Source of the DNA: Thermovirga sp.
GTDB taxonomy: Bacteria; Synergistota; Synergistia; Synergistales; Thermovirgaceae
Direction: 5' to 3'
NCBI RefSeq assembly: GCF_017656375.1
Contig: NZ_JACDOB010000011.1
Location: 1 to 51,460, forward strand
Length of the DNA stretch: 51,460 nucleotides
Position 1 is the first letter of the stretch. The number at the start of each line of letters is the position of its first letter. The translations under genes and the position numbers were made by a program. Positions 1-51,460 of the stretch are shown one piece after another. The notes beneath the pieces were generated by a model, which was not told the origin of the DNA, searched no databases, and saw only the letters and a list, made by a program, of their open reading frames with translations.

Positions 1-231
1 TCCGTCATGGCCTCCGCCGCCGTGGCCGTCGTGGCCTCCGCCGCCGTGACCGTCGTGGCCTCCGCCACCGTGGCCGTCATGGCCTCCGCCGCCGTGGCCG
101 TCATGGCCTCCGCCGCCGTGTCCGTCGTGGCCTCCACCGCCGTGGTGCCCACCGCCGTGGTGTCCGCCACCGTGGTGCCCACCGCCGTGGTGTCCGCCAC
201 CGTGGTGCCCGCCGCCGTGGTGTCCGCCACA
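1..231. repeat. In-frame tandem repeats coding Gly/His octads and pentads
   Basis: Positions 1-132 are copies of a 24-base unit encoding GHDGHGGG on the minus strand. Positions about 133-231 are 15-base units encoding a GGGHH pentad. Units differ mostly by single bases and keep the frame, so the array can expand or shrink without destroying the protein. The array continues beyond the left edge. Confidence 0.85.
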
Positions 232-657
232 ACCGTCGTCATCATCATCGTCGTCATCATCGTCATCATCATCATCATCGTCGTCGTCATCATCATCATC
301 GTCGTCATCGTCGTCGCCTGGGAAAACTTCTTCTTCATCGTCGTCGTCATCGTCGCCTTCAAGTACAGCTAAACCACAAACTCCTAGCCTCATTAAAAAG
401 TCGAGATTTTTTTCTGCTTCTTCTGGCGTCACTAAATCCCAGTCGCATTGTATTAACTGCCCCTGTTCATCATAGATCTGCGGCACTTCAAGAACTTCTG
501 AAGCTGTGGTAGGAGCATTCACCGGCTTCACTTCCCTAAATGCATATGCCAAATAGCTAGGCGTCACAAGCCTGGTGACAGCTACGTAAAACAACACAGC
601 AAATATCGCTATCCTCTTTAACTTACCTCCGGATATACTAACTCGCCTTGGTCTCAT
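1..657 (-). CDS. Exported Asp-run / Gly-His-repeat protein (C-terminus beyond window)
   Basis: An open frame runs from ATG at 657 to the first base of the window with no stop, giving 219 residues; the C-terminus is missing. The N-terminus (MRPRRVSISGGKLKRIAIF) is basic and is followed by a hydrophobic segment at about residues 17-38, so it is a signal peptide or membrane anchor. Residues about 39-100 form a normal-looking small domain with two cysteines (QCDW and GVCGL). Then come an Asp/Glu cluster, a VFPG linker, a run of 27 consecutive Asp codons (235-315), a GCGG junction, Gly-Gly-His-His pentads and finally octads of the form GHDGHGGG up to the edge. Asp runs and His/Gly repeats commonly bind divalent metals, so a surface metal-binding or metal-storage role is inferred, not shown. 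The start has only a weak purine-rich RBS (AGAGAGG). No family was recognised. Confidence 0.72.
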   Translation of the reverse strand, partial: MRPRRVSISGGKLKRIAIFAVLFYVAVTRLVTPSYLAYAFREVKPVNAPTTASEVLEVPQIYDEQGQLIQCDWDLVTPEEAEKNLDFLMRLGVCGLAVLEGDDDDDDEEEVFPGDDDDDDDDDDDDDDDDDDDDDDDDDDDGCGGHHGGGHHGGGHHGGGHHGGGHHGGGHHGGGGHDGHGGGGHDGHGGGGHDGHGGGGHDGHGGGGHDGHGGGGHDG

Positions 658-744
658 CTCTCTCGCCTCTCTCTCACTGCAATCGCGATAAGGAAGGTAT
701 ACGGCAAATAGGTACCTTTTTACCACTTTTGCTTAGCCTCTATC

Positions 745-762
745 TGTCGCACCCTTGCGACA
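745..762. repeat. Perfect inverted repeat in the 5' leader of the Asp/His-repeat gene
   Basis: TGTCGCA (745-751) and TGCGACA (756-762) are perfect 7-base arms around CCCT. The repeat lies about 20-40 bases after the start of transcription predicted from the promoter at 790-818. It could be an operator or an RNA hairpin; no T-tract follows in the gene direction, so it is not a normal terminator. Confidence 0.5.
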
Positions 763-789
763 AATATGACCTTCTTCTGTTACCTATTT

Positions 790-818
790 ACTATAACACA
801 AAGGTCCTTTGTTAGCAA
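790..818 (-). promoter_or_regulatory. Sigma-70-type promoter with a palindromic operator filling its spacer
   Basis: On the minus strand the -35 is TTGCTA (813-818) and the -10 is TATAGT (790-795), 17 bases apart. The spacer is almost entirely a 15-base palindrome, ACAAAGG-T-CCTTTGT (798-812). A repressor or MerR-type activator bound there would act directly on this promoter, which points at the Asp/His-repeat gene. The regulator is not identifiable here. Confidence 0.6.
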
Positions 819-837
819 CTAAAAACCTAGAACGTGA

Positions 838-2658
838 TTACCTCAATATTTCTTGCAGAGCCAAAAGAGCAGAAAGGCTGTGTTGGACATAATCTATCCT
901 AACGTCAAAATCAGTAAGGCTTTTTCTCACCCCTCCAATCGCTATATAAGGTTTCTTTAAATGCATTGCCCATGAAGGTCCTATCTGAATCCGCAGCAAA
1001 AAACCTCCCCCCAGTTTCAACGTGTTCAATATATTTTCAGCTTCCGTTTCCATTCCTGCCCTTTTAGCCATCCTATAGGCTGCCCCAAGCCCCTCCATGC
1101 GAGTAGCTGCCGGAGCAGACCTGGGATTCTCTCCGAATCCCCCTATCCAATCGGGGAAATATGAATTCTTATGTTGGACATAATCTATCGCCTTTGCTAG
1201 CCTAATGGAATGCTTTAACAAGAGGCCATCTTTGTCATAGCCTCCGCTCCTGCAGATTTCATCTAATCCGTACAGTAGCCAATGATCATGAGGAAGCTCG
1301 AAATCCGTTTTCTTACCGTCCCTTACTTTAATAATGTATCTTGCCGCTCTATAAGCAGCTTCAAACCATTTCTCTGGTTCTTGTTTATCCAACTGCCCTA
1401 TAGCAGCCAACGCAAAAATTGCCTCCCCAGGATAATAAACAGAGCGAAAATCAGTTACTTCTCCATCTGGAAAGATCTGTTTGTGCACAACAAAACGCCC
1501 GGATTTATCCTGTACGGAAAATATCCACTCTCCCATTTTATAAAGTAGGGGAAGATATTCTTTTTCTCCAGTAATTTCCACATATTTTGCCAGGCTTAAA
1601 ATAGCCAAACCATTTCCCCCAAGTTTTACGTAATCACCCTCCACTAAGCAGGCCATATCTTTGCCGTCTCTTTTGAAAGTTTTTACTTTACTTAGCATGT
1701 ATTTGATCGCCCTTTTAGCTGCATCAAGCACATCCTTGTCTTTTGTATTTTCGTAATATTGAAGCATGGCAAATACAGTACCTGCATGTCTTAGCATGTT
1801 ATACCCACCAAGGGATCTATTCTTTATTGGATCATAAATATATATAAACTTTCCATCTGGCCTTGTAACTCTAACAAGATAATGTGCTGCAAGCCTAGCG
1901 GCGTTTTCTATCTCTATCTTGCCATAATTTACGTACAAAGGGCTTCCCCTATACAATTCTTGAACTTTCGAGCCGTCCCAGAAAGCCGTTCTTGTCTGAA
2001 AGGCAACGTAATCTGCCATTCTAGTGGTCAACATTGTTTTGACCATGTCTTCTGCAGAAACATCACCCCACAACACTAAAGAGGGCGGCTGCAAGAAGCC
2101 TCTGTCATTTATAATTTTCTTGGCAAGTACGTCTTCAGGCGCAAAAATACAATTATCACTCCCTGGAAAAGCTAATCCATCCAGCCCTTTCTCTATAGGC
2201 AAAGGCTTTTTTATACTAGCCATTCTCCTTAGTTCTATATTTTTTGCTATATTCACCTTGAGCCAACGCACATTCGGCAATTTATGACCCTTTTCTTTCA
2301 ACCTCTTGGCTGCATCTTTTAAGGCCCCTAATACTCCCGCCCCACTCCCGTAAGATGTAATACAACTTTTGCCATCGCTTACACTCAAAAGAACCAACCT
2401 TTCGACATCATCTTTTGGGAAGTTAACCTGGCTTAAAGGTTTTTTACGACCTTCCAAAAACGAAAAAGCCTTTTCAATTACAATCTTCTCATCAAAAGAT
2501 AAAGGCACCATATCAGAGGACAGTAATCTATTCCACGAAATTGCCTCATCAGCAAGAACGGGATTTTTCATGCACCCCATAAGGGCCCCAACCAAGGCAA
2601 AAATCAACACTACAAGTAATAATAGAATTTTTAATCTTATACTTTTCACCACAACCAC
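838..2658 (-). CDS. Membrane-anchored, probably lipoprotein, of unknown function
   Basis: 606 residues. Residues about 8-29 are a hydrophobic export signal ending in LMGC, a plausible lipobox, so the protein is probably a lipoprotein on the outer face of the cytoplasmic membrane. The segment at about 85-125 (LLSVSDGKSCITSYGSGAG) looks like a small alpha/beta domain. From about residue 245 to the end, repeated helix pairs with aromatic and Gly-rich turns resemble the (alpha/alpha) toroids of glycosidase- and epimerase-type enzymes. I infer polysaccharide or peptide-polymer processing only from that fold impression. The start is uncertain: GTG at 2658 has little RBS, while GTG at 2649 sits about 8 bases after GGGGTGG. 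Confidence 0.7.
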   Translation of the reverse strand: MVVVKSIRLKILLLLVVLIFALVGALMGCMKNPVLADEAISWNRLLSSDMVPLSFDEKIVIEKAFSFLEGRKKPLSQVNFPKDDVERLVLLSVSDGKSCITSYGSGAGVLGALKDAAKRLKEKGHKLPNVRWLKVNIAKNIELRRMASIKKPLPIEKGLDGLAFPGSDNCIFAPEDVLAKKIINDRGFLQPPSLVLWGDVSAEDMVKTMLTTRMADYVAFQTRTAFWDGSKVQELYRGSPLYVNYGKIEIENAARLAAHYLVRVTRPDGKFIYIYDPIKNRSLGGYNMLRHAGTVFAMLQYYENTKDKDVLDAAKRAIKYMLSKVKTFKRDGKDMACLVEGDYVKLGGNGLAILSLAKYVEITGEKEYLPLLYKMGEWIFSVQDKSGRFVVHKQIFPDGEVTDFRSVYYPGEAIFALAAIGQLDKQEPEKWFEAAYRAARYIIKVRDGKKTDFELPHDHWLLYGLDEICRSGGYDKDGLLLKHSIRLAKAIDYVQHKNSYFPDWIGGFGENPRSAPAATRMEGLGAAYRMAKRAGMETEAENILNTLKLGGGFLLRIQIGPSWAMHLKKPYIAIGGVRKSLTDFDVRIDYVQHSLSALLALQEILR

Positions 2659-2700
2659 CCCAATACTCGCCTAAGCACTCAAACTGCCTTTCATGCAATA

Positions 2701-2729
2701 AGTATAGCCTTATTTTTTCTCTGTGTCAC
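2701..2729 (-). promoter_or_regulatory. Promoter of the 838-2658 gene
   Basis: Minus-strand GTGACA (2724-2729) and TATACT (2701-2706) are separated by 17 bases, placing transcription start near 2694, about 36-45 bases before the candidate GTG starts. It is divergent from the riboswitch promoter at 2762. Confidence 0.6.
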
Positions 2730-2761
2730 ATTAAAGCTTCTGCCAAACAGAACGCATCTCC

Positions 2762-2789
2762 TTGACAAAACGCGAATAAGTGCTATAAC
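2762..2789 (+). promoter_or_regulatory. Promoter of the tandem riboswitch transcript
   Basis: A perfect -35 TTGACA (2762-2767), 16-base spacer and TATAAC (2784-2789). The predicted start near 2796 lies just before the first aptamer, so the leader to the ATG at 3200 is about 400 bases. Confidence 0.7.
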
Positions 2790-2821
2790 AAAACTAGGGT
2801 TAGTGTTTGTAGTAAATAATG

Positions 2822-2916
2822 CTGAATCCGAAAGGGCAAAACCGCCGAAAGGCGGTGGCGCAAAACCAAGGGTCTAAAGCCTAAAAGGCCAAGACAGCCG
2901 GTTGCCGAAGATTCGG
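2822..2916 (+). ncRNA. c-di-GMP-I (GEMM) riboswitch, copy 1
   Basis: The stretch matches the GEMM-I pattern seen in the Vibrio Vc2 aptamer: AGGGCAAA, a stem capped by a GAAA tetraloop (ACCGCC-GAAA-GGCGGT), GGCGCAAA, the CCTAAA tetraloop-receptor element and a closing GCCGAAG. P1 pairs 2824-2828 (GAATC) with 2910-2914 (GATTC). The inner helix AACC (2864-2867)/GGTT (2900-2903) is replaced by AGCC/GGCT in copy 2, a compensatory change that supports the structure. GEMM-I RNAs bind cyclic di-GMP. A terminator follows directly. Confidence 0.92.
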
Positions 2917-2929
2917 GAAACGAAGATGG

Positions 2930-2964
2930 GCGCCTTTCGGATTCAAGCCGAAAGGCGCTTTTTT
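2930..2964 (+). terminator. Riboswitch-controlled intrinsic terminator
   Basis: An 11-bp stem, 2930-2940 with 2948-2958, a 7-base loop and TTTTTT (2959-2964). The left arm and loop (2933-2945) are perfectly complementary over 13 bases to 2823-2835, which includes the 5' strand of P1 of copy 1. P1 and the antiterminator are therefore mutually exclusive. Ligand binding should free the terminator arm and stop transcription (OFF switch, inferred). Confidence 0.85.
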
Positions 2965-3010
2965 CTGGGCTTATTGTAAAAGCAGCCCCAAAAAAGCAAA
3001 GTTTCAAGGA

Positions 3011-3100
3011 AACCCGAAAGGGCAAAACCGCCGAAAGACGGTGGCGCAAAGCCAAGGGTCTAAAGCCTAAAAGGCCAAGACAGCCAGGCTGCCGAAGGTT
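3011..3100 (+). ncRNA. c-di-GMP-I (GEMM) riboswitch, copy 2
   Basis: A second GEMM-I aptamer; 3014-3085 equals 2828-2899 of copy 1 except for two bases, so the pair looks like a recent duplication. The GAAA-capped stem has one mismatch (GACGGT instead of GGCGGT), which may change affinity. P1 pairs AACC (3011-3014) with GGTT (3097-3100). AGCC (3050-3053) pairs with GGCT (3087-3090), covarying with copy 1. No T-tract terminator follows; the downstream pairing suggests control of translation. Confidence 0.9.
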
Positions 3101-3140
3101 GCAGTAAGCAAATAGGTAAAGTGCATGAAATATGCTTGTC

Positions 3141-3198
3141 CCTTCAGGCTGCCTGGTGAAAAAGTCAAAAGGCCTTTTCATCAAGGAGGCGATGAAGG
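3141..3198 (+). promoter_or_regulatory. Candidate expression platform of riboswitch copy 2
   Basis: Bases 3141-3156 can pair with the 3' half of aptamer 2 (3084-3098): CCAGGC/GCCTGG, GCC/GGC and GAAGG/CCTTC, 14 pairs interrupted by a T-T mismatch and a bulged A. When the aptamer holds its own strand, CCTTCA (3141-3146) is free to pair with TGAAGG (3193-3198) between the RBS AAGGAGG (3183-3189) and the ATG at 3200. Ligand would then reduce translation. This is inference from pairing alone. Confidence 0.5.
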
Positions 3199-3199
3199 G

Positions 3200-4105
3200 A
3201 TGAAATATCTCTTCTGGAACAAATGGGGCAAAATATCAAAAATCTACATCTCTACAGTTTTAATTCTCCTGCTTGTCATCGCTGGGGCAGCCGAAGCATG
3301 CACCCTCTGGGGGGCAACAGGCTCAGCAACTGCAGGAAACATGACAATAATCGCAAAGAACAGAGACTGGAAACCAGTTCAGAAACATTACTTAAGAAAA
3401 GTCATACCGGAAAGTGGTTACTCATACGTGGGGCTTTTTGCGGTGGGGAAAAGTGGCTCTGGCTTAAAGGCCGGGGTCAACGAAAAAGGTCTTGCTGTGG
3501 TAACAGCCACAGTATCCGTTATACCTAAAAGCAAGAGAGCCACAAAAGATAAAAGCGCTCTTTCCTCTCATAAAATTCTTACGTCCTTTGCATCAGTAGA
3601 TGAGGTTTTGGCACATGTAAGCCAATTCAAGAAAGTTTCTTTCTACATGATTGCGGATAGCGAAAAGATAGCTGTCGTAGAGGTTGCTCCAGGAGGACGG
3701 AACACTGTTAGAGTAATAGACGATGGTATTATTGCGCAAACAAATCACTACATATCCCCAGAAATGCAAAAGTACAATCGTAAAATTCCAACAAGCAGCA
3801 AGAATCGTTACAAACGAATAACCCAACTTCTACAGGCCAAAGCTGGAAGTTTAACTATGAAAGACTTCGAGGCTTTCAGCAACGATCATAATGCTGGCCC
3901 TGACAACAGCATCTTCCGCACTGGAAGCACACCCAAGAAATCCCAAACTGTAGCAAAATGGATCATCGCCATCCCCAAAAACGACAACCCTAGGCTCTAT
4001 GTAACAATGAAAAATCCTGGAAAACCATTCAGAGCCTTTTCTGGCACTTTAGGTCCATCTTTTTGGAGAACCGATGTAGCTAAAGCCGCAAAAGTAGATG
4101 GATAA
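3200..4105 (+). CDS. Secreted Ntn-type amidohydrolase (choloylglycine hydrolase / acyltransferase-like)
   Basis: The start is ATG at 3200, 10 bases after AAGGAGG; an upstream in-frame ATG at 3125 has no RBS and would spoil the signal peptide. Residues 1-33 are a signal peptide ending AEA, and the next residue is Cys34 in CTLWG. Cleavage by signal peptidase would expose an N-terminal Cys, the nucleophile of the linear C-N amide hydrolase family (penicillin V acylase, bile salt hydrolase, AAT-like). KNRDW at about 53-57 and GVNEKGLAV at about 92-100 fit the family's N-terminal sheet and its conserved Arg and Asn/Glu positions. The length, 301 residues, is normal for it. It should cleave an amide, peptide or acyl-homoserine-type bond outside the membrane; the substrate is unknown. 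Two c-di-GMP riboswitches control it. Confidence 0.8.
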   Translation: MKYLFWNKWGKISKIYISTVLILLLVIAGAAEACTLWGATGSATAGNMTIIAKNRDWKPVQKHYLRKVIPESGYSYVGLFAVGKSGSGLKAGVNEKGLAVVTATVSVIPKSKRATKDKSALSSHKILTSFASVDEVLAHVSQFKKVSFYMIADSEKIAVVEVAPGGRNTVRVIDDGIIAQTNHYISPEMQKYNRKIPTSSKNRYKRITQLLQAKAGSLTMKDFEAFSNDHNAGPDNSIFRTGSTPKKSQTVAKWIIAIPKNDNPRLYVTMKNPGKPFRAFSGTLGPSFWRTDVAKAAKVDG

Positions 4106-4146
4106 CGGTACACAAACACAAATTCACGATTAAAGCCAGCTTACTT

Positions 4147-5733
4147 TCAAGGGAGATAGGAAGATGATTCTATCTCCCTTATTTTGTCCTCAAAGCCGTA
4201 AATTGTTCCATCCAACTCTTCTACAGTCCTGTCTAAATACTCCATTCCCACAAACTCATACCCTTTTGGCAAGTGATTGGCAAACCTTTTGACTTTGAGC
4301 AAAGCTTTCAAATAATTTTTCTCGAAAAGGTTTATCACCTCTGCCGCAGTCAAAGCGTCAGCCCTGCCGTCCCACATGAAAAGCTGTGCCATTTCCAGGT
4401 TTTCACCTATCTCCATTTCGCTATACCAGATATCGGCAAGCACCTTTCTGAATCTCTCCCTTTCCTCAGGAGACACCAACTCCTTGATGGACCTCTCAAT
4501 GGTCTTTAGGTCTCTTCTGAGCTCATCCATTACATAACGCTCGTCAACTACCGGCAACGAGTATCTCGCAATGAAGTTAGCCTCGTCCTCTAATGTTCGC
4601 TGCTTTCTCAAAAGCTTTCCATAATCTGGCATCAGGACAACCGATGCTTTTTCTAAAGGAGCCTTCATTAGGGCCCTGAATATATTTTTGGTGTTGGCGC
4701 TGCGCTGTTCAAAAGGTGAATCCTTAAGCCAAGTGACGAATCCTTTGTCAAAAAGCCCCTTCCTCCCAGCACGGCCAGCCATTTGAAGAAACTCGTTTTT
4801 GCTGATAGGCTCCCTATCATGATACCGAACAAGCTGAGCAAATATGGCGTACTTTGCAGGTAGATTAACCCCTAAAGAGAGGGCGTTGGTCCCCACCACT
4901 ACATCAAGAAGCCTCTCCCTGAAAGCGGCCTCCACCAAAAGCTTCTCTTTTGGCAGCATCCCGCCATGGTACATACCCACCCCTCTCAAAAGAGGCATGT
5001 GGACTTTTTCCACGCCCAAAATCTCTGCTATTTCATATATTCGCCTCTTTTCTGCTTTGCTCTTGTGTTTCCTGCGCTTTGCTATCCTGTAAGCCAATTC
5101 CACCGTCCCTTTTTGAGAAAAAACAAAGACAAGGGCATCCTTTACTTTATCTATGGTCATAGGCTTCTTAGACAAAAAAATAAGTTCTGTTACCCTCTTT
5201 TTGCCTTCGTAAAGCTCAAAAGAGCGCCCCGTTACCCTATTTAAATACTTCTTCACTTCAGCGCTTCCCCCAAATGTGGCGGACATCACCAAGATCCTTG
5301 AATCTGGGTGGCTGTTGCTGACTCCATCTATATAGGCCCTTGCTCTTTCCGGGTCCCCGAAAATGTAGTGAAACTCATCTATTACAATCCTAAGGTTTGG
5401 TTTGCCAGCGTACTTGAGCGTGTATATTTCCTGGGTACAGCAAAGGACAGGCGCCCCCTCGTTTTTTTTGAAGTCTCCTGTCTCTATCCCCACATCAAAG
5501 CCCATTTTGCGTAAGTCAAGATATCGCTCATTGCTCAACGCCTTTATAGGTGCAGTAAAAATAACTTTCTCTACTTCTGGAGTAGTCGTTTGCCCTTGCA
5601 GGTTCAGCAATCCAGCCCACAAATAGGCCACCCATGTTTTCCCTGAACCTGTTGGCGCAGCAACTATGGCATCCTTTTCTTTAATTTTTTCAAATGCTTC
5701 CCTTTGCCATGGATAAAAATCAAACTTTTCCAT
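4147..5733 (-). CDS. Superfamily 2 helicase, Ski2/DEAD-box-like
   Basis: 528 residues, cytoplasmic, ATP-dependent nucleic-acid unwinding. Motif I APTGSGKT is at 26-33, motif II is DEFH (119-122), motif III is SAT (151-153), and VVGTNALSLGVNLPA with QMAGRAGRKG gives motifs V and VI in the second RecA domain. The Q-motif-like FYPWQREA lies at 6-13. The C-terminal 150 residues are helical and charged, as in compact Ski2-like proteins. ATG at 5733 follows GAGGAGG. It is a single-gene unit converging on the amidohydrolase. Whether it acts on RNA or DNA cannot be decided from the sequence. Confidence 0.85.
   Translation of the reverse strand: MEKFDFYPWQREAFEKIKEKDAIVAAPTGSGKTWVAYLWAGLLNLQGQTTTPEVEKVIFTAPIKALSNERYLDLRKMGFDVGIETGDFKKNEGAPVLCCTQEIYTLKYAGKPNLRIVIDEFHYIFGDPERARAYIDGVSNSHPDSRILVMSATFGGSAEVKKYLNRVTGRSFELYEGKKRVTELIFLSKKPMTIDKVKDALVFVFSQKGTVELAYRIAKRRKHKSKAEKRRIYEIAEILGVEKVHMPLLRGVGMYHGGMLPKEKLLVEAAFRERLLDVVVGTNALSLGVNLPAKYAIFAQLVRYHDREPISKNEFLQMAGRAGRKGLFDKGFVTWLKDSPFEQRSANTKNIFRALMKAPLEKASVVLMPDYGKLLRKQRTLEDEANFIARYSLPVVDERYVMDELRRDLKTIERSIKELVSPEERERFRKVLADIWYSEMEIGENLEMAQLFMWDGRADALTAAEVINLFEKNYLKALLKVKRFANHLPKGYEFVGMEYLDRTVEELDGTIYGFEDKIREIESSSYLP
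4149..4187 (+). terminator. Hairpin terminator after the amidohydrolase gene
   Basis: AAGGGAGATAG (4149-4159) and CTATCTCCCTT (4170-4180) form an 11-bp stem followed by ATTTTGT. It lies about 45 bases after the stop at 4105 and inside the 3' end of the opposing helicase gene. Confidence 0.55.
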
Positions 5734-5827
5734 TGTTCCTCCTCATATAAGCGTAATCCTTAAGCCACTTTATTTTACACATCTTTCAGCCAATAGTCTT
5801 TTATCTTGCACCAACCCGTCATTAGGT

Positions 5828-5857
5828 TTAACATTAAAAAATCAAAATATCTATAAT
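5828..5857 (+). promoter_or_regulatory. Promoter of the threonine dehydrogenase gene
   Basis: TTAACA (5828-5833), 18-base spacer and a perfect TATAAT (5852-5857), about 70 bases before the ATG at 5930 and divergent from the helicase gene. Confidence 0.5.
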
Positions 5858-5929
5858 CCGTATGAAAATTGATTATAAGGCAAAGAAGAGGAAGCATTCC
5901 AACACATAATCGTTTTAGGAGGGGAAAAA

Positions 5930-6877
5930 ATGAAAAGAATACTAGTTTCAGGTGGGGCGGGACAAATAGGCTCCGAGCTGATACCTGCCCTGAGAGAAAG
6001 GTATGGGGCCGATAACGTAGTGTGCGCTGACATCAAAATACCTAAAGGGCCGCTAGCAAATGAAGGGCCATTTGTCCAGTTGAACTGCCTTGATGAAACA
6101 GGCGTGAGAGAGACCATAAAAAAATTCAACATAGGGACCATATATCACCTACCTGCCCTTCTTTCCGCAACAGCAGAAAAATCTCCCCAAAAAGCCTGGG
6201 ATATAAACATGAACGGCCTCATAATAGCGCTGGAAGCTGCCCGAGAGTCCAAATGCTCCATCTTCGTCCCCAGCTCCATAGCTGCCTTTGGCCCAACCAC
6301 ACCCAGGGTTAAAACGCCTCAAGACACCATCCAAAGGCCCCAGACCATATACGGTATAACTAAGGTTGCTGGAGAGCTATTATGCGATTACTACTTCATG
6401 AAATGGGGGGTTGATGCCAGGGGAGTTAGGTATCCGGGAATAATTTCATATAAAACCCTACCTGGAGGAGGCACAACAGATTACGCAGTGGATATTTTCT
6501 ACGGAGCCATAAAGGAAAAACGCTATGAATGCTTCCTGAGAGAAGATACGAGACTCGACATGATGTACATGCCTGATGCTGTAAAGGCCGCTATCTCCTT
6601 GATGGAGGCAGACCCAAGCAAGCTCATCCACAGAAACGCCTTCAATATAACGGCCATGTCCTTTACTCCTAAGGAACTGGCAAATGAAATAAGAAAACAC
6701 ATACCGGACTTCGTAATAACCTACTCTGTGGACCCTCTAAGGCAAAGCATAGCAGATACCTGGCCCGAATCCTTAGATGACACCTGCGCGAGGGAAGAAT
6801 GGGGCTGGTGTCCTGATTACGATATATCCCAAATGACCCAAGATATGATAAAAAACCTAAGGGAGAAACTACTATAA
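5930..6877 (+). CDS. L-threonine 3-dehydrogenase, SDR (GalE-like) type
   Basis: 315 residues. It is predicted to oxidise L-threonine with NAD to 2-amino-3-ketobutyrate, the first step of threonine breakdown to glycine and acetyl-CoA. GGAGQIG (8-14) is the nucleotide-binding Gly motif, and YGITK (Tyr141, Lys145) is the SDR catalytic pair. The block YPGIIS...PGGGTTDYAV is characteristic of the short-chain threonine dehydrogenases that resemble UDP-galactose epimerase, rather than of the zinc-dependent Tdh. The RBS AGGAGG precedes ATG at 5930. It is monocistronic, with its own terminator. Glycine formed here could feed glycine-reductase metabolism, although that link is inference. A different epimerase of the same superfamily is the main alternative. 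Confidence 0.82.
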   Translation: MKRILVSGGAGQIGSELIPALRERYGADNVVCADIKIPKGPLANEGPFVQLNCLDETGVRETIKKFNIGTIYHLPALLSATAEKSPQKAWDINMNGLIIALEAARESKCSIFVPSSIAAFGPTTPRVKTPQDTIQRPQTIYGITKVAGELLCDYYFMKWGVDARGVRYPGIISYKTLPGGGTTDYAVDIFYGAIKEKRYECFLREDTRLDMMYMPDAVKAAISLMEADPSKLIHRNAFNITAMSFTPKELANEIRKHIPDFVITYSVDPLRQSIADTWPESLDDTCAREEWGWCPDYDISQMTQDMIKNLREKLL

Positions 6878-6886
6878 AAATATAAG

Positions 6887-6917
6887 AGAAAGCTGGAGGA
6901 TTTTCCTCCAGCTTTCT
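6887..6917. terminator. Bidirectional hairpin terminator
   Basis: AGAAAGCTGGAGG (6887-6899) pairs with CCTCCAGCTTTCT (6905-6917) around ATTTT. It lies between convergent genes ending at 6877 (+) and 6958 (-). The T-rich tail is better in the minus direction (TCTTATATTTTTA). Confidence 0.75.
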
Positions 6918-6957
6918 AAATTATTTTATATAGTTTATATAGGTTTAAAGCTTTGAT

Positions 6958-8646
6958 CTAAACCTTCTTTTTCTCGTAAGGCCAGCCTATGACTCCTCCT
7001 TCAAGGACCGCAAGCTTTTCAAAGCCCAATCTTTTTAGGATAGCGTAAGCATCCCAACCTCTCACAGATATCTTACAGAAAGAAACTATCTCCTTATCTT
7101 TAGGAAGTTCTGAAGCTCTTTCCCAAAGAGCTCCCAGAGGAATATTTATTACAGTATCATACGGAAGTGTCCCTTGTTCCTCAACCTCCTGAGGTGCCCT
7201 GACATCCAACAGGACTGGCCTTTCGCCTTTTTCAAATTTTGCTTTTAGCTCACTTGGGCTATAGGAACGCATCAGTTTATCTATCTTGTTCTTCAGGGTA
7301 TTTGCAGCGTGGGTCACAGGATCAAGGGCTGTAGAATATGGTGGAGCATAAGCCACATCGAGGTTGCCTAGCATATCAATGGTAAGTCCACCTGTCACCG
7401 CTGCAGCTAATATATCCAGTCTCTTATCCGCCCTTCCTTTTCCAAATACTTGAGCTCCCAGCACCTTTCTGGTCTTTTTATCAGCCACTATTCTAATTAC
7501 AATAGGCGCAGAACCGGGCATGAAGTGGGGGGTGTCCGCATCAACTATAGTAACGGCTTCCGCATCAAAACCCTCTTCAATGGCCTGTTCCCTCGTAAGG
7601 CCTGTTTTCCCTATAGTATACTCAAAGGCCTTCATAATAGCGGTCCCCGCTACACCATGGAAAATTGAATTCAAGCCCGCTATGTTATCTGCTATTACTC
7701 TTCCCTGTCGGTTCGCTACCGATCCCATGGGCTGCCATACCTTCTTGCCTGTAAGTATATGGCTCACCTCTACACAGTCGCCACCAGCATATATGTCTGG
7801 ATCGGAAGTCCTCATGTGTTCATCCACGATGATTCCGCCCCTGCTACCCACGTCAAGGCCTGCTTCCTTGGCCAATAGCGTATTGGGACGAACCCCTATA
7901 GCCATAAGTACCATATCCGCTGGGATCTCTCTCTTGTCAGTCCTTACAGCGGTAAGCTCTGAATTACATCCGACCAGTTCCACGACTTTCTCTCCGCCGT
8001 AGAATTTGACTCCCTTTTCCTCCAGGACTTTCTGAAGTAACAACCCAAATTCAGACTGCATCATAGCGGGAAGAGGTGTTTCAAGAAGGTCTACCACTGA
8101 AACATCTATGCCCTGATTCACCAAAGCCTCGACAACTTCCATGCCTATGAGGCCCCCGCCTATGATGACAGCTTTTTTCACGTTACCGCTATCTATAGCG
8201 GAGCGCATAGCCAAAGCATCAGGCATGTTCCAGAGGGTAAAAACCCTTGGCAAGTCTGAACCAGGAATAGGTGGTTTTATAGGAGAAGCACCAGTAGCAA
8301 TTACAAGCTTGTCATAGTCAAAGGTCTTCTGTTCACCAGAAGCCAGATCCAAAGCTACTACTTGCTTGTTTGCTCTGTCTATCTTCATCGCTTGATGTTT
8401 AGTGTGAACTGCTACATGTTTTACCTTTCTGAAGAAGTTGGCATCCCTTACTACGCCAATTGGTGTTGACATAAGGTCTTTATACTCTTTAACGACTCCT
8501 CCCACATAGTAAGGCAAGCCGCAACCTGCATAACTTAAGTATTCTCCCCTCTCCAATACTGTGACCTCAGCGTCAGGAGCCACTCTCATCAAGCGTGCTG
8601 CAGTTTTGCCTCCACAAGCTACCCCACCTATTATCAAAATCTTCAT
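6958..8646 (-). CDS. CoA-disulfide reductase / NADH oxidase-like flavoprotein fused to rhodanese
   Basis: 562 residues from ATG 8646, which follows AAGGAGGGG; a longer frame to 8679 lacks an RBS. Residues 1-440 are a pyridine nucleotide-disulfide oxidoreductase: N-terminal FAD motif GGVACGG (7-13), single active Cys42 in SYAGCGLPYY, NAD motif IIGGGLIGMEVVE and the second FAD motif YAGGDCVE. The final 100 residues are a rhodanese domain with Cys524 in SFCKISVRGW. This arrangement is the CoADR-RHD family, which reduces CoA-disulfide, persulfide or polysulfide with NAD(P)H. In an anaerobe it probably handles oxygen or sulfane-sulfur stress. It is monocistronic. Confidence 0.9.
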   Translation of the reverse strand: MKILIIGGVACGGKTAARLMRVAPDAEVTVLERGEYLSYAGCGLPYYVGGVVKEYKDLMSTPIGVVRDANFFRKVKHVAVHTKHQAMKIDRANKQVVALDLASGEQKTFDYDKLVIATGASPIKPPIPGSDLPRVFTLWNMPDALAMRSAIDSGNVKKAVIIGGGLIGMEVVEALVNQGIDVSVVDLLETPLPAMMQSEFGLLLQKVLEEKGVKFYGGEKVVELVGCNSELTAVRTDKREIPADMVLMAIGVRPNTLLAKEAGLDVGSRGGIIVDEHMRTSDPDIYAGGDCVEVSHILTGKKVWQPMGSVANRQGRVIADNIAGLNSIFHGVAGTAIMKAFEYTIGKTGLTREQAIEEGFDAEAVTIVDADTPHFMPGSAPIVIRIVADKKTRKVLGAQVFGKGRADKRLDILAAAVTGGLTIDMLGNLDVAYAPPYSTALDPVTHAANTLKNKIDKLMRSYSPSELKAKFEKGERPVLLDVRAPQEVEEQGTLPYDTVINIPLGALWERASELPKDKEIVSFCKISVRGWDAYAILKRLGFEKLAVLEGGVIGWPYEKKKV

Positions 8647-9011
8647 CTTGTTCCCCTCCTTAAGTCTAATATCTTCCACGCTTTATTAAGTTTACACAAA
8701 TATACGAAATGTACCCTACCCTGCAGTATATATCACTTTTAAAAGTATTACCTTAATAGGTATTTTAAGATTATATTGAGTCATTTTTTTGTTTTTGTCC
8801 ATACCAGTAGGGGTATTTATATTAATTTTTAAGGTGTTTATAAACCAAAAGCAAACTTACGGCAGGTAAGTCTGGCGTAACTATTGTCGCTTTTTATTTT
8901 TTGATATATAAAAAGTTGTTCAAAATAGCATTTACAGTAGTAAAATGAGAGATATGCACCAAAACTTGACTCGACTATAAAAAAGAATCACTATGACAGG
9001 AGGACATAGAT
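8647..9011. other. AT-rich divergent intergenic region
   Basis: 365 bases between divergent genes, with no credible ORF. It holds the RBS of the CoA-disulfide reductase, a promoter for the rightward cluster (8884-8912), and two short palindromes that could be operators: ACTTTTAAAAGT (8735-8746) and TACCT-TAAT-AGGTA just after it. I could not place a convincing minus-strand promoter. Confidence 0.5.
8884..8912 (+). promoter_or_regulatory. Promoter of the DapF-fold gene cluster
   Basis: TTGTCG (8884-8889), 17 T-rich bases, TATAAA (8907-8912), about 100 bases before the ATG at 9012. Confidence 0.45.
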
Positions 9012-9953
9012 ATGCATTTAGACTATATTAAAGGGCATATGGGCGGCAACCTTATAATACTGTTAGATGGAAGACAGCTTCCAGAGAATGAACAAAGACA
9101 GCTCGAAATTGCCCTTGAAATCCTTAGCCCTCTCAGGCTGCACGGACACCAAGCAGGAATATTGTTCCCTTCCAGTAACCCCAATAGTCTGCAAGTTAAA
9201 ATAGTGGACATAACCAACAGAGGCTTCATTCCTGCATGCGGCGGCTTAACCCAAGTCACCGGAAAGGTCCTTGCTACAACGGACTGGGCAGAAAGGTTTA
9301 GCATAAAAAAAACATGGAATAAATTTTATGTAATCCTTGAAACCGCATCAGGGAAAACCAGGCTGGACATAACAAGAAAGGGCGAAAATACAACTACTTA
9401 TACAAACATGAGTGCCTTTGCAGAACTTCTACGCTCTATAGGCATTTACGCCATCCAACTTGGAGAAGTCCAAGCCTTCCGTTCTGGCTATTATCTAGTG
9501 GCAGATGCTGAAAAGATACGCAAGGCCTTCCCCAAAGCTGATTTTGAGCAGATGGACCAATATTCTGTAGACGTTCTTGCCAACCTACAAAAGGAATACC
9601 ACAAAGCCACAGGAACGACTAACCTGCATTTTTGTCTCTACGACACAAAAACAGACAAAGGAGGCCACCTGAGAGCAGTGTATCCCCACAGCGCACTTAC
9701 TGGCTATATAGAACCTGCATGCGGAACAGGCAGCATTGCCCTTGCGATGGCCCTGCTCATGACTGAAGAAGGGCAAACGCTCGGCTTAAGCAATGGCAAA
9801 ACAATAAAGGTCACTCTGGAAACAGGAGGAGACCCTGTCTTGGGAGGCCCTGACGAAACCACAGTGGAAATTATAATTGAAGGAAACAAGTTAAAAGCCA
9901 TCTTCAGCCATAGTTTTGTAGAAATAACCTCGACTGGAATAGTTTTTGTATAA
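9012..9953 (+). CDS. Divergent DapF-fold isomerase/racemase-like protein
   Basis: 313 residues, with AGGAGG (8998-9003) before the ATG. Two cysteines sit where DapF-superfamily epimerases carry their catalytic pair: PACGGLTQVTG (about residues 75-85) and EPACGTGSIALAMA (about 236-249). The second is a close match to the DapF CGTGS motif. The first has CGGLTQ instead of CGNGxR, so the substrate pocket must differ. Members of the superfamily invert or isomerise at an alpha carbon without a cofactor, using two Cys as acid and base. Two further DapF-like genes follow. The actual substrate is unknown; 2-methylaconitate isomerase-like or amino-acid racemase activity are alternatives. Confidence 0.65.
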   Translation: MHLDYIKGHMGGNLIILLDGRQLPENEQRQLEIALEILSPLRLHGHQAGILFPSSNPNSLQVKIVDITNRGFIPACGGLTQVTGKVLATTDWAERFSIKKTWNKFYVILETASGKTRLDITRKGENTTTYTNMSAFAELLRSIGIYAIQLGEVQAFRSGYYLVADAEKIRKAFPKADFEQMDQYSVDVLANLQKEYHKATGTTNLHFCLYDTKTDKGGHLRAVYPHSALTGYIEPACGTGSIALAMALLMTEEGQTLGLSNGKTIKVTLETGGDPVLGGPDETTVEIIIEGNKLKAIFSHSFVEITSTGIVFV

Positions 9954-9982
9954 TGCTCTCAGCTTATGTGGAGGTGAGCCCA

Positions 9983-10828
9983 GTGAAATTTGCAAAAATG
10001 CAGGGCAACGGCAACGATTTCATAATCTTAGATAACAGAGAAGAAAAACTATCCCAAGGCAAAATACAAACAATTGCCATTAAATTATGTAGACGGCGCC
10101 TTTCAATAGGGGCTGATGGCCTTATTGTCTTGGATGCTCCGACGAACAGCCACTCTTCTTTCAGCATGCAGCTTTTAAACAGGGATGGCTCAGAAAGCCC
10201 CTTTTCCGGCAACGCTGCTAGGTGTGCAGCAAGGTTTGCATATGAAAAGAAATTCGCAGGAAAACAGATGACATTTGACACCAAAGGAGGCGTTATAAAA
10301 GCCCAGGTTGAACCTCCTCTCGTCACCCTGGAACTGGGAAAACTGGACACATCAAAGATAGTGCTAGATAAAACATTTAACTACATGGATGAATCTCTGC
10401 CGATAAACTACATGCACCTGGGATGGCCTCAAAGCTCCCCCCATTGTGTGGTTTTTCTGGAAAAAAATGACTGGCGGCCAATGGAAAGCTTAGCTCCATT
10501 TGCCAGGGCTATACAGAAAAACAAAGAGCTATTCCCTGATGGAGTTAATGTAAACTTTCTCAAAATACTCGATCACTATGCTATAGAAGTTTACACATAC
10601 GAACGAGGTGTAGACGAGTTTACCCTTTCATGCGGAAGCGGCTCAGTAGCTGCAGCAATCGCCGCATGGATAAATGGTTGGTGCGATTCCCCTGTAGAGG
10701 TGTATAACCCCGGCGGGACAAACACTATAATTGTAGAACCTACATGCAACGAAAACCTATTGGCCGTGAAACTAAGGGGGAAAACTGCCCTTGTAGCTGA
10801 GGGAACTGTTTTCCCCGAAGCCCTTTAA
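9983..10828 (+). CDS. DapF paralog with first catalytic Cys replaced by Ser
   Basis: Start chosen at GTG 9983, after GGAGGTG (9970-9976), because MKFAKMQGNGNDF then aligns with the N-terminus of DapF; the longer frame begins at ATG 9953, which touches the previous stop. 281 residues. The normal DapF motif CGNGxR reads SGNAAR, with Ser75 where the paralog downstream has Cys75. The second motif, FTLSCGSGS (Cys217), is intact. DapF enzymes need both Cys for two-base epimerisation, so this copy may be a one-base isomerase, a partner subunit or inactive in racemisation. It is co-transcribed with the flanking DapF-fold genes. The Cys-to-Ser change is read directly from the codons; the consequence is inferred. 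Confidence 0.75.
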   Translation: MKFAKMQGNGNDFIILDNREEKLSQGKIQTIAIKLCRRRLSIGADGLIVLDAPTNSHSSFSMQLLNRDGSESPFSGNAARCAARFAYEKKFAGKQMTFDTKGGVIKAQVEPPLVTLELGKLDTSKIVLDKTFNYMDESLPINYMHLGWPQSSPHCVVFLEKNDWRPMESLAPFARAIQKNKELFPDGVNVNFLKILDHYAIEVYTYERGVDEFTLSCGSGSVAAAIAAWINGWCDSPVEVYNPGGTNTIIVEPTCNENLLAVKLRGKTALVAEGTVFPEAL

Positions 10829-10843
10829 AAGGAGAATTTATAA

Positions 10844-11665
10844 ATGCGCCTTTCGTTCTCAAAAATGAACGGCAACGGCAATGATTTCATAGTAATAAAT
10901 AATATGGACAGGCTCATAGCCATAGAGACCCTACAAGATCTGGCAAGAAAGTTATGCCAAAGAAGGCTTTCTATAGGAGCAGATGGCCTCATATCTATAG
11001 AACCTGCACAGGATGCTCACTTTACCATGAGGCTTGTAAACAGCGACGGATCTTTAGCCGAGATGTGCGGCAATGGCGCAAGATGCGCAGCTCTTTACGC
11101 ATTTGAAAAGAAAATTGCTCCTAAAAACATGACCTTCGCGACCCCTGCAGGAAATATTGAAGCCATAGTCACTCCAGGGGGCGTATCCATTTCCATGGGG
11201 AACGTCTCCCTTAAAGATGTCGTACAGAACGAGCCTTTGAACATTAATCAAGAAGGTATAGCTTACTGGCATGTAACTGTAGGCGTCCCCCATACTGTAA
11301 TTTTTTTGGAGCCCTCTGACCAGCGAAGCAAAGAAGACTTACGTTCCTTATCCGTTGCTATACAACAAGACCTCGTAAGGTTCCCCAATAGCACAAATGT
11401 AAATTACGTGAAAATTATGAAAGACCATCTATATACTTTGACTTTTGAGAGGGGCGTAGGTGATTTCACCCTCTCCTGCGGTACAGGCTCCATTGCATCA
11501 GCGATAGCAGCATGGCTTAAAGGAAAGGTAAAGCCGCCTGTTAAGGTGCAAAACCCAGGCGGCGTAAATATTGTACATTTTAAAGAAACAAAAGATCATC
11601 TCCTCAATGTGTCCCTGGAAGGCCCAGCTGCGTTTTCTTTTGAGGGAGTCGTTACGATCAACTAA
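10844..11665 (+). CDS. dapF: Diaminopimelate epimerase-family protein with intact active site
   Basis: 273 residues; AAGGAG precedes ATG 10844, 15 bases after the previous stop. Both catalytic motifs are present: EMCGNGARC with Cys75 and FTLSCGTGS with Cys212. RRLSIGADGL and the N-terminal NGNGNDF are also DapF-like. The classical reaction is LL- to meso-diaminopimelate for lysine and peptidoglycan. No other lysine-pathway gene is nearby; the neighbours are paralogs, aminotransferases and a peptidase. A racemase for another amino acid is therefore as plausible as true DapF. The gene's 3' end overlaps the opposing aminotransferase by 8 bases. Confidence 0.75.
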   Translation: MRLSFSKMNGNGNDFIVINNMDRLIAIETLQDLARKLCQRRLSIGADGLISIEPAQDAHFTMRLVNSDGSLAEMCGNGARCAALYAFEKKIAPKNMTFATPAGNIEAIVTPGGVSISMGNVSLKDVVQNEPLNINQEGIAYWHVTVGVPHTVIFLEPSDQRSKEDLRSLSVAIQQDLVRFPNSTNVNYVKIMKDHLYTLTFERGVGDFTLSCGTGSIASAIAAWLKGKVKPPVKVQNPGGVNIVHFKETKDHLLNVSLEGPAAFSFEGVVTIN

Positions 11666-12803
11666 CCCTTCCTACTCCCTCTTTCTCCAACTTTCTTAAA
11701 TATGAAGAAAGACCTTCAAGGCCTTTTCGAAGGGTCTCTTTGCCGTAGGCATAGCCAATCCTCAACCAGTTTTCCCGGTCGAAACACTTCCCAGGCACAA
11801 GAAATGTTCCATTTGTTCTAAAAAGTTCTATGCAGAACTCTTCCGAAGGCTTAGCATAATCGTAATGTAAAAATCCTGTAGTTCCCGCTTTAGGCTTGAC
11901 CCAACTTATCCTTTCTTCGCTTTTGACCCAATTGTCCACTATTTCCACGCTTTCTCTAACTATAGAAAGATTCCTTGCCAAAATTTTATCCTTATTCTCC
12001 AAAGCCACTAAAGCCAGAGCCTCATCTATTTGCCCGCAGCTTATAGTCGTATAATCTCTACGTAGCGCACATTCCCGTATGAACTCGCTGGGGCCCGTTA
12101 ACCAACCTAACCTCAGTCCTGCCAAGGAAAACACTTTGGACATGCTTCCTGTCGCAACTGCTTTTTCATACACATCCACCATTGATGGAGTCTTATCCTC
12201 TTCTTTATGTTCCAACCCCCTGTATGCTTCATCGCACAATACCCATGCCCCTTTTTGCCTGGCTATCTCTGCTATCTTTTCCAAAAAGCCTTTATCCATT
12301 AGAGCACCAGTAGGATTGTTGGGATTGTTCAGTATTATTAGATCTACACCATCCTTAGAAAGCTCTTTCAGCTCTTCTAAGTTCGGCAAAAAATTGTTCT
12401 CAGGCCTAAGTTGTAACAGGCTGACCTCTGCCCCTAAAGCTTCTGGCAAGCTGTAAAGCTGCTGGTAAGTAGGAGCCACGCTGATCACCTTATCCCCAGG
12501 CTCCACAATGGTGAAAAGGGCAAGGAAATTTGCAGAAATTCCTCCAGTAGTCGTTAAAACGTTTTCCGGTTTTACTGAACTGTACAAAGTAGCTATTAAT
12601 TCCCTAAGATGTGGATGACCGTGAATGTTGCCATAAGTTACGCGCATCTTCGTTATCTCTTCAAGTACTTCTTCTTTCTTTCCTGACAACTCAAGGAGTT
12701 CATTTACCGTTAGGGAATCTACACACGTCTCCGCAATATTGTAAACTGCTTCCATTTCATACTTGTTCATCCACTCTTCAACACCGAAAGGTTTGATTTT
12801 CAT
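11658..12803 (-). CDS. PLP-dependent class I/II aminotransferase
   Basis: 381 residues from ATG 12803 (AAGGCGG upstream); a GTG at 12812 is an alternative. The fold-type I signs are NNPNNPTG, the PLP-binding Asp in VLCDEAYRG, the Schiff-base Lys in SMSKVFSLAGLRLGW and the carboxylate-binding Arg near ENWLRIGYA. It transfers an amino group between an amino acid and a 2-oxo acid in the cytoplasm. Specificity cannot be read from the sequence; aspartate-, aromatic- or capreomycidine-synthase-like relatives share this pattern. It is divergent from a second aminotransferase, with a palindromic promoter region between them. Confidence 0.82.
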   Translation of the reverse strand: MKIKPFGVEEWMNKYEMEAVYNIAETCVDSLTVNELLELSGKKEEVLEEITKMRVTYGNIHGHPHLRELIATLYSSVKPENVLTTTGGISANFLALFTIVEPGDKVISVAPTYQQLYSLPEALGAEVSLLQLRPENNFLPNLEELKELSKDGVDLIILNNPNNPTGALMDKGFLEKIAEIARQKGAWVLCDEAYRGLEHKEEDKTPSMVDVYEKAVATGSMSKVFSLAGLRLGWLTGPSEFIRECALRRDYTTISCGQIDEALALVALENKDKILARNLSIVRESVEIVDNWVKSEERISWVKPKAGTTGFLHYDYAKPSEEFCIELFRTNGTFLVPGKCFDRENWLRIGYAYGKETLRKGLEGLSSYLRKLEKEGVGRVS

Positions 12804-12847
12804 AGTCAACACCGCCTTTTTCCTGTAATATTTATAAAAAAGTATGC

Positions 12848-12877
12848 ATTGTCTTTAGTCTGTGGTCAAGACAATAT
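12848..12877. promoter_or_regulatory. Inverted repeat and divergent promoter between two aminotransferase genes
   Basis: ATTGTCTT (12848-12855) and AAGACAAT (12868-12875) are perfect 8-base arms 12 bases apart. On the plus strand the arms give TTGTCT (12849-12854), 17 bases, CAATAT (12872-12877). On the minus strand TTGTCT appears again with CAATGC. The palindrome may be both operator and the core of divergent promoters. Confidence 0.45.
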
Positions 12878-12924
12878 GCTTAATTTAATTTAATAGATAC
12901 ATGGCATTATAAGGAGGCATTCAA

Positions 12925-14154
12925 ATGACAGTAAAATGGGAAAAACATTTCAACGAAAAAACAAAAAAACGACTTATCCTATCGACCATAGGAGAGATGA
13001 TGCTCCTGGCATCCCAACAAAATGCTCTATCGCTGACCGCTGGCGAGCCTTACGACCTCCTCTACCCTTCAGAAGCGCTGAAAAGGGCCTTTGAAAAAGC
13101 ACTAAACGGAAACTTAGTATCTCACTTTTCTTACAGTAACGAGAGAACGGGTATGTACAGCCTACGGAAGTGGATAAAGGAATGGATGGCACAGGAAGGC
13201 CTTCTCCCTTCGTGGGTTACAGAAGACCACATCTTCATTACTAGCGGCTCTCAGGAAGGATTAAGCTTTTTAACGGAACTCTTCCTGACCGAAGGACAAA
13301 CCATCCTGGTTGAATCCCCAACATACCCAGAAGCTTTATTGACCTTCACCAAGGAAGGAGCACAATTCCTTGAAGTTCCCCTGGAAGAGGACGGCCCTAA
13401 TATAGAGGCTTTTAGAAATTTACTTGCCAGAGAAAAGATATCCTTTTTTTACACCATCGTTAACTATCAAAACCCCACAGGATACTCCACATGTACATCA
13501 AAGAAAAAAGCCATCCTAGAATTGGCCAAAGAACACGACTTTTTGATAATAGAAGACGACCCTTATCACCATCTTTATTATGACGCTCCCCCTGAAAAGT
13601 CATATCTTGCCCTTGCAGGAGACGACGACAGAGTGATCTACCTTGGGAGCTTCTCCAAGATAGTTGCGCCTGGACTCCGAACAGGGTGGATAATAGCTCC
13701 CGAAGAAGTAATGGGGCAACTCCTCAAATTGCGAGTGCTCTCCACTCTTTGCCTCCAAACATTGCATCAAGAGGCCCTATTCAACTTCCTAACCGAAACA
13801 GACATGCCTTCATATCTGAATAGCCTAAGGCACACTTATAAGCAGCATAGAGACGCTATGGTGGAAGGGCTCGATGCCTATGTAAAACCTTTAGGCCTAA
13901 CTTTTCAAATACCTAAAGGAGGTTTTTTCATATGGGGCCGCATACCTCAGATAAAGGACATGCACCACTTTGCTAAATACTGCATCGTCGAAGAAAAGGT
14001 GGCGTTTATCCCAGGAGATATTTTCTTTGCGGATCCTTCCAAAGGAAGGGACACCATACGGTTTTCTTTTGCTAAGACGCCGCCAGAGTTGGCCATTGAA
14101 GGCTGCAAGCGATTGGGTTCGGCTCTTAAGAAATATCTGAATGGACAGAAGTAA
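12925..14154 (+). CDS. PLP-dependent aminotransferase, 2-aminoadipate/kynurenine (LysN/ARO8-like) family
   Basis: 409 residues, with AAGGAGG before ATG 12925. SGSQEGL, ESPTYPEAL, NYQNPTG, IEDDPYHHLYY and the Lys in LGSFSKIVAPGLRTGW are typical of the branch that includes 2-aminoadipate aminotransferase and the aminotransferase domain of MocR regulators. There is no N-terminal HTH domain, so it is an enzyme. Likely substrates are large hydrophobic or dicarboxylic amino acids; in fermenting bacteria such enzymes start Stickland-type oxidation. The RocB-like gene begins 20 bases later. Confidence 0.82.
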   Translation: MTVKWEKHFNEKTKKRLILSTIGEMMLLASQQNALSLTAGEPYDLLYPSEALKRAFEKALNGNLVSHFSYSNERTGMYSLRKWIKEWMAQEGLLPSWVTEDHIFITSGSQEGLSFLTELFLTEGQTILVESPTYPEALLTFTKEGAQFLEVPLEEDGPNIEAFRNLLAREKISFFYTIVNYQNPTGYSTCTSKKKAILELAKEHDFLIIEDDPYHHLYYDAPPEKSYLALAGDDDRVIYLGSFSKIVAPGLRTGWIIAPEEVMGQLLKLRVLSTLCLQTLHQEALFNFLTETDMPSYLNSLRHTYKQHRDAMVEGLDAYVKPLGLTFQIPKGGFFIWGRIPQIKDMHHFAKYCIVEEKVAFIPGDIFFADPSKGRDTIRFSFAKTPPELAIEGCKRLGSALKKYLNGQK

Positions 14155-14173
14155 CTTACAAGGGAGGCTCATC

Positions 14174-15835
14174 ATGAGAGTTAGCACTGACAAGAAAAAG
14201 CTTTATCAGTTTTTGCTGGATTTGGTCCGTATCCCCAGCGTCTCTCCGTCCAAAGCAGAGGAAAACAAAATAGCCAACCTCCTGAGAGAAACGCTGCAAG
14301 AGACGCCTTATTTCAAAGAAAACCCGCAGGATCTACTATTGGTCCCGATGGAAAAGGATCCCTTTGGCAGGCACATCCTTTTTGCCATCGTAAGGGCCAA
14401 ACCCGAAGTAGAAGAAACCCTCATCCTGATGGGACACATGGATGTAGTTGATACTAGTGCCTGCGGCCCTCTGAAAGATTTAGCGTTTGAAGCAGAAGAA
14501 TATACTAGACAAATAGCAAAAACAAACCTGCCGCCAGATGCAAGAGAGGACCTGGAGTCTGGCAACTGGCTTTTTGGCAGAGGCGTTGCCGACATGAAAG
14601 GAGGCATTGCTGCAGGTGCAGCTATATTATGCGAGGCAGCAAGCGGTCATTTTAATCCAAAAGTCAATCTGGCGGGCCTATTTGTCTGTGACGAGGAAAA
14701 TAACTCAGGCGGAATGCTAAGAGCTGTCTCTCTTCTTGCAGATCTTCAGGATAAAGGATTAAAGTTCGTAGGTTGCATAGATCTTGAGCCAACTTTCGCA
14801 GAAGGAATCGAAGGTGGGCCTTCTGTTTATCTAGGAAGCATAGGCAAAATAAATCCATTCTTTTATTTTGTGGGAAAAGAAACCCACGTAGGGGAATACT
14901 ATGAAGGGCTTACAGCTGCATCCATGGTGTCTCAGCTAAATATACTCCTTGATGGAAATCCAGAATTTGCTGACGAACTAGAAGGTACGGCATATCCTCC
15001 ATACGGGTGCATGCGCCAGCTAGATTTAAGACGGGAGTATTCGGCAACAATTATGACGAAAGCCATAACTTTCTACAGCTACCTTACAGCATCCAAAATG
15101 CCAAGACAAATTATAGAAGAGATAAAAAACCTTTCTCTGGAAGCCCAATACAGGGCCATAAGCCAATATGAGAAATTTGCCAAAGAGTATCTGGAAAGAA
15201 ATGGCTCCGGCGGAACAATAAAGAAATGGGAACCCAAGGCCTTCACGTATGGAGAAATTGTATCCATGGCAAAAGTCAAGTTTGGCTCCCAGGAGATGAC
15301 GCGCCTCATCAAAAATGCCCTTAACTCCTGCCCTCCCAACTTTGATGAACGAGAGAAAGCCTTTGCAATAGTAGAGGCCTTAACCGGTGCGTGTGAAATA
15401 CAGCCTCCCTACTCCGTTGTGGGTATACTGCCTCCATGGTACCCCCACAGGACAAACCTGTGTCGCAATGATGGAGAAAAGCTTATGCAGAAAACTGCTC
15501 AAACCATAGCTAGACAAGCCAAGGACCATTTTGGCGTTAATTTGCATATAAGAAAGATGTTTGAAGGAGTTTCAGACCTCAGCTATTGTGGTTTCGAAGG
15601 ACGTGCCGAAGATATAGAAGCCGTAAAGGTCAACTTACCTGGCTGGGAAGAACTTTATAACTTTCCTGGTGAAGACTTATTGAAACTGGATATTCCCATT
15701 TTGAGCTTTGGGCCTTACGGGAAAGACGCTCACAAAAACACAGAAAGAATCAATATTCCCTATTTTTTAGAGACCTACCCAGATCTACTAAAAGGTGCCA
15801 TACGCACGATTGCAGAATTAGCATCTACTAACTAG
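14174..15835 (+). CDS. RocB-like M20 family metallopeptidase
   Basis: 553 residues from ATG 14174, 6 bases after AGGGAGG (14161-14167). An earlier in-frame ATG at 14141 overlaps the previous gene and lacks an RBS. Metal-binding and catalytic signs of M20 are LMGHMDVVDT, GRGVADMKGG and VCDEENNSGG. The length and the long insertion (about 220-420) match RocB, the arginine-utilisation protein of Bacillus, whose exact reaction is not established. It probably hydrolyses a peptide or N-acyl amino acid in the cytoplasm, feeding the adjacent aminotransferase. Confidence 0.8.
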   Translation: MRVSTDKKKLYQFLLDLVRIPSVSPSKAEENKIANLLRETLQETPYFKENPQDLLLVPMEKDPFGRHILFAIVRAKPEVEETLILMGHMDVVDTSACGPLKDLAFEAEEYTRQIAKTNLPPDAREDLESGNWLFGRGVADMKGGIAAGAAILCEAASGHFNPKVNLAGLFVCDEENNSGGMLRAVSLLADLQDKGLKFVGCIDLEPTFAEGIEGGPSVYLGSIGKINPFFYFVGKETHVGEYYEGLTAASMVSQLNILLDGNPEFADELEGTAYPPYGCMRQLDLRREYSATIMTKAITFYSYLTASKMPRQIIEEIKNLSLEAQYRAISQYEKFAKEYLERNGSGGTIKKWEPKAFTYGEIVSMAKVKFGSQEMTRLIKNALNSCPPNFDEREKAFAIVEALTGACEIQPPYSVVGILPPWYPHRTNLCRNDGEKLMQKTAQTIARQAKDHFGVNLHIRKMFEGVSDLSYCGFEGRAEDIEAVKVNLPGWEELYNFPGEDLLKLDIPILSFGPYGKDAHKNTERINIPYFLETYPDLLKGAIRTIAELASTN

Positions 15836-15878
15836 GAAATTCTTTTTATGACTAAATTATAATAAACATGGGGGAGAG

Positions 15879-17327
15879 ATGCCTTTGAGCTTAAAACTCT
15901 TGTTGGTTTTACTCCATAACGCCCTTTCCTTCGGCATAAGGATAGCCATGCTGATAAGTGTGCCTAAATGGCATCCCCCTGTTACGGCTATGGCATGGCT
16001 TCTTGTTATTTTCATCTGGCCGATACCAGGGTTCCTTTTTTACTTGATGTTTAGCAGCCGAAAACTGCCTCAAAAACGAACGCAAAGACACGAAAAATCC
16101 ATTGCCAAACTGTTAGAAGAAGACAAAACCATAGACATGATCCGTGAATACACCATGCCTCAAATCCCCGAAAAGCTGGAAAAGTTCGCAAGGCTAGGAC
16201 AAAGCCTTGCGGATATGCCAGTAATGGGTGGAAATAAAATAGAGGCTATTACTGACACATATGAATTATTTCGAAATTTAGCATCTGACATAGACAGAGC
16301 CAAAGACCACGTGCACCTTTTATATTTCATCATAAACGAGGACAAAGCGACATCCTGCGTGCTGCAGGCTCTTGAGAGGGCAGCCAAAAGGGGAGTTGCC
16401 TGCCGGGTACTTGCCGATGCGATAGGCTCGAAACGATTCCTAAAAAAGGCAGCTCCACAATTAAGAAAAGCAGGGGTAACAGTGGTTGAAGCTCTACCCC
16501 CTTCTTTATTCAGAAGGTTTAAAACCAATGCTAGGTTCGACTTAAGGAATCACCGCAAAATTGCAGTAATTGATGGTGTAAAAGCCTATACAGGGTCACA
16601 TAACTTGATTGAACCTACCTACCAGCGTAAGGCAAATGGCTTGCCGTGGCGCGACATAACTTTGGCTATAGAGGGACCAGTAATAGCCCAAATCCAAAGG
16701 GTTTTCGTGGAGGATTGGTACGTTGAAACAGGAGAGTTTCTCCAGGAAACCATACCACAACTGGAACTGGACTCTAGAGACGTGCTTATACAGACTGTAC
16801 CAAGTGGACCTTGCTATCCCACTGAAAACTATCAGCGACTTGTAGCGGCGGCCCTACATCAGGCCCAAAACCGAATAATAATAACCACTCCTTATCTTAT
16901 ACCTGACGAAGCTCTCATGGAAGCCATGGAGGTAGCCGTACTGGGAGGAACGAAAGTACAACTCGTAGTTCCCCAAAAGCCCGACCAGATTCTGGCAGGA
17001 AACGCCTCAAAAGCTTACTACGAACAAATTCTAAATATGGGCGTCGAAATTTACCTATATAAAGATGGTATCCTTCATGCTAAAACAATGACCATAGACA
17101 ATGACCTTGCATTCTTTGGGACAAGTAATTTTGACATAAGATCCTTTGAGCTTAACTTTGAGATCAATCTTGTGCTCTATGGAGAAGTGCCTCTACTAGA
17201 TATAAGACGGATTCAGGAAAGATATATAGCTTCTTCAAGGAAATTATCAATTGACGAATGGGAGAAAAGACCATTACATGAGGAGACCATACAAAACGTG
17301 GCAAAACTATTTAGTCCTTTATTGTAA
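15879..17327 (+). CDS. cls: Cardiolipin synthase (phospholipase D family)
   Basis: 482 residues. Two N-terminal membrane segments (about 5-27 and 34-58) are followed by two phospholipase D domains. The HKD motifs are NHRKIAVIDG (His225) and LHAKTMTIDN (His400), with GSHNL and GTSNFDIRSFELNFE after them. It condenses two phosphatidylglycerol molecules to cardiolipin plus glycerol at the cytoplasmic membrane. The start is ATG 15879, preceded by a purine-rich GGGGGAGAG. It lies 43 bases after the RocB-like gene and could be read through from it. Confidence 0.92.
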   Translation: MPLSLKLLLVLLHNALSFGIRIAMLISVPKWHPPVTAMAWLLVIFIWPIPGFLFYLMFSSRKLPQKRTQRHEKSIAKLLEEDKTIDMIREYTMPQIPEKLEKFARLGQSLADMPVMGGNKIEAITDTYELFRNLASDIDRAKDHVHLLYFIINEDKATSCVLQALERAAKRGVACRVLADAIGSKRFLKKAAPQLRKAGVTVVEALPPSLFRRFKTNARFDLRNHRKIAVIDGVKAYTGSHNLIEPTYQRKANGLPWRDITLAIEGPVIAQIQRVFVEDWYVETGEFLQETIPQLELDSRDVLIQTVPSGPCYPTENYQRLVAAALHQAQNRIIITTPYLIPDEALMEAMEVAVLGGTKVQLVVPQKPDQILAGNASKAYYEQILNMGVEIYLYKDGILHAKTMTIDNDLAFFGTSNFDIRSFELNFEINLVLYGEVPLLDIRRIQERYIASSRKLSIDEWEKRPLHEETIQNVAKLFSPLL

Positions 17328-17357
17328 TTGTATTCTTTATTGCAATTGTAATATAAT
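17328..17357 (+). promoter_or_regulatory. Promoter before the gene at 17400
   Basis: TTGTAT (17328-17333), 18 bases, TATAAT (17352-17357), directly after the cardiolipin synthase stop. Confidence 0.5.
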
Positions 17358-17399
17358 GATAGAACAAAGGATATCTTGAAAACCCTAGGAGGCAGTTAA

Positions 17400-18371
17400 A
17401 TGTCAAAAGAAAAAGTACTTCTTTTGTTTGACAAAAAGAGACCTTTTTGGACGAAAGAGCTGGTTAAGTTAGCGGGGGAAGACCCTAAAGAATTAGATGC
17501 CCTAGAATCCTCAGGCCTAATAGCTGCGAAAGGAAACGGATACGTGTTAACTGAAAAAGGCAAAAAGCAATTCCGTCAATGGGCCGAGGAACTGTGGTTA
17601 GAGGAAACACCAGGAGACGAGCCAGAGAACGCTTCCCTGGAAGAAAGGCGCTTAGAGCTTGCCCTGCGATTTGATTTAGGTTTCAAAGGCTTCAAGGGTC
17701 ACAAACAATCATTCATAAAACCCGAACTGTCTTTTTTCCCAAACCTTCCAATGGATAGGATTTACTCTTGCGTAGCTGGCAATATAAAGTGGCTTTTGAT
17801 GAACGACCCGTTAATCCTAGAAATGCAGCAGTTGTTCCCCAGGGATAGAAAACCAAAAAGCGAAGACCTTCTGACTCTTGAAAAATGGATTAACGATAGG
17901 GGTGTTCTTATAGGTAAATTCGTACCCGATATCCTGTGCTTGAACCAATGCGACTACGAATATTACTGGAGAGATAACATATCTACAGATAGGTGGGGGC
18001 TCCTGAACAAGGACAGAATATTTATAAGGTACCTTGAAAACCCAGAAAATGTGACTATAGAAGACTTGGTCGAAGACATGTCTCGGTATGCTTTATTTTT
18101 ACTGAACAACCGACTTGTATTCCTTCCGGGATGTTTTGACATCGACACTCAGCAGCAGAGCACGTTCACCTGGTGGGTCTGGTGTGTAGACACAGTTGCT
18201 CAGGCAAAGGAACTTTCGCGAAGGCTAAAGCCTCTAGCAAACATATTGGCCGCGCCATCAGCACCCACTGACCTGTGGCTGTTGACTATAGAAACCCTCC
18301 GCTCTTACGACAAAAAAGCTGAATCTTTTTACGAATTTGTGGATGAAGTGGCAAGGTGTATCACCCGTTAA
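17400..18371 (+). CDS. Protein of unknown function with N-terminal winged-helix-like segment
   Basis: 323 residues; the RBS AGGAGG precedes ATG 17400. I do not recognise the family. Residues 1-60 (FWTKELVKLAGEDPKEL, then ALESSGLIAAKGNGYVLTEKG) read like a winged helix with its beta-wing. The remainder is soluble, acidic and rich in Trp and Tyr, with no transmembrane segment; FLPGCFDIDTQQQSTFTWWVWC at about 243 is its most distinctive stretch. The EamA transporter starts 12 bases after its stop, so the two are probably co-transcribed. It may be a DNA-binding or adaptor protein, but this is inference. Confidence 0.6.
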   Translation: MSKEKVLLLFDKKRPFWTKELVKLAGEDPKELDALESSGLIAAKGNGYVLTEKGKKQFRQWAEELWLEETPGDEPENASLEERRLELALRFDLGFKGFKGHKQSFIKPELSFFPNLPMDRIYSCVAGNIKWLLMNDPLILEMQQLFPRDRKPKSEDLLTLEKWINDRGVLIGKFVPDILCLNQCDYEYYWRDNISTDRWGLLNKDRIFIRYLENPENVTIEDLVEDMSRYALFLLNNRLVFLPGCFDIDTQQQSTFTWWVWCVDTVAQAKELSRRLKPLANILAAPSAPTDLWLLTIETLRSYDKKAESFYEFVDEVARCITR

Positions 18372-18383
18372 GGAGTGCAAATC

Positions 18384-19268
18384 ATGGCACTTCATGAAAG
18401 CCCCTCAAAGATTACTATATTATCTGTTCTATTCATAGGCATCATAGGTATTTCTACTGGTTCCATCTTTGCCAAGTATGCTGAGGCTCCATCGCTTATC
18501 ATATCAACATACAGAACAGGTATAGCCGCTGCCTTCATGGCGCCCATTGCACTGATCTATTACCGCCAAGAGCTGTTGTCCATAAAACAGAAGGACCTCA
18601 TATACGTCTTCCTGGCGGGGCTGTTTTTAGCCTTGCACTTTGCCACATGGATTACATCCTTGTTTTACACATCAGTGGCAAGTAGCGTAGTCATAGTGGA
18701 AACTATCCCTATTTGGACTGCCCTTTTGTCTCCCTTGGTGACAAAAGACAGGACCTCTTTGCTCTCTTGGTTGGGCATAGGTCTAAGTTTCATAGGAATG
18801 ATTATAATTACAACAGGAGACTTCAGCATTGGGAAAAAGGCTCTTATTGGAGATTTGCTTGCTCTCGCTGGTGCGTGGTTTGGAACCTTTTATTTCCTAG
18901 CAGGCCGGGTGGTCCGCCCGAGGATGGGCTTGCCAAGCTACACCTTCATATGTTATGGAACGGCTTTCGCCATACTGCTATCAACCAGCTTGATATTGGG
19001 CCTCCCTCTTAGAGGATTCTCTACACGCACCTGGTGGGCATTTGCTGGAATGGGCTTGGTCTCCCAAATTATAGGACACAGCAGTTACAATTGGGCATTA
19101 AAGCACGTGAGTGCTGGGCTTGTAGCAGTAGCACTTCTGGGTGAGCCACTTGGCGCTACCTTTCTGGCTTGGCTTTTATTTCACGAGAGCTTGACCATAG
19201 CGAAAATCATAGGAGGTACAGCTATTCTTACTGGAATAATCATAGCCGCCAGAGGAGAAAATTCTTAA
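18384..19268 (+). CDS. EamA/DMT-family transporter
   Basis: 294 residues from ATG 18384 with AAGGAG (18370-18375) upstream; the in-frame GTG at 18375 overlaps the RBS. About ten hydrophobic segments form two EamA repeats, the second beginning near residue 150 (LIGDLLALAGAWFGTFYFLAG). GEPLGATFLAWLLFHE near the C-terminus is the typical EamA signature. It is a membrane exporter or importer of small metabolites such as amino acids. The direction and substrate cannot be read from the sequence. Confidence 0.88.
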   Translation: MALHESPSKITILSVLFIGIIGISTGSIFAKYAEAPSLIISTYRTGIAAAFMAPIALIYYRQELLSIKQKDLIYVFLAGLFLALHFATWITSLFYTSVASSVVIVETIPIWTALLSPLVTKDRTSLLSWLGIGLSFIGMIIITTGDFSIGKKALIGDLLALAGAWFGTFYFLAGRVVRPRMGLPSYTFICYGTAFAILLSTSLILGLPLRGFSTRTWWAFAGMGLVSQIIGHSSYNWALKHVSAGLVAVALLGEPLGATFLAWLLFHESLTIAKIIGGTAILTGIIIAARGENS

Positions 19269-19332
19269 CTTCCCTACCTACTTGCAGATCAACCAAACTA
19301 TGAAATCTTAATAAAGGAGGTGAAGGAGAAAA

Positions 19333-19881
19333 ATGAAGTCCAGCGACGTTTTGAAAGTGTCGCTTATGCTGGCTGTCATGGCAATAGGTGCCTTTTGGCA
19401 ACCAATATGGGCAGCAGAGAAAGGAGGCAATATTATGACCTTTAAAATGATGACAACTGCTTTCGAGCAAGGCAGTGAAATACCTCGAAAATACACCTGT
19501 GAGGGCCAAAACATCTCTCCACCCCTTTCGTGGGAAAACCCTCCAGCCGGCACCAAGAGTTTTGCCCTCATAGTTGACGACCCAGACGCACCCTCCGGCA
19601 CGTTTACCCATTGGCTACTGTGGGACATACCAGGGGATAAAACTTATTTGGAAGAGAGCACAAAAGAGGGAATCCCAGGTAGAAACGATTTTGGGCGGAT
19701 AGGTTATGGAGGCCCCTGCCCCCCTAGGGGACACGGGCCACACCGATATTTCTTTAAACTGTACGCCCTTGATGTTCAGAGCCTCAACCTCAAAAAAGGC
19801 TCCACCCGCTTATCCTTAGAAAAAGCTATGAAGGACCACATCATAGAAAAAACTGAGTATATGGGAATCTACAAAAGATAA
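19333..19881 (+). CDS. PEBP family protein (YbhB/YbcL-like), secreted with possible internal start
   Basis: 182 residues. Residues 1-27 are a signal peptide ending IWAA. The rest is a phosphatidylethanolamine-binding/Raf-kinase-inhibitor-like domain: CEGQNISPPLSW, the ligand-pocket DDPDAPSG...THWLLWDIP, and GPCPPRGHGPHRYFFKLYALD. The bacterial proteins' function is unsettled; ligand binding or protease inhibition are proposed. A second ATG at 19435 (residue 35) begins precisely at the mature domain and has its own strong RBS AAAGGAGG (19420-19427), so a cytoplasmic form may also be made. Confidence 0.87.
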   Translation: MKSSDVLKVSLMLAVMAIGAFWQPIWAAEKGGNIMTFKMMTTAFEQGSEIPRKYTCEGQNISPPLSWENPPAGTKSFALIVDDPDAPSGTFTHWLLWDIPGDKTYLEESTKEGIPGRNDFGRIGYGGPCPPRGHGPHRYFFKLYALDVQSLNLKKGSTRLSLEKAMKDHIIEKTEYMGIYKR

Positions 19882-19891
19882 CAAAACTCTC

Positions 19892-19922
19892 GTCGGCAGG
19901 GCTTTTGCCCTGCCGACTCTTT
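19892..19922 (+). terminator. Intrinsic terminator after the PEBP gene
   Basis: GTCGGCAGGGC (19892-19902) and GCCCTGCCGAC (19907-19917), loop TTTT, followed by TCTTT. It closes the 17400-19881 unit. Confidence 0.8.
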
Positions 19923-20002
19923 CGCAGAAACCCTCCGAACTTTCAAGAACACCCTTACTTCAGCAGTCAACCACTTTAGATTATTATAAAATAATGCCCC
20001 AC

Positions 20003-20031
20003 TTGAAAAAATATCATCGGTATATTAGAAT
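20003..20031 (+). promoter_or_regulatory. Promoter of the OPT-PqqD-peptidase operon
   Basis: TTGAAA (20003-20008), 17 bases, TAGAAT (20026-20031). The 120-base leader to ATG 20154 contains no riboswitch that I recognise. Confidence 0.5.
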
Positions 20032-20153
20032 GCACCCGAACAATATTAGAAAAATATTTTACGAACATCAGAAAAGGGGGTGTAATTAAGCATACATTTA
20101 TCTTTTTATGCGCCATTTTGTTACGTTAATGAATGCAAAAGGAGGATTATTAA

Positions 20154-22046
20154 ATGGATATGAAGTCTTATATACCTGCAGAGAAATCACTGCCTGAATA
20201 CACAGTAAAGGCTTTTGTTATCGGTATTCTCTTAGCGGCAATAATGGGTGCAGCTAACGCATATCTTGGAATGTATGCTGGAATGACTGTTTCTGCAAGC
20301 ATTCCAGCAGCTGTCATATCCATGGCAGTTTTAATGGCTTTCAAGGATAAGAATATCCTTGAAAATAATATGGTTCAAACAGCAGCATCTGCGGGAGAGT
20401 CCCTTGCTGCAGGCGTTATATTTACATTCCCAGCGCTGATAGTCATGGGCAAATATACCCAATTCCCTTATTGGCTTGTCACTATTATTTCAGCCCTTGG
20501 AGGTTCCTTAGGGGTCCTGTTCACCATTGCTCTAAGAAGGGCATTCATATCAGAGGAAAAACTTCCCTACCCTGAGGGGACAGCATGTGCTGAGGTGCTT
20601 ATAGCTGGTGACAAAGGCGGAAGTCATGCAAAGCCTATATTCTACGGTGGGATATTTGGTGGCCTTTTCAAATTCTTAGGAAGCTCTGGACTATGGTCCG
20701 GCACAATAGAAGTAGCCAAAATGGTTGGAGCCAAGGTCTTCTACATTGGAAGCGATTTGTCTGTAGCTTTAGTAAGTGTAGGATACATAGTAGGCCTCAA
20801 TATTGGCTTTCTCGTGTTTCTCGGTGGAGCCATAGCCTGGTTCATAGCTATACCTCTTTATGTAGCCAAAACGGGTAATCCCGACGGGCTAAGCGCCTTG
20901 GATTTGGCCTGGACAATCTGGAGCACAAAAATACGCTACATGGGCGTTGGAGCTATGGTTGTAGGTGGCCTTTTCAGCCTTCTCAAACTCAGAAACCCCA
21001 TATCCAGAGGTATAAAAGCAGGGTTAGACGCAGCAAAGCACAGGCAAAAAGGGCATGCTGTTCTTAGGACAGAAGAAGATATGTCTATGAACATCGTTTT
21101 AATTCTAATAGCAGCTTTTATCATTCCTCTCTTTTTCCTGTACACACACGTTATAGGTTCCATGGGTGTAGCTGCTGCGCTGGCAGTCATAATGCTTATA
21201 GTGGGATTCTTCGGAAGCGCTATTGCAGGCTATTTGGCGGGAGTCGTGGGCTCCTCCAACAACCCGGTTTCAGGTATAACCATCATGAGCCTTCTTTTCA
21301 CTGCCTTGCTGCTTAAGGCAATTGGCTTTAGCGGAAATGAAGGAATGGAAGCTACGATCCTGGTCGCAGCTGTGATATGCTCAGCTGCTGCGATAGCAGG
21401 TGACACCATGCAGGATTTGGCCACAGGATACCTGGTAGGAGCAACACCGAAAAAACAGCAGGTCTTTGAAATCGTAGGTACTTTCTGCGCTGCCCTAGTA
21501 ATGGCTCCTGTTTTGAATCTTCTGATCCAAGCTTACGGTATAGCTGGAACAGCAACTGCCAAAGAAGGTGCGCTGGCCGCTCCACAGGCCTTCCTTATGG
21601 CCAAGGTGACTGAGGGGGTCTTCAAAGGTTCCCTGGAATGGAAGATGGTCTTCTTCGGGGCTGGCATAGCCGTCATCCTCATAATCATTGACGAAATACT
21701 CGCAGCTAAAAAGGCAAAACTAAGAACTCCTGTTATGCCTGTGGCCGTTGGCATCTATCTTCCTCTAAGCCTAGGCGTTCCCATTTTTATAGGAGGTTTA
21801 GTCAAATACGCCGTCAATAAGGCTAGAGGTAATGGATCGGAGGACAAGCCTACCGACCCAGGTGTCCTGGCAGCAGCAGGCCTCATAGCAGGAGAAGCCC
21901 TGATGGGCATCATATTTGCCGCCTTGATCGTCGTCGGCAAGACACCTTCCATAGGCTTCAGCAGCAATATGCTAGGAATGTTGCTCATCTTGGGCATAAT
22001 AGCTTGGCTATTTAAAACAGGTATTAAGAATGTCAAAGGAAATTAG
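20154..22046 (+). CDS. OPT family oligopeptide transporter
   Basis: 630 residues with about 15 hydrophobic segments; AAGGAGG precedes ATG 20154. AANAYLGMYAGMTVSASIPAAV (residues about 37-58) and EEKLPYPEGTACAEVL are the family's conserved elements, and SSNNPVSGITIMSLL and GDTMQDLATGYLVGATP mark the second half. It is predicted to import short peptides by proton symport across the cytoplasmic membrane. It overlaps the next gene by 17 bases, and an M20 peptidase follows, making a peptide-uptake and hydrolysis unit. Confidence 0.92.
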   Translation: MDMKSYIPAEKSLPEYTVKAFVIGILLAAIMGAANAYLGMYAGMTVSASIPAAVISMAVLMAFKDKNILENNMVQTAASAGESLAAGVIFTFPALIVMGKYTQFPYWLVTIISALGGSLGVLFTIALRRAFISEEKLPYPEGTACAEVLIAGDKGGSHAKPIFYGGIFGGLFKFLGSSGLWSGTIEVAKMVGAKVFYIGSDLSVALVSVGYIVGLNIGFLVFLGGAIAWFIAIPLYVAKTGNPDGLSALDLAWTIWSTKIRYMGVGAMVVGGLFSLLKLRNPISRGIKAGLDAAKHRQKGHAVLRTEEDMSMNIVLILIAAFIIPLFFLYTHVIGSMGVAAALAVIMLIVGFFGSAIAGYLAGVVGSSNNPVSGITIMSLLFTALLLKAIGFSGNEGMEATILVAAVICSAAAIAGDTMQDLATGYLVGATPKKQQVFEIVGTFCAALVMAPVLNLLIQAYGIAGTATAKEGALAAPQAFLMAKVTEGVFKGSLEWKMVFFGAGIAVILIIIDEILAAKKAKLRTPVMPVAVGIYLPLSLGVPIFIGGLVKYAVNKARGNGSEDKPTDPGVLAAAGLIAGEALMGIIFAALIVVGKTPSIGFSSNMLGMLLILGIIAWLFKTGIKNVKGN

Positions 22047-22368
22047 TCAATTGAACGACTATTTGAATTTGATACCAATACAAAACGAGAACATCGAAAT
22101 GAAGGAGGAAGAGGGGAGTCTAGCCCTGCTTGTCCCTATGGACTCCCCTCTTGATTTTCTTGCTAAAAGGCTTCACGGAAAACATCGAAGACTTAAGCTA
22201 GACGAGCTTGGAGCTTTTGTCTGGGCGCTCTGTGACGGCAAAAAAAACATAAGGGAAATAGGGGAAGCTGTAAAAGAAGTTTATGGAAAGACAGCAGAAC
22301 CCATATATGAGAGGCTGATTTATTTTATACTTGAACTAAAGAAAAGGCATTTGTTGACATTTAAATAA
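22030..22368 (+). CDS. PqqD-like (RRE-type) small protein
   Basis: 112 residues. It starts inside the last codons of the OPT gene (17-base overlap), so the two are translationally coupled. The core RLKLDELGAFVWALCDGKKN followed by IREIGEAV is the PqqD pattern: a beta strand, the L-x-x-x-G-x-x-x-W helix and a winged-helix-like end. PqqD domains bind peptides and deliver them to radical-SAM or other modifying enzymes, but none is encoded nearby. Residues 1-40 are charged and not conserved in PqqD. A role in handling imported peptides or in assembling the transporter is inference. Confidence 0.75.
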   Translation: MSKEISQLNDYLNLIPIQNENIEMKEEEGSLALLVPMDSPLDFLAKRLHGKHRRLKLDELGAFVWALCDGKKNIREIGEAVKEVYGKTAEPIYERLIYFILELKKRHLLTFK

Positions 22369-22401
22369 ATGACTTAAGCAGATTGGGTGTGGTGGGCAAT
22401 A

Positions 22402-23652
22402 ATGAAAAATTATAAAGATGTATGTTCAGAAGTAGAAAGCCTTAAAGAAGCCATGGTCGACACCTTGGCTGAGATGGTAAAAATCCCTGCAATAAGTCCC
22501 AGCTATGGCTATGAAGGAGAATACGACAAGGCAGAGAAATTATTGGAGATAATAAAAGACTGGCCCTTTGACAAGGTGGAGCGTTATGATGCTCCTGACG
22601 AGAGAGCCAAAAACGGAATTAGGCCGAACATTCTGGCTTATTATTACGGGGAAGATGAAAAAGCCCCCAGGCTTTGGATTTTATCTCACCTGGATGTGGT
22701 TCCGCCAGGAGACTTGGCCAAGTGGACTGTAACCGAACCTTTTAAGCCACTAGTTAAAGATGGCAAAATTTACGGCAGAGGGAGCGAAGACAACGGCCAG
22801 AGCATTGTCTCATCCCTGTATGCTATGAAGGCCTTAATGAATCTTAGCATAAGGCCCAAAGGGAGCGTAATACTCGCCTTCGTAAGCGATGAGGAGACGG
22901 GCAGTGAAAAAGGCCTCAAATGGCTTATGGAAAATCATCCAGAACTTTTTAAGAAGGACGACCTAGTTATAGTTCCTGATGGAGGCAACTCTGACGGATC
23001 ATTTATAGAGGTTGCAGAAAAGAGCATCTTATGGCTTAAGGTAAAAGTACAAGGCAAACAGGTCCACGCCAGCATGCCTCAAAAGGGGCTAAACGCCCAC
23101 AGGGTAGCACTGGAATTTGCCTATAACTTCGATAAGCTACTTCACGAAAAATACAACAGGCAAAATGCGCTGTTTGATCCTCCAGTCTCTACTTTTGAAC
23201 CTACAATGGCATCAAACCCTGCCGACTCTCCCAACATCGTGCCTGGCGAACACGAGCTGGTCTTTGATTGCAGAATTTTACCTGAATATAAAATAGAACA
23301 AATCCTTTCCGATGCCCAAAAAACAGCAGAAGAAATAAAGAAAAAATTTCAAAAAGGTGATTTGCCGGAAATACACTTCGAAATCCTTCAAAGGTTGGAT
23401 GCTCCTCTCCCGACAGATCCCAACTCACAGATAGTCAAATCTCTCCAGAAAGCGCTTTCCGACCTCAGGGAGAATGAACCAAAAGTTGGCGGCATAGGCG
23501 GGGGAACTTTTGCTGCCCATTTCAGGGAGCTTGGTATTCCTGCAGTAGTCTGGGCAACTTTGGATGAAATGGCCCACCAACCTAACGAATACGCAAAGAT
23601 ATCAAATATAGTAGAAGACGCGAAGGTGATAGCTACTCTTGCCCTTAATTAA
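22402..23652 (+). CDS. M20 family metallopeptidase (dipeptidase / deacylase)
   Basis: 416 residues from ATG 22402 (GGTGGG upstream); a GTG at 22387 is possible. Zinc and catalytic motifs: SHLDVVPPGD, GRGSEDNGQS, SDEETGSEKG, and a C-terminal His in LDEMAHQPNEYA. The dimerisation (lid) domain lies at about 205-320. Close relatives include succinyl-diaminopimelate desuccinylase and carnosinase-type dipeptidases. Its place after the OPT transporter favours hydrolysis of imported peptides. Confidence 0.85.
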   Translation: MKNYKDVCSEVESLKEAMVDTLAEMVKIPAISPSYGYEGEYDKAEKLLEIIKDWPFDKVERYDAPDERAKNGIRPNILAYYYGEDEKAPRLWILSHLDVVPPGDLAKWTVTEPFKPLVKDGKIYGRGSEDNGQSIVSSLYAMKALMNLSIRPKGSVILAFVSDEETGSEKGLKWLMENHPELFKKDDLVIVPDGGNSDGSFIEVAEKSILWLKVKVQGKQVHASMPQKGLNAHRVALEFAYNFDKLLHEKYNRQNALFDPPVSTFEPTMASNPADSPNIVPGEHELVFDCRILPEYKIEQILSDAQKTAEEIKKKFQKGDLPEIHFEILQRLDAPLPTDPNSQIVKSLQKALSDLRENEPKVGGIGGGTFAAHFRELGIPAVVWATLDEMAHQPNEYAKISNIVEDAKVIATLALN

Positions 23653-23683
23653 AGAGGTGGGGGTACCCCCCACCTCTTTTTTA
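23651..23683 (+). terminator. Intrinsic terminator of the peptide-uptake operon
   Basis: AAAGAGGTGGG and CCCACCTCTTT (23651-23678) with a GGTACC loop, followed by TTTTTTA. The stem starts within the stop codon of the M20 gene. It also lies downstream of HU on the other strand. Confidence 0.9.
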
Positions 23684-23716
23684 TCTCTTATATCATTTTG
23701 GAGAATATAAATTATA

Positions 23717-23992
23717 CTATGAGACCTTGTCTTTAAGGGCTTTCGCTGCCCTGAAAGCTGGCACTTTCCTCGCAGGGATGGTTATAGTTTTAGTAGGATC
23801 CTGTGGATTCCTTCCTTCCCTTGCTGCTCTTTCCCTAACCTCGAAGGTTCCAAAACCTGCTAGCTGAACCTTATCTCCTTTCGCTAAAGCTGCAGCTATT
23901 TCTTCGAGCAACGCGCTCACACACTCTGTAGCTTTTTTACTACTTAGTCCTGTTTTCTTTGCTACAAGCTTTACAAGCTCCGTTTTATTCAC
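23717..23992 (-). CDS. hup: HU-family DNA-binding protein
   Basis: 91 residues. MNKTELVKLVAKKTGLSSKK, the GFGTFEVRERAAREGRNP arm and the C-terminal KVPAFRAAKALKD are canonical HU. It bends and compacts DNA non-specifically as a dimer. The start codon is GTG (23990-23992) with AAAGGAGG upstream. It is monocistronic, with its own promoter at 24026-24053. Confidence 0.96.
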   Translation of the reverse strand: MNKTELVKLVAKKTGLSSKKATECVSALLEEIAAALAKGDKVQLAGFGTFEVRERAAREGRNPQDPTKTITIPARKVPAFRAAKALKDKVS

Positions 23993-24025
23993 TGTTTATC
24001 CTCCTTTCTTAAGTCAGTGTTATGA

Positions 24026-24053
24026 TTATTACAGCCATAGCTATTTTCTGCAA
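24026..24053 (-). promoter_or_regulatory. Promoter of the HU gene
   Basis: Minus-strand TTGCAG (24048-24053), 16 bases, TAATAA (24026-24031), about 35 bases before the GTG start. Confidence 0.5.
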
Positions 24054-24079
24054 CTGCTAAATATCTTACTTTCACTATT

Positions 24080-24107
24080 GAAAAAGGAGGGGGCGATTCC
24101 CCCTCCT
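24080..24107 (-). terminator. Intrinsic terminator of the TRAP/catabolic operon
   Basis: Read on the minus strand: AGGAGGGGG (24099-24107), loop AATCG, CCCCCTCCT (24085-24093), then a T-run. It closes the leftward operon that begins with dctQ at 31937. Confidence 0.9.
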
Positions 24108-24135
24108 GTCTTGCTTTTACGCAATTCGAATATAA

Positions 24136-25146
24136 TTATTGCAGCTGGGTCGCCACTCTGTCAAAAATATCTTCTCCTATATCCTTCTTGATCACTGGCC
24201 ATACTTCCTGCCTCACCTTCTTTGCCATAGCATTGAGCTCCTCCTGGCTAAACGTAACAATTTTTATGCCTGCATCAGCCAACCTTTGCATATTTTTCTT
24301 TTCTGCTAACGGAGCCTCGTTCCATCTTTTTGTTTCTAGTTCCTTCCCTAGCTTTGTAAGAAGTTCTTGGTCTTCTTTCGACAGGCTTTCCCAGAGATCT
24401 TTGTTTATGTACCACCACCACATTTCAAAATGATCATTCACTGCGTGATATTCTTTTAGTAAATCTCTAAAATTAGCGTAATATCCCTCTGCCCCCCCTC
24501 CAATAACTCCTTCTACTATTCTGGTTTGCATTGCTGTAAACACTTCAGCCCAAGGTATTGGGGTAGCTTGATAACCTAGCGCTTTTGCAGTTAGCTCAAA
24601 GGATTTTATTGGTGGAACTCGTATTTTAGTATTTTTGGGAACGTTCGGATCACCTGGCGAGGGAACCGACTTAAGCAATCCTATTCCTCCAAAATAGACA
24701 GGCCATCCAGAAATAAGGTGAATATTTTCATTCTTTGCCAATATTTCTTTAACTGTATCATATACAACTCCACCAGATTTAAACAACTTTGCAGCTTCAT
24801 CGTAATTAGTGACCAAATAAGGAGCTGCTGGCAAGTTCAAAGATTTAGATACTGTAGTACCTAAGCAAGCCAGCTGCATTTCTACGGCACCCATAGAAAC
24901 CCTTTCCTGGACTACCGTATAATCTCCCAATTGGCTAGCTGGATAAACTTCTATCGTTATGCGACCCTTCGATTCTTCTTTTATCTTTTCGACCAACCAA
25001 TTAATATCTCTATCTATTTCCGTTCCTGTGGGGCGTATATGACCTATCTTCCAATGATACACCTTCTCCGCAAAGGCTACTCCCGTCAACATCACAAACA
25101 AAACAACTGTTGCTAACACTACTAGAGAAGCTTTTCTCATCTTCAT
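24136..25146 (-). CDS. dctP: TRAP transporter solute-binding protein (DctP)
   Basis: 336 residues. A signal peptide (residues 1-26, ending GVAFA) shows export. The mature protein has the DctP pattern: WKIGHIRPTGTEIDR, ASQLGDYTVVQERVSMG, the ligand-carboxylate Arg region TKIRVPPIKSFELTAKALG and TPIPWAEVFTAMQTRIVEG. It captures an organic or amino acid for the DctQM permease. Unusually it is the last gene of the operon, about 5 kb from dctM, after four catabolic genes. GAGGAGGG precedes ATG 25146. Confidence 0.93.
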   Translation of the reverse strand: MKMRKASLVVLATVVLFVMLTGVAFAEKVYHWKIGHIRPTGTEIDRDINWLVEKIKEESKGRITIEVYPASQLGDYTVVQERVSMGAVEMQLACLGTTVSKSLNLPAAPYLVTNYDEAAKLFKSGGVVYDTVKEILAKNENIHLISGWPVYFGGIGLLKSVPSPGDPNVPKNTKIRVPPIKSFELTAKALGYQATPIPWAEVFTAMQTRIVEGVIGGGAEGYYANFRDLLKEYHAVNDHFEMWWWYINKDLWESLSKEDQELLTKLGKELETKRWNEAPLAEKKNMQRLADAGIKIVTFSQEELNAMAKKVRQEVWPVIKKDIGEDIFDRVATQLQ

Positions 25147-25185
25147 AACCTAACCCTCCTCTTGCTCGAACTCTTGCTTTTTCAA

Positions 25186-25204
25186 GTTAGTGAAACCAAC
25201 TAAC
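25186..25204. repeat. Small intercistronic hairpin before dctP
   Basis: GTTAGT (25186-25191) and ACTAAC (25199-25204), 7-base loop, in the 125-base gap before dctP. It could stabilise or process the mRNA so that the binding protein is made in excess. It is short and the case is weak. Confidence 0.3.
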
Positions 25205-25271
25205 GTCTTGGGTATATCTTATACACCTCCCCTTTTTGAGTTCTCCACATTCTCACAAAGCAAAAACTTTG

Positions 25272-26267
25272 CTAGAAAGAAAAAGAAACTCCCTTACCCT
25301 TTTCCATAGCCCTTCGATAAATCATGGAAGCTACTGAAACATCCATGGCTCCTGTGCCAATAGTGACACAAAGTATTTTTTCGTCATTTTTCGTTCTGCC
25401 ATGCTTTTTCCCTGCAACCACTTCTCCTAAAGTGCCATAAATGTTTTCAGCAGTAATAGCACCTGCTCCTACAAGCTCTTTCAAGGCTCCTCTGTGGAGG
25501 CATTGTTCTACATGATCAACTACTATTTTGTCAGCAGATAGTATCACATCATCAGCACATTCGGAAAAAGAGCCCAAAGGGCATAAAGTAACGCCCTCTT
25601 TAAACATTTCCTTTCTAATAAATTTGTTTTTCGCGTGGGTTACAGAGACAACTGCGTCTGCCCCATCGGTTGCCTCCTGAGGAGAATCAAAAAGCTTAAT
25701 TGGGGCTTTTGTCATAGGCGACATTTCTTTCAAAAACAACATAGCAGCATCTTTATTTATGTCATAAACCCTGAATTCTTTTATATCAAAAACTGAGGAA
25801 ATAGCTAAAAGTTGTGTTCTTCCCTGCGTTCCGGCCCCGAATAGAGCTATTACAGGACGCTCTCTACTTACCATCAGATACTTAAGTGCTACAGCTACTT
25901 GTGCACCAGTTCTCATCGCCGTTATAAGCCCACCATCCATTACTGACAAAAATTGTCCATCTTCTGGATTCACAAGTATTATCATGCCTCTTATGTAAGG
26001 TAAACCTTTACTAGGGTTGTTCTCCCATCCTCCTATAAACTTAATACCAGCCACTTTTTGCCAACCTATATATGCTGGCATTGCGTTCATACCAGCTTTG
26101 TACGGCAATCCGCTTGAACCATCTCCAAGATCTAAATGTAATTTCGCCGGGTTGATCACGCCTCCTTCACCCATGTCTTTAAAAGTTTTCTCTACCACCT
26201 CCACAACTTCTTCTATGGAAATAAGATCTCTAATGTCCTCGCGACTTAACAACAGAGTGCCCACCAC
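25272..26267 (-). CDS. Ornithine cyclodeaminase / mu-crystallin family protein, copy 1
   Basis: 331 residues. Family signs are LLSREDIRDLISIEEVVEVVE, GGLITAMRTGAQVAVALKYL, the NAD-binding IALFGAGTQGRTQL and VVDHVEQCLHRGALKEL. The family includes ornithine cyclodeaminase, alanine dehydrogenase, ketimine reductase and N-alkyl amino-acid forming or cleaving dehydrogenases. All form or reduce an imine with NAD(P). The start is GTG 26267 after AGGAGG (spacing about 11); the adjacent GTG could also serve. A paralog lies immediately upstream. Confidence 0.85.
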   Translation of the reverse strand: MVGTLLLSREDIRDLISIEEVVEVVEKTFKDMGEGGVINPAKLHLDLGDGSSGLPYKAGMNAMPAYIGWQKVAGIKFIGGWENNPSKGLPYIRGMIILVNPEDGQFLSVMDGGLITAMRTGAQVAVALKYLMVSRERPVIALFGAGTQGRTQLLAISSVFDIKEFRVYDINKDAAMLFLKEMSPMTKAPIKLFDSPQEATDGADAVVSVTHAKNKFIRKEMFKEGVTLCPLGSFSECADDVILSADKIVVDHVEQCLHRGALKELVGAGAITAENIYGTLGEVVAGKKHGRTKNDEKILCVTIGTGAMDVSVASMIYRRAMEKGKGVSFSF

Positions 26268-26301
26268 TCACTCACCTGCCTCCTATGTCGCTAAACTTTC
26301 T

Positions 26302-27297
26302 TTAAACAAACTCATAAAATCCACCAATCTCTTTTTCTTCGGCCCTCTGAAGCGCTATAGTAGCCACAGCTACGTCCATGGCTCCCGTACCAATTGGAAT
26401 ACAAAGAATCCTTTCTTCCTCCCTTTCTCTTCCTAATTTTTTTCCTGCAACAATTTCCCCTATTGTGGCATAAATATTCTTTTCCGTTATTTTCCCTGCC
26501 TCGCTAAGCCCTTTTAACGCCCCTCTATGTAAACACTGTCCAATATGATCAACGATTATTTTGTCAGCGTTAAGAATAAATTCATCTTCGCATTCTTGAT
26601 AGGACCCCATTGGGAAAAGTATTGTCCCCGGCTTAAGCCACTTATCTTTGACAAATTTGTCTTTTGACTGGGTAACGCAAACTACCACATCTGCATCCGC
26701 TGCTTCCTCTGGCGAGGAGGCTATGACTATATCGCCTTGAACTTTATTTTTCATATCTTCCGCGTATTTCTTTGAAGCATCAGGGTTAATGTCATAAACC
26801 CTTACTTCATCAATGTGAAAAATTTCAGAGATGGCCATAGTTTGAGTATGACCTTGCATTCCAGCACCAAAAAGACCTAAGCGAAGATTCTTTTTAGAAT
26901 ATAAATATTTCAGAGCAATAGCAGTTTGTGCTCCTGTTCTCATATTTGTTATATAAGCGCCATCCATTACCGCCCGAAAATTACCTATTTTTGGGTCTAT
27001 TAAAAGTATTAACGACGTTATGTACGGCAAACCCATTCTACGTCGCTCACCAAGAAATCCGCCCGCCCACTTGATGCCAGCAGAGTCCAACCACCCAACA
27101 TAGGCAGGCATGGCATTCATAAAACCCTCATATGGAGGATAAGATGCTGTTTCTCCTAGGTCCAATCCAACTTTAGTAGGGTTTATAACCGTCCCTTCTC
27201 CCATCCCTTTGAAAGTTTTTTCAACAGCCTCAAGAACATCCTTCATAGTTATAAGGGACTTAACCTCCTCCTGACTCAAAAGTCTGGTTTTAAACAT
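26302..27297 (-). CDS. Ornithine cyclodeaminase / mu-crystallin family protein, copy 2
   Basis: 331 residues, the same length as the downstream paralog and similar throughout: LLSQEEVKSLITMKDVLEAVE, GAYITNMRTGAQTAIALKYL, LGLFGAGMQGHTQTMAIS, IVDHIGQCLHRGALKGL. A tandem duplication followed by divergence is the simplest reading. Two such enzymes may form a heteromer or treat two related substrates. GGGAGGAAGG precedes ATG 27297. It is co-transcribed with the serine dehydratase and opine-dehydrogenase-family genes. Confidence 0.85.
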   Translation of the reverse strand: MFKTRLLSQEEVKSLITMKDVLEAVEKTFKGMGEGTVINPTKVGLDLGETASYPPYEGFMNAMPAYVGWLDSAGIKWAGGFLGERRRMGLPYITSLILLIDPKIGNFRAVMDGAYITNMRTGAQTAIALKYLYSKKNLRLGLFGAGMQGHTQTMAISEIFHIDEVRVYDINPDASKKYAEDMKNKVQGDIVIASSPEEAADADVVVCVTQSKDKFVKDKWLKPGTILFPMGSYQECEDEFILNADKIIVDHIGQCLHRGALKGLSEAGKITEKNIYATIGEIVAGKKLGREREEERILCIPIGTGAMDVAVATIALQRAEEKEIGGFYEFV

Positions 27298-27328
27298 TTT
27301 CCTTCCTCCCTCTGTTTTTATATGTAAA

Positions 27329-28906
27329 TCACTCCAGACTGGAGCATTTCTTTAGCCATTCTTCTTTAAGGCGTAACGCAGTTTCTGTTGCCCCTAAACC
27401 TCCCAAAGTAGTATCTCTAAGTTCTGGTGGCAAAAGAGCTTGTACGTTCCTTAAGGCATAAATGACCTCATCTGGTGGGATTACACTCTTTATTCCTGCG
27501 AGCGCCATATCTGCAGCAGCAAAGGCATTAGCTACACCAATAGCATTTCTCTTTATGCAGGGAACCTCTACAGGTCCCGCCACTGGATCACATACCAGGC
27601 CTAAAATATTTTTTAAGGCAATTGCCATAGCTTGAGCCGTCTGCTCTGGCTGACCCCCTACTGTAATTACCAAAGCTGCTGCTGCCATAGCTGAAGCAAC
27701 ACCGACTTCCGACTGACAACCTCCCAGTGCTCCTGAAACAGGAGCCAAAGAAGCAATAATAGCTCCATAGATGCCAGCTACTAGTAGGGCATCTACTATT
27801 ACTTCTTCGCTTATTTTTCTTTTTTCTTCAACAGCACAGAGAACTCCAGGTAGCACCCCACAAGAACCAGCCGTTGGAGCCGCACAAACCCTACCCATGG
27901 AAGCATTAATCTCCATTGCCGCAAGCGCGTAGGCGATAGCAAGAGGCAAAATATTGCCCCCAACTGTTGTGCCTCTCTTACAATTTTCAAAAAGTCTCTT
28001 GGCGTCGTCTCCCGGCACAAGCCCTCCAACTACGGGGTTTTTTCCTGTAAGTCCTTTATGGGCCGATTCCTTCATAACTATCCATATCTTCTTAAGCTTT
28101 TCTCTTATAGCGCTCTTGGTAAGGACACTCCTATTCATTTCATAGTCTTCTACAAGCCCGACAAGGCCTCCCTGATGCTTTTCAGCCTTCGAGAGCATTT
28201 CAGAGATTGACAAGAAAAGCGGAGCTCCTCTAACCGGCCCGTAATCGTAAAGCATTGGGATAAATTTGACTTTCCTTACTCCTCTTATAGATGCCATAGT
28301 ATTTAAGTCGCTTTTGTTTGGAGATCTCATCATTGGGAAAATTAGGAGATCGCCACTTTCTTTAGCATTCTTTGTATCTACATCAATTCCCAATTTGGCT
28401 ACATCTATTTGTACGTCCGAAATCTTTCTGCCTTCAACAAACAAAATTAGAAGCGGTTCCTTTCCTCGTATAGCTATCGGATTGTCGTTTATTCTAGAAA
28501 TAAGTATTTCACCACCACCAATGGTGACCCCTTCAATAAATATTTGCCCTTCTTCACTGATCAAATTTAGCTCTATAGTGTTGGGGTTTTTATCAGATGA
28601 CTTGTTTAAATGTATAATTAACTCAACACCCTCTTCTCTGGCCTTTGCAAGAGCGTTTTTTATATCAGGGCTATCTACGCTCATGCCTAAAAGCCCTCCA
28701 ACAAGACCGGCATCCGTCATGTGCCCTTTATACGTTTCTGCTAATGAGCCATAAAATGTAATTTCGACTTTCTTGAGTTCGGCATCTGCTAGATATCTCG
28801 CCATCTTACCAATACGTACAGCTCCAGCTGTATGTGAACTTGATGGTCCAGTCATAATAGGGCCCAGTATATCGAAAATACTTCCAGGCTCTGGCAACGC
28901 ATTCAC
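27329..28906 (-). CDS. sdaA: L-serine dehydratase, iron-sulfur type, one-chain
   Basis: 525 residues. The N-terminal half is the beta domain (IFDILGPIMTGPSSSHTAGA) with an ACT-like segment. The C-terminal half is the alpha domain, with cysteines for the 4Fe-4S cluster in GRVCAAPTAGSCG, GGCQSEVG and LVCDPVAG. It deaminates L-serine to pyruvate and ammonia. Clostridia and Bacillus split these domains into two genes; here they are fused as in Escherichia coli. The start is uncertain: GTG 28906, or TTG 28897 just after AGAGGTG. Context within the TRAP operon suggests serine, or a related 2-hydroxymethyl amino acid, is released by the pathway. Confidence 0.9.
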   Translation of the reverse strand: MNALPEPGSIFDILGPIMTGPSSSHTAGAVRIGKMARYLADAELKKVEITFYGSLAETYKGHMTDAGLVGGLLGMSVDSPDIKNALAKAREEGVELIIHLNKSSDKNPNTIELNLISEEGQIFIEGVTIGGGEILISRINDNPIAIRGKEPLLILFVEGRKISDVQIDVAKLGIDVDTKNAKESGDLLIFPMMRSPNKSDLNTMASIRGVRKVKFIPMLYDYGPVRGAPLFLSISEMLSKAEKHQGGLVGLVEDYEMNRSVLTKSAIREKLKKIWIVMKESAHKGLTGKNPVVGGLVPGDDAKRLFENCKRGTTVGGNILPLAIAYALAAMEINASMGRVCAAPTAGSCGVLPGVLCAVEEKRKISEEVIVDALLVAGIYGAIIASLAPVSGALGGCQSEVGVASAMAAAALVITVGGQPEQTAQAMAIALKNILGLVCDPVAGPVEVPCIKRNAIGVANAFAAADMALAGIKSVIPPDEVIYALRNVQALLPPELRDTTLGGLGATETALRLKEEWLKKCSSLE

Positions 28907-28918
28907 CTCTTTCTCTCT

Positions 28919-30022
28919 TTAACATATTCCCTCATCAAGCAATTTGTCCCAATTTTCCAACTTGATCTCGTCCAACCCCAATTTATTAATAGTTCTACCT
29001 TCAGAGAAAAAATCCCGCTCATTTATAACCCCTGCTATCAAAATGATGCTTTCTATCAAAGGACAGGGAATCCCAAGATGTCTTCCAAATGAAGCTACAG
29101 GCACTAAAAGGTAAGGAACATCCTCAGTCAAATAACGGTGCGAAAGGATTCTTGGAGCATCAGGGCCATGTTCCCCATAAACTGGACTTCCTTGAAGCAG
29201 CTCATAAAGAGTGTCACCTTCTAGAGAATAACTTCTTTTAAGCCACTCCTTTTGAGTCTGCAACGTGAGCCCTAATCGATTCCCCACTCTTATTCTCTCT
29301 TGATCTACCATTTCACATACCTTACATACCGAAGGAGTCATTCCATCTGTATAGAACCTAAAATTTCCTCTCTCTGATTCTATGCGGCCAGCATTTAAAA
29401 TCATTGTTGGACAATGTACGACCATATTCAAATTAGAAAAAGATGTCTCTAAAACGTTCTTTGCTTTAACAATATTTACTGGAAATATTTCCTCTAGTTC
29501 CATCCGGGCTGTCTCATTATGTTTGGAAGGCAATACCGCAAGCAAAACTTCCGTTTTTATTCCCCAAATGTCAATAACGCCAGGATTCTTTTGGCGGCAA
29601 GCGTACGGGAGGGTATTTGTTTCTCCAATCAAAAGCGGCTTTTCACAATTCTCTTTCCTAAAAAAATTCATCAATTCTAAAGAACCAAAGTTACCTGGAA
29701 TAAGAATGATTTTCATTTCAGCCTTCATAAACGGCATAATCATTTCTATCAAAGGACGTTGTGCAAATGCCGGCGCCACGACAAAAACAAATTCCACTCC
29801 TTCCAACGCCTCCTCAGGATTAACAGTCGCTTTTTCTAACCTCCCCTCTCCCTCTATTGCTCCTTCAAGCTGTATATTTGAACCTTTTTCTCTAATGGCC
29901 TCAATTTTTTCCTTATAAGTAGGGTGTTCTAATAGGTTGACTTTGTGCCCTAGCAGGGCTAAGTGGCCTGCCAATGCCTGCCCTCCATTTCCTGCCCCGA
30001 CAACCGCTAATTTCTTATTCAT
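28919..30022 (-). CDS. NAD/NADP octopine/opine dehydrogenase family protein
   Basis: 367 residues from ATG 30022 (GGGGGAAGGAG upstream); a longer GTG start at 30049 has no RBS. The Rossmann motif VVGAGNGGQALAGHLALLGH begins at residue 6. The C-terminal helical domain has the conserved His and Asn in NMVVHCPTMILNAGR and the GSPVYGEHGPDAPRILSHRYLTEDVP block, as in octopine dehydrogenase. Family enzymes reversibly join an amino acid and a 2-oxo acid by reductive amination, or oxidise the resulting opine. In a catabolic operon with a transporter, opine cleavage is the likelier direction. Substrate is unknown. Confidence 0.85.
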   Translation of the reverse strand: MNKKLAVVGAGNGGQALAGHLALLGHKVNLLEHPTYKEKIEAIREKGSNIQLEGAIEGEGRLEKATVNPEEALEGVEFVFVVAPAFAQRPLIEMIMPFMKAEMKIILIPGNFGSLELMNFFRKENCEKPLLIGETNTLPYACRQKNPGVIDIWGIKTEVLLAVLPSKHNETARMELEEIFPVNIVKAKNVLETSFSNLNMVVHCPTMILNAGRIESERGNFRFYTDGMTPSVCKVCEMVDQERIRVGNRLGLTLQTQKEWLKRSYSLEGDTLYELLQGSPVYGEHGPDAPRILSHRYLTEDVPYLLVPVASFGRHLGIPCPLIESIILIAGVINERDFFSEGRTINKLGLDEIKLENWDKLLDEGIC

Positions 30023-30102
30023 TATCTCCTTCCCCCATTCTTTTATCACAAATTACAATTAACACTAACACTTTTATTAGCAAACGCCCATAATCAATTA
30101 AT

Positions 30103-31416
30103 TTATTTTACATAACCCAGAACGGTGGGAAGCCACATAGAAAGAGGCGGCCAATATGTTGTCAAAAAAACTACCGGAACATATCCTAAAAGCAAAAAAG
30201 TCATTGTTGGTTTTAAAATCTCTGTAAATTCACAATTACCCACACGCATACCTAAATAGAGGATGCTTGCGTAAGGAGGCGTCACTCCGCCCATCGCCAG
30301 ATTTGTACCCATAATGGCAGCAAGCTGTATTGGATGCATTCCCATCTCTTTGACCAAAGGCAACAAAAGGGGGGCAAGTAGGATTATTCCTGTTACGTCG
30401 TTAACTATCATCCCCACAAAAAACAAAAATATATTAATAAGAAACAATATCAAAAAGTAGTTTTGGCTAAATTTGAATACTAATTGCACCACCATTTGTG
30501 GCACTCGTAACATCACAAAAGTTTGACTTAGTATCAGTGTAAAAATAATCATTGTCATTATTGCCCCAACAGACGTGGCAGATTCCCTAACGACAGGAAC
30601 AAAATTTTTTGTAGTCAAGCCCTTATATATAAAAAATCCCACAGGCAAAGCTATAATGGCTGCCACAGCAGCCGCTTCAGTAGGGGTAAATACCCCTCCA
30701 TAGATTCCTCCAAGAATAACAACGGGTATCGACAAGGCCGGAAGGGCTTTTACAAAGCGTATAGGAATTTCCTTGCGTTTTCTTGAAAGCTCTTCCGGGC
30801 TATCTACTAGGATATTTGGCATTCTACGGGCCAAAAACAAATTTATTACCGAAAAAAGTGCTGTTATTAAAATTCCTGGCCCCACAGTAGCCAAAAAACA
30901 AGCGAGAATTGATGTTTCAGTTATCCAACCGTAGATAATCATTATCACACTGGGAGGTATGAGGAGGCCTAAAATGGAAGAAACAGTAACTAGCGCCGTA
31001 GCGTAGCCTCTTGGATAACCTTGAGAAACCATTCGCGGAATCATTATTGGGCCCGTTGCAGCAACCCCGGTGAAGCCGCTTCCCGAGATGGCACCAATAA
31101 TAGCGCAAGTCACAACACATACAACACCTAATCCACCTTTAACTCTGCCCACAAATATATCTACAAAATCCAGCAGCTTGTCAGCTATTCCACTGTTAGC
31201 CATAAGAAGGCCAGCAAATATAAAAAGCGGGCTTGCCAAAAGCACCATATTTATCATTTGGTTAAAGCCCCACATCATCATGCTAGCCATAGCCACATTA
31301 CCAAAAACGCTCATAAACCATAAAGCCCCACCGAAACAAAAAGGTAATGGCACACCAAGGATTAACAATGTCACAAGAAGCATAAAATCAAGCAAGACCG
31401 TCACTGGAAGGCTCAC
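30103..31416 (-). CDS. dctM: TRAP transporter large permease subunit (DctM)
   Basis: 437 residues, about 12 membrane segments. FAGLLMANSGIADKLLDF, GAISGSGFTGVAATGPIMIP and TEAAAVAAIIALPVGFF are DctM signatures. It carries the sodium-coupled transport of the ligand delivered by DctP. GTG 31416 follows AAGGGGGTAAG; the gene starts 5 bases after the dctQ stop, so the two are translationally coupled. Confidence 0.94.
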   Translation of the reverse strand: MSLPVTVLLDFMLLVTLLILGVPLPFCFGGALWFMSVFGNVAMASMMMWGFNQMINMVLLASPLFIFAGLLMANSGIADKLLDFVDIFVGRVKGGLGVVCVVTCAIIGAISGSGFTGVAATGPIMIPRMVSQGYPRGYATALVTVSSILGLLIPPSVIMIIYGWITETSILACFLATVGPGILITALFSVINLFLARRMPNILVDSPEELSRKRKEIPIRFVKALPALSIPVVILGGIYGGVFTPTEAAAVAAIIALPVGFFIYKGLTTKNFVPVVRESATSVGAIMTMIIFTLILSQTFVMLRVPQMVVQLVFKFSQNYFLILFLINIFLFFVGMIVNDVTGIILLAPLLLPLVKEMGMHPIQLAAIMGTNLAMGGVTPPYASILYLGMRVGNCEFTEILKPTMTFLLLGYVPVVFLTTYWPPLSMWLPTVLGYVK

Positions 31417-31421
31417 GACAC

Positions 31422-31937
31422 TTACCCCCTTTCCCTAAGAAGAGATCTGACCTTTATAAGGTGATCACATAATTCCACTGATGTGTAAATTGACATCAAC
31501 ATTAAACAAATGAAAAGGGAGCTTTCTCCAAAAAAAAGAGGAATATACAAAAGGTTACTTAGTTTCCATACCTTCAATGAATACATAAAGTACTTATATG
31601 CCCAGTACGCCAACCAAAGACATACACTCAGAGAAATTGTTGATTTTAAAAGGTTAAGTAAACTCAAAGCTACTGGATTTTTTACATAAACAGTGATGAC
31701 ATTGCATTGTATGTGATTCCGTTCCAAGGAGGCATTTGCTCCCCCTAACATGTAGAGCCAAATTGCTGGAAAAAGCACCAATTCCTCAATCCCCATAAGA
31801 GGGGCGTGCAATACATACCGCAAAATCACCTGAATAAAAACAATCACGGTGACACTCAGCATCAAAAAAGTTAGGACAACACCCTGAACCGCATAAGCCA
31901 AAGACCACATTGATTTTGCCAACTTCTTTAGAACCAT
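31422..31937 (-). CDS. dctQ: TRAP transporter small permease subunit (DctQ)
   Basis: 171 residues with four membrane segments. Family signs: VILRYVLHAPLMGIEELVLFPAIWLYMLGGA and the charged turn LERNHIQCNVI. It partners DctM. ATG 31937 is preceded by AGAGGAGG. It is the first gene of the leftward operon and diverges from the grdE-like gene. Confidence 0.92.
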   Translation of the reverse strand: MVLKKLAKSMWSLAYAVQGVVLTFLMLSVTVIVFIQVILRYVLHAPLMGIEELVLFPAIWLYMLGGANASLERNHIQCNVITVYVKNPVALSLLNLLKSTISLSVCLWLAYWAYKYFMYSLKVWKLSNLLYIPLFFGESSLFICLMLMSIYTSVELCDHLIKVRSLLRERG

Positions 31938-31976
31938 ACCCCCTTACCTCCTCTGAATTTGGGATAGCGTTCAAGT

Positions 31977-32018
31977 TTGACAAGCATCTTAAGCTCATAT
32001 TATAATATTGTCTGACTT
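31977..32018 (+). promoter_or_regulatory. Promoter and FadR-type operator of the grd-like operon
   Basis: TTGACA (31977-31982), 18 bases, TATAAT (32001-32006): both boxes are perfect. The -10 lies in a 12-base palindrome ATATTATAATAT (31997-32008) that supplies a minus-strand TATAAT as well. TTGTCTGACTT (32008-32018), at the predicted transcription start, resembles the core GGTCTGACC of FadR-subfamily operators. The regulator at 35187 belongs to that class. Confidence 0.6.
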
Positions 32019-32076
32019 TAGTATAGTGTAGTATTTGTATTTTAGATTGTCAATACTTCTTAGGGGAGGTATCCAA

Positions 32077-33393
32077 ATGCACAACAAGGCATACATGTCT
32101 GAGTTCCGTCTCCGAAAGATAGATATCAAAAATGTCATTGAGGGTACAAAAACAGAGATAAAAGAAAAGAACCTTTACATAAATATCGAAGAAATTAAAG
32201 CTGCAATATTAGAAGACAAACACATTTCTTCTGTAGAAATTCACATTGCCAGGCCAGGAGAAAGAAAAAGAATAATCCCAGTTAAAGACGTTTTGGCTCC
32301 CATTGCAAAACTCCAAGGCGATGGGGCTGTTTTCCCTGGCTGCATTGGAACTCCAGCCGGAGCTATCTCTGGAAGTGGCACAACTGCAATGCTCGAAGGA
32401 GTAGGTGTAGTAACTTGCGGCAAATTGGTTAATTTTCAAGAAGGGCTCATAGACATGGCGGGACCAGGTGCGGAATACTCCGTTTTTTCCCGTCTCTGCA
32501 ACATTGTCCTTGTTATAGAGCCTATTACGGGGATTGACAAACATGAACACGAACGAGTTGTTCGAGAAGCTGGTGTAAAAGCCGCTACAATGATTGGGAA
32601 AGCGTCTATAGGCGCTCCTTACTATGAAGAGATTAAATATCCTAATGAAACTATTCCGGAAATTTACAAAAAATATCCAACATTGCCAAAAGTAGTTTAC
32701 GTGCGGCAAGTTCTTGCACAAGGCTTACTGCATGACAACTACATCTACGGCTTAAATGTTCGCGAAGCATCTTTTCCCTTCTGGCTAAAACCTACGGAGT
32801 TGTTTGATGGAGCACTTGTGAGCGGCAATTGTGCTGCACCCTGCCATAAACATACTACATATCATCACCTAAAAGATCCTATCGTAGAAGACCTGCTAGC
32901 AGAACACGGAAAAAGATTAGCATTTTTAGGCATTATAGCTCAACCCGTTAGAACATCTTTCAGCGAAAAAGAAAGGAATTCATACCAAGTTCTAAAACTC
33001 GCTCTGGCTGTTGGCGCAGAGGGAGCCATTATTGCTGAAGATGGAGGAGGTAATCCAGAAAGCGACCTTATGCTCACCACGCGACTTTTAGAAAGAGCGG
33101 GCATTCACACTGTTATAGTAACTGATGAATACGCGGGAAGCGATGGGGCATCGCCCGGATTAGCAGACGTCACCCCAGAAGCCAATGCGGTCGTCACGAA
33201 TGGGAATGGTAACGAAATAGTTGTTTTACCGCCAATGGACGAGATTATAGGGCATATTGAAGCAGTTGAAACTATAACTGGCGGACATTCTGGTAGTCTT
33301 CAACCCGATGGTTCCATTTGCATCGAAATAGCAGGGATTATGGGGTCCACAAATGAATTAGGAATGGAAAACCTTTCTACTAAAGCCGTTTAG
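32077..33393 (+). CDS. grdE: Glycine/sarcosine/betaine reductase component B, alpha/beta proprotein (GrdE-like)
   Basis: 438 residues from ATG 32077, 6 bases after GGGGAGGT (32063-32070); an upstream in-frame start at 32035 lacks an RBS. Signs: GCIGTPAGAISGSGTTAMLEG, CGKLVNFQEGLIDMAGPGAEYS and GAEGAIIAEDGGGNPESDLM. In known GrdE-type proproteins self-cleavage before a Cys gives the pyruvoyl group that forms the Schiff base with the amine substrate. Asn251-Cys252 in SGNCAAPCHK lies at the matching place. It is the substrate-binding, substrate-specific subunit. No grdA, grdC or grdD lies in the window, so those must be elsewhere. Confidence 0.9.
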   Translation: MHNKAYMSEFRLRKIDIKNVIEGTKTEIKEKNLYINIEEIKAAILEDKHISSVEIHIARPGERKRIIPVKDVLAPIAKLQGDGAVFPGCIGTPAGAISGSGTTAMLEGVGVVTCGKLVNFQEGLIDMAGPGAEYSVFSRLCNIVLVIEPITGIDKHEHERVVREAGVKAATMIGKASIGAPYYEEIKYPNETIPEIYKKYPTLPKVVYVRQVLAQGLLHDNYIYGLNVREASFPFWLKPTELFDGALVSGNCAAPCHKHTTYHHLKDPIVEDLLAEHGKRLAFLGIIAQPVRTSFSEKERNSYQVLKLALAVGAEGAIIAEDGGGNPESDLMLTTRLLERAGIHTVIVTDEYAGSDGASPGLADVTPEANAVVTNGNGNEIVVLPPMDEIIGHIEAVETITGGHSGSLQPDGSICIEIAGIMGSTNELGMENLSTKAV

Positions 33394-33412
33394 AAAAGGG
33401 AGGACGTTTGTG

Positions 33413-34714
33413 ATGTATAAGGCTGTTCATTATATAAATCAATTTTTTGCTGGTGTGGGCGGTGAACAAAGCGCAAACATCTCTCCTTATGTAGTGGAGG
33501 GAGCCGTAGGGTTTGGGAAAGAAATCGAAAAACTTTCTAAAAACCGTATAAAAATATCTCATACCATCATATGTGGTGATAATTATGCCGCCGAACACCC
33601 CGAAGAGCTAAAGAAGCAAACGTTATCATGGTTCCAAGAGATAAAACCCGATATTTTCATTGCAGGCCCAGCCTTCGCTGCTGGAAGGTTTGGTTTAGCA
33701 TGTGGAACTTTATGCGAAATGGTAGGGAAAAGACTACAAATACCATGCGTTAGTGGAATGCACGAAACCAACCCAGGGATAGAGATAGCAAAGAAAACAA
33801 CATTTATCATTGAAACAAAGGACTCTGTAAGAGACCTCAAAAGGACACTGGAAAGAATGGTTATGCTTTCTCTTAAAATTCTTGACGGACAATATATTGG
33901 AGGACCAACGGAAGAAGGTTACCACCCTCGCGGAATACGCGTAAACGTACGTAGAGAAAAAAGAGGTTCTAAGCGAGCTGTAGAAATGCTTTTGAACAAA
34001 CTCGGAGGCAAAAACTTTGAAACAGAACTACCCATGCCAATTTTTGACCATGTGCCTCCTGCTCCAGCATTACAAAATATTTCTGAATCCTTGATCGCTG
34101 CTGGGACTGAAGGAGGTATTGTCCCCAGAGGCAATCCGGACAAAATAGAAGCGCATAATGCATCAAAATGGTGCATGTATTCAATTGAAGAAATCTCAAA
34201 ACTTAAAAAAGAAGATTACGAGGTCGCTCATGGTGGCTATGATCCAGTCCCTGCAACACAAGACCCTAACCGGATCCTTCCCATTGATGGGCTTCGAATA
34301 TTGGAAAAAAAAGGTCTATTTAGAAAACTCCTTGAGAAGTATTTCGTCACAGTTGGGAATGTCACTGCAGTTAAATCTGCAGAGATGTATGGCAAGGAAA
34401 TCGCATCAATGCTCCAAAACGAAGGCGTAAATGGAGTTGTTATGACCTCTACTTGAGGGACAGGAACTCGTTGCGGAGCAACGATTGCAAGAGAAATCGA
34501 AAGGGTCGGGATACCTGTAGCCCTGATTACCGCGATACCTAGTATAGCTTTGACTGTAGGAGCAAACAGAATAGTTCGAGGAGTAGCTATACCTCACCCT
34601 GTAGGATCTCCTTCGGAAAGGGATTATAAAGCTGAGTTAGAAATACGATTGAAAATTCTACAAAGCGCTCTTTTGGCCCTTCAAACGAATTTAACAGAAC
34701 AAAAAGTCTTTTAA
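33413..34714 (+). CDS. grdB: Component B gamma subunit (GrdB-like), selenoprotein read through UGA
   Basis: The frame opens at ATG 33413 (GGGAGG upstream; a GTG at 33410 is the alternative) and reaches an in-frame TGA at 34454-34456. It then continues as GTRCGATIAREIERVGIP and 70 further family-like residues to TAA at 34712-34714. Reading TGA as selenocysteine gives 433 residues, the normal GrdB length, with Sec at 348 (Sec350 in the clostridial protein). MYKAVHYINQFFAGVGGE is the typical N-terminus. The redox motif is normally UxxCxxC; here it reads U-GTG-TR-C, so the middle Cys is Gly. The Sec attacks the substrate's C-N bond and passes the two-carbon unit to GrdA. A hairpin suited to Sec insertion follows the UGA. 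Confidence 0.93.
34457..34490 (+). promoter_or_regulatory. Bacterial SECIS-like hairpin
   Basis: CGTTGC (34469-34474) and GCAACG (34478-34483) form a 6-bp stem with a GGA loop, 12 bases after the UGA. Bacterial SECIS elements are small hairpins at this distance with a G at the start of the apical loop. The hairpin lies in the coding sequence, as it does in bacteria. Confidence 0.8.
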
Positions 34715-34715
34715 A

Positions 34716-35108
34716 ATGCTAAACACTAAAAAAATGAACAAGATAGATAGTACTTTAACAGTGATTACGAATAACCCTTTAGTACGTGATAAATATAGTA
34801 ATGTTATCTACGTTTATGGAGGGCCTTTGCAAGTAATTGATAAGGTTTTAGAATTCTTAGAGAAAGGGTACTTGCTCCACTCGCATCCAATTTCTGGGAG
34901 CATAAGGCTTTCGTGTAACCCATATCGCTCTATTTTAGTCTCAAAAAAGAGAAGCGGCGGACAAATAGATAAGAACGGAATCAAAACTATTCTTGTGGCG
35001 ATTGATCATATTTATAAATCCATTAATAACAGACCTACTCCAAAGGTATTTTTATACGACTATGCAGAATTGGATCTTGAACTTCTAGAAAAAACAGTAA
35101 CATTTTAA
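34716..35108 (+). CDS. grdX: GrdX family protein
   Basis: 130 residues, starting one base after the GrdB stop. TVITNNPLVRDKY, the IYVYGGPLQVIDKVLEFLEKGYLLHSHP block and SGSIRLSCNPYRSILV fit GrdX, a small protein found in glycine-, sarcosine- and betaine-reductase operons with no proven function. In clostridia it is commonly the first gene; here it is after grdB. There is no strong RBS, which fits translational coupling; ATG at 34734 is an alternative start. Confidence 0.8.
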   Translation: MLNTKKMNKIDSTLTVITNNPLVRDKYSNVIYVYGGPLQVIDKVLEFLEKGYLLHSHPISGSIRLSCNPYRSILVSKKRSGGQIDKNGIKTILVAIDHIYKSINNRPTPKVFLYDYAELDLELLEKTVTF

Positions 35109-35186
35109 GAGATAGCCATATGGAATATTTATATTTCATGTAACACTACTATTGGAAAAGTACTGATTGTTTGCGGAGGAAAGGCA

Positions 35187-35900
35187 ATGCTAAAACCTCA
35201 AAAAAAATCTACTTTATACGAATTAGTTTTAGGAGAAATTATTTCGGCAATAAAAAAAGGCCATTGGAAACCTGGCGAAAAATTACCCACCGAAACGACA
35301 TTAGCAGGCAAATTGAATGTGAGTCGTAGCGTTATCAGGGAAGTTATAAAAGCCTTAACTCTTTATGGTGTAGTTGAATCAAAGCCCGGGCATGGTACTT
35401 ATCTATCTCAACGAGCCTTAATAAATTTGAACAACAGCGAGTTACTCCATACAATATCTCAAGGTTCTTCTTTCGTAGAACTCATGGAAGTACGCATGAT
35501 AATAGAAACCCAGGCCGCATTTTGGGCGGCTCAAAGGGCAAAGGAGAAGGATATAAAGAAACTAGAAAAAATCCTCGACAAAGAAAAAGAACTACAAAAA
35601 CCCGATACCGATATTCATGCTAAGTTCCATGATGCAATAGTTGAACTTTCAGGCAACAAACTCCTACTTCAAATTTACAACTCCATTAGAAGCGAAATAT
35701 CTCTCCAACGGAAGAAATTCGCAAAGTTTTCCGTTGAAGATTTAAAAAGCTTTTCCGCACAACATTATGAAATTCTTAATGCCATAAAGAATAAAAACGC
35801 AGAAAAAGCACGCTCTCTTATGGAGAAACACATATTAAAAAGCCTGGACCTAACCAACAAATTTATAGCTGAGGAAGCAAAGGGAACCAGCCACTCTTGA
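35187..35900 (+). CDS. GntR-family regulator, FadR (FCD) subfamily
   Basis: 237 residues; GGAGG precedes ATG 35187. Residues about 8-75 are the winged helix (LPTETTLAGKLNVSRSVIREVIKAL). Residues 95-225 are the all-helical FCD ligand domain, with the metal-binding pattern Asp...His...His (HAKFHDAIVELSG, HYEILNAI, MEKHILKSLD). It lies at the end of the grd-like operon and probably senses the substrate. A candidate site is TTGTCTGACTT at 32008-32018 between the divergent operons. Confidence 0.88.
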   Translation: MLKPQKKSTLYELVLGEIISAIKKGHWKPGEKLPTETTLAGKLNVSRSVIREVIKALTLYGVVESKPGHGTYLSQRALINLNNSELLHTISQGSSFVELMEVRMIIETQAAFWAAQRAKEKDIKKLEKILDKEKELQKPDTDIHAKFHDAIVELSGNKLLLQIYNSIRSEISLQRKKFAKFSVEDLKSFSAQHYEILNAIKNKNAEKARSLMEKHILKSLDLTNKFIAEEAKGTSHS

Positions 35901-35916
35901 CATTGTTGCCTTAAAC

Positions 35917-36870
35917 TTAAACATAAAGATCTGTGCTCAAATATTTAAGGCCTGAATCACAAACCAAAAAAGCTATAGTGTTCCCTTTTTCCTTCCCACG
36001 CAGAAGCCGGGCCGCAGCGAAGACATGGGCTCCCGTTGAAAATCCGCCAAATATGCCCTCTATCTCCGCGAGAGCCCTCGCTCCTTCAATAGCCTCCTCG
36101 TCGGTTACAGTAATGTACTCCTCAACAAGAGACCTATCCAATAGAGGCAAATCCCTACAGTATCCCCCGCCCTGAATCTTATGATTTGGATTTTTTATGG
36201 GCCCTCCCGCAAGATATGGAGCAGAAGCGGGTTCAACAAGATAGCACCTTATGTCCGGGTTGTGTTTTTTAAGAGCCTTAGCGCATCCCACAAAAGTACC
36301 CCCGGTTCCAACAAAATCGACGAACGCATCTATTTGCCCATCAAGATCATGCCACAGCTCCTCACCTGTGTGAAGCTCATGAGCTTTTGCATTAGCCTCA
36401 AGCATAAATTGATCAGCCCTAAAAGCTCCTAATTCTTTTACCACCTCTTGTGTTTTTGCCTCTACCAAAGCCAGGTCCTCCCCAGACACCTGCCCTGGCA
36501 CAGAGCCAGGGGCTTGATCCACAAGGACCACCTCTGCCCCAAGGGCTTCCATCATCCTCGCTCTTTCCATGGAGTTGCCTTTGGACATGACAGCAATAAA
36601 GGGATAACCTTTAACAGCACAAACTATGGCAAGTCCTGTACCTGTATTGCCACTTGTAAGTTCCACCACCGGCTGCCCTGGAGAAAGTGCCCCAGAAGCC
36701 TCCGCTTCCTCAATTATTTTGAGGGCTATCCTGTCTTTCTTGCTGTAACCAGGATTAAGATTTTCCAATTTGGCAAACAGCTGGCCCTCTAATTCCCATT
36801 CCCTGCAAAGCCTGGACAACTTCACAACAGGAGTATTACCTATGGCTTCCAAAACACTTTTACAAAACAT
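35917..36870 (-). CDS. Cysteine synthase family PLP enzyme
   Basis: 317 residues from ATG 36870, just after the stop of the upstream gene; a start at 36903 would overlap that gene. IGNTPVVKLSRL, the PLP-binding Lys in LNPGYSKKDRIAL, ELTSGNTGTGLAIV and VGTGGTFVGCAKALK are fold-type II signs. O-acetylserine sulfhydrylase usually reads NPxxSxKDR, and the GYSKKDR variant and ELHTGEELWHDLDGQ block are consistent with it. It may make cysteine, but a related lyase or beta-replacement reaction is possible. It is co-transcribed with the GNAT-nitrilase gene. Confidence 0.82.
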   Translation of the reverse strand: MFCKSVLEAIGNTPVVKLSRLCREWELEGQLFAKLENLNPGYSKKDRIALKIIEEAEASGALSPGQPVVELTSGNTGTGLAIVCAVKGYPFIAVMSKGNSMERARMMEALGAEVVLVDQAPGSVPGQVSGEDLALVEAKTQEVVKELGAFRADQFMLEANAKAHELHTGEELWHDLDGQIDAFVDFVGTGGTFVGCAKALKKHNPDIRCYLVEPASAPYLAGGPIKNPNHKIQGGGYCRDLPLLDRSLVEEYITVTDEEAIEGARALAEIEGIFGGFSTGAHVFAAARLLRGKEKGNTIAFLVCDSGLKYLSTDLYV

Positions 36871-36872
36871 GC

Positions 36873-38423
36873 TTATCCCTTCTTTCCTCCCTTTTTTAGC
36901 CATTGAACCCTGTAGAGGTCATCTCTACGGCTCTGAAGGCTCCTCACACTGCCTGAAGTCCTAAGTTCCTTTATCAAGTCTATATCTAAATCAGCTATCA
37001 AGGCCATCTCAGTATTAGGCGTGGCCTCAGCAGCCACAGCATCAGGAGGAAAAGCAAAATCAGCGGGAGTCAGTATGGCAGACTGAGAATACTGAATGTC
37101 CATGTTTTCTACCTTTGGGATGTTACCTACGCTTCCTGTAATGGCAACGTAGCATTCGTTCTCTATGGCTCTTGCTTGGGCACAATGCCTTACTCTGAGA
37201 TATCCGTTTCTCGTATCAGTCCAATAAGGCACCAACAAAATGGTCATTCCCATATCAGCAAGTATCCTAGGAAGCTCAGGAAATTCTACGTCATAGCAAA
37301 CTAATATGCCGATTTTCCCTACATCAGTATCAAAAACCTTAAGCTCGTCTCCCCCCTGAAGACCCCACGTCATATATTCATCAGGGGTTATATGAAGTTT
37401 GTACTGCTTATCCCATGTACCGTCCCGCCTACAGAGAAAAGACACATTGTACAGAGCCCCATTTTTGTACTCAGGCACGCTACCTGAAACAATATTTATG
37501 TTGTAGCTCAAGGCCATCCTCACCAAGGCCTCTCTCATAGGCTCAGTGTATTGGGCTAAAAGCCGCATTGCCTCAGCAGGGTCCTTCTGATCATAGTGAG
37601 CTATCAGAGGGACATTGAAGAGCTCTGGGAAAAGGACTAAATCTGCCTTGTAGCCAGAGACAGCATCCACAAAAAACTCAACCTGCTGCATAAAGTCATC
37701 AAAAGAATTAAAAAGCCTCATCTGCCACTGTACTACACCTAAGCGAACATAAGTTTTGACCCTCTTTATCAGGCTCTTCTTTTCTTCGTAATATATGTTG
37801 TGCCACTCGAGGATTACTCCGTATCCCTTGGATTTCGTGTCCGCCGGCCAATAGCCAGGCACTATTCGCTTGACGTGAAAATCGTTGCTGAGCTGAAAGG
37901 TTAAAACCGGGTCTGTGATCTCCTTGTTTTCCACCATTCGAACATATTCACCTGGCTTCATGGAATCTGCGTATTTAGCATATCCAGGAATCCTACCCCC
38001 TATAATTATTCCCTTAAGGTTTAAAGTCTCACAGAGTTCCTTTCTGGCATCGTACAGTCTCCTGCCAAGCCGCATATCCCTATAATCTGGGTGCACGAAG
38101 ACATCTATGCCGTACAAATAATCCCCATCGGGATCATGATTTTTCAACGTACCATCCCCTACTATTTGCTTATAAGTGTGGCGATCCCCATAAACAGTAG
38201 AATCTATGATCAATGAAAGGGCGGCGGCAACTATGTGTCCCTCAAACTCCATACCTAATTGCCCCTCCGGGAACCTCCTCACCATGCACTCAAACTGCTT
38301 GTAACTCCAGGCTCCTCCCATATCAGGGTATATAAGGTCCATTATCTTCCTTATATCTTCATAATCCTCGATCTTTAGAGTTCTAAGTTTGAGCTTGGAA
38401 TAATCCTCTCTTTTCTTATCCAT
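36873..38423 (-). CDS. GNAT acetyltransferase fused to carbon-nitrogen hydrolase
   Basis: 516 residues from ATG 38423, preceded by GGAGGT; a longer frame to 38489 has no RBS. Residues 8-200 are a GNAT domain, with the acetyl-CoA loop region VHPDYRDMRLGRRLYDARKEL. Residues 230-510 are a nitrilase-fold amidase with the Glu-Lys-Cys triad in LFPELFN, DKQYKLHITPDE and GILVCYDVEFPE. The pair suggests an N-acylated or amide substrate handled at two sites. It forms a two-gene operon with the cysteine-synthase-family gene (2-base gap) and is divergent from a GntR regulator. Confidence 0.85.
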   Translation of the reverse strand: MDKKREDYSKLKLRTLKIEDYEDIRKIMDLIYPDMGGAWSYKQFECMVRRFPEGQLGMEFEGHIVAAALSLIIDSTVYGDRHTYKQIVGDGTLKNHDPDGDYLYGIDVFVHPDYRDMRLGRRLYDARKELCETLNLKGIIIGGRIPGYAKYADSMKPGEYVRMVENKEITDPVLTFQLSNDFHVKRIVPGYWPADTKSKGYGVILEWHNIYYEEKKSLIKRVKTYVRLGVVQWQMRLFNSFDDFMQQVEFFVDAVSGYKADLVLFPELFNVPLIAHYDQKDPAEAMRLLAQYTEPMREALVRMALSYNINIVSGSVPEYKNGALYNVSFLCRRDGTWDKQYKLHITPDEYMTWGLQGGDELKVFDTDVGKIGILVCYDVEFPELPRILADMGMTILLVPYWTDTRNGYLRVRHCAQARAIENECYVAITGSVGNIPKVENMDIQYSQSAILTPADFAFPPDAVAAEATPNTEMALIADLDIDLIKELRTSGSVRSLQSRRDDLYRVQWLKKGGKKG

Positions 38424-38531
38424 TGATAGCACTACCTCCAAATTCTTTCTTTCTCTATTATTATAAACCAAAGATTTCCACCGCAACAATTTAACACGCT
38501 AAAACACGCTTACACTAAGGTGTTTTCCTAG

Positions 38532-38574
38532 TTGACATAATTGACAGATAATGTATCCTTGTATGTAAGGATAC
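38532..38574 (+). promoter_or_regulatory. Promoter with overlapping perfect inverted repeat (GntR operator)
   Basis: TTGACA (38532-38537), 16 bases, TATCCT (38554-38559). GTATCCTT (38553-38560) and AAGGATAC (38567-38574) form a perfect 8-base inverted repeat, 6 bases apart, covering the -10. GntR-family proteins bind such sites and often repress their own gene, here at 38598. A second TTGACA lies at 38541-38546. Confidence 0.65.
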
Positions 38575-38597
38575 CAGAATCCAAAGAGGTGAAAAAA

Positions 38598-39296
38598 ATG
38601 GATTCCATACTAAAAGCTATTCCCGAAGAAACTTATGTGCCCGTCAGAGTAATAGTTTATGAAACCCTTAGAGAGGCTATTTTCAGGCGAGAACTGAAAG
38701 ACGGCGACAAGTTGATCGAAAGTGAGCTTGCCGAAAAGCTTAACGTAAGCCGGACCCCTGTGAGAGAAGCTTTGCGCATGCTGGAGTCAGAGGGCCTGGT
38801 GGAGAGGATTCCCCGTAAGGGGCTTTTCGTAAAGGGACTATCTAAAGAGGATATAATTGAGATCTATTCCATAAGACAAGCCCTTGAAGCCCTAGCCATA
38901 AGATCTGTCTGCAAGAATATTACTGACGAAGAACTGAAAGAGCTAAAAAGGCTCTACTCCCAAATGGAAGAAGCATATGAACAAGGAGACGACAACAAAC
39001 TTTTCGCCCTGTCCCAAAAATTCAACGAAGCTATAGTTGCCCCATCCAATATGCCCAGGCTTTTGAGCCTACTTGCCACATACCATGAATATCTAAGAAG
39101 GCTACGATCCCGTTCCTTCAGTAAGTCTTCACGAAAAGTACAGGCCCTCAAGGAACATGGCCAGATACTTGAAGCAATATCAGAAAGAAACCCTGATAAG
39201 GCTGAACGGCTAGTCAAAGAACACCTGGAAAACGCCATAAAGGCACTCACCATTGAATTTCACCCCAACAACACACCTCAAAAAAAAATGATTTAA
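38598..39296 (+). CDS. GntR-family regulator (FCD domain)
   Basis: 232 residues from ATG 38598, with AAAGAGGTG upstream; the frame is open from 38541, but that region is the promoter. The N-terminal winged helix contains LIESELAEKLNVSRTPVREALRML. The FCD domain follows (IYSIRQALEALAIRSVC, ISERNPDKAERLVKEHLENAIKAL). It probably represses the tricarboxylate-uptake and citrate genes that follow in the same direction, relieved by the transported acid. Confidence 0.9.
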   Translation: MDSILKAIPEETYVPVRVIVYETLREAIFRRELKDGDKLIESELAEKLNVSRTPVREALRMLESEGLVERIPRKGLFVKGLSKEDIIEIYSIRQALEALAIRSVCKNITDEELKELKRLYSQMEEAYEQGDDNKLFALSQKFNEAIVAPSNMPRLLSLLATYHEYLRRLRSRSFSKSSRKVQALKEHGQILEAISERNPDKAERLVKEHLENAIKALTIEFHPNNTPQKKMI

Positions 39297-39383
39297 AAAT
39301 ACAAAAACAGGAAGGAGGGATACGAGAAGCTAAAAAAGGCAAAAATCAAAAAATTCACTAATAACAAAAAGGAGGTTGGAATT

Positions 39384-40373
39384 ATGAAAGGTTCTTTCAA
39401 AAAAATGCTTGCCTTGGTGTTGATCTCAGCTTTTGTCCTTTCTGTTGCTGGACTGGCAAGTGCTGCATGGAAACCCACCAGGCCTATTGAAATAGTAGCT
39501 CCTGCTGGGCCTGGCGGTGGATGGGATACCCTTGCCAGAGTAGTCAAAAAAGCCCTTGAAGAGGAAAAGCTTGTAGATCAGCCAATCATCGTCACCAACA
39601 TGCCCGGCGGTGGCGGTGCAACGGGATGGACATATCTGAAAGGCAAAAAGGGTAAAGGAGAGTATTTGGCAGTAAACTCTAGCTTGATCCTCTTAAATAA
39701 TTTACTTGGCAAGAGCAAATTAACTTTCAAGGACTTCACAGTCTTGGCTAACCTGCAGGCAGAATGGGAAACCATTGCCGTAAAGAGCGATGCCCCTTAT
39801 TCTGACTTAAAGAGCTTCTTTGAGGCATTAAAGGCGAATCCTGGCGATATGCCCATTGGCGTTGGCCCAACCCTCGGTAACGACGATCACATACAGTTTT
39901 TGATGCTAGCCAAAAAGTACGGCGTAGATCCTGCCACCGTCAAATTCGTAGTTTACCCTGAAACAGCAGCCGGTCAAATCCCTGCGCTCCTAGGAGGCCA
40001 TATAAAGGCCATAACCATAAGCCTTGGAGAGACACTTGAACAAGTAAAGGCAGGAAACCTCAAACTTCTCGGTATTTCATCTCCTGAGCGTCTCAATATC
40101 CTTCCTGACGTACCTACATACAAGGAGCAAGGCGTAGATTTGGTATTCCCCCACTGGCGAGGAATAATGGCTGCTCCAGGACTCTCTGAAGAACAGATAG
40201 CTTTCTGGAATGAAACCCTCAAGAAAATGGTCGAAAGCAAAACATGGAAGGAATCTCTCAAAAACCTGGGATGGGATCAGTTCTACCAGAACGCAGACGA
40301 GTACAAAGCCTACCTTGAAGATCAGGAAAAAGAGATAAAGGACCTTCTGTCCAAGGTTGGATTGATAAAGTAA
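39384..40373 (+). CDS. tctC: Tripartite tricarboxylate transporter substrate-binding protein (TctC)
   Basis: 329 residues; a signal peptide (1-27, ending LASA) is followed by WKPTRPIEIVAPAGPGGGWDTLAR, the typical TctC opening, and by the conserved VVYPETAAGQIPALLGGHIKAI and LGISSPERLNILPDVPTYKEQG. It binds citrate or another carboxylate outside the membrane for TctAB. AAGGAGG precedes ATG 39384. Co-transcribed with the GntR gene. Confidence 0.94.
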   Translation: MKGSFKKMLALVLISAFVLSVAGLASAAWKPTRPIEIVAPAGPGGGWDTLARVVKKALEEEKLVDQPIIVTNMPGGGGATGWTYLKGKKGKGEYLAVNSSLILLNNLLGKSKLTFKDFTVLANLQAEWETIAVKSDAPYSDLKSFFEALKANPGDMPIGVGPTLGNDDHIQFLMLAKKYGVDPATVKFVVYPETAAGQIPALLGGHIKAITISLGETLEQVKAGNLKLLGISSPERLNILPDVPTYKEQGVDLVFPHWRGIMAAPGLSEEQIAFWNETLKKMVESKTWKESLKNLGWDQFYQNADEYKAYLEDQEKEIKDLLSKVGLIK

Positions 40374-40395
40374 CAAGCACACAGACCTTAAGTAC

Positions 40396-40430
40396 AGCCA
40401 AGTGGAGGTAGACACCGCCTTCACTTGGCT
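40396..40430 (+). other. Intercistronic mRNA hairpin between tctC and tctB
   Basis: AGCCAAGTG (40396-40404) pairs with CACTTGGCT (40422-40430), extended by a G-T pair and AGG/CCT. There is no T-tract, so it probably protects the upstream tctC message and lowers tctB-tctA expression rather than ending transcription. This fits a binding protein needed in excess. Confidence 0.55.
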
Positions 40431-40451
40431 TCAAAAAGGAGGAAGAAACTG

Positions 40452-40928
40452 GTGACTAAGAATGAGATTTCGGGATTGTTGGCGATAACAATAAGCAGCA
40501 TTTATATATTCGCAACCTTGAGACTCCCCGAAACTGCCATGGGAGACAATGTAGGGCCAAAACTCTTCCCCCTTCTGGCAGGATGCTTGGCTTTCCTGTG
40601 CGGCCTTATACTTCTGATTAAAGACAAGAAATTGGACAAATCTAAAAAAGAAATCTTCCACCTGGGATTAAGAGAGCAAAAAGATTTATACGTAAAAATT
40701 GCCTTAACAATATGCCTAGGTATAGCATATGGGTTCGTATTGGTTCCTCTAGGATACGTTATATCAACGGCGATATTCATGTTGTGCATCACCAGGCTTA
40801 TCAATGGCAAAAGATGGCTGGAAAACTTGCTTATCTCCCTTACATTCCCCGTGATAACCTACATAGTCTTCGCCATTTTGCTAGGCTTGAGCTTGCCTAG
40901 AGGGTTACTATCATTTCTCCCCTTTTAA
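40452..40928 (+). CDS. tctB: Tripartite tricarboxylate transporter small membrane subunit (TctB)
   Basis: 158 residues from GTG 40452, preceded by AAGGAGG (40436-40442). Four hydrophobic segments; the first holds ISGLLAITISSIYIFATLRLPE. It is the small permease partner of TctA and lies 22 bases before it. Confidence 0.88.
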   Translation: MTKNEISGLLAITISSIYIFATLRLPETAMGDNVGPKLFPLLAGCLAFLCGLILLIKDKKLDKSKKEIFHLGLREQKDLYVKIALTICLGIAYGFVLVPLGYVISTAIFMLCITRLINGKRWLENLLISLTFPVITYIVFAILLGLSLPRGLLSFLPF

Positions 40929-40950
40929 TGTGTAGAGGAGGTATTTGGTT

Positions 40951-42441
40951 ATGGAAACTATCTTTCACAATCTATCCATAGGATTAGACGCTGCTTTAAC
41001 CTTGACTAACATTACCTGGGTCTTCATCGGTGGGCTCATGGGAACGATAATAGGCATGCTACCTGGCCTAGGCCCCGCCACCGGTGTAGCTATTTTGATA
41101 CCCATAAGCTACGGGATGAACCCTACAACCGCCCTTATAACAATGGCTGCCATATACTACGGCGCTATGTTCGGTGGTTCCCGTGCATCTATAATGATAA
41201 ACACCCCTGGAGATGCATCGGCAATAGTCTCTTGCTTCGATGGATACCCAATGACTAAAAATGGCGAGGCCGGAAAAGCTCTTGCCATATCGGCTATAGC
41301 ATCCTTTATAGGCGGAATCATTGGCATGATATTCTTGATCTTCTTGACCATGCCGGTCGCAAACGCAGCATTGAAGTTTGGCCCCGCAGAGATGTTTTCT
41401 CTCATGATATTTGCTTTGACTGCGACAGTTACTTTATCCCAGGGCAACATGTTGAAAGGGTTCATAGCTATGGCCTTCGGCTTCATGCTGAGCACAATAG
41501 GGATAGACCCACCCACTGGAATACTGCGCTTTACTTTTGTTCCAGAACTACAGGACAGTATAGATTTTCTGGTGGCCATGATAGGATTATACGCTGTAGC
41601 TGAAGTTTTCAAAAACTACGGAAACCTAGAAACTCACTACAGCATAGACTCCAAGACCATTGGCAGAGTGTGGGTCCCTTGGGAGGACTTCAAAAAGACC
41701 ATAAAGCCCATACTCAGAAGCTCGCCCCTTGGATTTTTGATCGGTGTGCTTCCCGGCATGGGCGGTACAGTTGCTACCTTTGTGTCTTATGCTCTTGAAA
41801 AGACATTGAGCAAAAACCCTGAAAAATTTGGTAAGGGCGCCATTGAGGGGCTCGCAGCCCCTGAAGCGGCAAACAATGCCTCCAGCTGTGGAGCCTTCGT
41901 TCCTCTACTGACTCTGGGTATTCCTGGGAGCGGCACTACCGCAGTAATGCTGGGCGCTCTCATGATGCTGGGCGTAAGGCCAGGCCCTATTTTGTTCCAG
42001 ATGCACCCGGAAATTGCTTGGGGAGTCATCGCCTCTATGATCATCGGGAACATCATGCTGGTGCTTATCAACCTACCTCTTGCAGTTCCCTTAGTGCAAC
42101 TCCTCAAGATTCCCCAGAGAATAATGCTTCCCTTAATCTTGGGAATGGCTTTCATGGGAACATACTTCCTCAACTACAGCTCTTTCGATTTCATATTGGT
42201 ATCGGTCTTCGCTCTTGCTGGCTACCTATTTTGGAAACTTGAGATACCCATACCACCCCTGGTTCTAGCGTTGATCCTAGGAGGCACAACGGAACAATCC
42301 TTCAGAAACGCAATGACAATCTCCGGCAACGACGTGATGTTCTTCCTGGAAAAGCCCATTTCTCTCACGCTCCTTTTGCTTGCTGCCCTCTCGGTGGCCT
42401 TTTCCTTATACAAGCAAAAAAGGGCCGCTGCAAAATCATGA
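40951..42441 (+). CDS. tctA: Tripartite tricarboxylate transporter large permease (TctA)
   Basis: 496 residues from ATG 40951 with AGAGGAGG upstream. About 11-12 membrane segments. GTIIGMLPGLGPATGVAILIP, YGAMFGGSRASIMINTPGDAS and LGIPGSGTTAVMLGALMMLGV are TctA hallmarks. It moves a tricarboxylate such as citrate with sodium or protons. Enzymes using citrate follow, which supports the substrate assignment. Confidence 0.95.
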   Translation: METIFHNLSIGLDAALTLTNITWVFIGGLMGTIIGMLPGLGPATGVAILIPISYGMNPTTALITMAAIYYGAMFGGSRASIMINTPGDASAIVSCFDGYPMTKNGEAGKALAISAIASFIGGIIGMIFLIFLTMPVANAALKFGPAEMFSLMIFALTATVTLSQGNMLKGFIAMAFGFMLSTIGIDPPTGILRFTFVPELQDSIDFLVAMIGLYAVAEVFKNYGNLETHYSIDSKTIGRVWVPWEDFKKTIKPILRSSPLGFLIGVLPGMGGTVATFVSYALEKTLSKNPEKFGKGAIEGLAAPEAANNASSCGAFVPLLTLGIPGSGTTAVMLGALMMLGVRPGPILFQMHPEIAWGVIASMIIGNIMLVLINLPLAVPLVQLLKIPQRIMLPLILGMAFMGTYFLNYSSFDFILVSVFALAGYLFWKLEIPIPPLVLALILGGTTEQSFRNAMTISGNDVMFFLEKPISLTLLLLAALSVAFSLYKQKRAAAKS

Positions 42442-42507
42442 CTTCAATACAACAAGCCAAACAAAAACAACGATAACGCGCGTATATTGCATAATATTAA
42501 CTGGAAT

Positions 42508-42537
42508 ATAGATATATTTTCTTATCTATGCTATAAA
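42508..42537 (+). promoter_or_regulatory. Candidate promoter/operator before aconitase
   Basis: ATAGATA (42508-42514) and TATCTAT (42523-42529) are inverted, 8 bases apart, just before a TATAAA box (42532-42537). No good -35 is present, so an activator may be needed. The remainder of 42442-42584 is AT-rich and shows no terminator, so read-through from tctA is also possible. Confidence 0.35.
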
Positions 42538-42584
42538 ATGACACAATTTATATGCAAAATTTACACAATTCGGAGGTGGTTGTT

Positions 42585-44519
42585 TTGGGGCATACTGTTT
42601 TCGAGAAAATCCTCAAGTCGCATATCGTGTCAGGTAGTTTGCTTCCTGGTAAAAGGGTAAAAATCAAAATTGACCAAACTCTAACTCAGGACGCAACCGG
42701 CACTATGGCTTACCTTCAATTCGAAGCCATGGGGCTTACAAGGGTAAAGACAGAGCTTTCCGTTAGTTACGTCGACCACAACATGATACAGGGTGATTTC
42801 AAAAACCCAGACGACCACCGCTACTTGCAGGACATAGCAGCAAGGTACGGCATATTGTTTTCGAGACCAGGCAACGGCATATGCCATCAGGTTCATTTAG
42901 AGCGATTCGCCGCTCCCGGGAAATCGCTCCTAGGAAGCGATTCTCACACTCCGACGGCCGGGGGGATAGGGATGATTGCCATAGGCGCGGGAGGGCTAGA
43001 CGTAGCACTTGCCATGGCCGGAGAACCTTTCACTATAACTATGCCTGAAATTGTACGGATCCACCTGACAGGCAAACTACAACCCTTCGTGTCGGCTAAA
43101 GACATTATCCTTGAGGTGTTAAGGCGCCTTTCAGTCAAAGGCGGAGTTGGGAAAGTGCTGGAATACACAGGACCTGGGGTAAAAACCCTTAGCGTTCCTG
43201 AAAGGGCAACCATAACGAACATGGGAGCAGAAACAGGGGCTACAACTTCAATTTTCCCAAGCGATGAAATCACCCGATTGTGGCTTAGGGCTCAGGCACG
43301 AGAACATCAGTGGGTTCCTATAGAAGCAGATGAAGACGCAACTTGGTCTGAAACTGTGGAAATAAACCTCTCAGAATTGGAACCGCTGGTAGCCCAACCA
43401 TTTCAACCGGACAACGTAGTTCCTGTAGAAGCCATAGAAGGAATGAAAGTGGATCAGGTAATGTTCGGCTCATGCACCAACTCATCCTTAAGGGACATAC
43501 TGTCTGTTGCCCATATGCTTTCAGGGGAAAAGGTCCATCCATCTGTGGACGCAGGCATCTCTCCGGGCAGCAGGCAAGTGATGCTCGAAAGTGCAGCATG
43601 TGGGGCAATGGATGAACTCATATCTGCAGGAGTAAGAATACTTGAATCAAGCTGTGGAGCCTGTATAGGTATGGGATTTGCTCCACCCACAGATGGGGTT
43701 TCCTTGCGAACCATAAACCGCAATTTCTTGGGCCGGTGCGGCCATCCCTCCGGTAAGGTTTATCTCGTTAGCCCAGAGGTTGCCGCAGCTTCAGCTATAA
43801 CCGGCAGAATAACAGATCCTAGGAAGTTGGGGATAGAACCTTTCGTATTTGAACAGCCGGAGCAATTTATCATCGATGATAGCATGATCCTGGCTCCATC
43901 CCCAGAGCCTGAGCGTATAGAAATACGTAGAGGCCCTAACATAGCACCTCTACCGGAAATGGCTCCCCTCTCCGAAGAAATTGAAGGAGAGATACTCCTC
44001 AAAGTGGAGGATAACATAACCACAGACCACATAATGCCAGCTGGTGCAGAGATCCTCCCTTTAAGGTCCAATATACCGGAGATCTCTAAGCATACCTTCA
44101 AAGTTGTTGACCCTGCATTTTATGACCGAGCAAAAGAGAAAAATGGCGGATTCATAGTAGGCGGCGAGAACTATGGCCAAGGCTCCAGCCGGGAGCACGC
44201 TGCGCTTGCCCCTCGATATCTGGGGATTAAAGCCGTAATAGCTAAAAGTTTCGCCAGGATACATTTGGCAAACCTAGTCAACTTCGGCATACTTCCCCTG
44301 TTGTTTGAAAACCCAGAAGACTATGACAGGCTAAATACGAAAGACAAACTTTACATAAAAAAAGGCGTTATCACCACAAAAGAGCCTTTCGAGGTTTCTA
44401 ACAAGTCCACAGGAAGCACTTTCTTCGTTCGCTGCCCTCTGTCGGATGAAGACCTAGAAATAGTAAAAATGGGTGGCAAACTCAACTACATAAAAGAGAA
44501 AAATAAATCTGCCATTTAA
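42585..44519 (+). CDS. acnA: Aconitate hydratase (short type)
   Basis: 644 residues from TTG 42585, 7 bases after GGAGGT; an in-frame ATG at 42552 has no RBS. The iron-sulfur cysteines are in FGSCTNSSL and SSCGACIGMG. SHTPTAGGIGMIAIGAGG and the swivelling domain with GGENYGQGSSREHAAL are typical. It interconverts citrate and isocitrate. The type is the 640-660-residue one found in anaerobes and archaea, not the 890-residue AcnA of Escherichia coli. The isocitrate dehydrogenase gene starts 15 bases after its stop. Confidence 0.92.
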   Translation: MGHTVFEKILKSHIVSGSLLPGKRVKIKIDQTLTQDATGTMAYLQFEAMGLTRVKTELSVSYVDHNMIQGDFKNPDDHRYLQDIAARYGILFSRPGNGICHQVHLERFAAPGKSLLGSDSHTPTAGGIGMIAIGAGGLDVALAMAGEPFTITMPEIVRIHLTGKLQPFVSAKDIILEVLRRLSVKGGVGKVLEYTGPGVKTLSVPERATITNMGAETGATTSIFPSDEITRLWLRAQAREHQWVPIEADEDATWSETVEINLSELEPLVAQPFQPDNVVPVEAIEGMKVDQVMFGSCTNSSLRDILSVAHMLSGEKVHPSVDAGISPGSRQVMLESAACGAMDELISAGVRILESSCGACIGMGFAPPTDGVSLRTINRNFLGRCGHPSGKVYLVSPEVAAASAITGRITDPRKLGIEPFVFEQPEQFIIDDSMILAPSPEPERIEIRRGPNIAPLPEMAPLSEEIEGEILLKVEDNITTDHIMPAGAEILPLRSNIPEISKHTFKVVDPAFYDRAKEKNGGFIVGGENYGQGSSREHAALAPRYLGIKAVIAKSFARIHLANLVNFGILPLLFENPEDYDRLNTKDKLYIKKGVITTKEPFEVSNKSTGSTFFVRCPLSDEDLEIVKMGGKLNYIKEKNKSAI

Positions 44520-44534
44520 GGGGAGGGACTAATC

Positions 44535-45797
44535 ATGACCAATAAATTTGAGGGACTTAAACTGCAAAAAACAAACTATCCTTCTGAAGGGGAAAGAATA
44601 ATTAGAAACGACAAGGGGCAAATAGAAACTAACTATCCTGTCATACCTTACATTGAAGGAGATGGCATAGGCCCTGACATCACAAAGGCTATGAAGCTTG
44701 TCATAGACACCGCAGTAACTAAAGCTTACGGCACGTCAAGGAAAATCTACTGGTGGGAAATCTATGCTGGGGAGAAAAGCTACAACTTTTTTGGAGAATG
44801 GATTCCTGAGGATACCATGGAAGCCATCAAATACTTTAAAATAGCCATAAAGGGGCCTCTTACAACTCCAGTGGGCGGAGGCATAAGGAGCTTGAACGTG
44901 GCCTTCAGGCAAAAGCTCGATCTTTACGCCTGTATAAGGCCAGTAAGGCATTTTTCAGGTGTCCCTTCTCCCCTTAAAGCCCCCGACAAGGTGAACATGA
45001 TAGTCTTCAGGGAGAACACGGAAGACGTATATGCTGGCATAGAGTGGGAAGCAAAATCTCCTGAGGCGCTGAAGGTCATAGATTTTCTGAAAAAGGAAAT
45101 GGGCAAAAGTATAAGGCTTGATTCGGGCGTAGGCATAAAACCCATCTCTATTACTGGAACCAAGAGGCTCATGCGGATGGCTCTAAAATACGCCATCAAT
45201 AAGGGTAAAAAGAGTGTCACCATAGTGCATAAAGGAAATATAATGAAGTTCACCGAAGGCGCCTTCAGAAAGTGGTGCTATGAAACGGCATTGGAAGAGT
45301 TCAGGGACTTCATAATAACGGAAGAGGAGCTATTCGACCAATACGGTGGCAAAGCTCCAGAAGAAAAGATAATTGTAAAGGACCGAATAGCCGATGCCAT
45401 GTTCCAGCAAATACTACTTAGGCCTGAGGAGTACGACGTTCTGGTAACCCCAAACCTGAACGGGGACTACCTTTCCGATGCCTTGGCCGCCGCGGTAGGA
45501 GGCCTTGGACTGGCTCCCGGAGCTAACATGAACGACGAGATAGCCTTTTTCGAAGCCACGCATGGAACTGCCCCTAAATACGCCGGTTTAGATAAGGTTA
45601 ATCCCGGTTCCATGATCCTTTCCGCCGTTATGATGCTAGAACATTTAGGCTGGACCGAAGCAGCGGAACTCACGATAAAGGCCATGGAGGAAACCATAAA
45701 GTCTGGCACCGTCACGTACGACCTTGCGCGCCAAATGGAAGCCTCGAAAGAGGTTTCCTGTTCTGGCTTTGCAAAGGCCATCTGTGAAAAAATGTAA
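44535..45797 (+). CDS. icd: NADP-dependent isocitrate dehydrogenase
   Basis: 420 residues; ATG 44535 after GGGGAGGG. The isocitrate-binding region [34 protein letters not shown] and the C-terminal [17 protein letters not shown] are present. Lys-Tyr in TAPKYAG is the pair that marks NADP-specific enzymes of the E. coli type. It makes 2-oxoglutarate, the precursor of glutamate. It lies between aconitase and citrate lyase in one operon. Confidence 0.95.
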
Positions 45798-45845
45798 AAT
45801 TTTATCGCCTTAAATTTAGATATTCTACTGACAGGAAGTGATCAA

Positions 45846-46139
45846 ATGAAATCAAAAGATGGCTTTAAGAGGATTACTGCACAGGCAGGCACACTTGAGT
45901 CATCAGATTGCTTGGTTACGTGTTCCTTGCAAGACAACCTAGAAATAGAGTACAGAGGCCCTGACACCATTGAGATATTGAGGGAAAGAACGGAAAAGCT
46001 AGTTAAAGAGACCACCTCCAGATATGGTCTCAAGGGAGCATACATATCCATACAGGATAATGGAGCCCTAGAGGTAACCATGAAGGCCCGTCTCGAGACA
46101 GCCATAGAAAGATGTCTGGAGGTGGCCAACCATGAATGA
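45846..46139 (+). CDS. citD: Citrate lyase acyl carrier protein (CitD)
   Basis: 97 residues. AGTLESSDCLVTCS matches the site carrying the phosphoribosyl-dephospho-CoA group; Ser19 corresponds to Ser14 of the Klebsiella protein. ATG 45846, with AGGAAGTGA upstream. It overlaps citE by 8 bases. Confidence 0.92.
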   Translation: MKSKDGFKRITAQAGTLESSDCLVTCSLQDNLEIEYRGPDTIEILRERTEKLVKETTSRYGLKGAYISIQDNGALEVTMKARLETAIERCLEVANHE

Positions 46140-47049
46140 TGTTACGGTTTGCCGCAGCGCACTATACATACCTGGCAACAACCCAGGCATGATACAACAC
46201 TGCCCCTATTTTGGAGCTGATTCAGTCATCCTCGACCTAGAAGACGCTGTAGCGATTAGCGAAAAAGACGCAGCAAGAAAACTGGTCTCATCTTTTCTGG
46301 AAGCTTTAGACTTCGGCAAGTCCGTAGTAGTAGTCAGGATAAACGGTGCAGATACGCCATATTTCGAAAAGGATTTGTTGGCTGTAGTCCCTCAGGCGCC
46401 AGAAGCTATAAGGCTTCCCAAATGCGAAAGCCCAAAAGACATACTATTTGCAGATGAACTAATAACAAAGATAGAGACAGCGCATGCCATCCCTGAAGGA
46501 ACTGTAAAAATTCATGCCATGATAGAATCAGCTCTTGGCGTTGAAAGGGCCTTTGATATAGCATCTTGCAGTTCACGGGTAGAGGCATTAACCCTGGGCG
46601 GGCAAGACCTTCTAGCTGATTATGGAATACAAAAAACACAAGCGGGACATGAGCTTTTCTACCCTAGAGCAAGGGTGGTCTCTGCAGCAAAAGCCAATGG
46701 GCTTTTAGCTTTCGATACCGTTTGGACAGATACCACCGACCTCGATGGGCTAAAAAAAGAAAGCAAGCTGGCATGTGAACTTGGATTTACAGGGAAAGCT
46801 GCCATACACCCATCGCAAATTGACGTTATACACGAGGCTTTCAAACCTGACCCTAAAGAAGTTCACAAGGCAAAAAGGATTATGGCGTCAGCGGAACGAG
46901 CATTATCTGAAGGTAAAGGAGCATTTGCTGTCGATGGCCGTATGGTAGATGCTCCTGTGATAAAAAGGGCGCAACACCTACTAGAGCTAGCCAAGTTCTA
47001 TCCCGAATTTAACCTAGGAGATCAAGGGGGGGTAAAAGATCATGTCTAA
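46132..47049 (+). CDS. citE: Citrate lyase beta subunit (CitE)
   Basis: 305 residues. SALYIPGNNPGMIQ, DSVILDLEDAVA, IHAMIESALGVERAFDIA and FTGKAAIHPSQI are CitE signatures. It cleaves the citryl group on CitD to oxaloacetate and acetyl-ACP. It overlaps citD (8 bases) and citF (8 bases), so the three are translated together in equal amounts. Confidence 0.94.
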   Translation: MNDVTVCRSALYIPGNNPGMIQHCPYFGADSVILDLEDAVAISEKDAARKLVSSFLEALDFGKSVVVVRINGADTPYFEKDLLAVVPQAPEAIRLPKCESPKDILFADELITKIETAHAIPEGTVKIHAMIESALGVERAFDIASCSSRVEALTLGGQDLLADYGIQKTQAGHELFYPRARVVSAAKANGLLAFDTVWTDTTDLDGLKKESKLACELGFTGKAAIHPSQIDVIHEAFKPDPKEVHKAKRIMASAERALSEGKGAFAVDGRMVDAPVIKRAQHLLELAKFYPEFNLGDQGGVKDHV

Positions 47050-48610
47050 CGTCACCAACGCCATAGGAAGAAAGGTACCCACACAACTAAAAGGCTGGAA
47101 TAAAGTCTGTACCCCTTATAAAGGACCTTTTGAGATCGTAAAGGAATGTCCTTACCATGATAGGGTTATCCCCCCTATGAGAGGTTACACGCCTGGCAGG
47201 AAGAAAATAGCCGCAAACCTGAAAGAGGCAATAGAGAGGTCTGGATTATCAGATGGCATGACCATCTCGTTCCACCATCATCTCAGAAATGGCGATGCCG
47301 TGCTTCCAATGGTTCTCGATGTCATAGCCTCCATGGGCATAAAGGACCTCACTCTTGCCCCCAGCTCCTTAACTGATGCTCATCAGTGCGTGGTCGACTA
47401 TATCCGTTCAGGCGTCATTTCAAGAATCACCACCTCTGGACTTAGAGGCAAACTTGGAGAAACCATATCCTCTGGAGAACTAGCATCTCCAGTAATAATT
47501 CGCAGCCACGGCGGCAGAGCCAGAGCAATCGAAGAGGGCTCAATACAGATTGATGTGGCCTTCATCGCTGCTCCATCTGCCGACGGGGAAGGAAACGTAA
47601 CTGGAGCTATGGGGCCAGAAGCTTGCGGCTCCTTAGGTTACGCAATGGTAGATGCCAAATACGCAAAACATGTAATAGCCATAACAGACAATCTGGTTCC
47701 TTTCCCACTTGCGCCTAAAATTTCCATCCCGCAAAACCTAGTAGATCAGGTTGTAGTTGTGGATAGTATTGGAGACTCCACTAAGATAGCTACAGGGGCA
47801 GCCAGAATTACCAAAAACCCCGTAGATTTAAGAATTGCAAAAAATGCCTTTGACCTTATATGCGCCTCAGGGCTGTTGGAAAACGGATTTTCCTTCCAGG
47901 TGGGCGTAGGCGGGGCAAGCCTAGCTGTAGCATCTTTTTTAAGAAGTTACATGAGGGAAAAGAAGATAAAAGGGAGCTTTGGTCTAGGAGGCATTGGTGG
48001 TTACATGGTAGAGCTTTTGGAGGAGGGCCTTTTCAGTGCGCTATTCGACGTGCAAAGCTTCGATGCCAGTGTAACTGCCTCAATTTTAAACAACCCTCTT
48101 CACATGGAGATAGATCAATCTCAATACGCAAACCCCTTCACGGATTGCATTGTCAATCAGTTAGATGTTGTTGCCCTTGCTGCTTTGGATGTTGACGTGG
48201 ATTTCAACGTAAATGTCATAACAGGTAACAACGGCGTCATAAGAGGGGCTTCGGGAGGCCATTGCGACACTGCTGCTGGAGCAAAGCTCGCTGTAGTTTT
48301 AGCACCATCTTTCAGAGGGGGCGTACCAACAATAAAGGACAGCGTTCAAACCATCGTAACTCCTGGTGAGACAGTAGACGCCATCGTGACCGAACGAGGT
48401 ATATGCATAAACCCAAGAAGAGAAGATCTTCTGGAAAGAGCACTGAAGGCAGGTCTCCCCGTAAAAGACATAGAAAAGCTGAAATCAGAAGTGGAAAAGT
48501 TAACAGGGAAACCCCGTCCACCTAAATTGGACGAGGATAGGGTTGTCGCGGTCGTGGAATATAGGGATGGAACCACAATTGATTCAATATATGCCCGTAA
48601 ACAAAACTAA
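47042..48610 (+). CDS. citF: Citrate lyase alpha subunit (CitF)
   Basis: 522 residues, normal length. GLSDGMTISFHHHLRNGDAV, IRSHGGRARAIEEGS, GGIGGYMVELLEEGLF and the ITGNNGVIRGASGGHCDTAAGAKL region mark the citrate-ACP transferase. It swaps acetyl for citryl on CitD. The ligase citC and the prosthetic-group genes citX and citG are not in the window. Confidence 0.95.
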   Translation: MSNVTNAIGRKVPTQLKGWNKVCTPYKGPFEIVKECPYHDRVIPPMRGYTPGRKKIAANLKEAIERSGLSDGMTISFHHHLRNGDAVLPMVLDVIASMGIKDLTLAPSSLTDAHQCVVDYIRSGVISRITTSGLRGKLGETISSGELASPVIIRSHGGRARAIEEGSIQIDVAFIAAPSADGEGNVTGAMGPEACGSLGYAMVDAKYAKHVIAITDNLVPFPLAPKISIPQNLVDQVVVVDSIGDSTKIATGAARITKNPVDLRIAKNAFDLICASGLLENGFSFQVGVGGASLAVASFLRSYMREKKIKGSFGLGGIGGYMVELLEEGLFSALFDVQSFDASVTASILNNPLHMEIDQSQYANPFTDCIVNQLDVVALAALDVDVDFNVNVITGNNGVIRGASGGHCDTAAGAKLAVVLAPSFRGGVPTIKDSVQTIVTPGETVDAIVTERGICINPRREDLLERALKAGLPVKDIEKLKSEVEKLTGKPRPPKLDEDRVVAVVEYRDGTTIDSIYARKQN

Positions 48611-48624
48611 CGTCCCTAAATTAA

Positions 48625-48650
48625 AGGGGGCGGCATCTGCCGCCCCCTGC
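48625..48650. terminator. Bidirectional terminator between citF and the cold-shock gene
   Basis: GGGGGCGGC (48626-48634) pairs with GCCGCCCCC (48639-48647). The minus direction ends in TTTAATTT and suits the cold-shock gene best; in the plus direction only TGCTTTGG follows. Confidence 0.75.
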
Positions 48651-48686
48651 TTTGGTCTGCACTACTGAACGAAAACCGGATTTATG

Positions 48687-48884
48687 TTAAACCCTCTGAA
48701 CGTTCGCCGCCTGCGGACCCTTTTCTCCCTGGACTACATCAAACTGAACCCTCTGACCTTCGCTAAGGGTCTTGAACCCATCCATCTGGATCGCGCTGAA
48801 ATGAACAAATACGTCGTTTCCTTCATCACTTGTGATGAACCCATAACCCTTAGCCTCGTTGAACCATTTCACTGTTCCTTGCAT
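48687..48884 (-). CDS. csp: Cold-shock protein (CspA family)
   Basis: 65 residues. [20 protein letters not shown] holds the RNP1 motif (KGYGFI) and VFVHFSAI the RNP2 motif. It binds single-stranded RNA and DNA. AGGAGG precedes ATG 48884. A minus-strand TTGACA lies at 48962-48967; a matching -10 is unclear. The long leader is usual for cold-shock mRNA. Confidence 0.96.
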
Positions 48885-49045
48885 TTCTAATACTGCCTCC
48901 TAACATGAAAATGCGCCGATACACTATCGACACTAGAACATTAATATAAAACTGGTACCTTTGTCAATGGACTAGAAAGAACTTTGCATGCTATTATTGC
49001 TAAAATTACTTAGGGTAACAGCATAATCAATAAGGAGGGGAAACC

Positions 49046-49816
49046 ATGAAGAAGTACCTCAGATTCTGCCTGAACGGGGAAACTCAGGAAGCTTTGACGC
49101 TGGACGAAGAAAATATATATGCCCTGGAAGGAAGCATATTTGGAATACACGATAAAGGCAAATTCCTCTGCCGGGTAGATGAAATCCAATCATGGCTGCC
49201 TCCAACTGACCCTACAAAGATAGTAGCAGTTGGGCTTAATTATACAGATCATGCCGAAGAGACAGGCTATCCTATCCCCAAAGAGCCTTTATTATTTTTA
49301 AAGCCTTCTACGTGTGTAGTGGCACATAAGGATAAGGTACTTCTTCCTGAGGCCTCAAAAAGGGTAGATTATGAAGCGGAGTTGGCCATCGTTATAGCCA
49401 AAAAGGCCAAAGACATATCCCCCAAGGACGCCGAAGAATATATCTTAGGGTACAGCTGCTTCAACGACGTTACGGCAAGGGACCTGCAAAGCTCTGATGT
49501 GCAGTGGACTAGGTCAAAATCTTTTGACACTTTTGGCCCTTACGGTCCCTGGATTGAAATGGAGATAGACCCCTCAAACCTCAAGGTACAAATGATAAAA
49601 AATGGCCAAGTAGTCCAGGAATCTAATACAAGGCATTTTATTTTTCCAGTGCCCGAACTGGTAAGCTACATATCAAAAGTCATGACTTTACTCCCAGGCG
49701 ACGTCATCATCACAGGAACCCCCTCAGGCATAGGGCCTGTACAGCCAAACGACACCATGGAGGTACATATTGAGAAAATAGGCAGCTTAGTAAATTTTGT
49801 TGATAAAAAAGTTTAA
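49046..49816 (+). CDS. Fumarylacetoacetate hydrolase family protein
   Basis: 256 residues; AAGGAGGGG precedes ATG 49046. A short N-terminal domain is followed by the FAH core: KIVAVGLNYTDHAEETG, metal ligands in VDYEAELAIVI, CFNDVTARDLQ, and ITGTPSGIGPV. The family hydrolyses or isomerises 2-oxo-acids in aromatic catabolism and includes oxaloacetate decarboxylase/tautomerase members. The citrate-lyase genes nearby release oxaloacetate, so oxaloacetate decarboxylation is a reasonable guess, but only that. Confidence 0.88.
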   Translation: MKKYLRFCLNGETQEALTLDEENIYALEGSIFGIHDKGKFLCRVDEIQSWLPPTDPTKIVAVGLNYTDHAEETGYPIPKEPLLFLKPSTCVVAHKDKVLLPEASKRVDYEAELAIVIAKKAKDISPKDAEEYILGYSCFNDVTARDLQSSDVQWTRSKSFDTFGPYGPWIEMEIDPSNLKVQMIKNGQVVQESNTRHFIFPVPELVSYISKVMTLLPGDVIITGTPSGIGPVQPNDTMEVHIEKIGSLVNFVDKKV

Positions 49817-49894
49817 TTAATCAGAATTTTATGATAAAATGTCAAAGGTATTAAAATCAGCAAGTATAAAAACATCCATGCTGGAGGAATTTGA

Positions 49895-51460
49895 TTGAAA
49901 AAATTCCAAGAATACCTTACCGCCCATCATAATACTTATAGCAATAGCAAACCCAGATTGTACTGGGAATACCACAAAACTGCTTCTTCCCTTGTAAAAA
50001 ACATAATAGCAGGGAAACCCTTTGATTGGGCTGTTTTAAACGTTATAAAAAAGCTAGGGGAACAAGTGGAAGCAGATAGAACCTATGTATTTTCATATGA
50101 CGAAAGAACTAACACTATATCGTGCACACATGAGTGGCACTCTTCAAACACATCTTCACTAAAAGATACATTACAAAACATTGATCTTTCTCAATTCCAA
50201 TGGGGTAAGAAAAAAATAAATACTGAAGGATATATTTTTATACACGATACAAGCAACTTATCTCATCTGGCCCCAGAAGCCCAATTGGAACTAAAAAAAT
50301 TGCTTGCTCCAGACACAAAATCCGTTGCCATACTAAAAATAGGAAGTGAAAATCTTTTAGGTTTTATAGGTATCTCCTGTTGTAAAACCAGGCATGACTG
50401 GACTGAAGAAGAAATAGATTTTTTGGCATACATAGCAAGTGCGATAGAATATGCAATTATTTTCAAGAAAACGCAAGAAAAAGCTTCTATCGCAAAGAAA
50501 CGCATCGAATCAGTCTTGAGCCAGAGCGACTTTTTAGTTTGTTGCTTTGATAAAGATGGAGTTCTTACTTACGCCAATGATGCCTACTGTAACTTCTTCG
50601 GTTTTAAAAAAGAAGAGCTTTTAGGAAAGGATTTCTTTTTTCTAATTCCGAATGAGTATCGGCAAAAAGTTAGGAATGAATTCCTTTCCCTGTCTCCACA
50701 AAAGCCCTTTACTACATACGAACACCAAGTATTAACTAAGGATGGTTCTCTCAGGTGGCAGCGGTGGACCGACATGGCCTTATTTGATGAAGATAATTCC
50801 ATATTGGAATACCAATCCATAGGTATTGACATAACAGAACAAAAAGAAACTCACATGAAACTCGAAAAGGCATTAAAGCAACTTCGTGAAGCCTTTAATA
50901 ATAGCATCGAAGCCATGGGGAGAATACTCGAAATTAAAGACCCTTATACAGCTAACCACCAAAAGAGGGTCGCTATCCTGTCTAGAAGAATTGCGCAAGA
51001 AATGAACCTGAACAAAAAAGAAGTAGAACTTATATATTTAGGGGCTCTGGTGCACGACATCGGGAAAATATACGTGCCAAGCGAACTGCTAAGCAAGCCT
51101 GCTAAATTAAGCAAATTAGAATTCGAGCTCCTGAAAAACCATACGCTCAAAGGAGAAGAAATTTTGCGGCCCCTATCCAAGAGGTGGCCCATATGGGAGG
51201 CAGCAGCTTACCACCATGAAAGGATAGACGGAAGTGGATATCCAAGAGGCTTAAAGGGCGAAGACATTCCCCTTGGCGCTAAAATCATAGCCGTCGCTGA
51301 CGTAGTAGAAGCCATGACCTCCCACAGGCCCTACCGTCCAGCAAGAAGCCTGGAAGAAGCCTTAAATGAGCTGCGAAAAGGAATGGGAACCAAATACGAC
51401 CCAGAAGCAGCAAAAATATGCATCAAGCTTTTCGAAAAAGGGCTCTTTTCGTTCGAGGGG
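49895..51460 (+). CDS. GAF-PAS-HD-GYP signalling protein (C-terminus beyond window)
   Basis: Start TTG 49895, 7 bases after GGAGG (49883-49887); open to the last base (522 residues). Residues about 25-195 look like a GAF domain (WAVLNVIKKLGEQVEADRTY, then FLAYIASAIEYAI). Residues about 205-325 are a PAS domain (FDKDGVLTYANDAYCNFFG and IGIDITEQ). From about 345 an HD-GYP domain follows, with HDIGKIYVP and HHERIDGSGYPRG. HD-GYP domains hydrolyse cyclic di-GMP, so the protein should lower c-di-GMP in response to a small-molecule or redox signal. No membrane segment is seen. The amidohydrolase at 3200 is under c-di-GMP riboswitches. Confidence 0.92.
   Translation, partial: MKKFQEYLTAHHNTYSNSKPRLYWEYHKTASSLVKNIIAGKPFDWAVLNVIKKLGEQVEADRTYVFSYDERTNTISCTHEWHSSNTSSLKDTLQNIDLSQFQWGKKKINTEGYIFIHDTSNLSHLAPEAQLELKKLLAPDTKSVAILKIGSENLLGFIGISCCKTRHDWTEEEIDFLAYIASAIEYAIIFKKTQEKASIAKKRIESVLSQSDFLVCCFDKDGVLTYANDAYCNFFGFKKEELLGKDFFFLIPNEYRQKVRNEFLSLSPQKPFTTYEHQVLTKDGSLRWQRWTDMALFDEDNSILEYQSIGIDITEQKETHMKLEKALKQLREAFNNSIEAMGRILEIKDPYTANHQKRVAILSRRIAQEMNLNKKEVELIYLGALVHDIGKIYVPSELLSKPAKLSKLEFELLKNHTLKGEEILRPLSKRWPIWEAAAYHHERIDGSGYPRGLKGEDIPLGAKIIAVADVVEAMTSHRPYRPARSLEEALNELRKGMGTKYDPEAAKICIKLFEKGLFSFEG

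Follow-up and report, generated by a model that had tools for sequence, protein, structure and literature searches.

Component B decides the substrate of the glycine reductase system, and few of its substrates are known: glycine, sarcosine, betaine and fluoroacetate. The window analysed here, a stretch of 51,460 nucleotides from Thermovirga sp., contains a component B gene pair that diverges from genes for a TRAP importer, an opine dehydrogenase and other enzymes. On what compound does this component B act, and do the two divergent gene sets serve the same one? The likeliest reading, which I hold tentatively and somewhat short of an even chance, is that it represents a new GrdB substrate type, for which an imported opine-like N-substituted glycine would be both reductively cleaved and oxidised.

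Gene content of the divergent locus

An earlier note on this DNA had described a divergent gene set between positions 24136 and 35900, and profile searches recovered every gene of it at the same coordinates and on the same strand. The leftward set reads dctQ-dctM-odh-sda-ocd1-ocd2-dctP and the rightward set grdE-grdB(Sec)-grdX-gntR. Three leftward (minus-strand) genes encode the importer: dctQ, the small permease (31422..31937; PF04290, 60 bits), dctM, the large permease (30103..31416; PF06808, and TIGR00786 at 315 bits, above cut-off), and dctP, the solute-binding protein (24136..25146; PF03480, 132 bits). A search with DctP matched many TRAP proteins at like scores and gave no ligand clue; in relatives the gene is kept beside grdEB at 45–80% identity.

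The four enzyme genes lie between them on the same strand. The product of odh (28919..30049), an octopine/CENDH-type opine dehydrogenase, scores 160 bits against the Octopine_DH domain PF02317, whose cut-off is 30, and belongs to that family. Its closest solved structure is that of N-(1-D-carboxyethyl)-L-norvaline dehydrogenase (CENDH, 1bg6; phmmer E 9e-56, full length), with which the SNLNMVVH segment, carrying the His of the active-site His region, and the RYLTEDVP segment align. Unlike the CENDH family, the window enzyme is encoded in an operon with TRAP and grd genes and presumably works in the degradative direction. The OCD/mu-crystallin family is represented by ocd1 (26302..27297; PF02423, 203 bits) and ocd2 (25272..26267; PF02423, 195 bits). 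They share PF02423 with SbnB, archaeal alanine dehydrogenase and the ketimine-reductase branches, members of which oxidise or reduce C-N bonds; unlike these, the window OCD misses all equivalog cut-offs, the top NCBIfam match of ocd1 by E-value being archaeal alanine dehydrogenase (TIGR02371, 233 bits against a cut-off of 409). At 70–85% identity across most clusters, ocd1 is the most conserved accessory enzyme, and ocd2 is 61–66% identical in L009, L016 and L103. The last enzyme gene, sda (27329..28906), encodes a fused Fe-S L-serine dehydratase-type protein (beta+alpha; PF03313+PF03315) that scores 291 bits, above cut-off, with TIGR00718, serine ammonia-lyase alpha. The predicted assignments of OCD1 and SDA are at family level.

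The matches to alanine dehydrogenase and serine ammonia-lyase suit an explanation in which GrdEB would reduce a simple primary or N-methyl amino acid (sarcosine-like, dimethylglycine-like or a substituted glycine) while the dehydrogenases and the serine dehydratase would supply electrons from ordinary amino acids such as alanine and serine. It is hard to see what a CENDH-type opine dehydrogenase would contribute to the oxidation of alanine or serine, yet no other enzyme accompanies this type of GrdB, or the importer, as often; I consider the explanation unlikely.

On the plus strand, the grdE-like component B proprotein gene (32077..33393; PF09338, 526 bits) starts at ATG 32077 behind a GGGGAGG ribosome-binding site (32063–32069). 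It is followed by the grdB-like selenoprotein B gene (33410..34714; PF07355, 469 bits up to the TGA at 34454–34456; TIGR01918, 504 bits), by grdX (34716..35108; NF038093, 85 bits, above cut-off) and by gntR, an FCD-type regulator (35187..35900; PF00392 + PF07729) with homologues in most clusters. The cysK-like, nitrilase/GNAT and second gntR genes at 35917–39296 were considered as parts of the locus and rejected, because near grdEB in relatives they have only weak or regulator-family matches.

A separate GrdB clade

The in-frame TGA at 34454 of grdB is read as a selenocysteine codon and not a stop, because the frame beyond it is still homologous for about 85 residues, the genome contains a tRNA-Sec (78.9 bits) and a downstream stem is invariant. 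This SECIS-type stem, CGUUGC-GGA-GCAACG (34469..34483, plus strand), begins 12 nt after the TGA and is unchanged at synonymous sites in 17 relatives, across which the neighbouring codons vary. By folding energy alone it is not significant (z -0.1 to -1.2); the case for it rests on frozen synonymous codons in place of folding energy. Together with the adjacent order of a PF09338 alpha gene and a PF07355 beta gene, the TGA, stem and tRNA-Sec place the pair in the component B superfamily.

Within that superfamily, the comparison of GrdE/GrdB with the known clades, suggested by the earlier note, put the pair outside the glycine and sarcosine types and apart from one near-betaine sequence. The window GrdB sits in a clade with 100/100 support, separate from the glycine type (L004, L015), from the sarcosine type (L034_3307 and L067, both over the NF040794 cut-off) and from near-betaine L147, the single reference on the betaine side of the tree. 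The last tree held 13 clade rows, the members L103, L105 and L108 being missing from the sequence extraction. Profile scores concur: GrdB reached 501 of the 800 bits required for sarcosine GrdF (NF040794), 476 of 602 for the glycine type (TIGR01917) and 448 of 775 for betaine GrdH (NF040795), while GrdE reached 436 of 780 for sarcosine GrdG (NF040793) and 101 of 675 for fluoroacetate reductase FarE (NF053623). A PDB search with GrdB gave no match. That GrdF ranks above the glycine and betaine models would favour a simple, sarcosine-like substrate, against which stand the large shortfall from the sarcosine cut-off and the separation of the clade.

The clade also has its own signature at the selenocysteine, UGTGTRC as against UGTCTRC in most other GrdB proteins, so that the middle Cys of the canonical UxxCxxC redox motif is Gly in every clade member. 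This rules out the canonical form of GrdB but not membership of the superfamily, because FarB (PMC10838667) and the UxxD group of GrdB likewise depart from UxxCxxC.

GrdE, for its part, retains the Cys pair of SGNCxxxC, as do its glycine-type and sarcosine-type counterparts; the window protein reads SGNCAAPC and the glycine type SGNCVSAC. I take these to be the pyruvoyl processing cysteines, and by their conservation GrdE is predicted to be a glycine/sarcosine-type pyruvoyl proprotein. Both processing cysteines are reported to be missing from the subunits of the fluoroacetate and betaine systems (PMC10838667), and their retention here therefore suggests an amine that can form a Schiff base.

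Two known systems are instructive. The window pair resembles sarcosine reductase GrdF/GrdG in its two-subunit architecture, its in-frame selenocysteine and its SGNCxxxC cysteines, and the substrate of sarcosine reductase is a secondary amine, as is proposed for the window pair; it differs in score, clade and motif, as above, and in having an importer and an opine dehydrogenase as partners. FarE/FarB of Cloacibacillus is a divergent GrdE/GrdB pair of the Synergistota that acts as a fluoroacetate reductase (PMC10838667). In both cases a non-glycine substrate is thought to be fed into the common GrdA/GrdC system, and in both the Cys pattern next to the selenocysteine is altered; unlike FarE, reported without processing cysteines, the window GrdE keeps them, and the partners of FarE/FarB are an MFS antiporter and a radical SAM protein as opposed to TRAP and dehydrogenases.

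Recurrence of the locus and its importer

Among 188 Synergistota genomes, 14 carry the UGTG motif, at 16 sites in all. For 13 of these sites an opine dehydrogenase gene is found no more than 15 kb away, against 0 of the 150 other GrdB genes listed (Fisher p ~8e-17, shared ancestry uncorrected). The association exceeds chance, and the locus is not an accidental neighbourhood; ocd1 accompanies 11 of the 16. Co-occurrence of odh, OCD and grdEB, for which the earlier note had proposed a survey, was found in many genomes. Although none of the 150 other GrdB genes listed has an opine dehydrogenase nearby, in Sedimentibacter and relatives (L034, L037, L068) an odh gene follows a different GrdB clade, and the link between opine dehydrogenase and GrdB is therefore not unique to the UGTG clade.

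The window dctM and its cluster homologues form one subfamily, and the cluster permeases one clade. Among the 38 copies of this subfamily, an opine dehydrogenase is nearby in 31; ten copies have both a dehydrogenase and a UGTG-type GrdB, and two have this GrdB only. Two sites, G117 and G090 (on a short contig), have the importer and this GrdB but neither ODH nor OCD, and the dehydrogenases are therefore not needed for the reductive step; clusters of this kind, as in L108 and L014, would also fit the simple amino acid considered above. These associations lend weight to the earlier proposal that one importer serves both an oxidative and a reductive branch: since the subfamily is found with dehydrogenases only, with this GrdB only or with both, the two branches appear to occur apart or together.

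The same distribution raises the question of whether a TRAP-ODH-OCD-SDA module and a GrdEBX unit, with different substrates, are divergent neighbours by accident. At 21 of the 38 sites TRAP and odh stand with no UGTG-type GrdB inside 15 kb, although for two of these, G181:C125 and G122:C8:427584, a contig break or the distance limit comes into play. The Thermovirga genome itself has a second such copy without grd (L135). Yet TRAP genes of this subfamily adjoin grdEB in nearly all judgeable Synergistota clusters, even those without ODH and OCD, in L009, L016 and L103 the ten structural genes all share a strand, and the 13 of 16 against 0 of 150 speaks for association, as does the intergenic region. 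There, a promoter-like TTGACA-18-TATAAT (31977..32006, plus strand, 12/12 consensus positions) faces grdE and a promoter-like TTGACA-17-TACACT (32025..32053, minus strand, 10/12) faces dctQ; between them lies an operator-like site, TTGTCTGACTTTAG (32008..32021, unstranded, exact match), resembled by sites upstream in L109, L110 and L103. Chance alone should give the window about three matches with up to two mismatches; what speaks for the site is therefore its place and its recurrence. Co-regulation of the two operons, claimed by the earlier note, is plausible because the opposed promoter-like sites would share this operator and relatives carry the same genes on one strand. Accidental juxtaposition therefore seems to me quite improbable.

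A gene of the galactarate/altronate-dehydratase type is present in related odh modules that lack grd, and the opine idea offers no explanation for it.

A candidate pathway for an opine-like compound

On the preferred reading of an opine-like N-substituted glycine, I infer the substrate class, the reactions and the acetyl phosphate product as follows. The locus would be a GntR-controlled catabolic unit for one compound imported by DctPQM. This compound would most likely be a secondary amine of opine-like form, R-NH-CH2-COO-; N-carboxymethyl amino acids, strombine among them, are examples. GrdE/GrdB, as a new substrate-specific component B, would bind the amine via the pyruvoyl group; the selenocysteine would attack the CH2 carbon, R-NH2 would leave, and the carboxymethyl group would pass to GrdA and GrdC/D, encoded elsewhere, to yield acetyl phosphate. 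The substrate, or the amino acid set free from it, would be oxidised by ODH and the OCD enzymes, with an oxo acid, ammonia or an amine, and NADH as products; serine, if released, would be turned into pyruvate by the serine dehydratase. A single substrate both oxidised and reduced would amount to a Stickland-type fermentation. That the whole is self-contained, a single opine-type compound being oxidised by ODH and cleaved by the selenocysteine component B of new specificity, with acetyl phosphate conserving energy, is possible but doubtful. A literature search on opines with glycine reductase, strombine or iminodiacetate found no relevant pathway.

The Fe-S lyases suggest a different chemistry, in which the substrate would be a beta-hydroxy or beta-substituted amino acid derivative: SDA and a CyuA-like protein would make an enamine or imine, OCD and ODH would reduce or hydrolyse it, and GrdEB would take the product. 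A second SDH_alpha protein does adjoin grdE in L104, L105 and L110, the modules without grd add their dehydratase-type gene, and SDA, OCD and TRAP also occur together in a hydroxyproline-type locus of the Thermovirga genome (L136). The absence of SDA from L101 and L114 (partly contig limits), which have grdEB and ODH, weighs against it, and I regard it as improbable.

A well-separated clade with a Cys lost beside the selenocysteine and with recurring partners gives a definite starting point for finding another component B substrate. The recurring importer, opine-type dehydrogenase and distinct GrdB branch in anaerobes suggest an undescribed way of life on an unusual amino-acid-like compound. 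If the opine-like reading is true, the opine dehydrogenases of strict anaerobes gain a testable catabolic role; the importer subfamily is now named and its binding protein can be screened directly. As for the remaining components, grdA, grdC and grdD are encoded elsewhere in the Thermovirga genome, which has its own glycine reductase at C2, and in L012 grdEBX of the clade lies near a GrdC-beta gene (630 bits, above cut-off).

A component B outside the known types

Family searches recovered all eleven genes that the earlier note had named at 24136-35900. The minus strand carries dctQ, dctM, the PF02317 gene odh, sda (a fused Fe-S serine dehydratase gene), two genes of the OCD family and dctP; grdE, grdB, grdX and gntR are encoded on the plus strand. 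Farther on, 3' of a second gntR, lie probable TctC/TctB/TctA-type tripartite tricarboxylate transporter genes (39384-42441).

The grdB frame is interrupted by an in-frame TGA at 34454 and continues to a stop at 34712. Reading this TGA as a selenocysteine (Sec) codon is supported by the match to TIGR01918 on both sides of it (profile positions 1-429), by a tRNA-Sec gene in the same genome (C3:48240) and by a stem, CGUUGC/GCAACG, 3' of the TGA. In 17 relatives the stem codons for Arg, Cys, Ala and Thr are fixed as CGT, TGC, GCA and ACG, while the adjoining Thr and Gly codons vary; folding energy by itself did not single out the stem.

GrdB and GrdE are each encoded three times in this Synergistota genome (1.8 Mb, 85 contigs). 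Scores of the window copy fall far short of the curated thresholds set for GrdB of the glycine, sarcosine and betaine types and for the fluoroacetate reductase subunit FarE. The earlier note had called for a phylogenetic comparison with the known reductases, and for GrdB this shows a separate placement: in a maximum-likelihood tree of 50 sequences it falls inside a 13-row clade (support 100/100, stem of 0.4 changes per column), apart from the glycine type, the sarcosine type and the betaine type, the last represented by a single sequence itself below cut-off. All clade members carry UGTGTRC (U being Sec), as against UGTCTRC in almost all other GrdB and UGTDTRC in a few distant ones. This second departure from UxxCxxC occurs in Chloroflexota, Sumerlaeota and Clostridiales sequences (L049, L051, L047, L076, L077), which fall on two or more separate branches.

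As to the other copies, one pair is part of a glycine reductase locus on contig C2, with the genes, judged from sequence, grdX, trx, grdE, grdA, grdB, grdC and grdD. A further grdEB-grdX set (contig C1, 7185-10310), beside an apparent CdaR/PucR-type regulator, has a GrdB that belongs to a separate Synergistota clade and scores 603.1 bits, just above the glycine GrdB cut-off of 602.2.

Window GrdE keeps both cysteines of SGNCxxxC, like the glycine and sarcosine types. Processing cysteines are reported to be missing from the subunits for fluoroacetate and betaine, and glycine and sarcosine to be handled through a Schiff base (PMC10838667). Taken together, these points would lead naturally to an amine substrate. 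In Sedimentibacter and a Clostridiales MAG, odh lies directly 3' of a grdB from a different clade (L034:12625-13713, L037:12590-13663, L068:12604-13677), whose GrdE reads SGNCVSPGSK, the second Cys missing.

Recurrence with an importer and an opine dehydrogenase

Searched with a degenerate DNA pattern for the UGTG motif, 188 Synergistota genomes yielded 16 sites, in 14 genomes from 11 genera; the reversed pattern, used as a control, gave zero matches. Their neighbourhoods share a common gene set in differing order. TRAP dctQMP genes lie near nearly all sites, sda is frequent, and OCD1, the most conserved accessory enzyme, is 70-85% identical in most clusters. L009 and L016 have dctQ-dctM-odh-sda-ocd1-ocd2-dctP-grdE-grdB-grdX on a single strand, with a gap of 223-226 bases 5' of grdE that contains a possible terminator hairpin; in L103 the same ten genes form one run starting at grdE, with gaps of at most 130 bases.

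Gene positions from phylum-wide searches, compared with a distance limit of 15 kb, uphold the proposed co-occurrence of opine dehydrogenase (ODH) and grdEB: ODH accompanies 13 of 16 UGTG sites, against none of the 150 best-scoring GrdB of other types, many of which are on short contigs, kinship being ignored. Of the three sites lacking ODH, two have contigs of just 5.2 and 11 kb; the third, in genome G117, is a true absence. The nearby ODHs are of two subtypes, forming separate groups.

One importer subfamily is tied to the ODH branch, the selenium reductase branch, or both. Of the 38 permeases in this TRAP subfamily, 31 have ODH nearby: ten together with OCD1 and UGTG GrdB, and 21 with no UGTG GrdB within 15 kb. 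Two others have UGTG GrdB alone, and five, some on short contigs, have none of these partners. The cluster permeases form one clade (SH-aLRT 98), which includes that of L135, a paralogous cluster of the same genome (G000:C17:1-14000) where, at 1511-7692, gntR diverges from dctQ-dctM-odh-dctP-odh2 and grd genes are absent. The permease of a hydroxyproline-type locus falls outside this clade. Such a locus in the same genome (contig C26, 6084-17773) comprises a trans-4-hydroxyproline dehydratase-like glycyl radical enzyme, a proline-racemase family protein, an OCD, a serine-dehydratase-like protein and a TRAP transporter.

The putative divergent promoter region

A 139-base region separates the two divergent operons of the window; within it a perfect TTGACA-18-TATAAT site faces grdE and a weaker promoter-like site faces dctQ. 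Between these opposed sites sits TTGTCTGACTTTAG, a candidate operator. L109, L110 and L103 have comparable sites upstream; L009, L016 and L135 have another palindrome, of type TTATCCTACANTAGGATAA, and the operator assignment is therefore tentative.

A proposed common substrate class

The simplest account is that importer, ODH branch and selenium reductase branch all serve one compound class. Window ODH is a full-length relative of N-(1-D-carboxyethyl)-L-norvaline dehydrogenase. It retains the RYLTEDVP segment as well as the region of the active-site His, and this speaks for a secondary amine joining two carbon skeletons. By the known chemistry of the glycine reductase system, component B can give rise to acetyl phosphate only if the compound has an N-CH2-COO- group. 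From what is known of these families, N-carboxymethyl amino acids such as strombine would satisfy these two requirements, and the accessory genes would suit the halves of such molecules (glycine, alanine, serine, pyruvate). The arrangement in a MAG labelled Deltaproteobacteria, where clade grdEBX adjoins a fused TRAP permease, GrdC-beta and an MtaA-type methyltransferase (L012:8446-16758), is consistent with transfer to the shared part of the system that forms acetyl phosphate.

Relatives of the module that lack grd genes (TRAP-ODH-OCD1) carry a galactarate/altronate-dehydratase-type gene (PF04295+PF20629; L138:8647-9951, L139:9602-10795) and a second serine-dehydratase-like gene, which may point to another substrate or a wider range. 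In L140 the corresponding place seems to be taken by a gene similar to the galactarate/altronate-dehydratase-type one.
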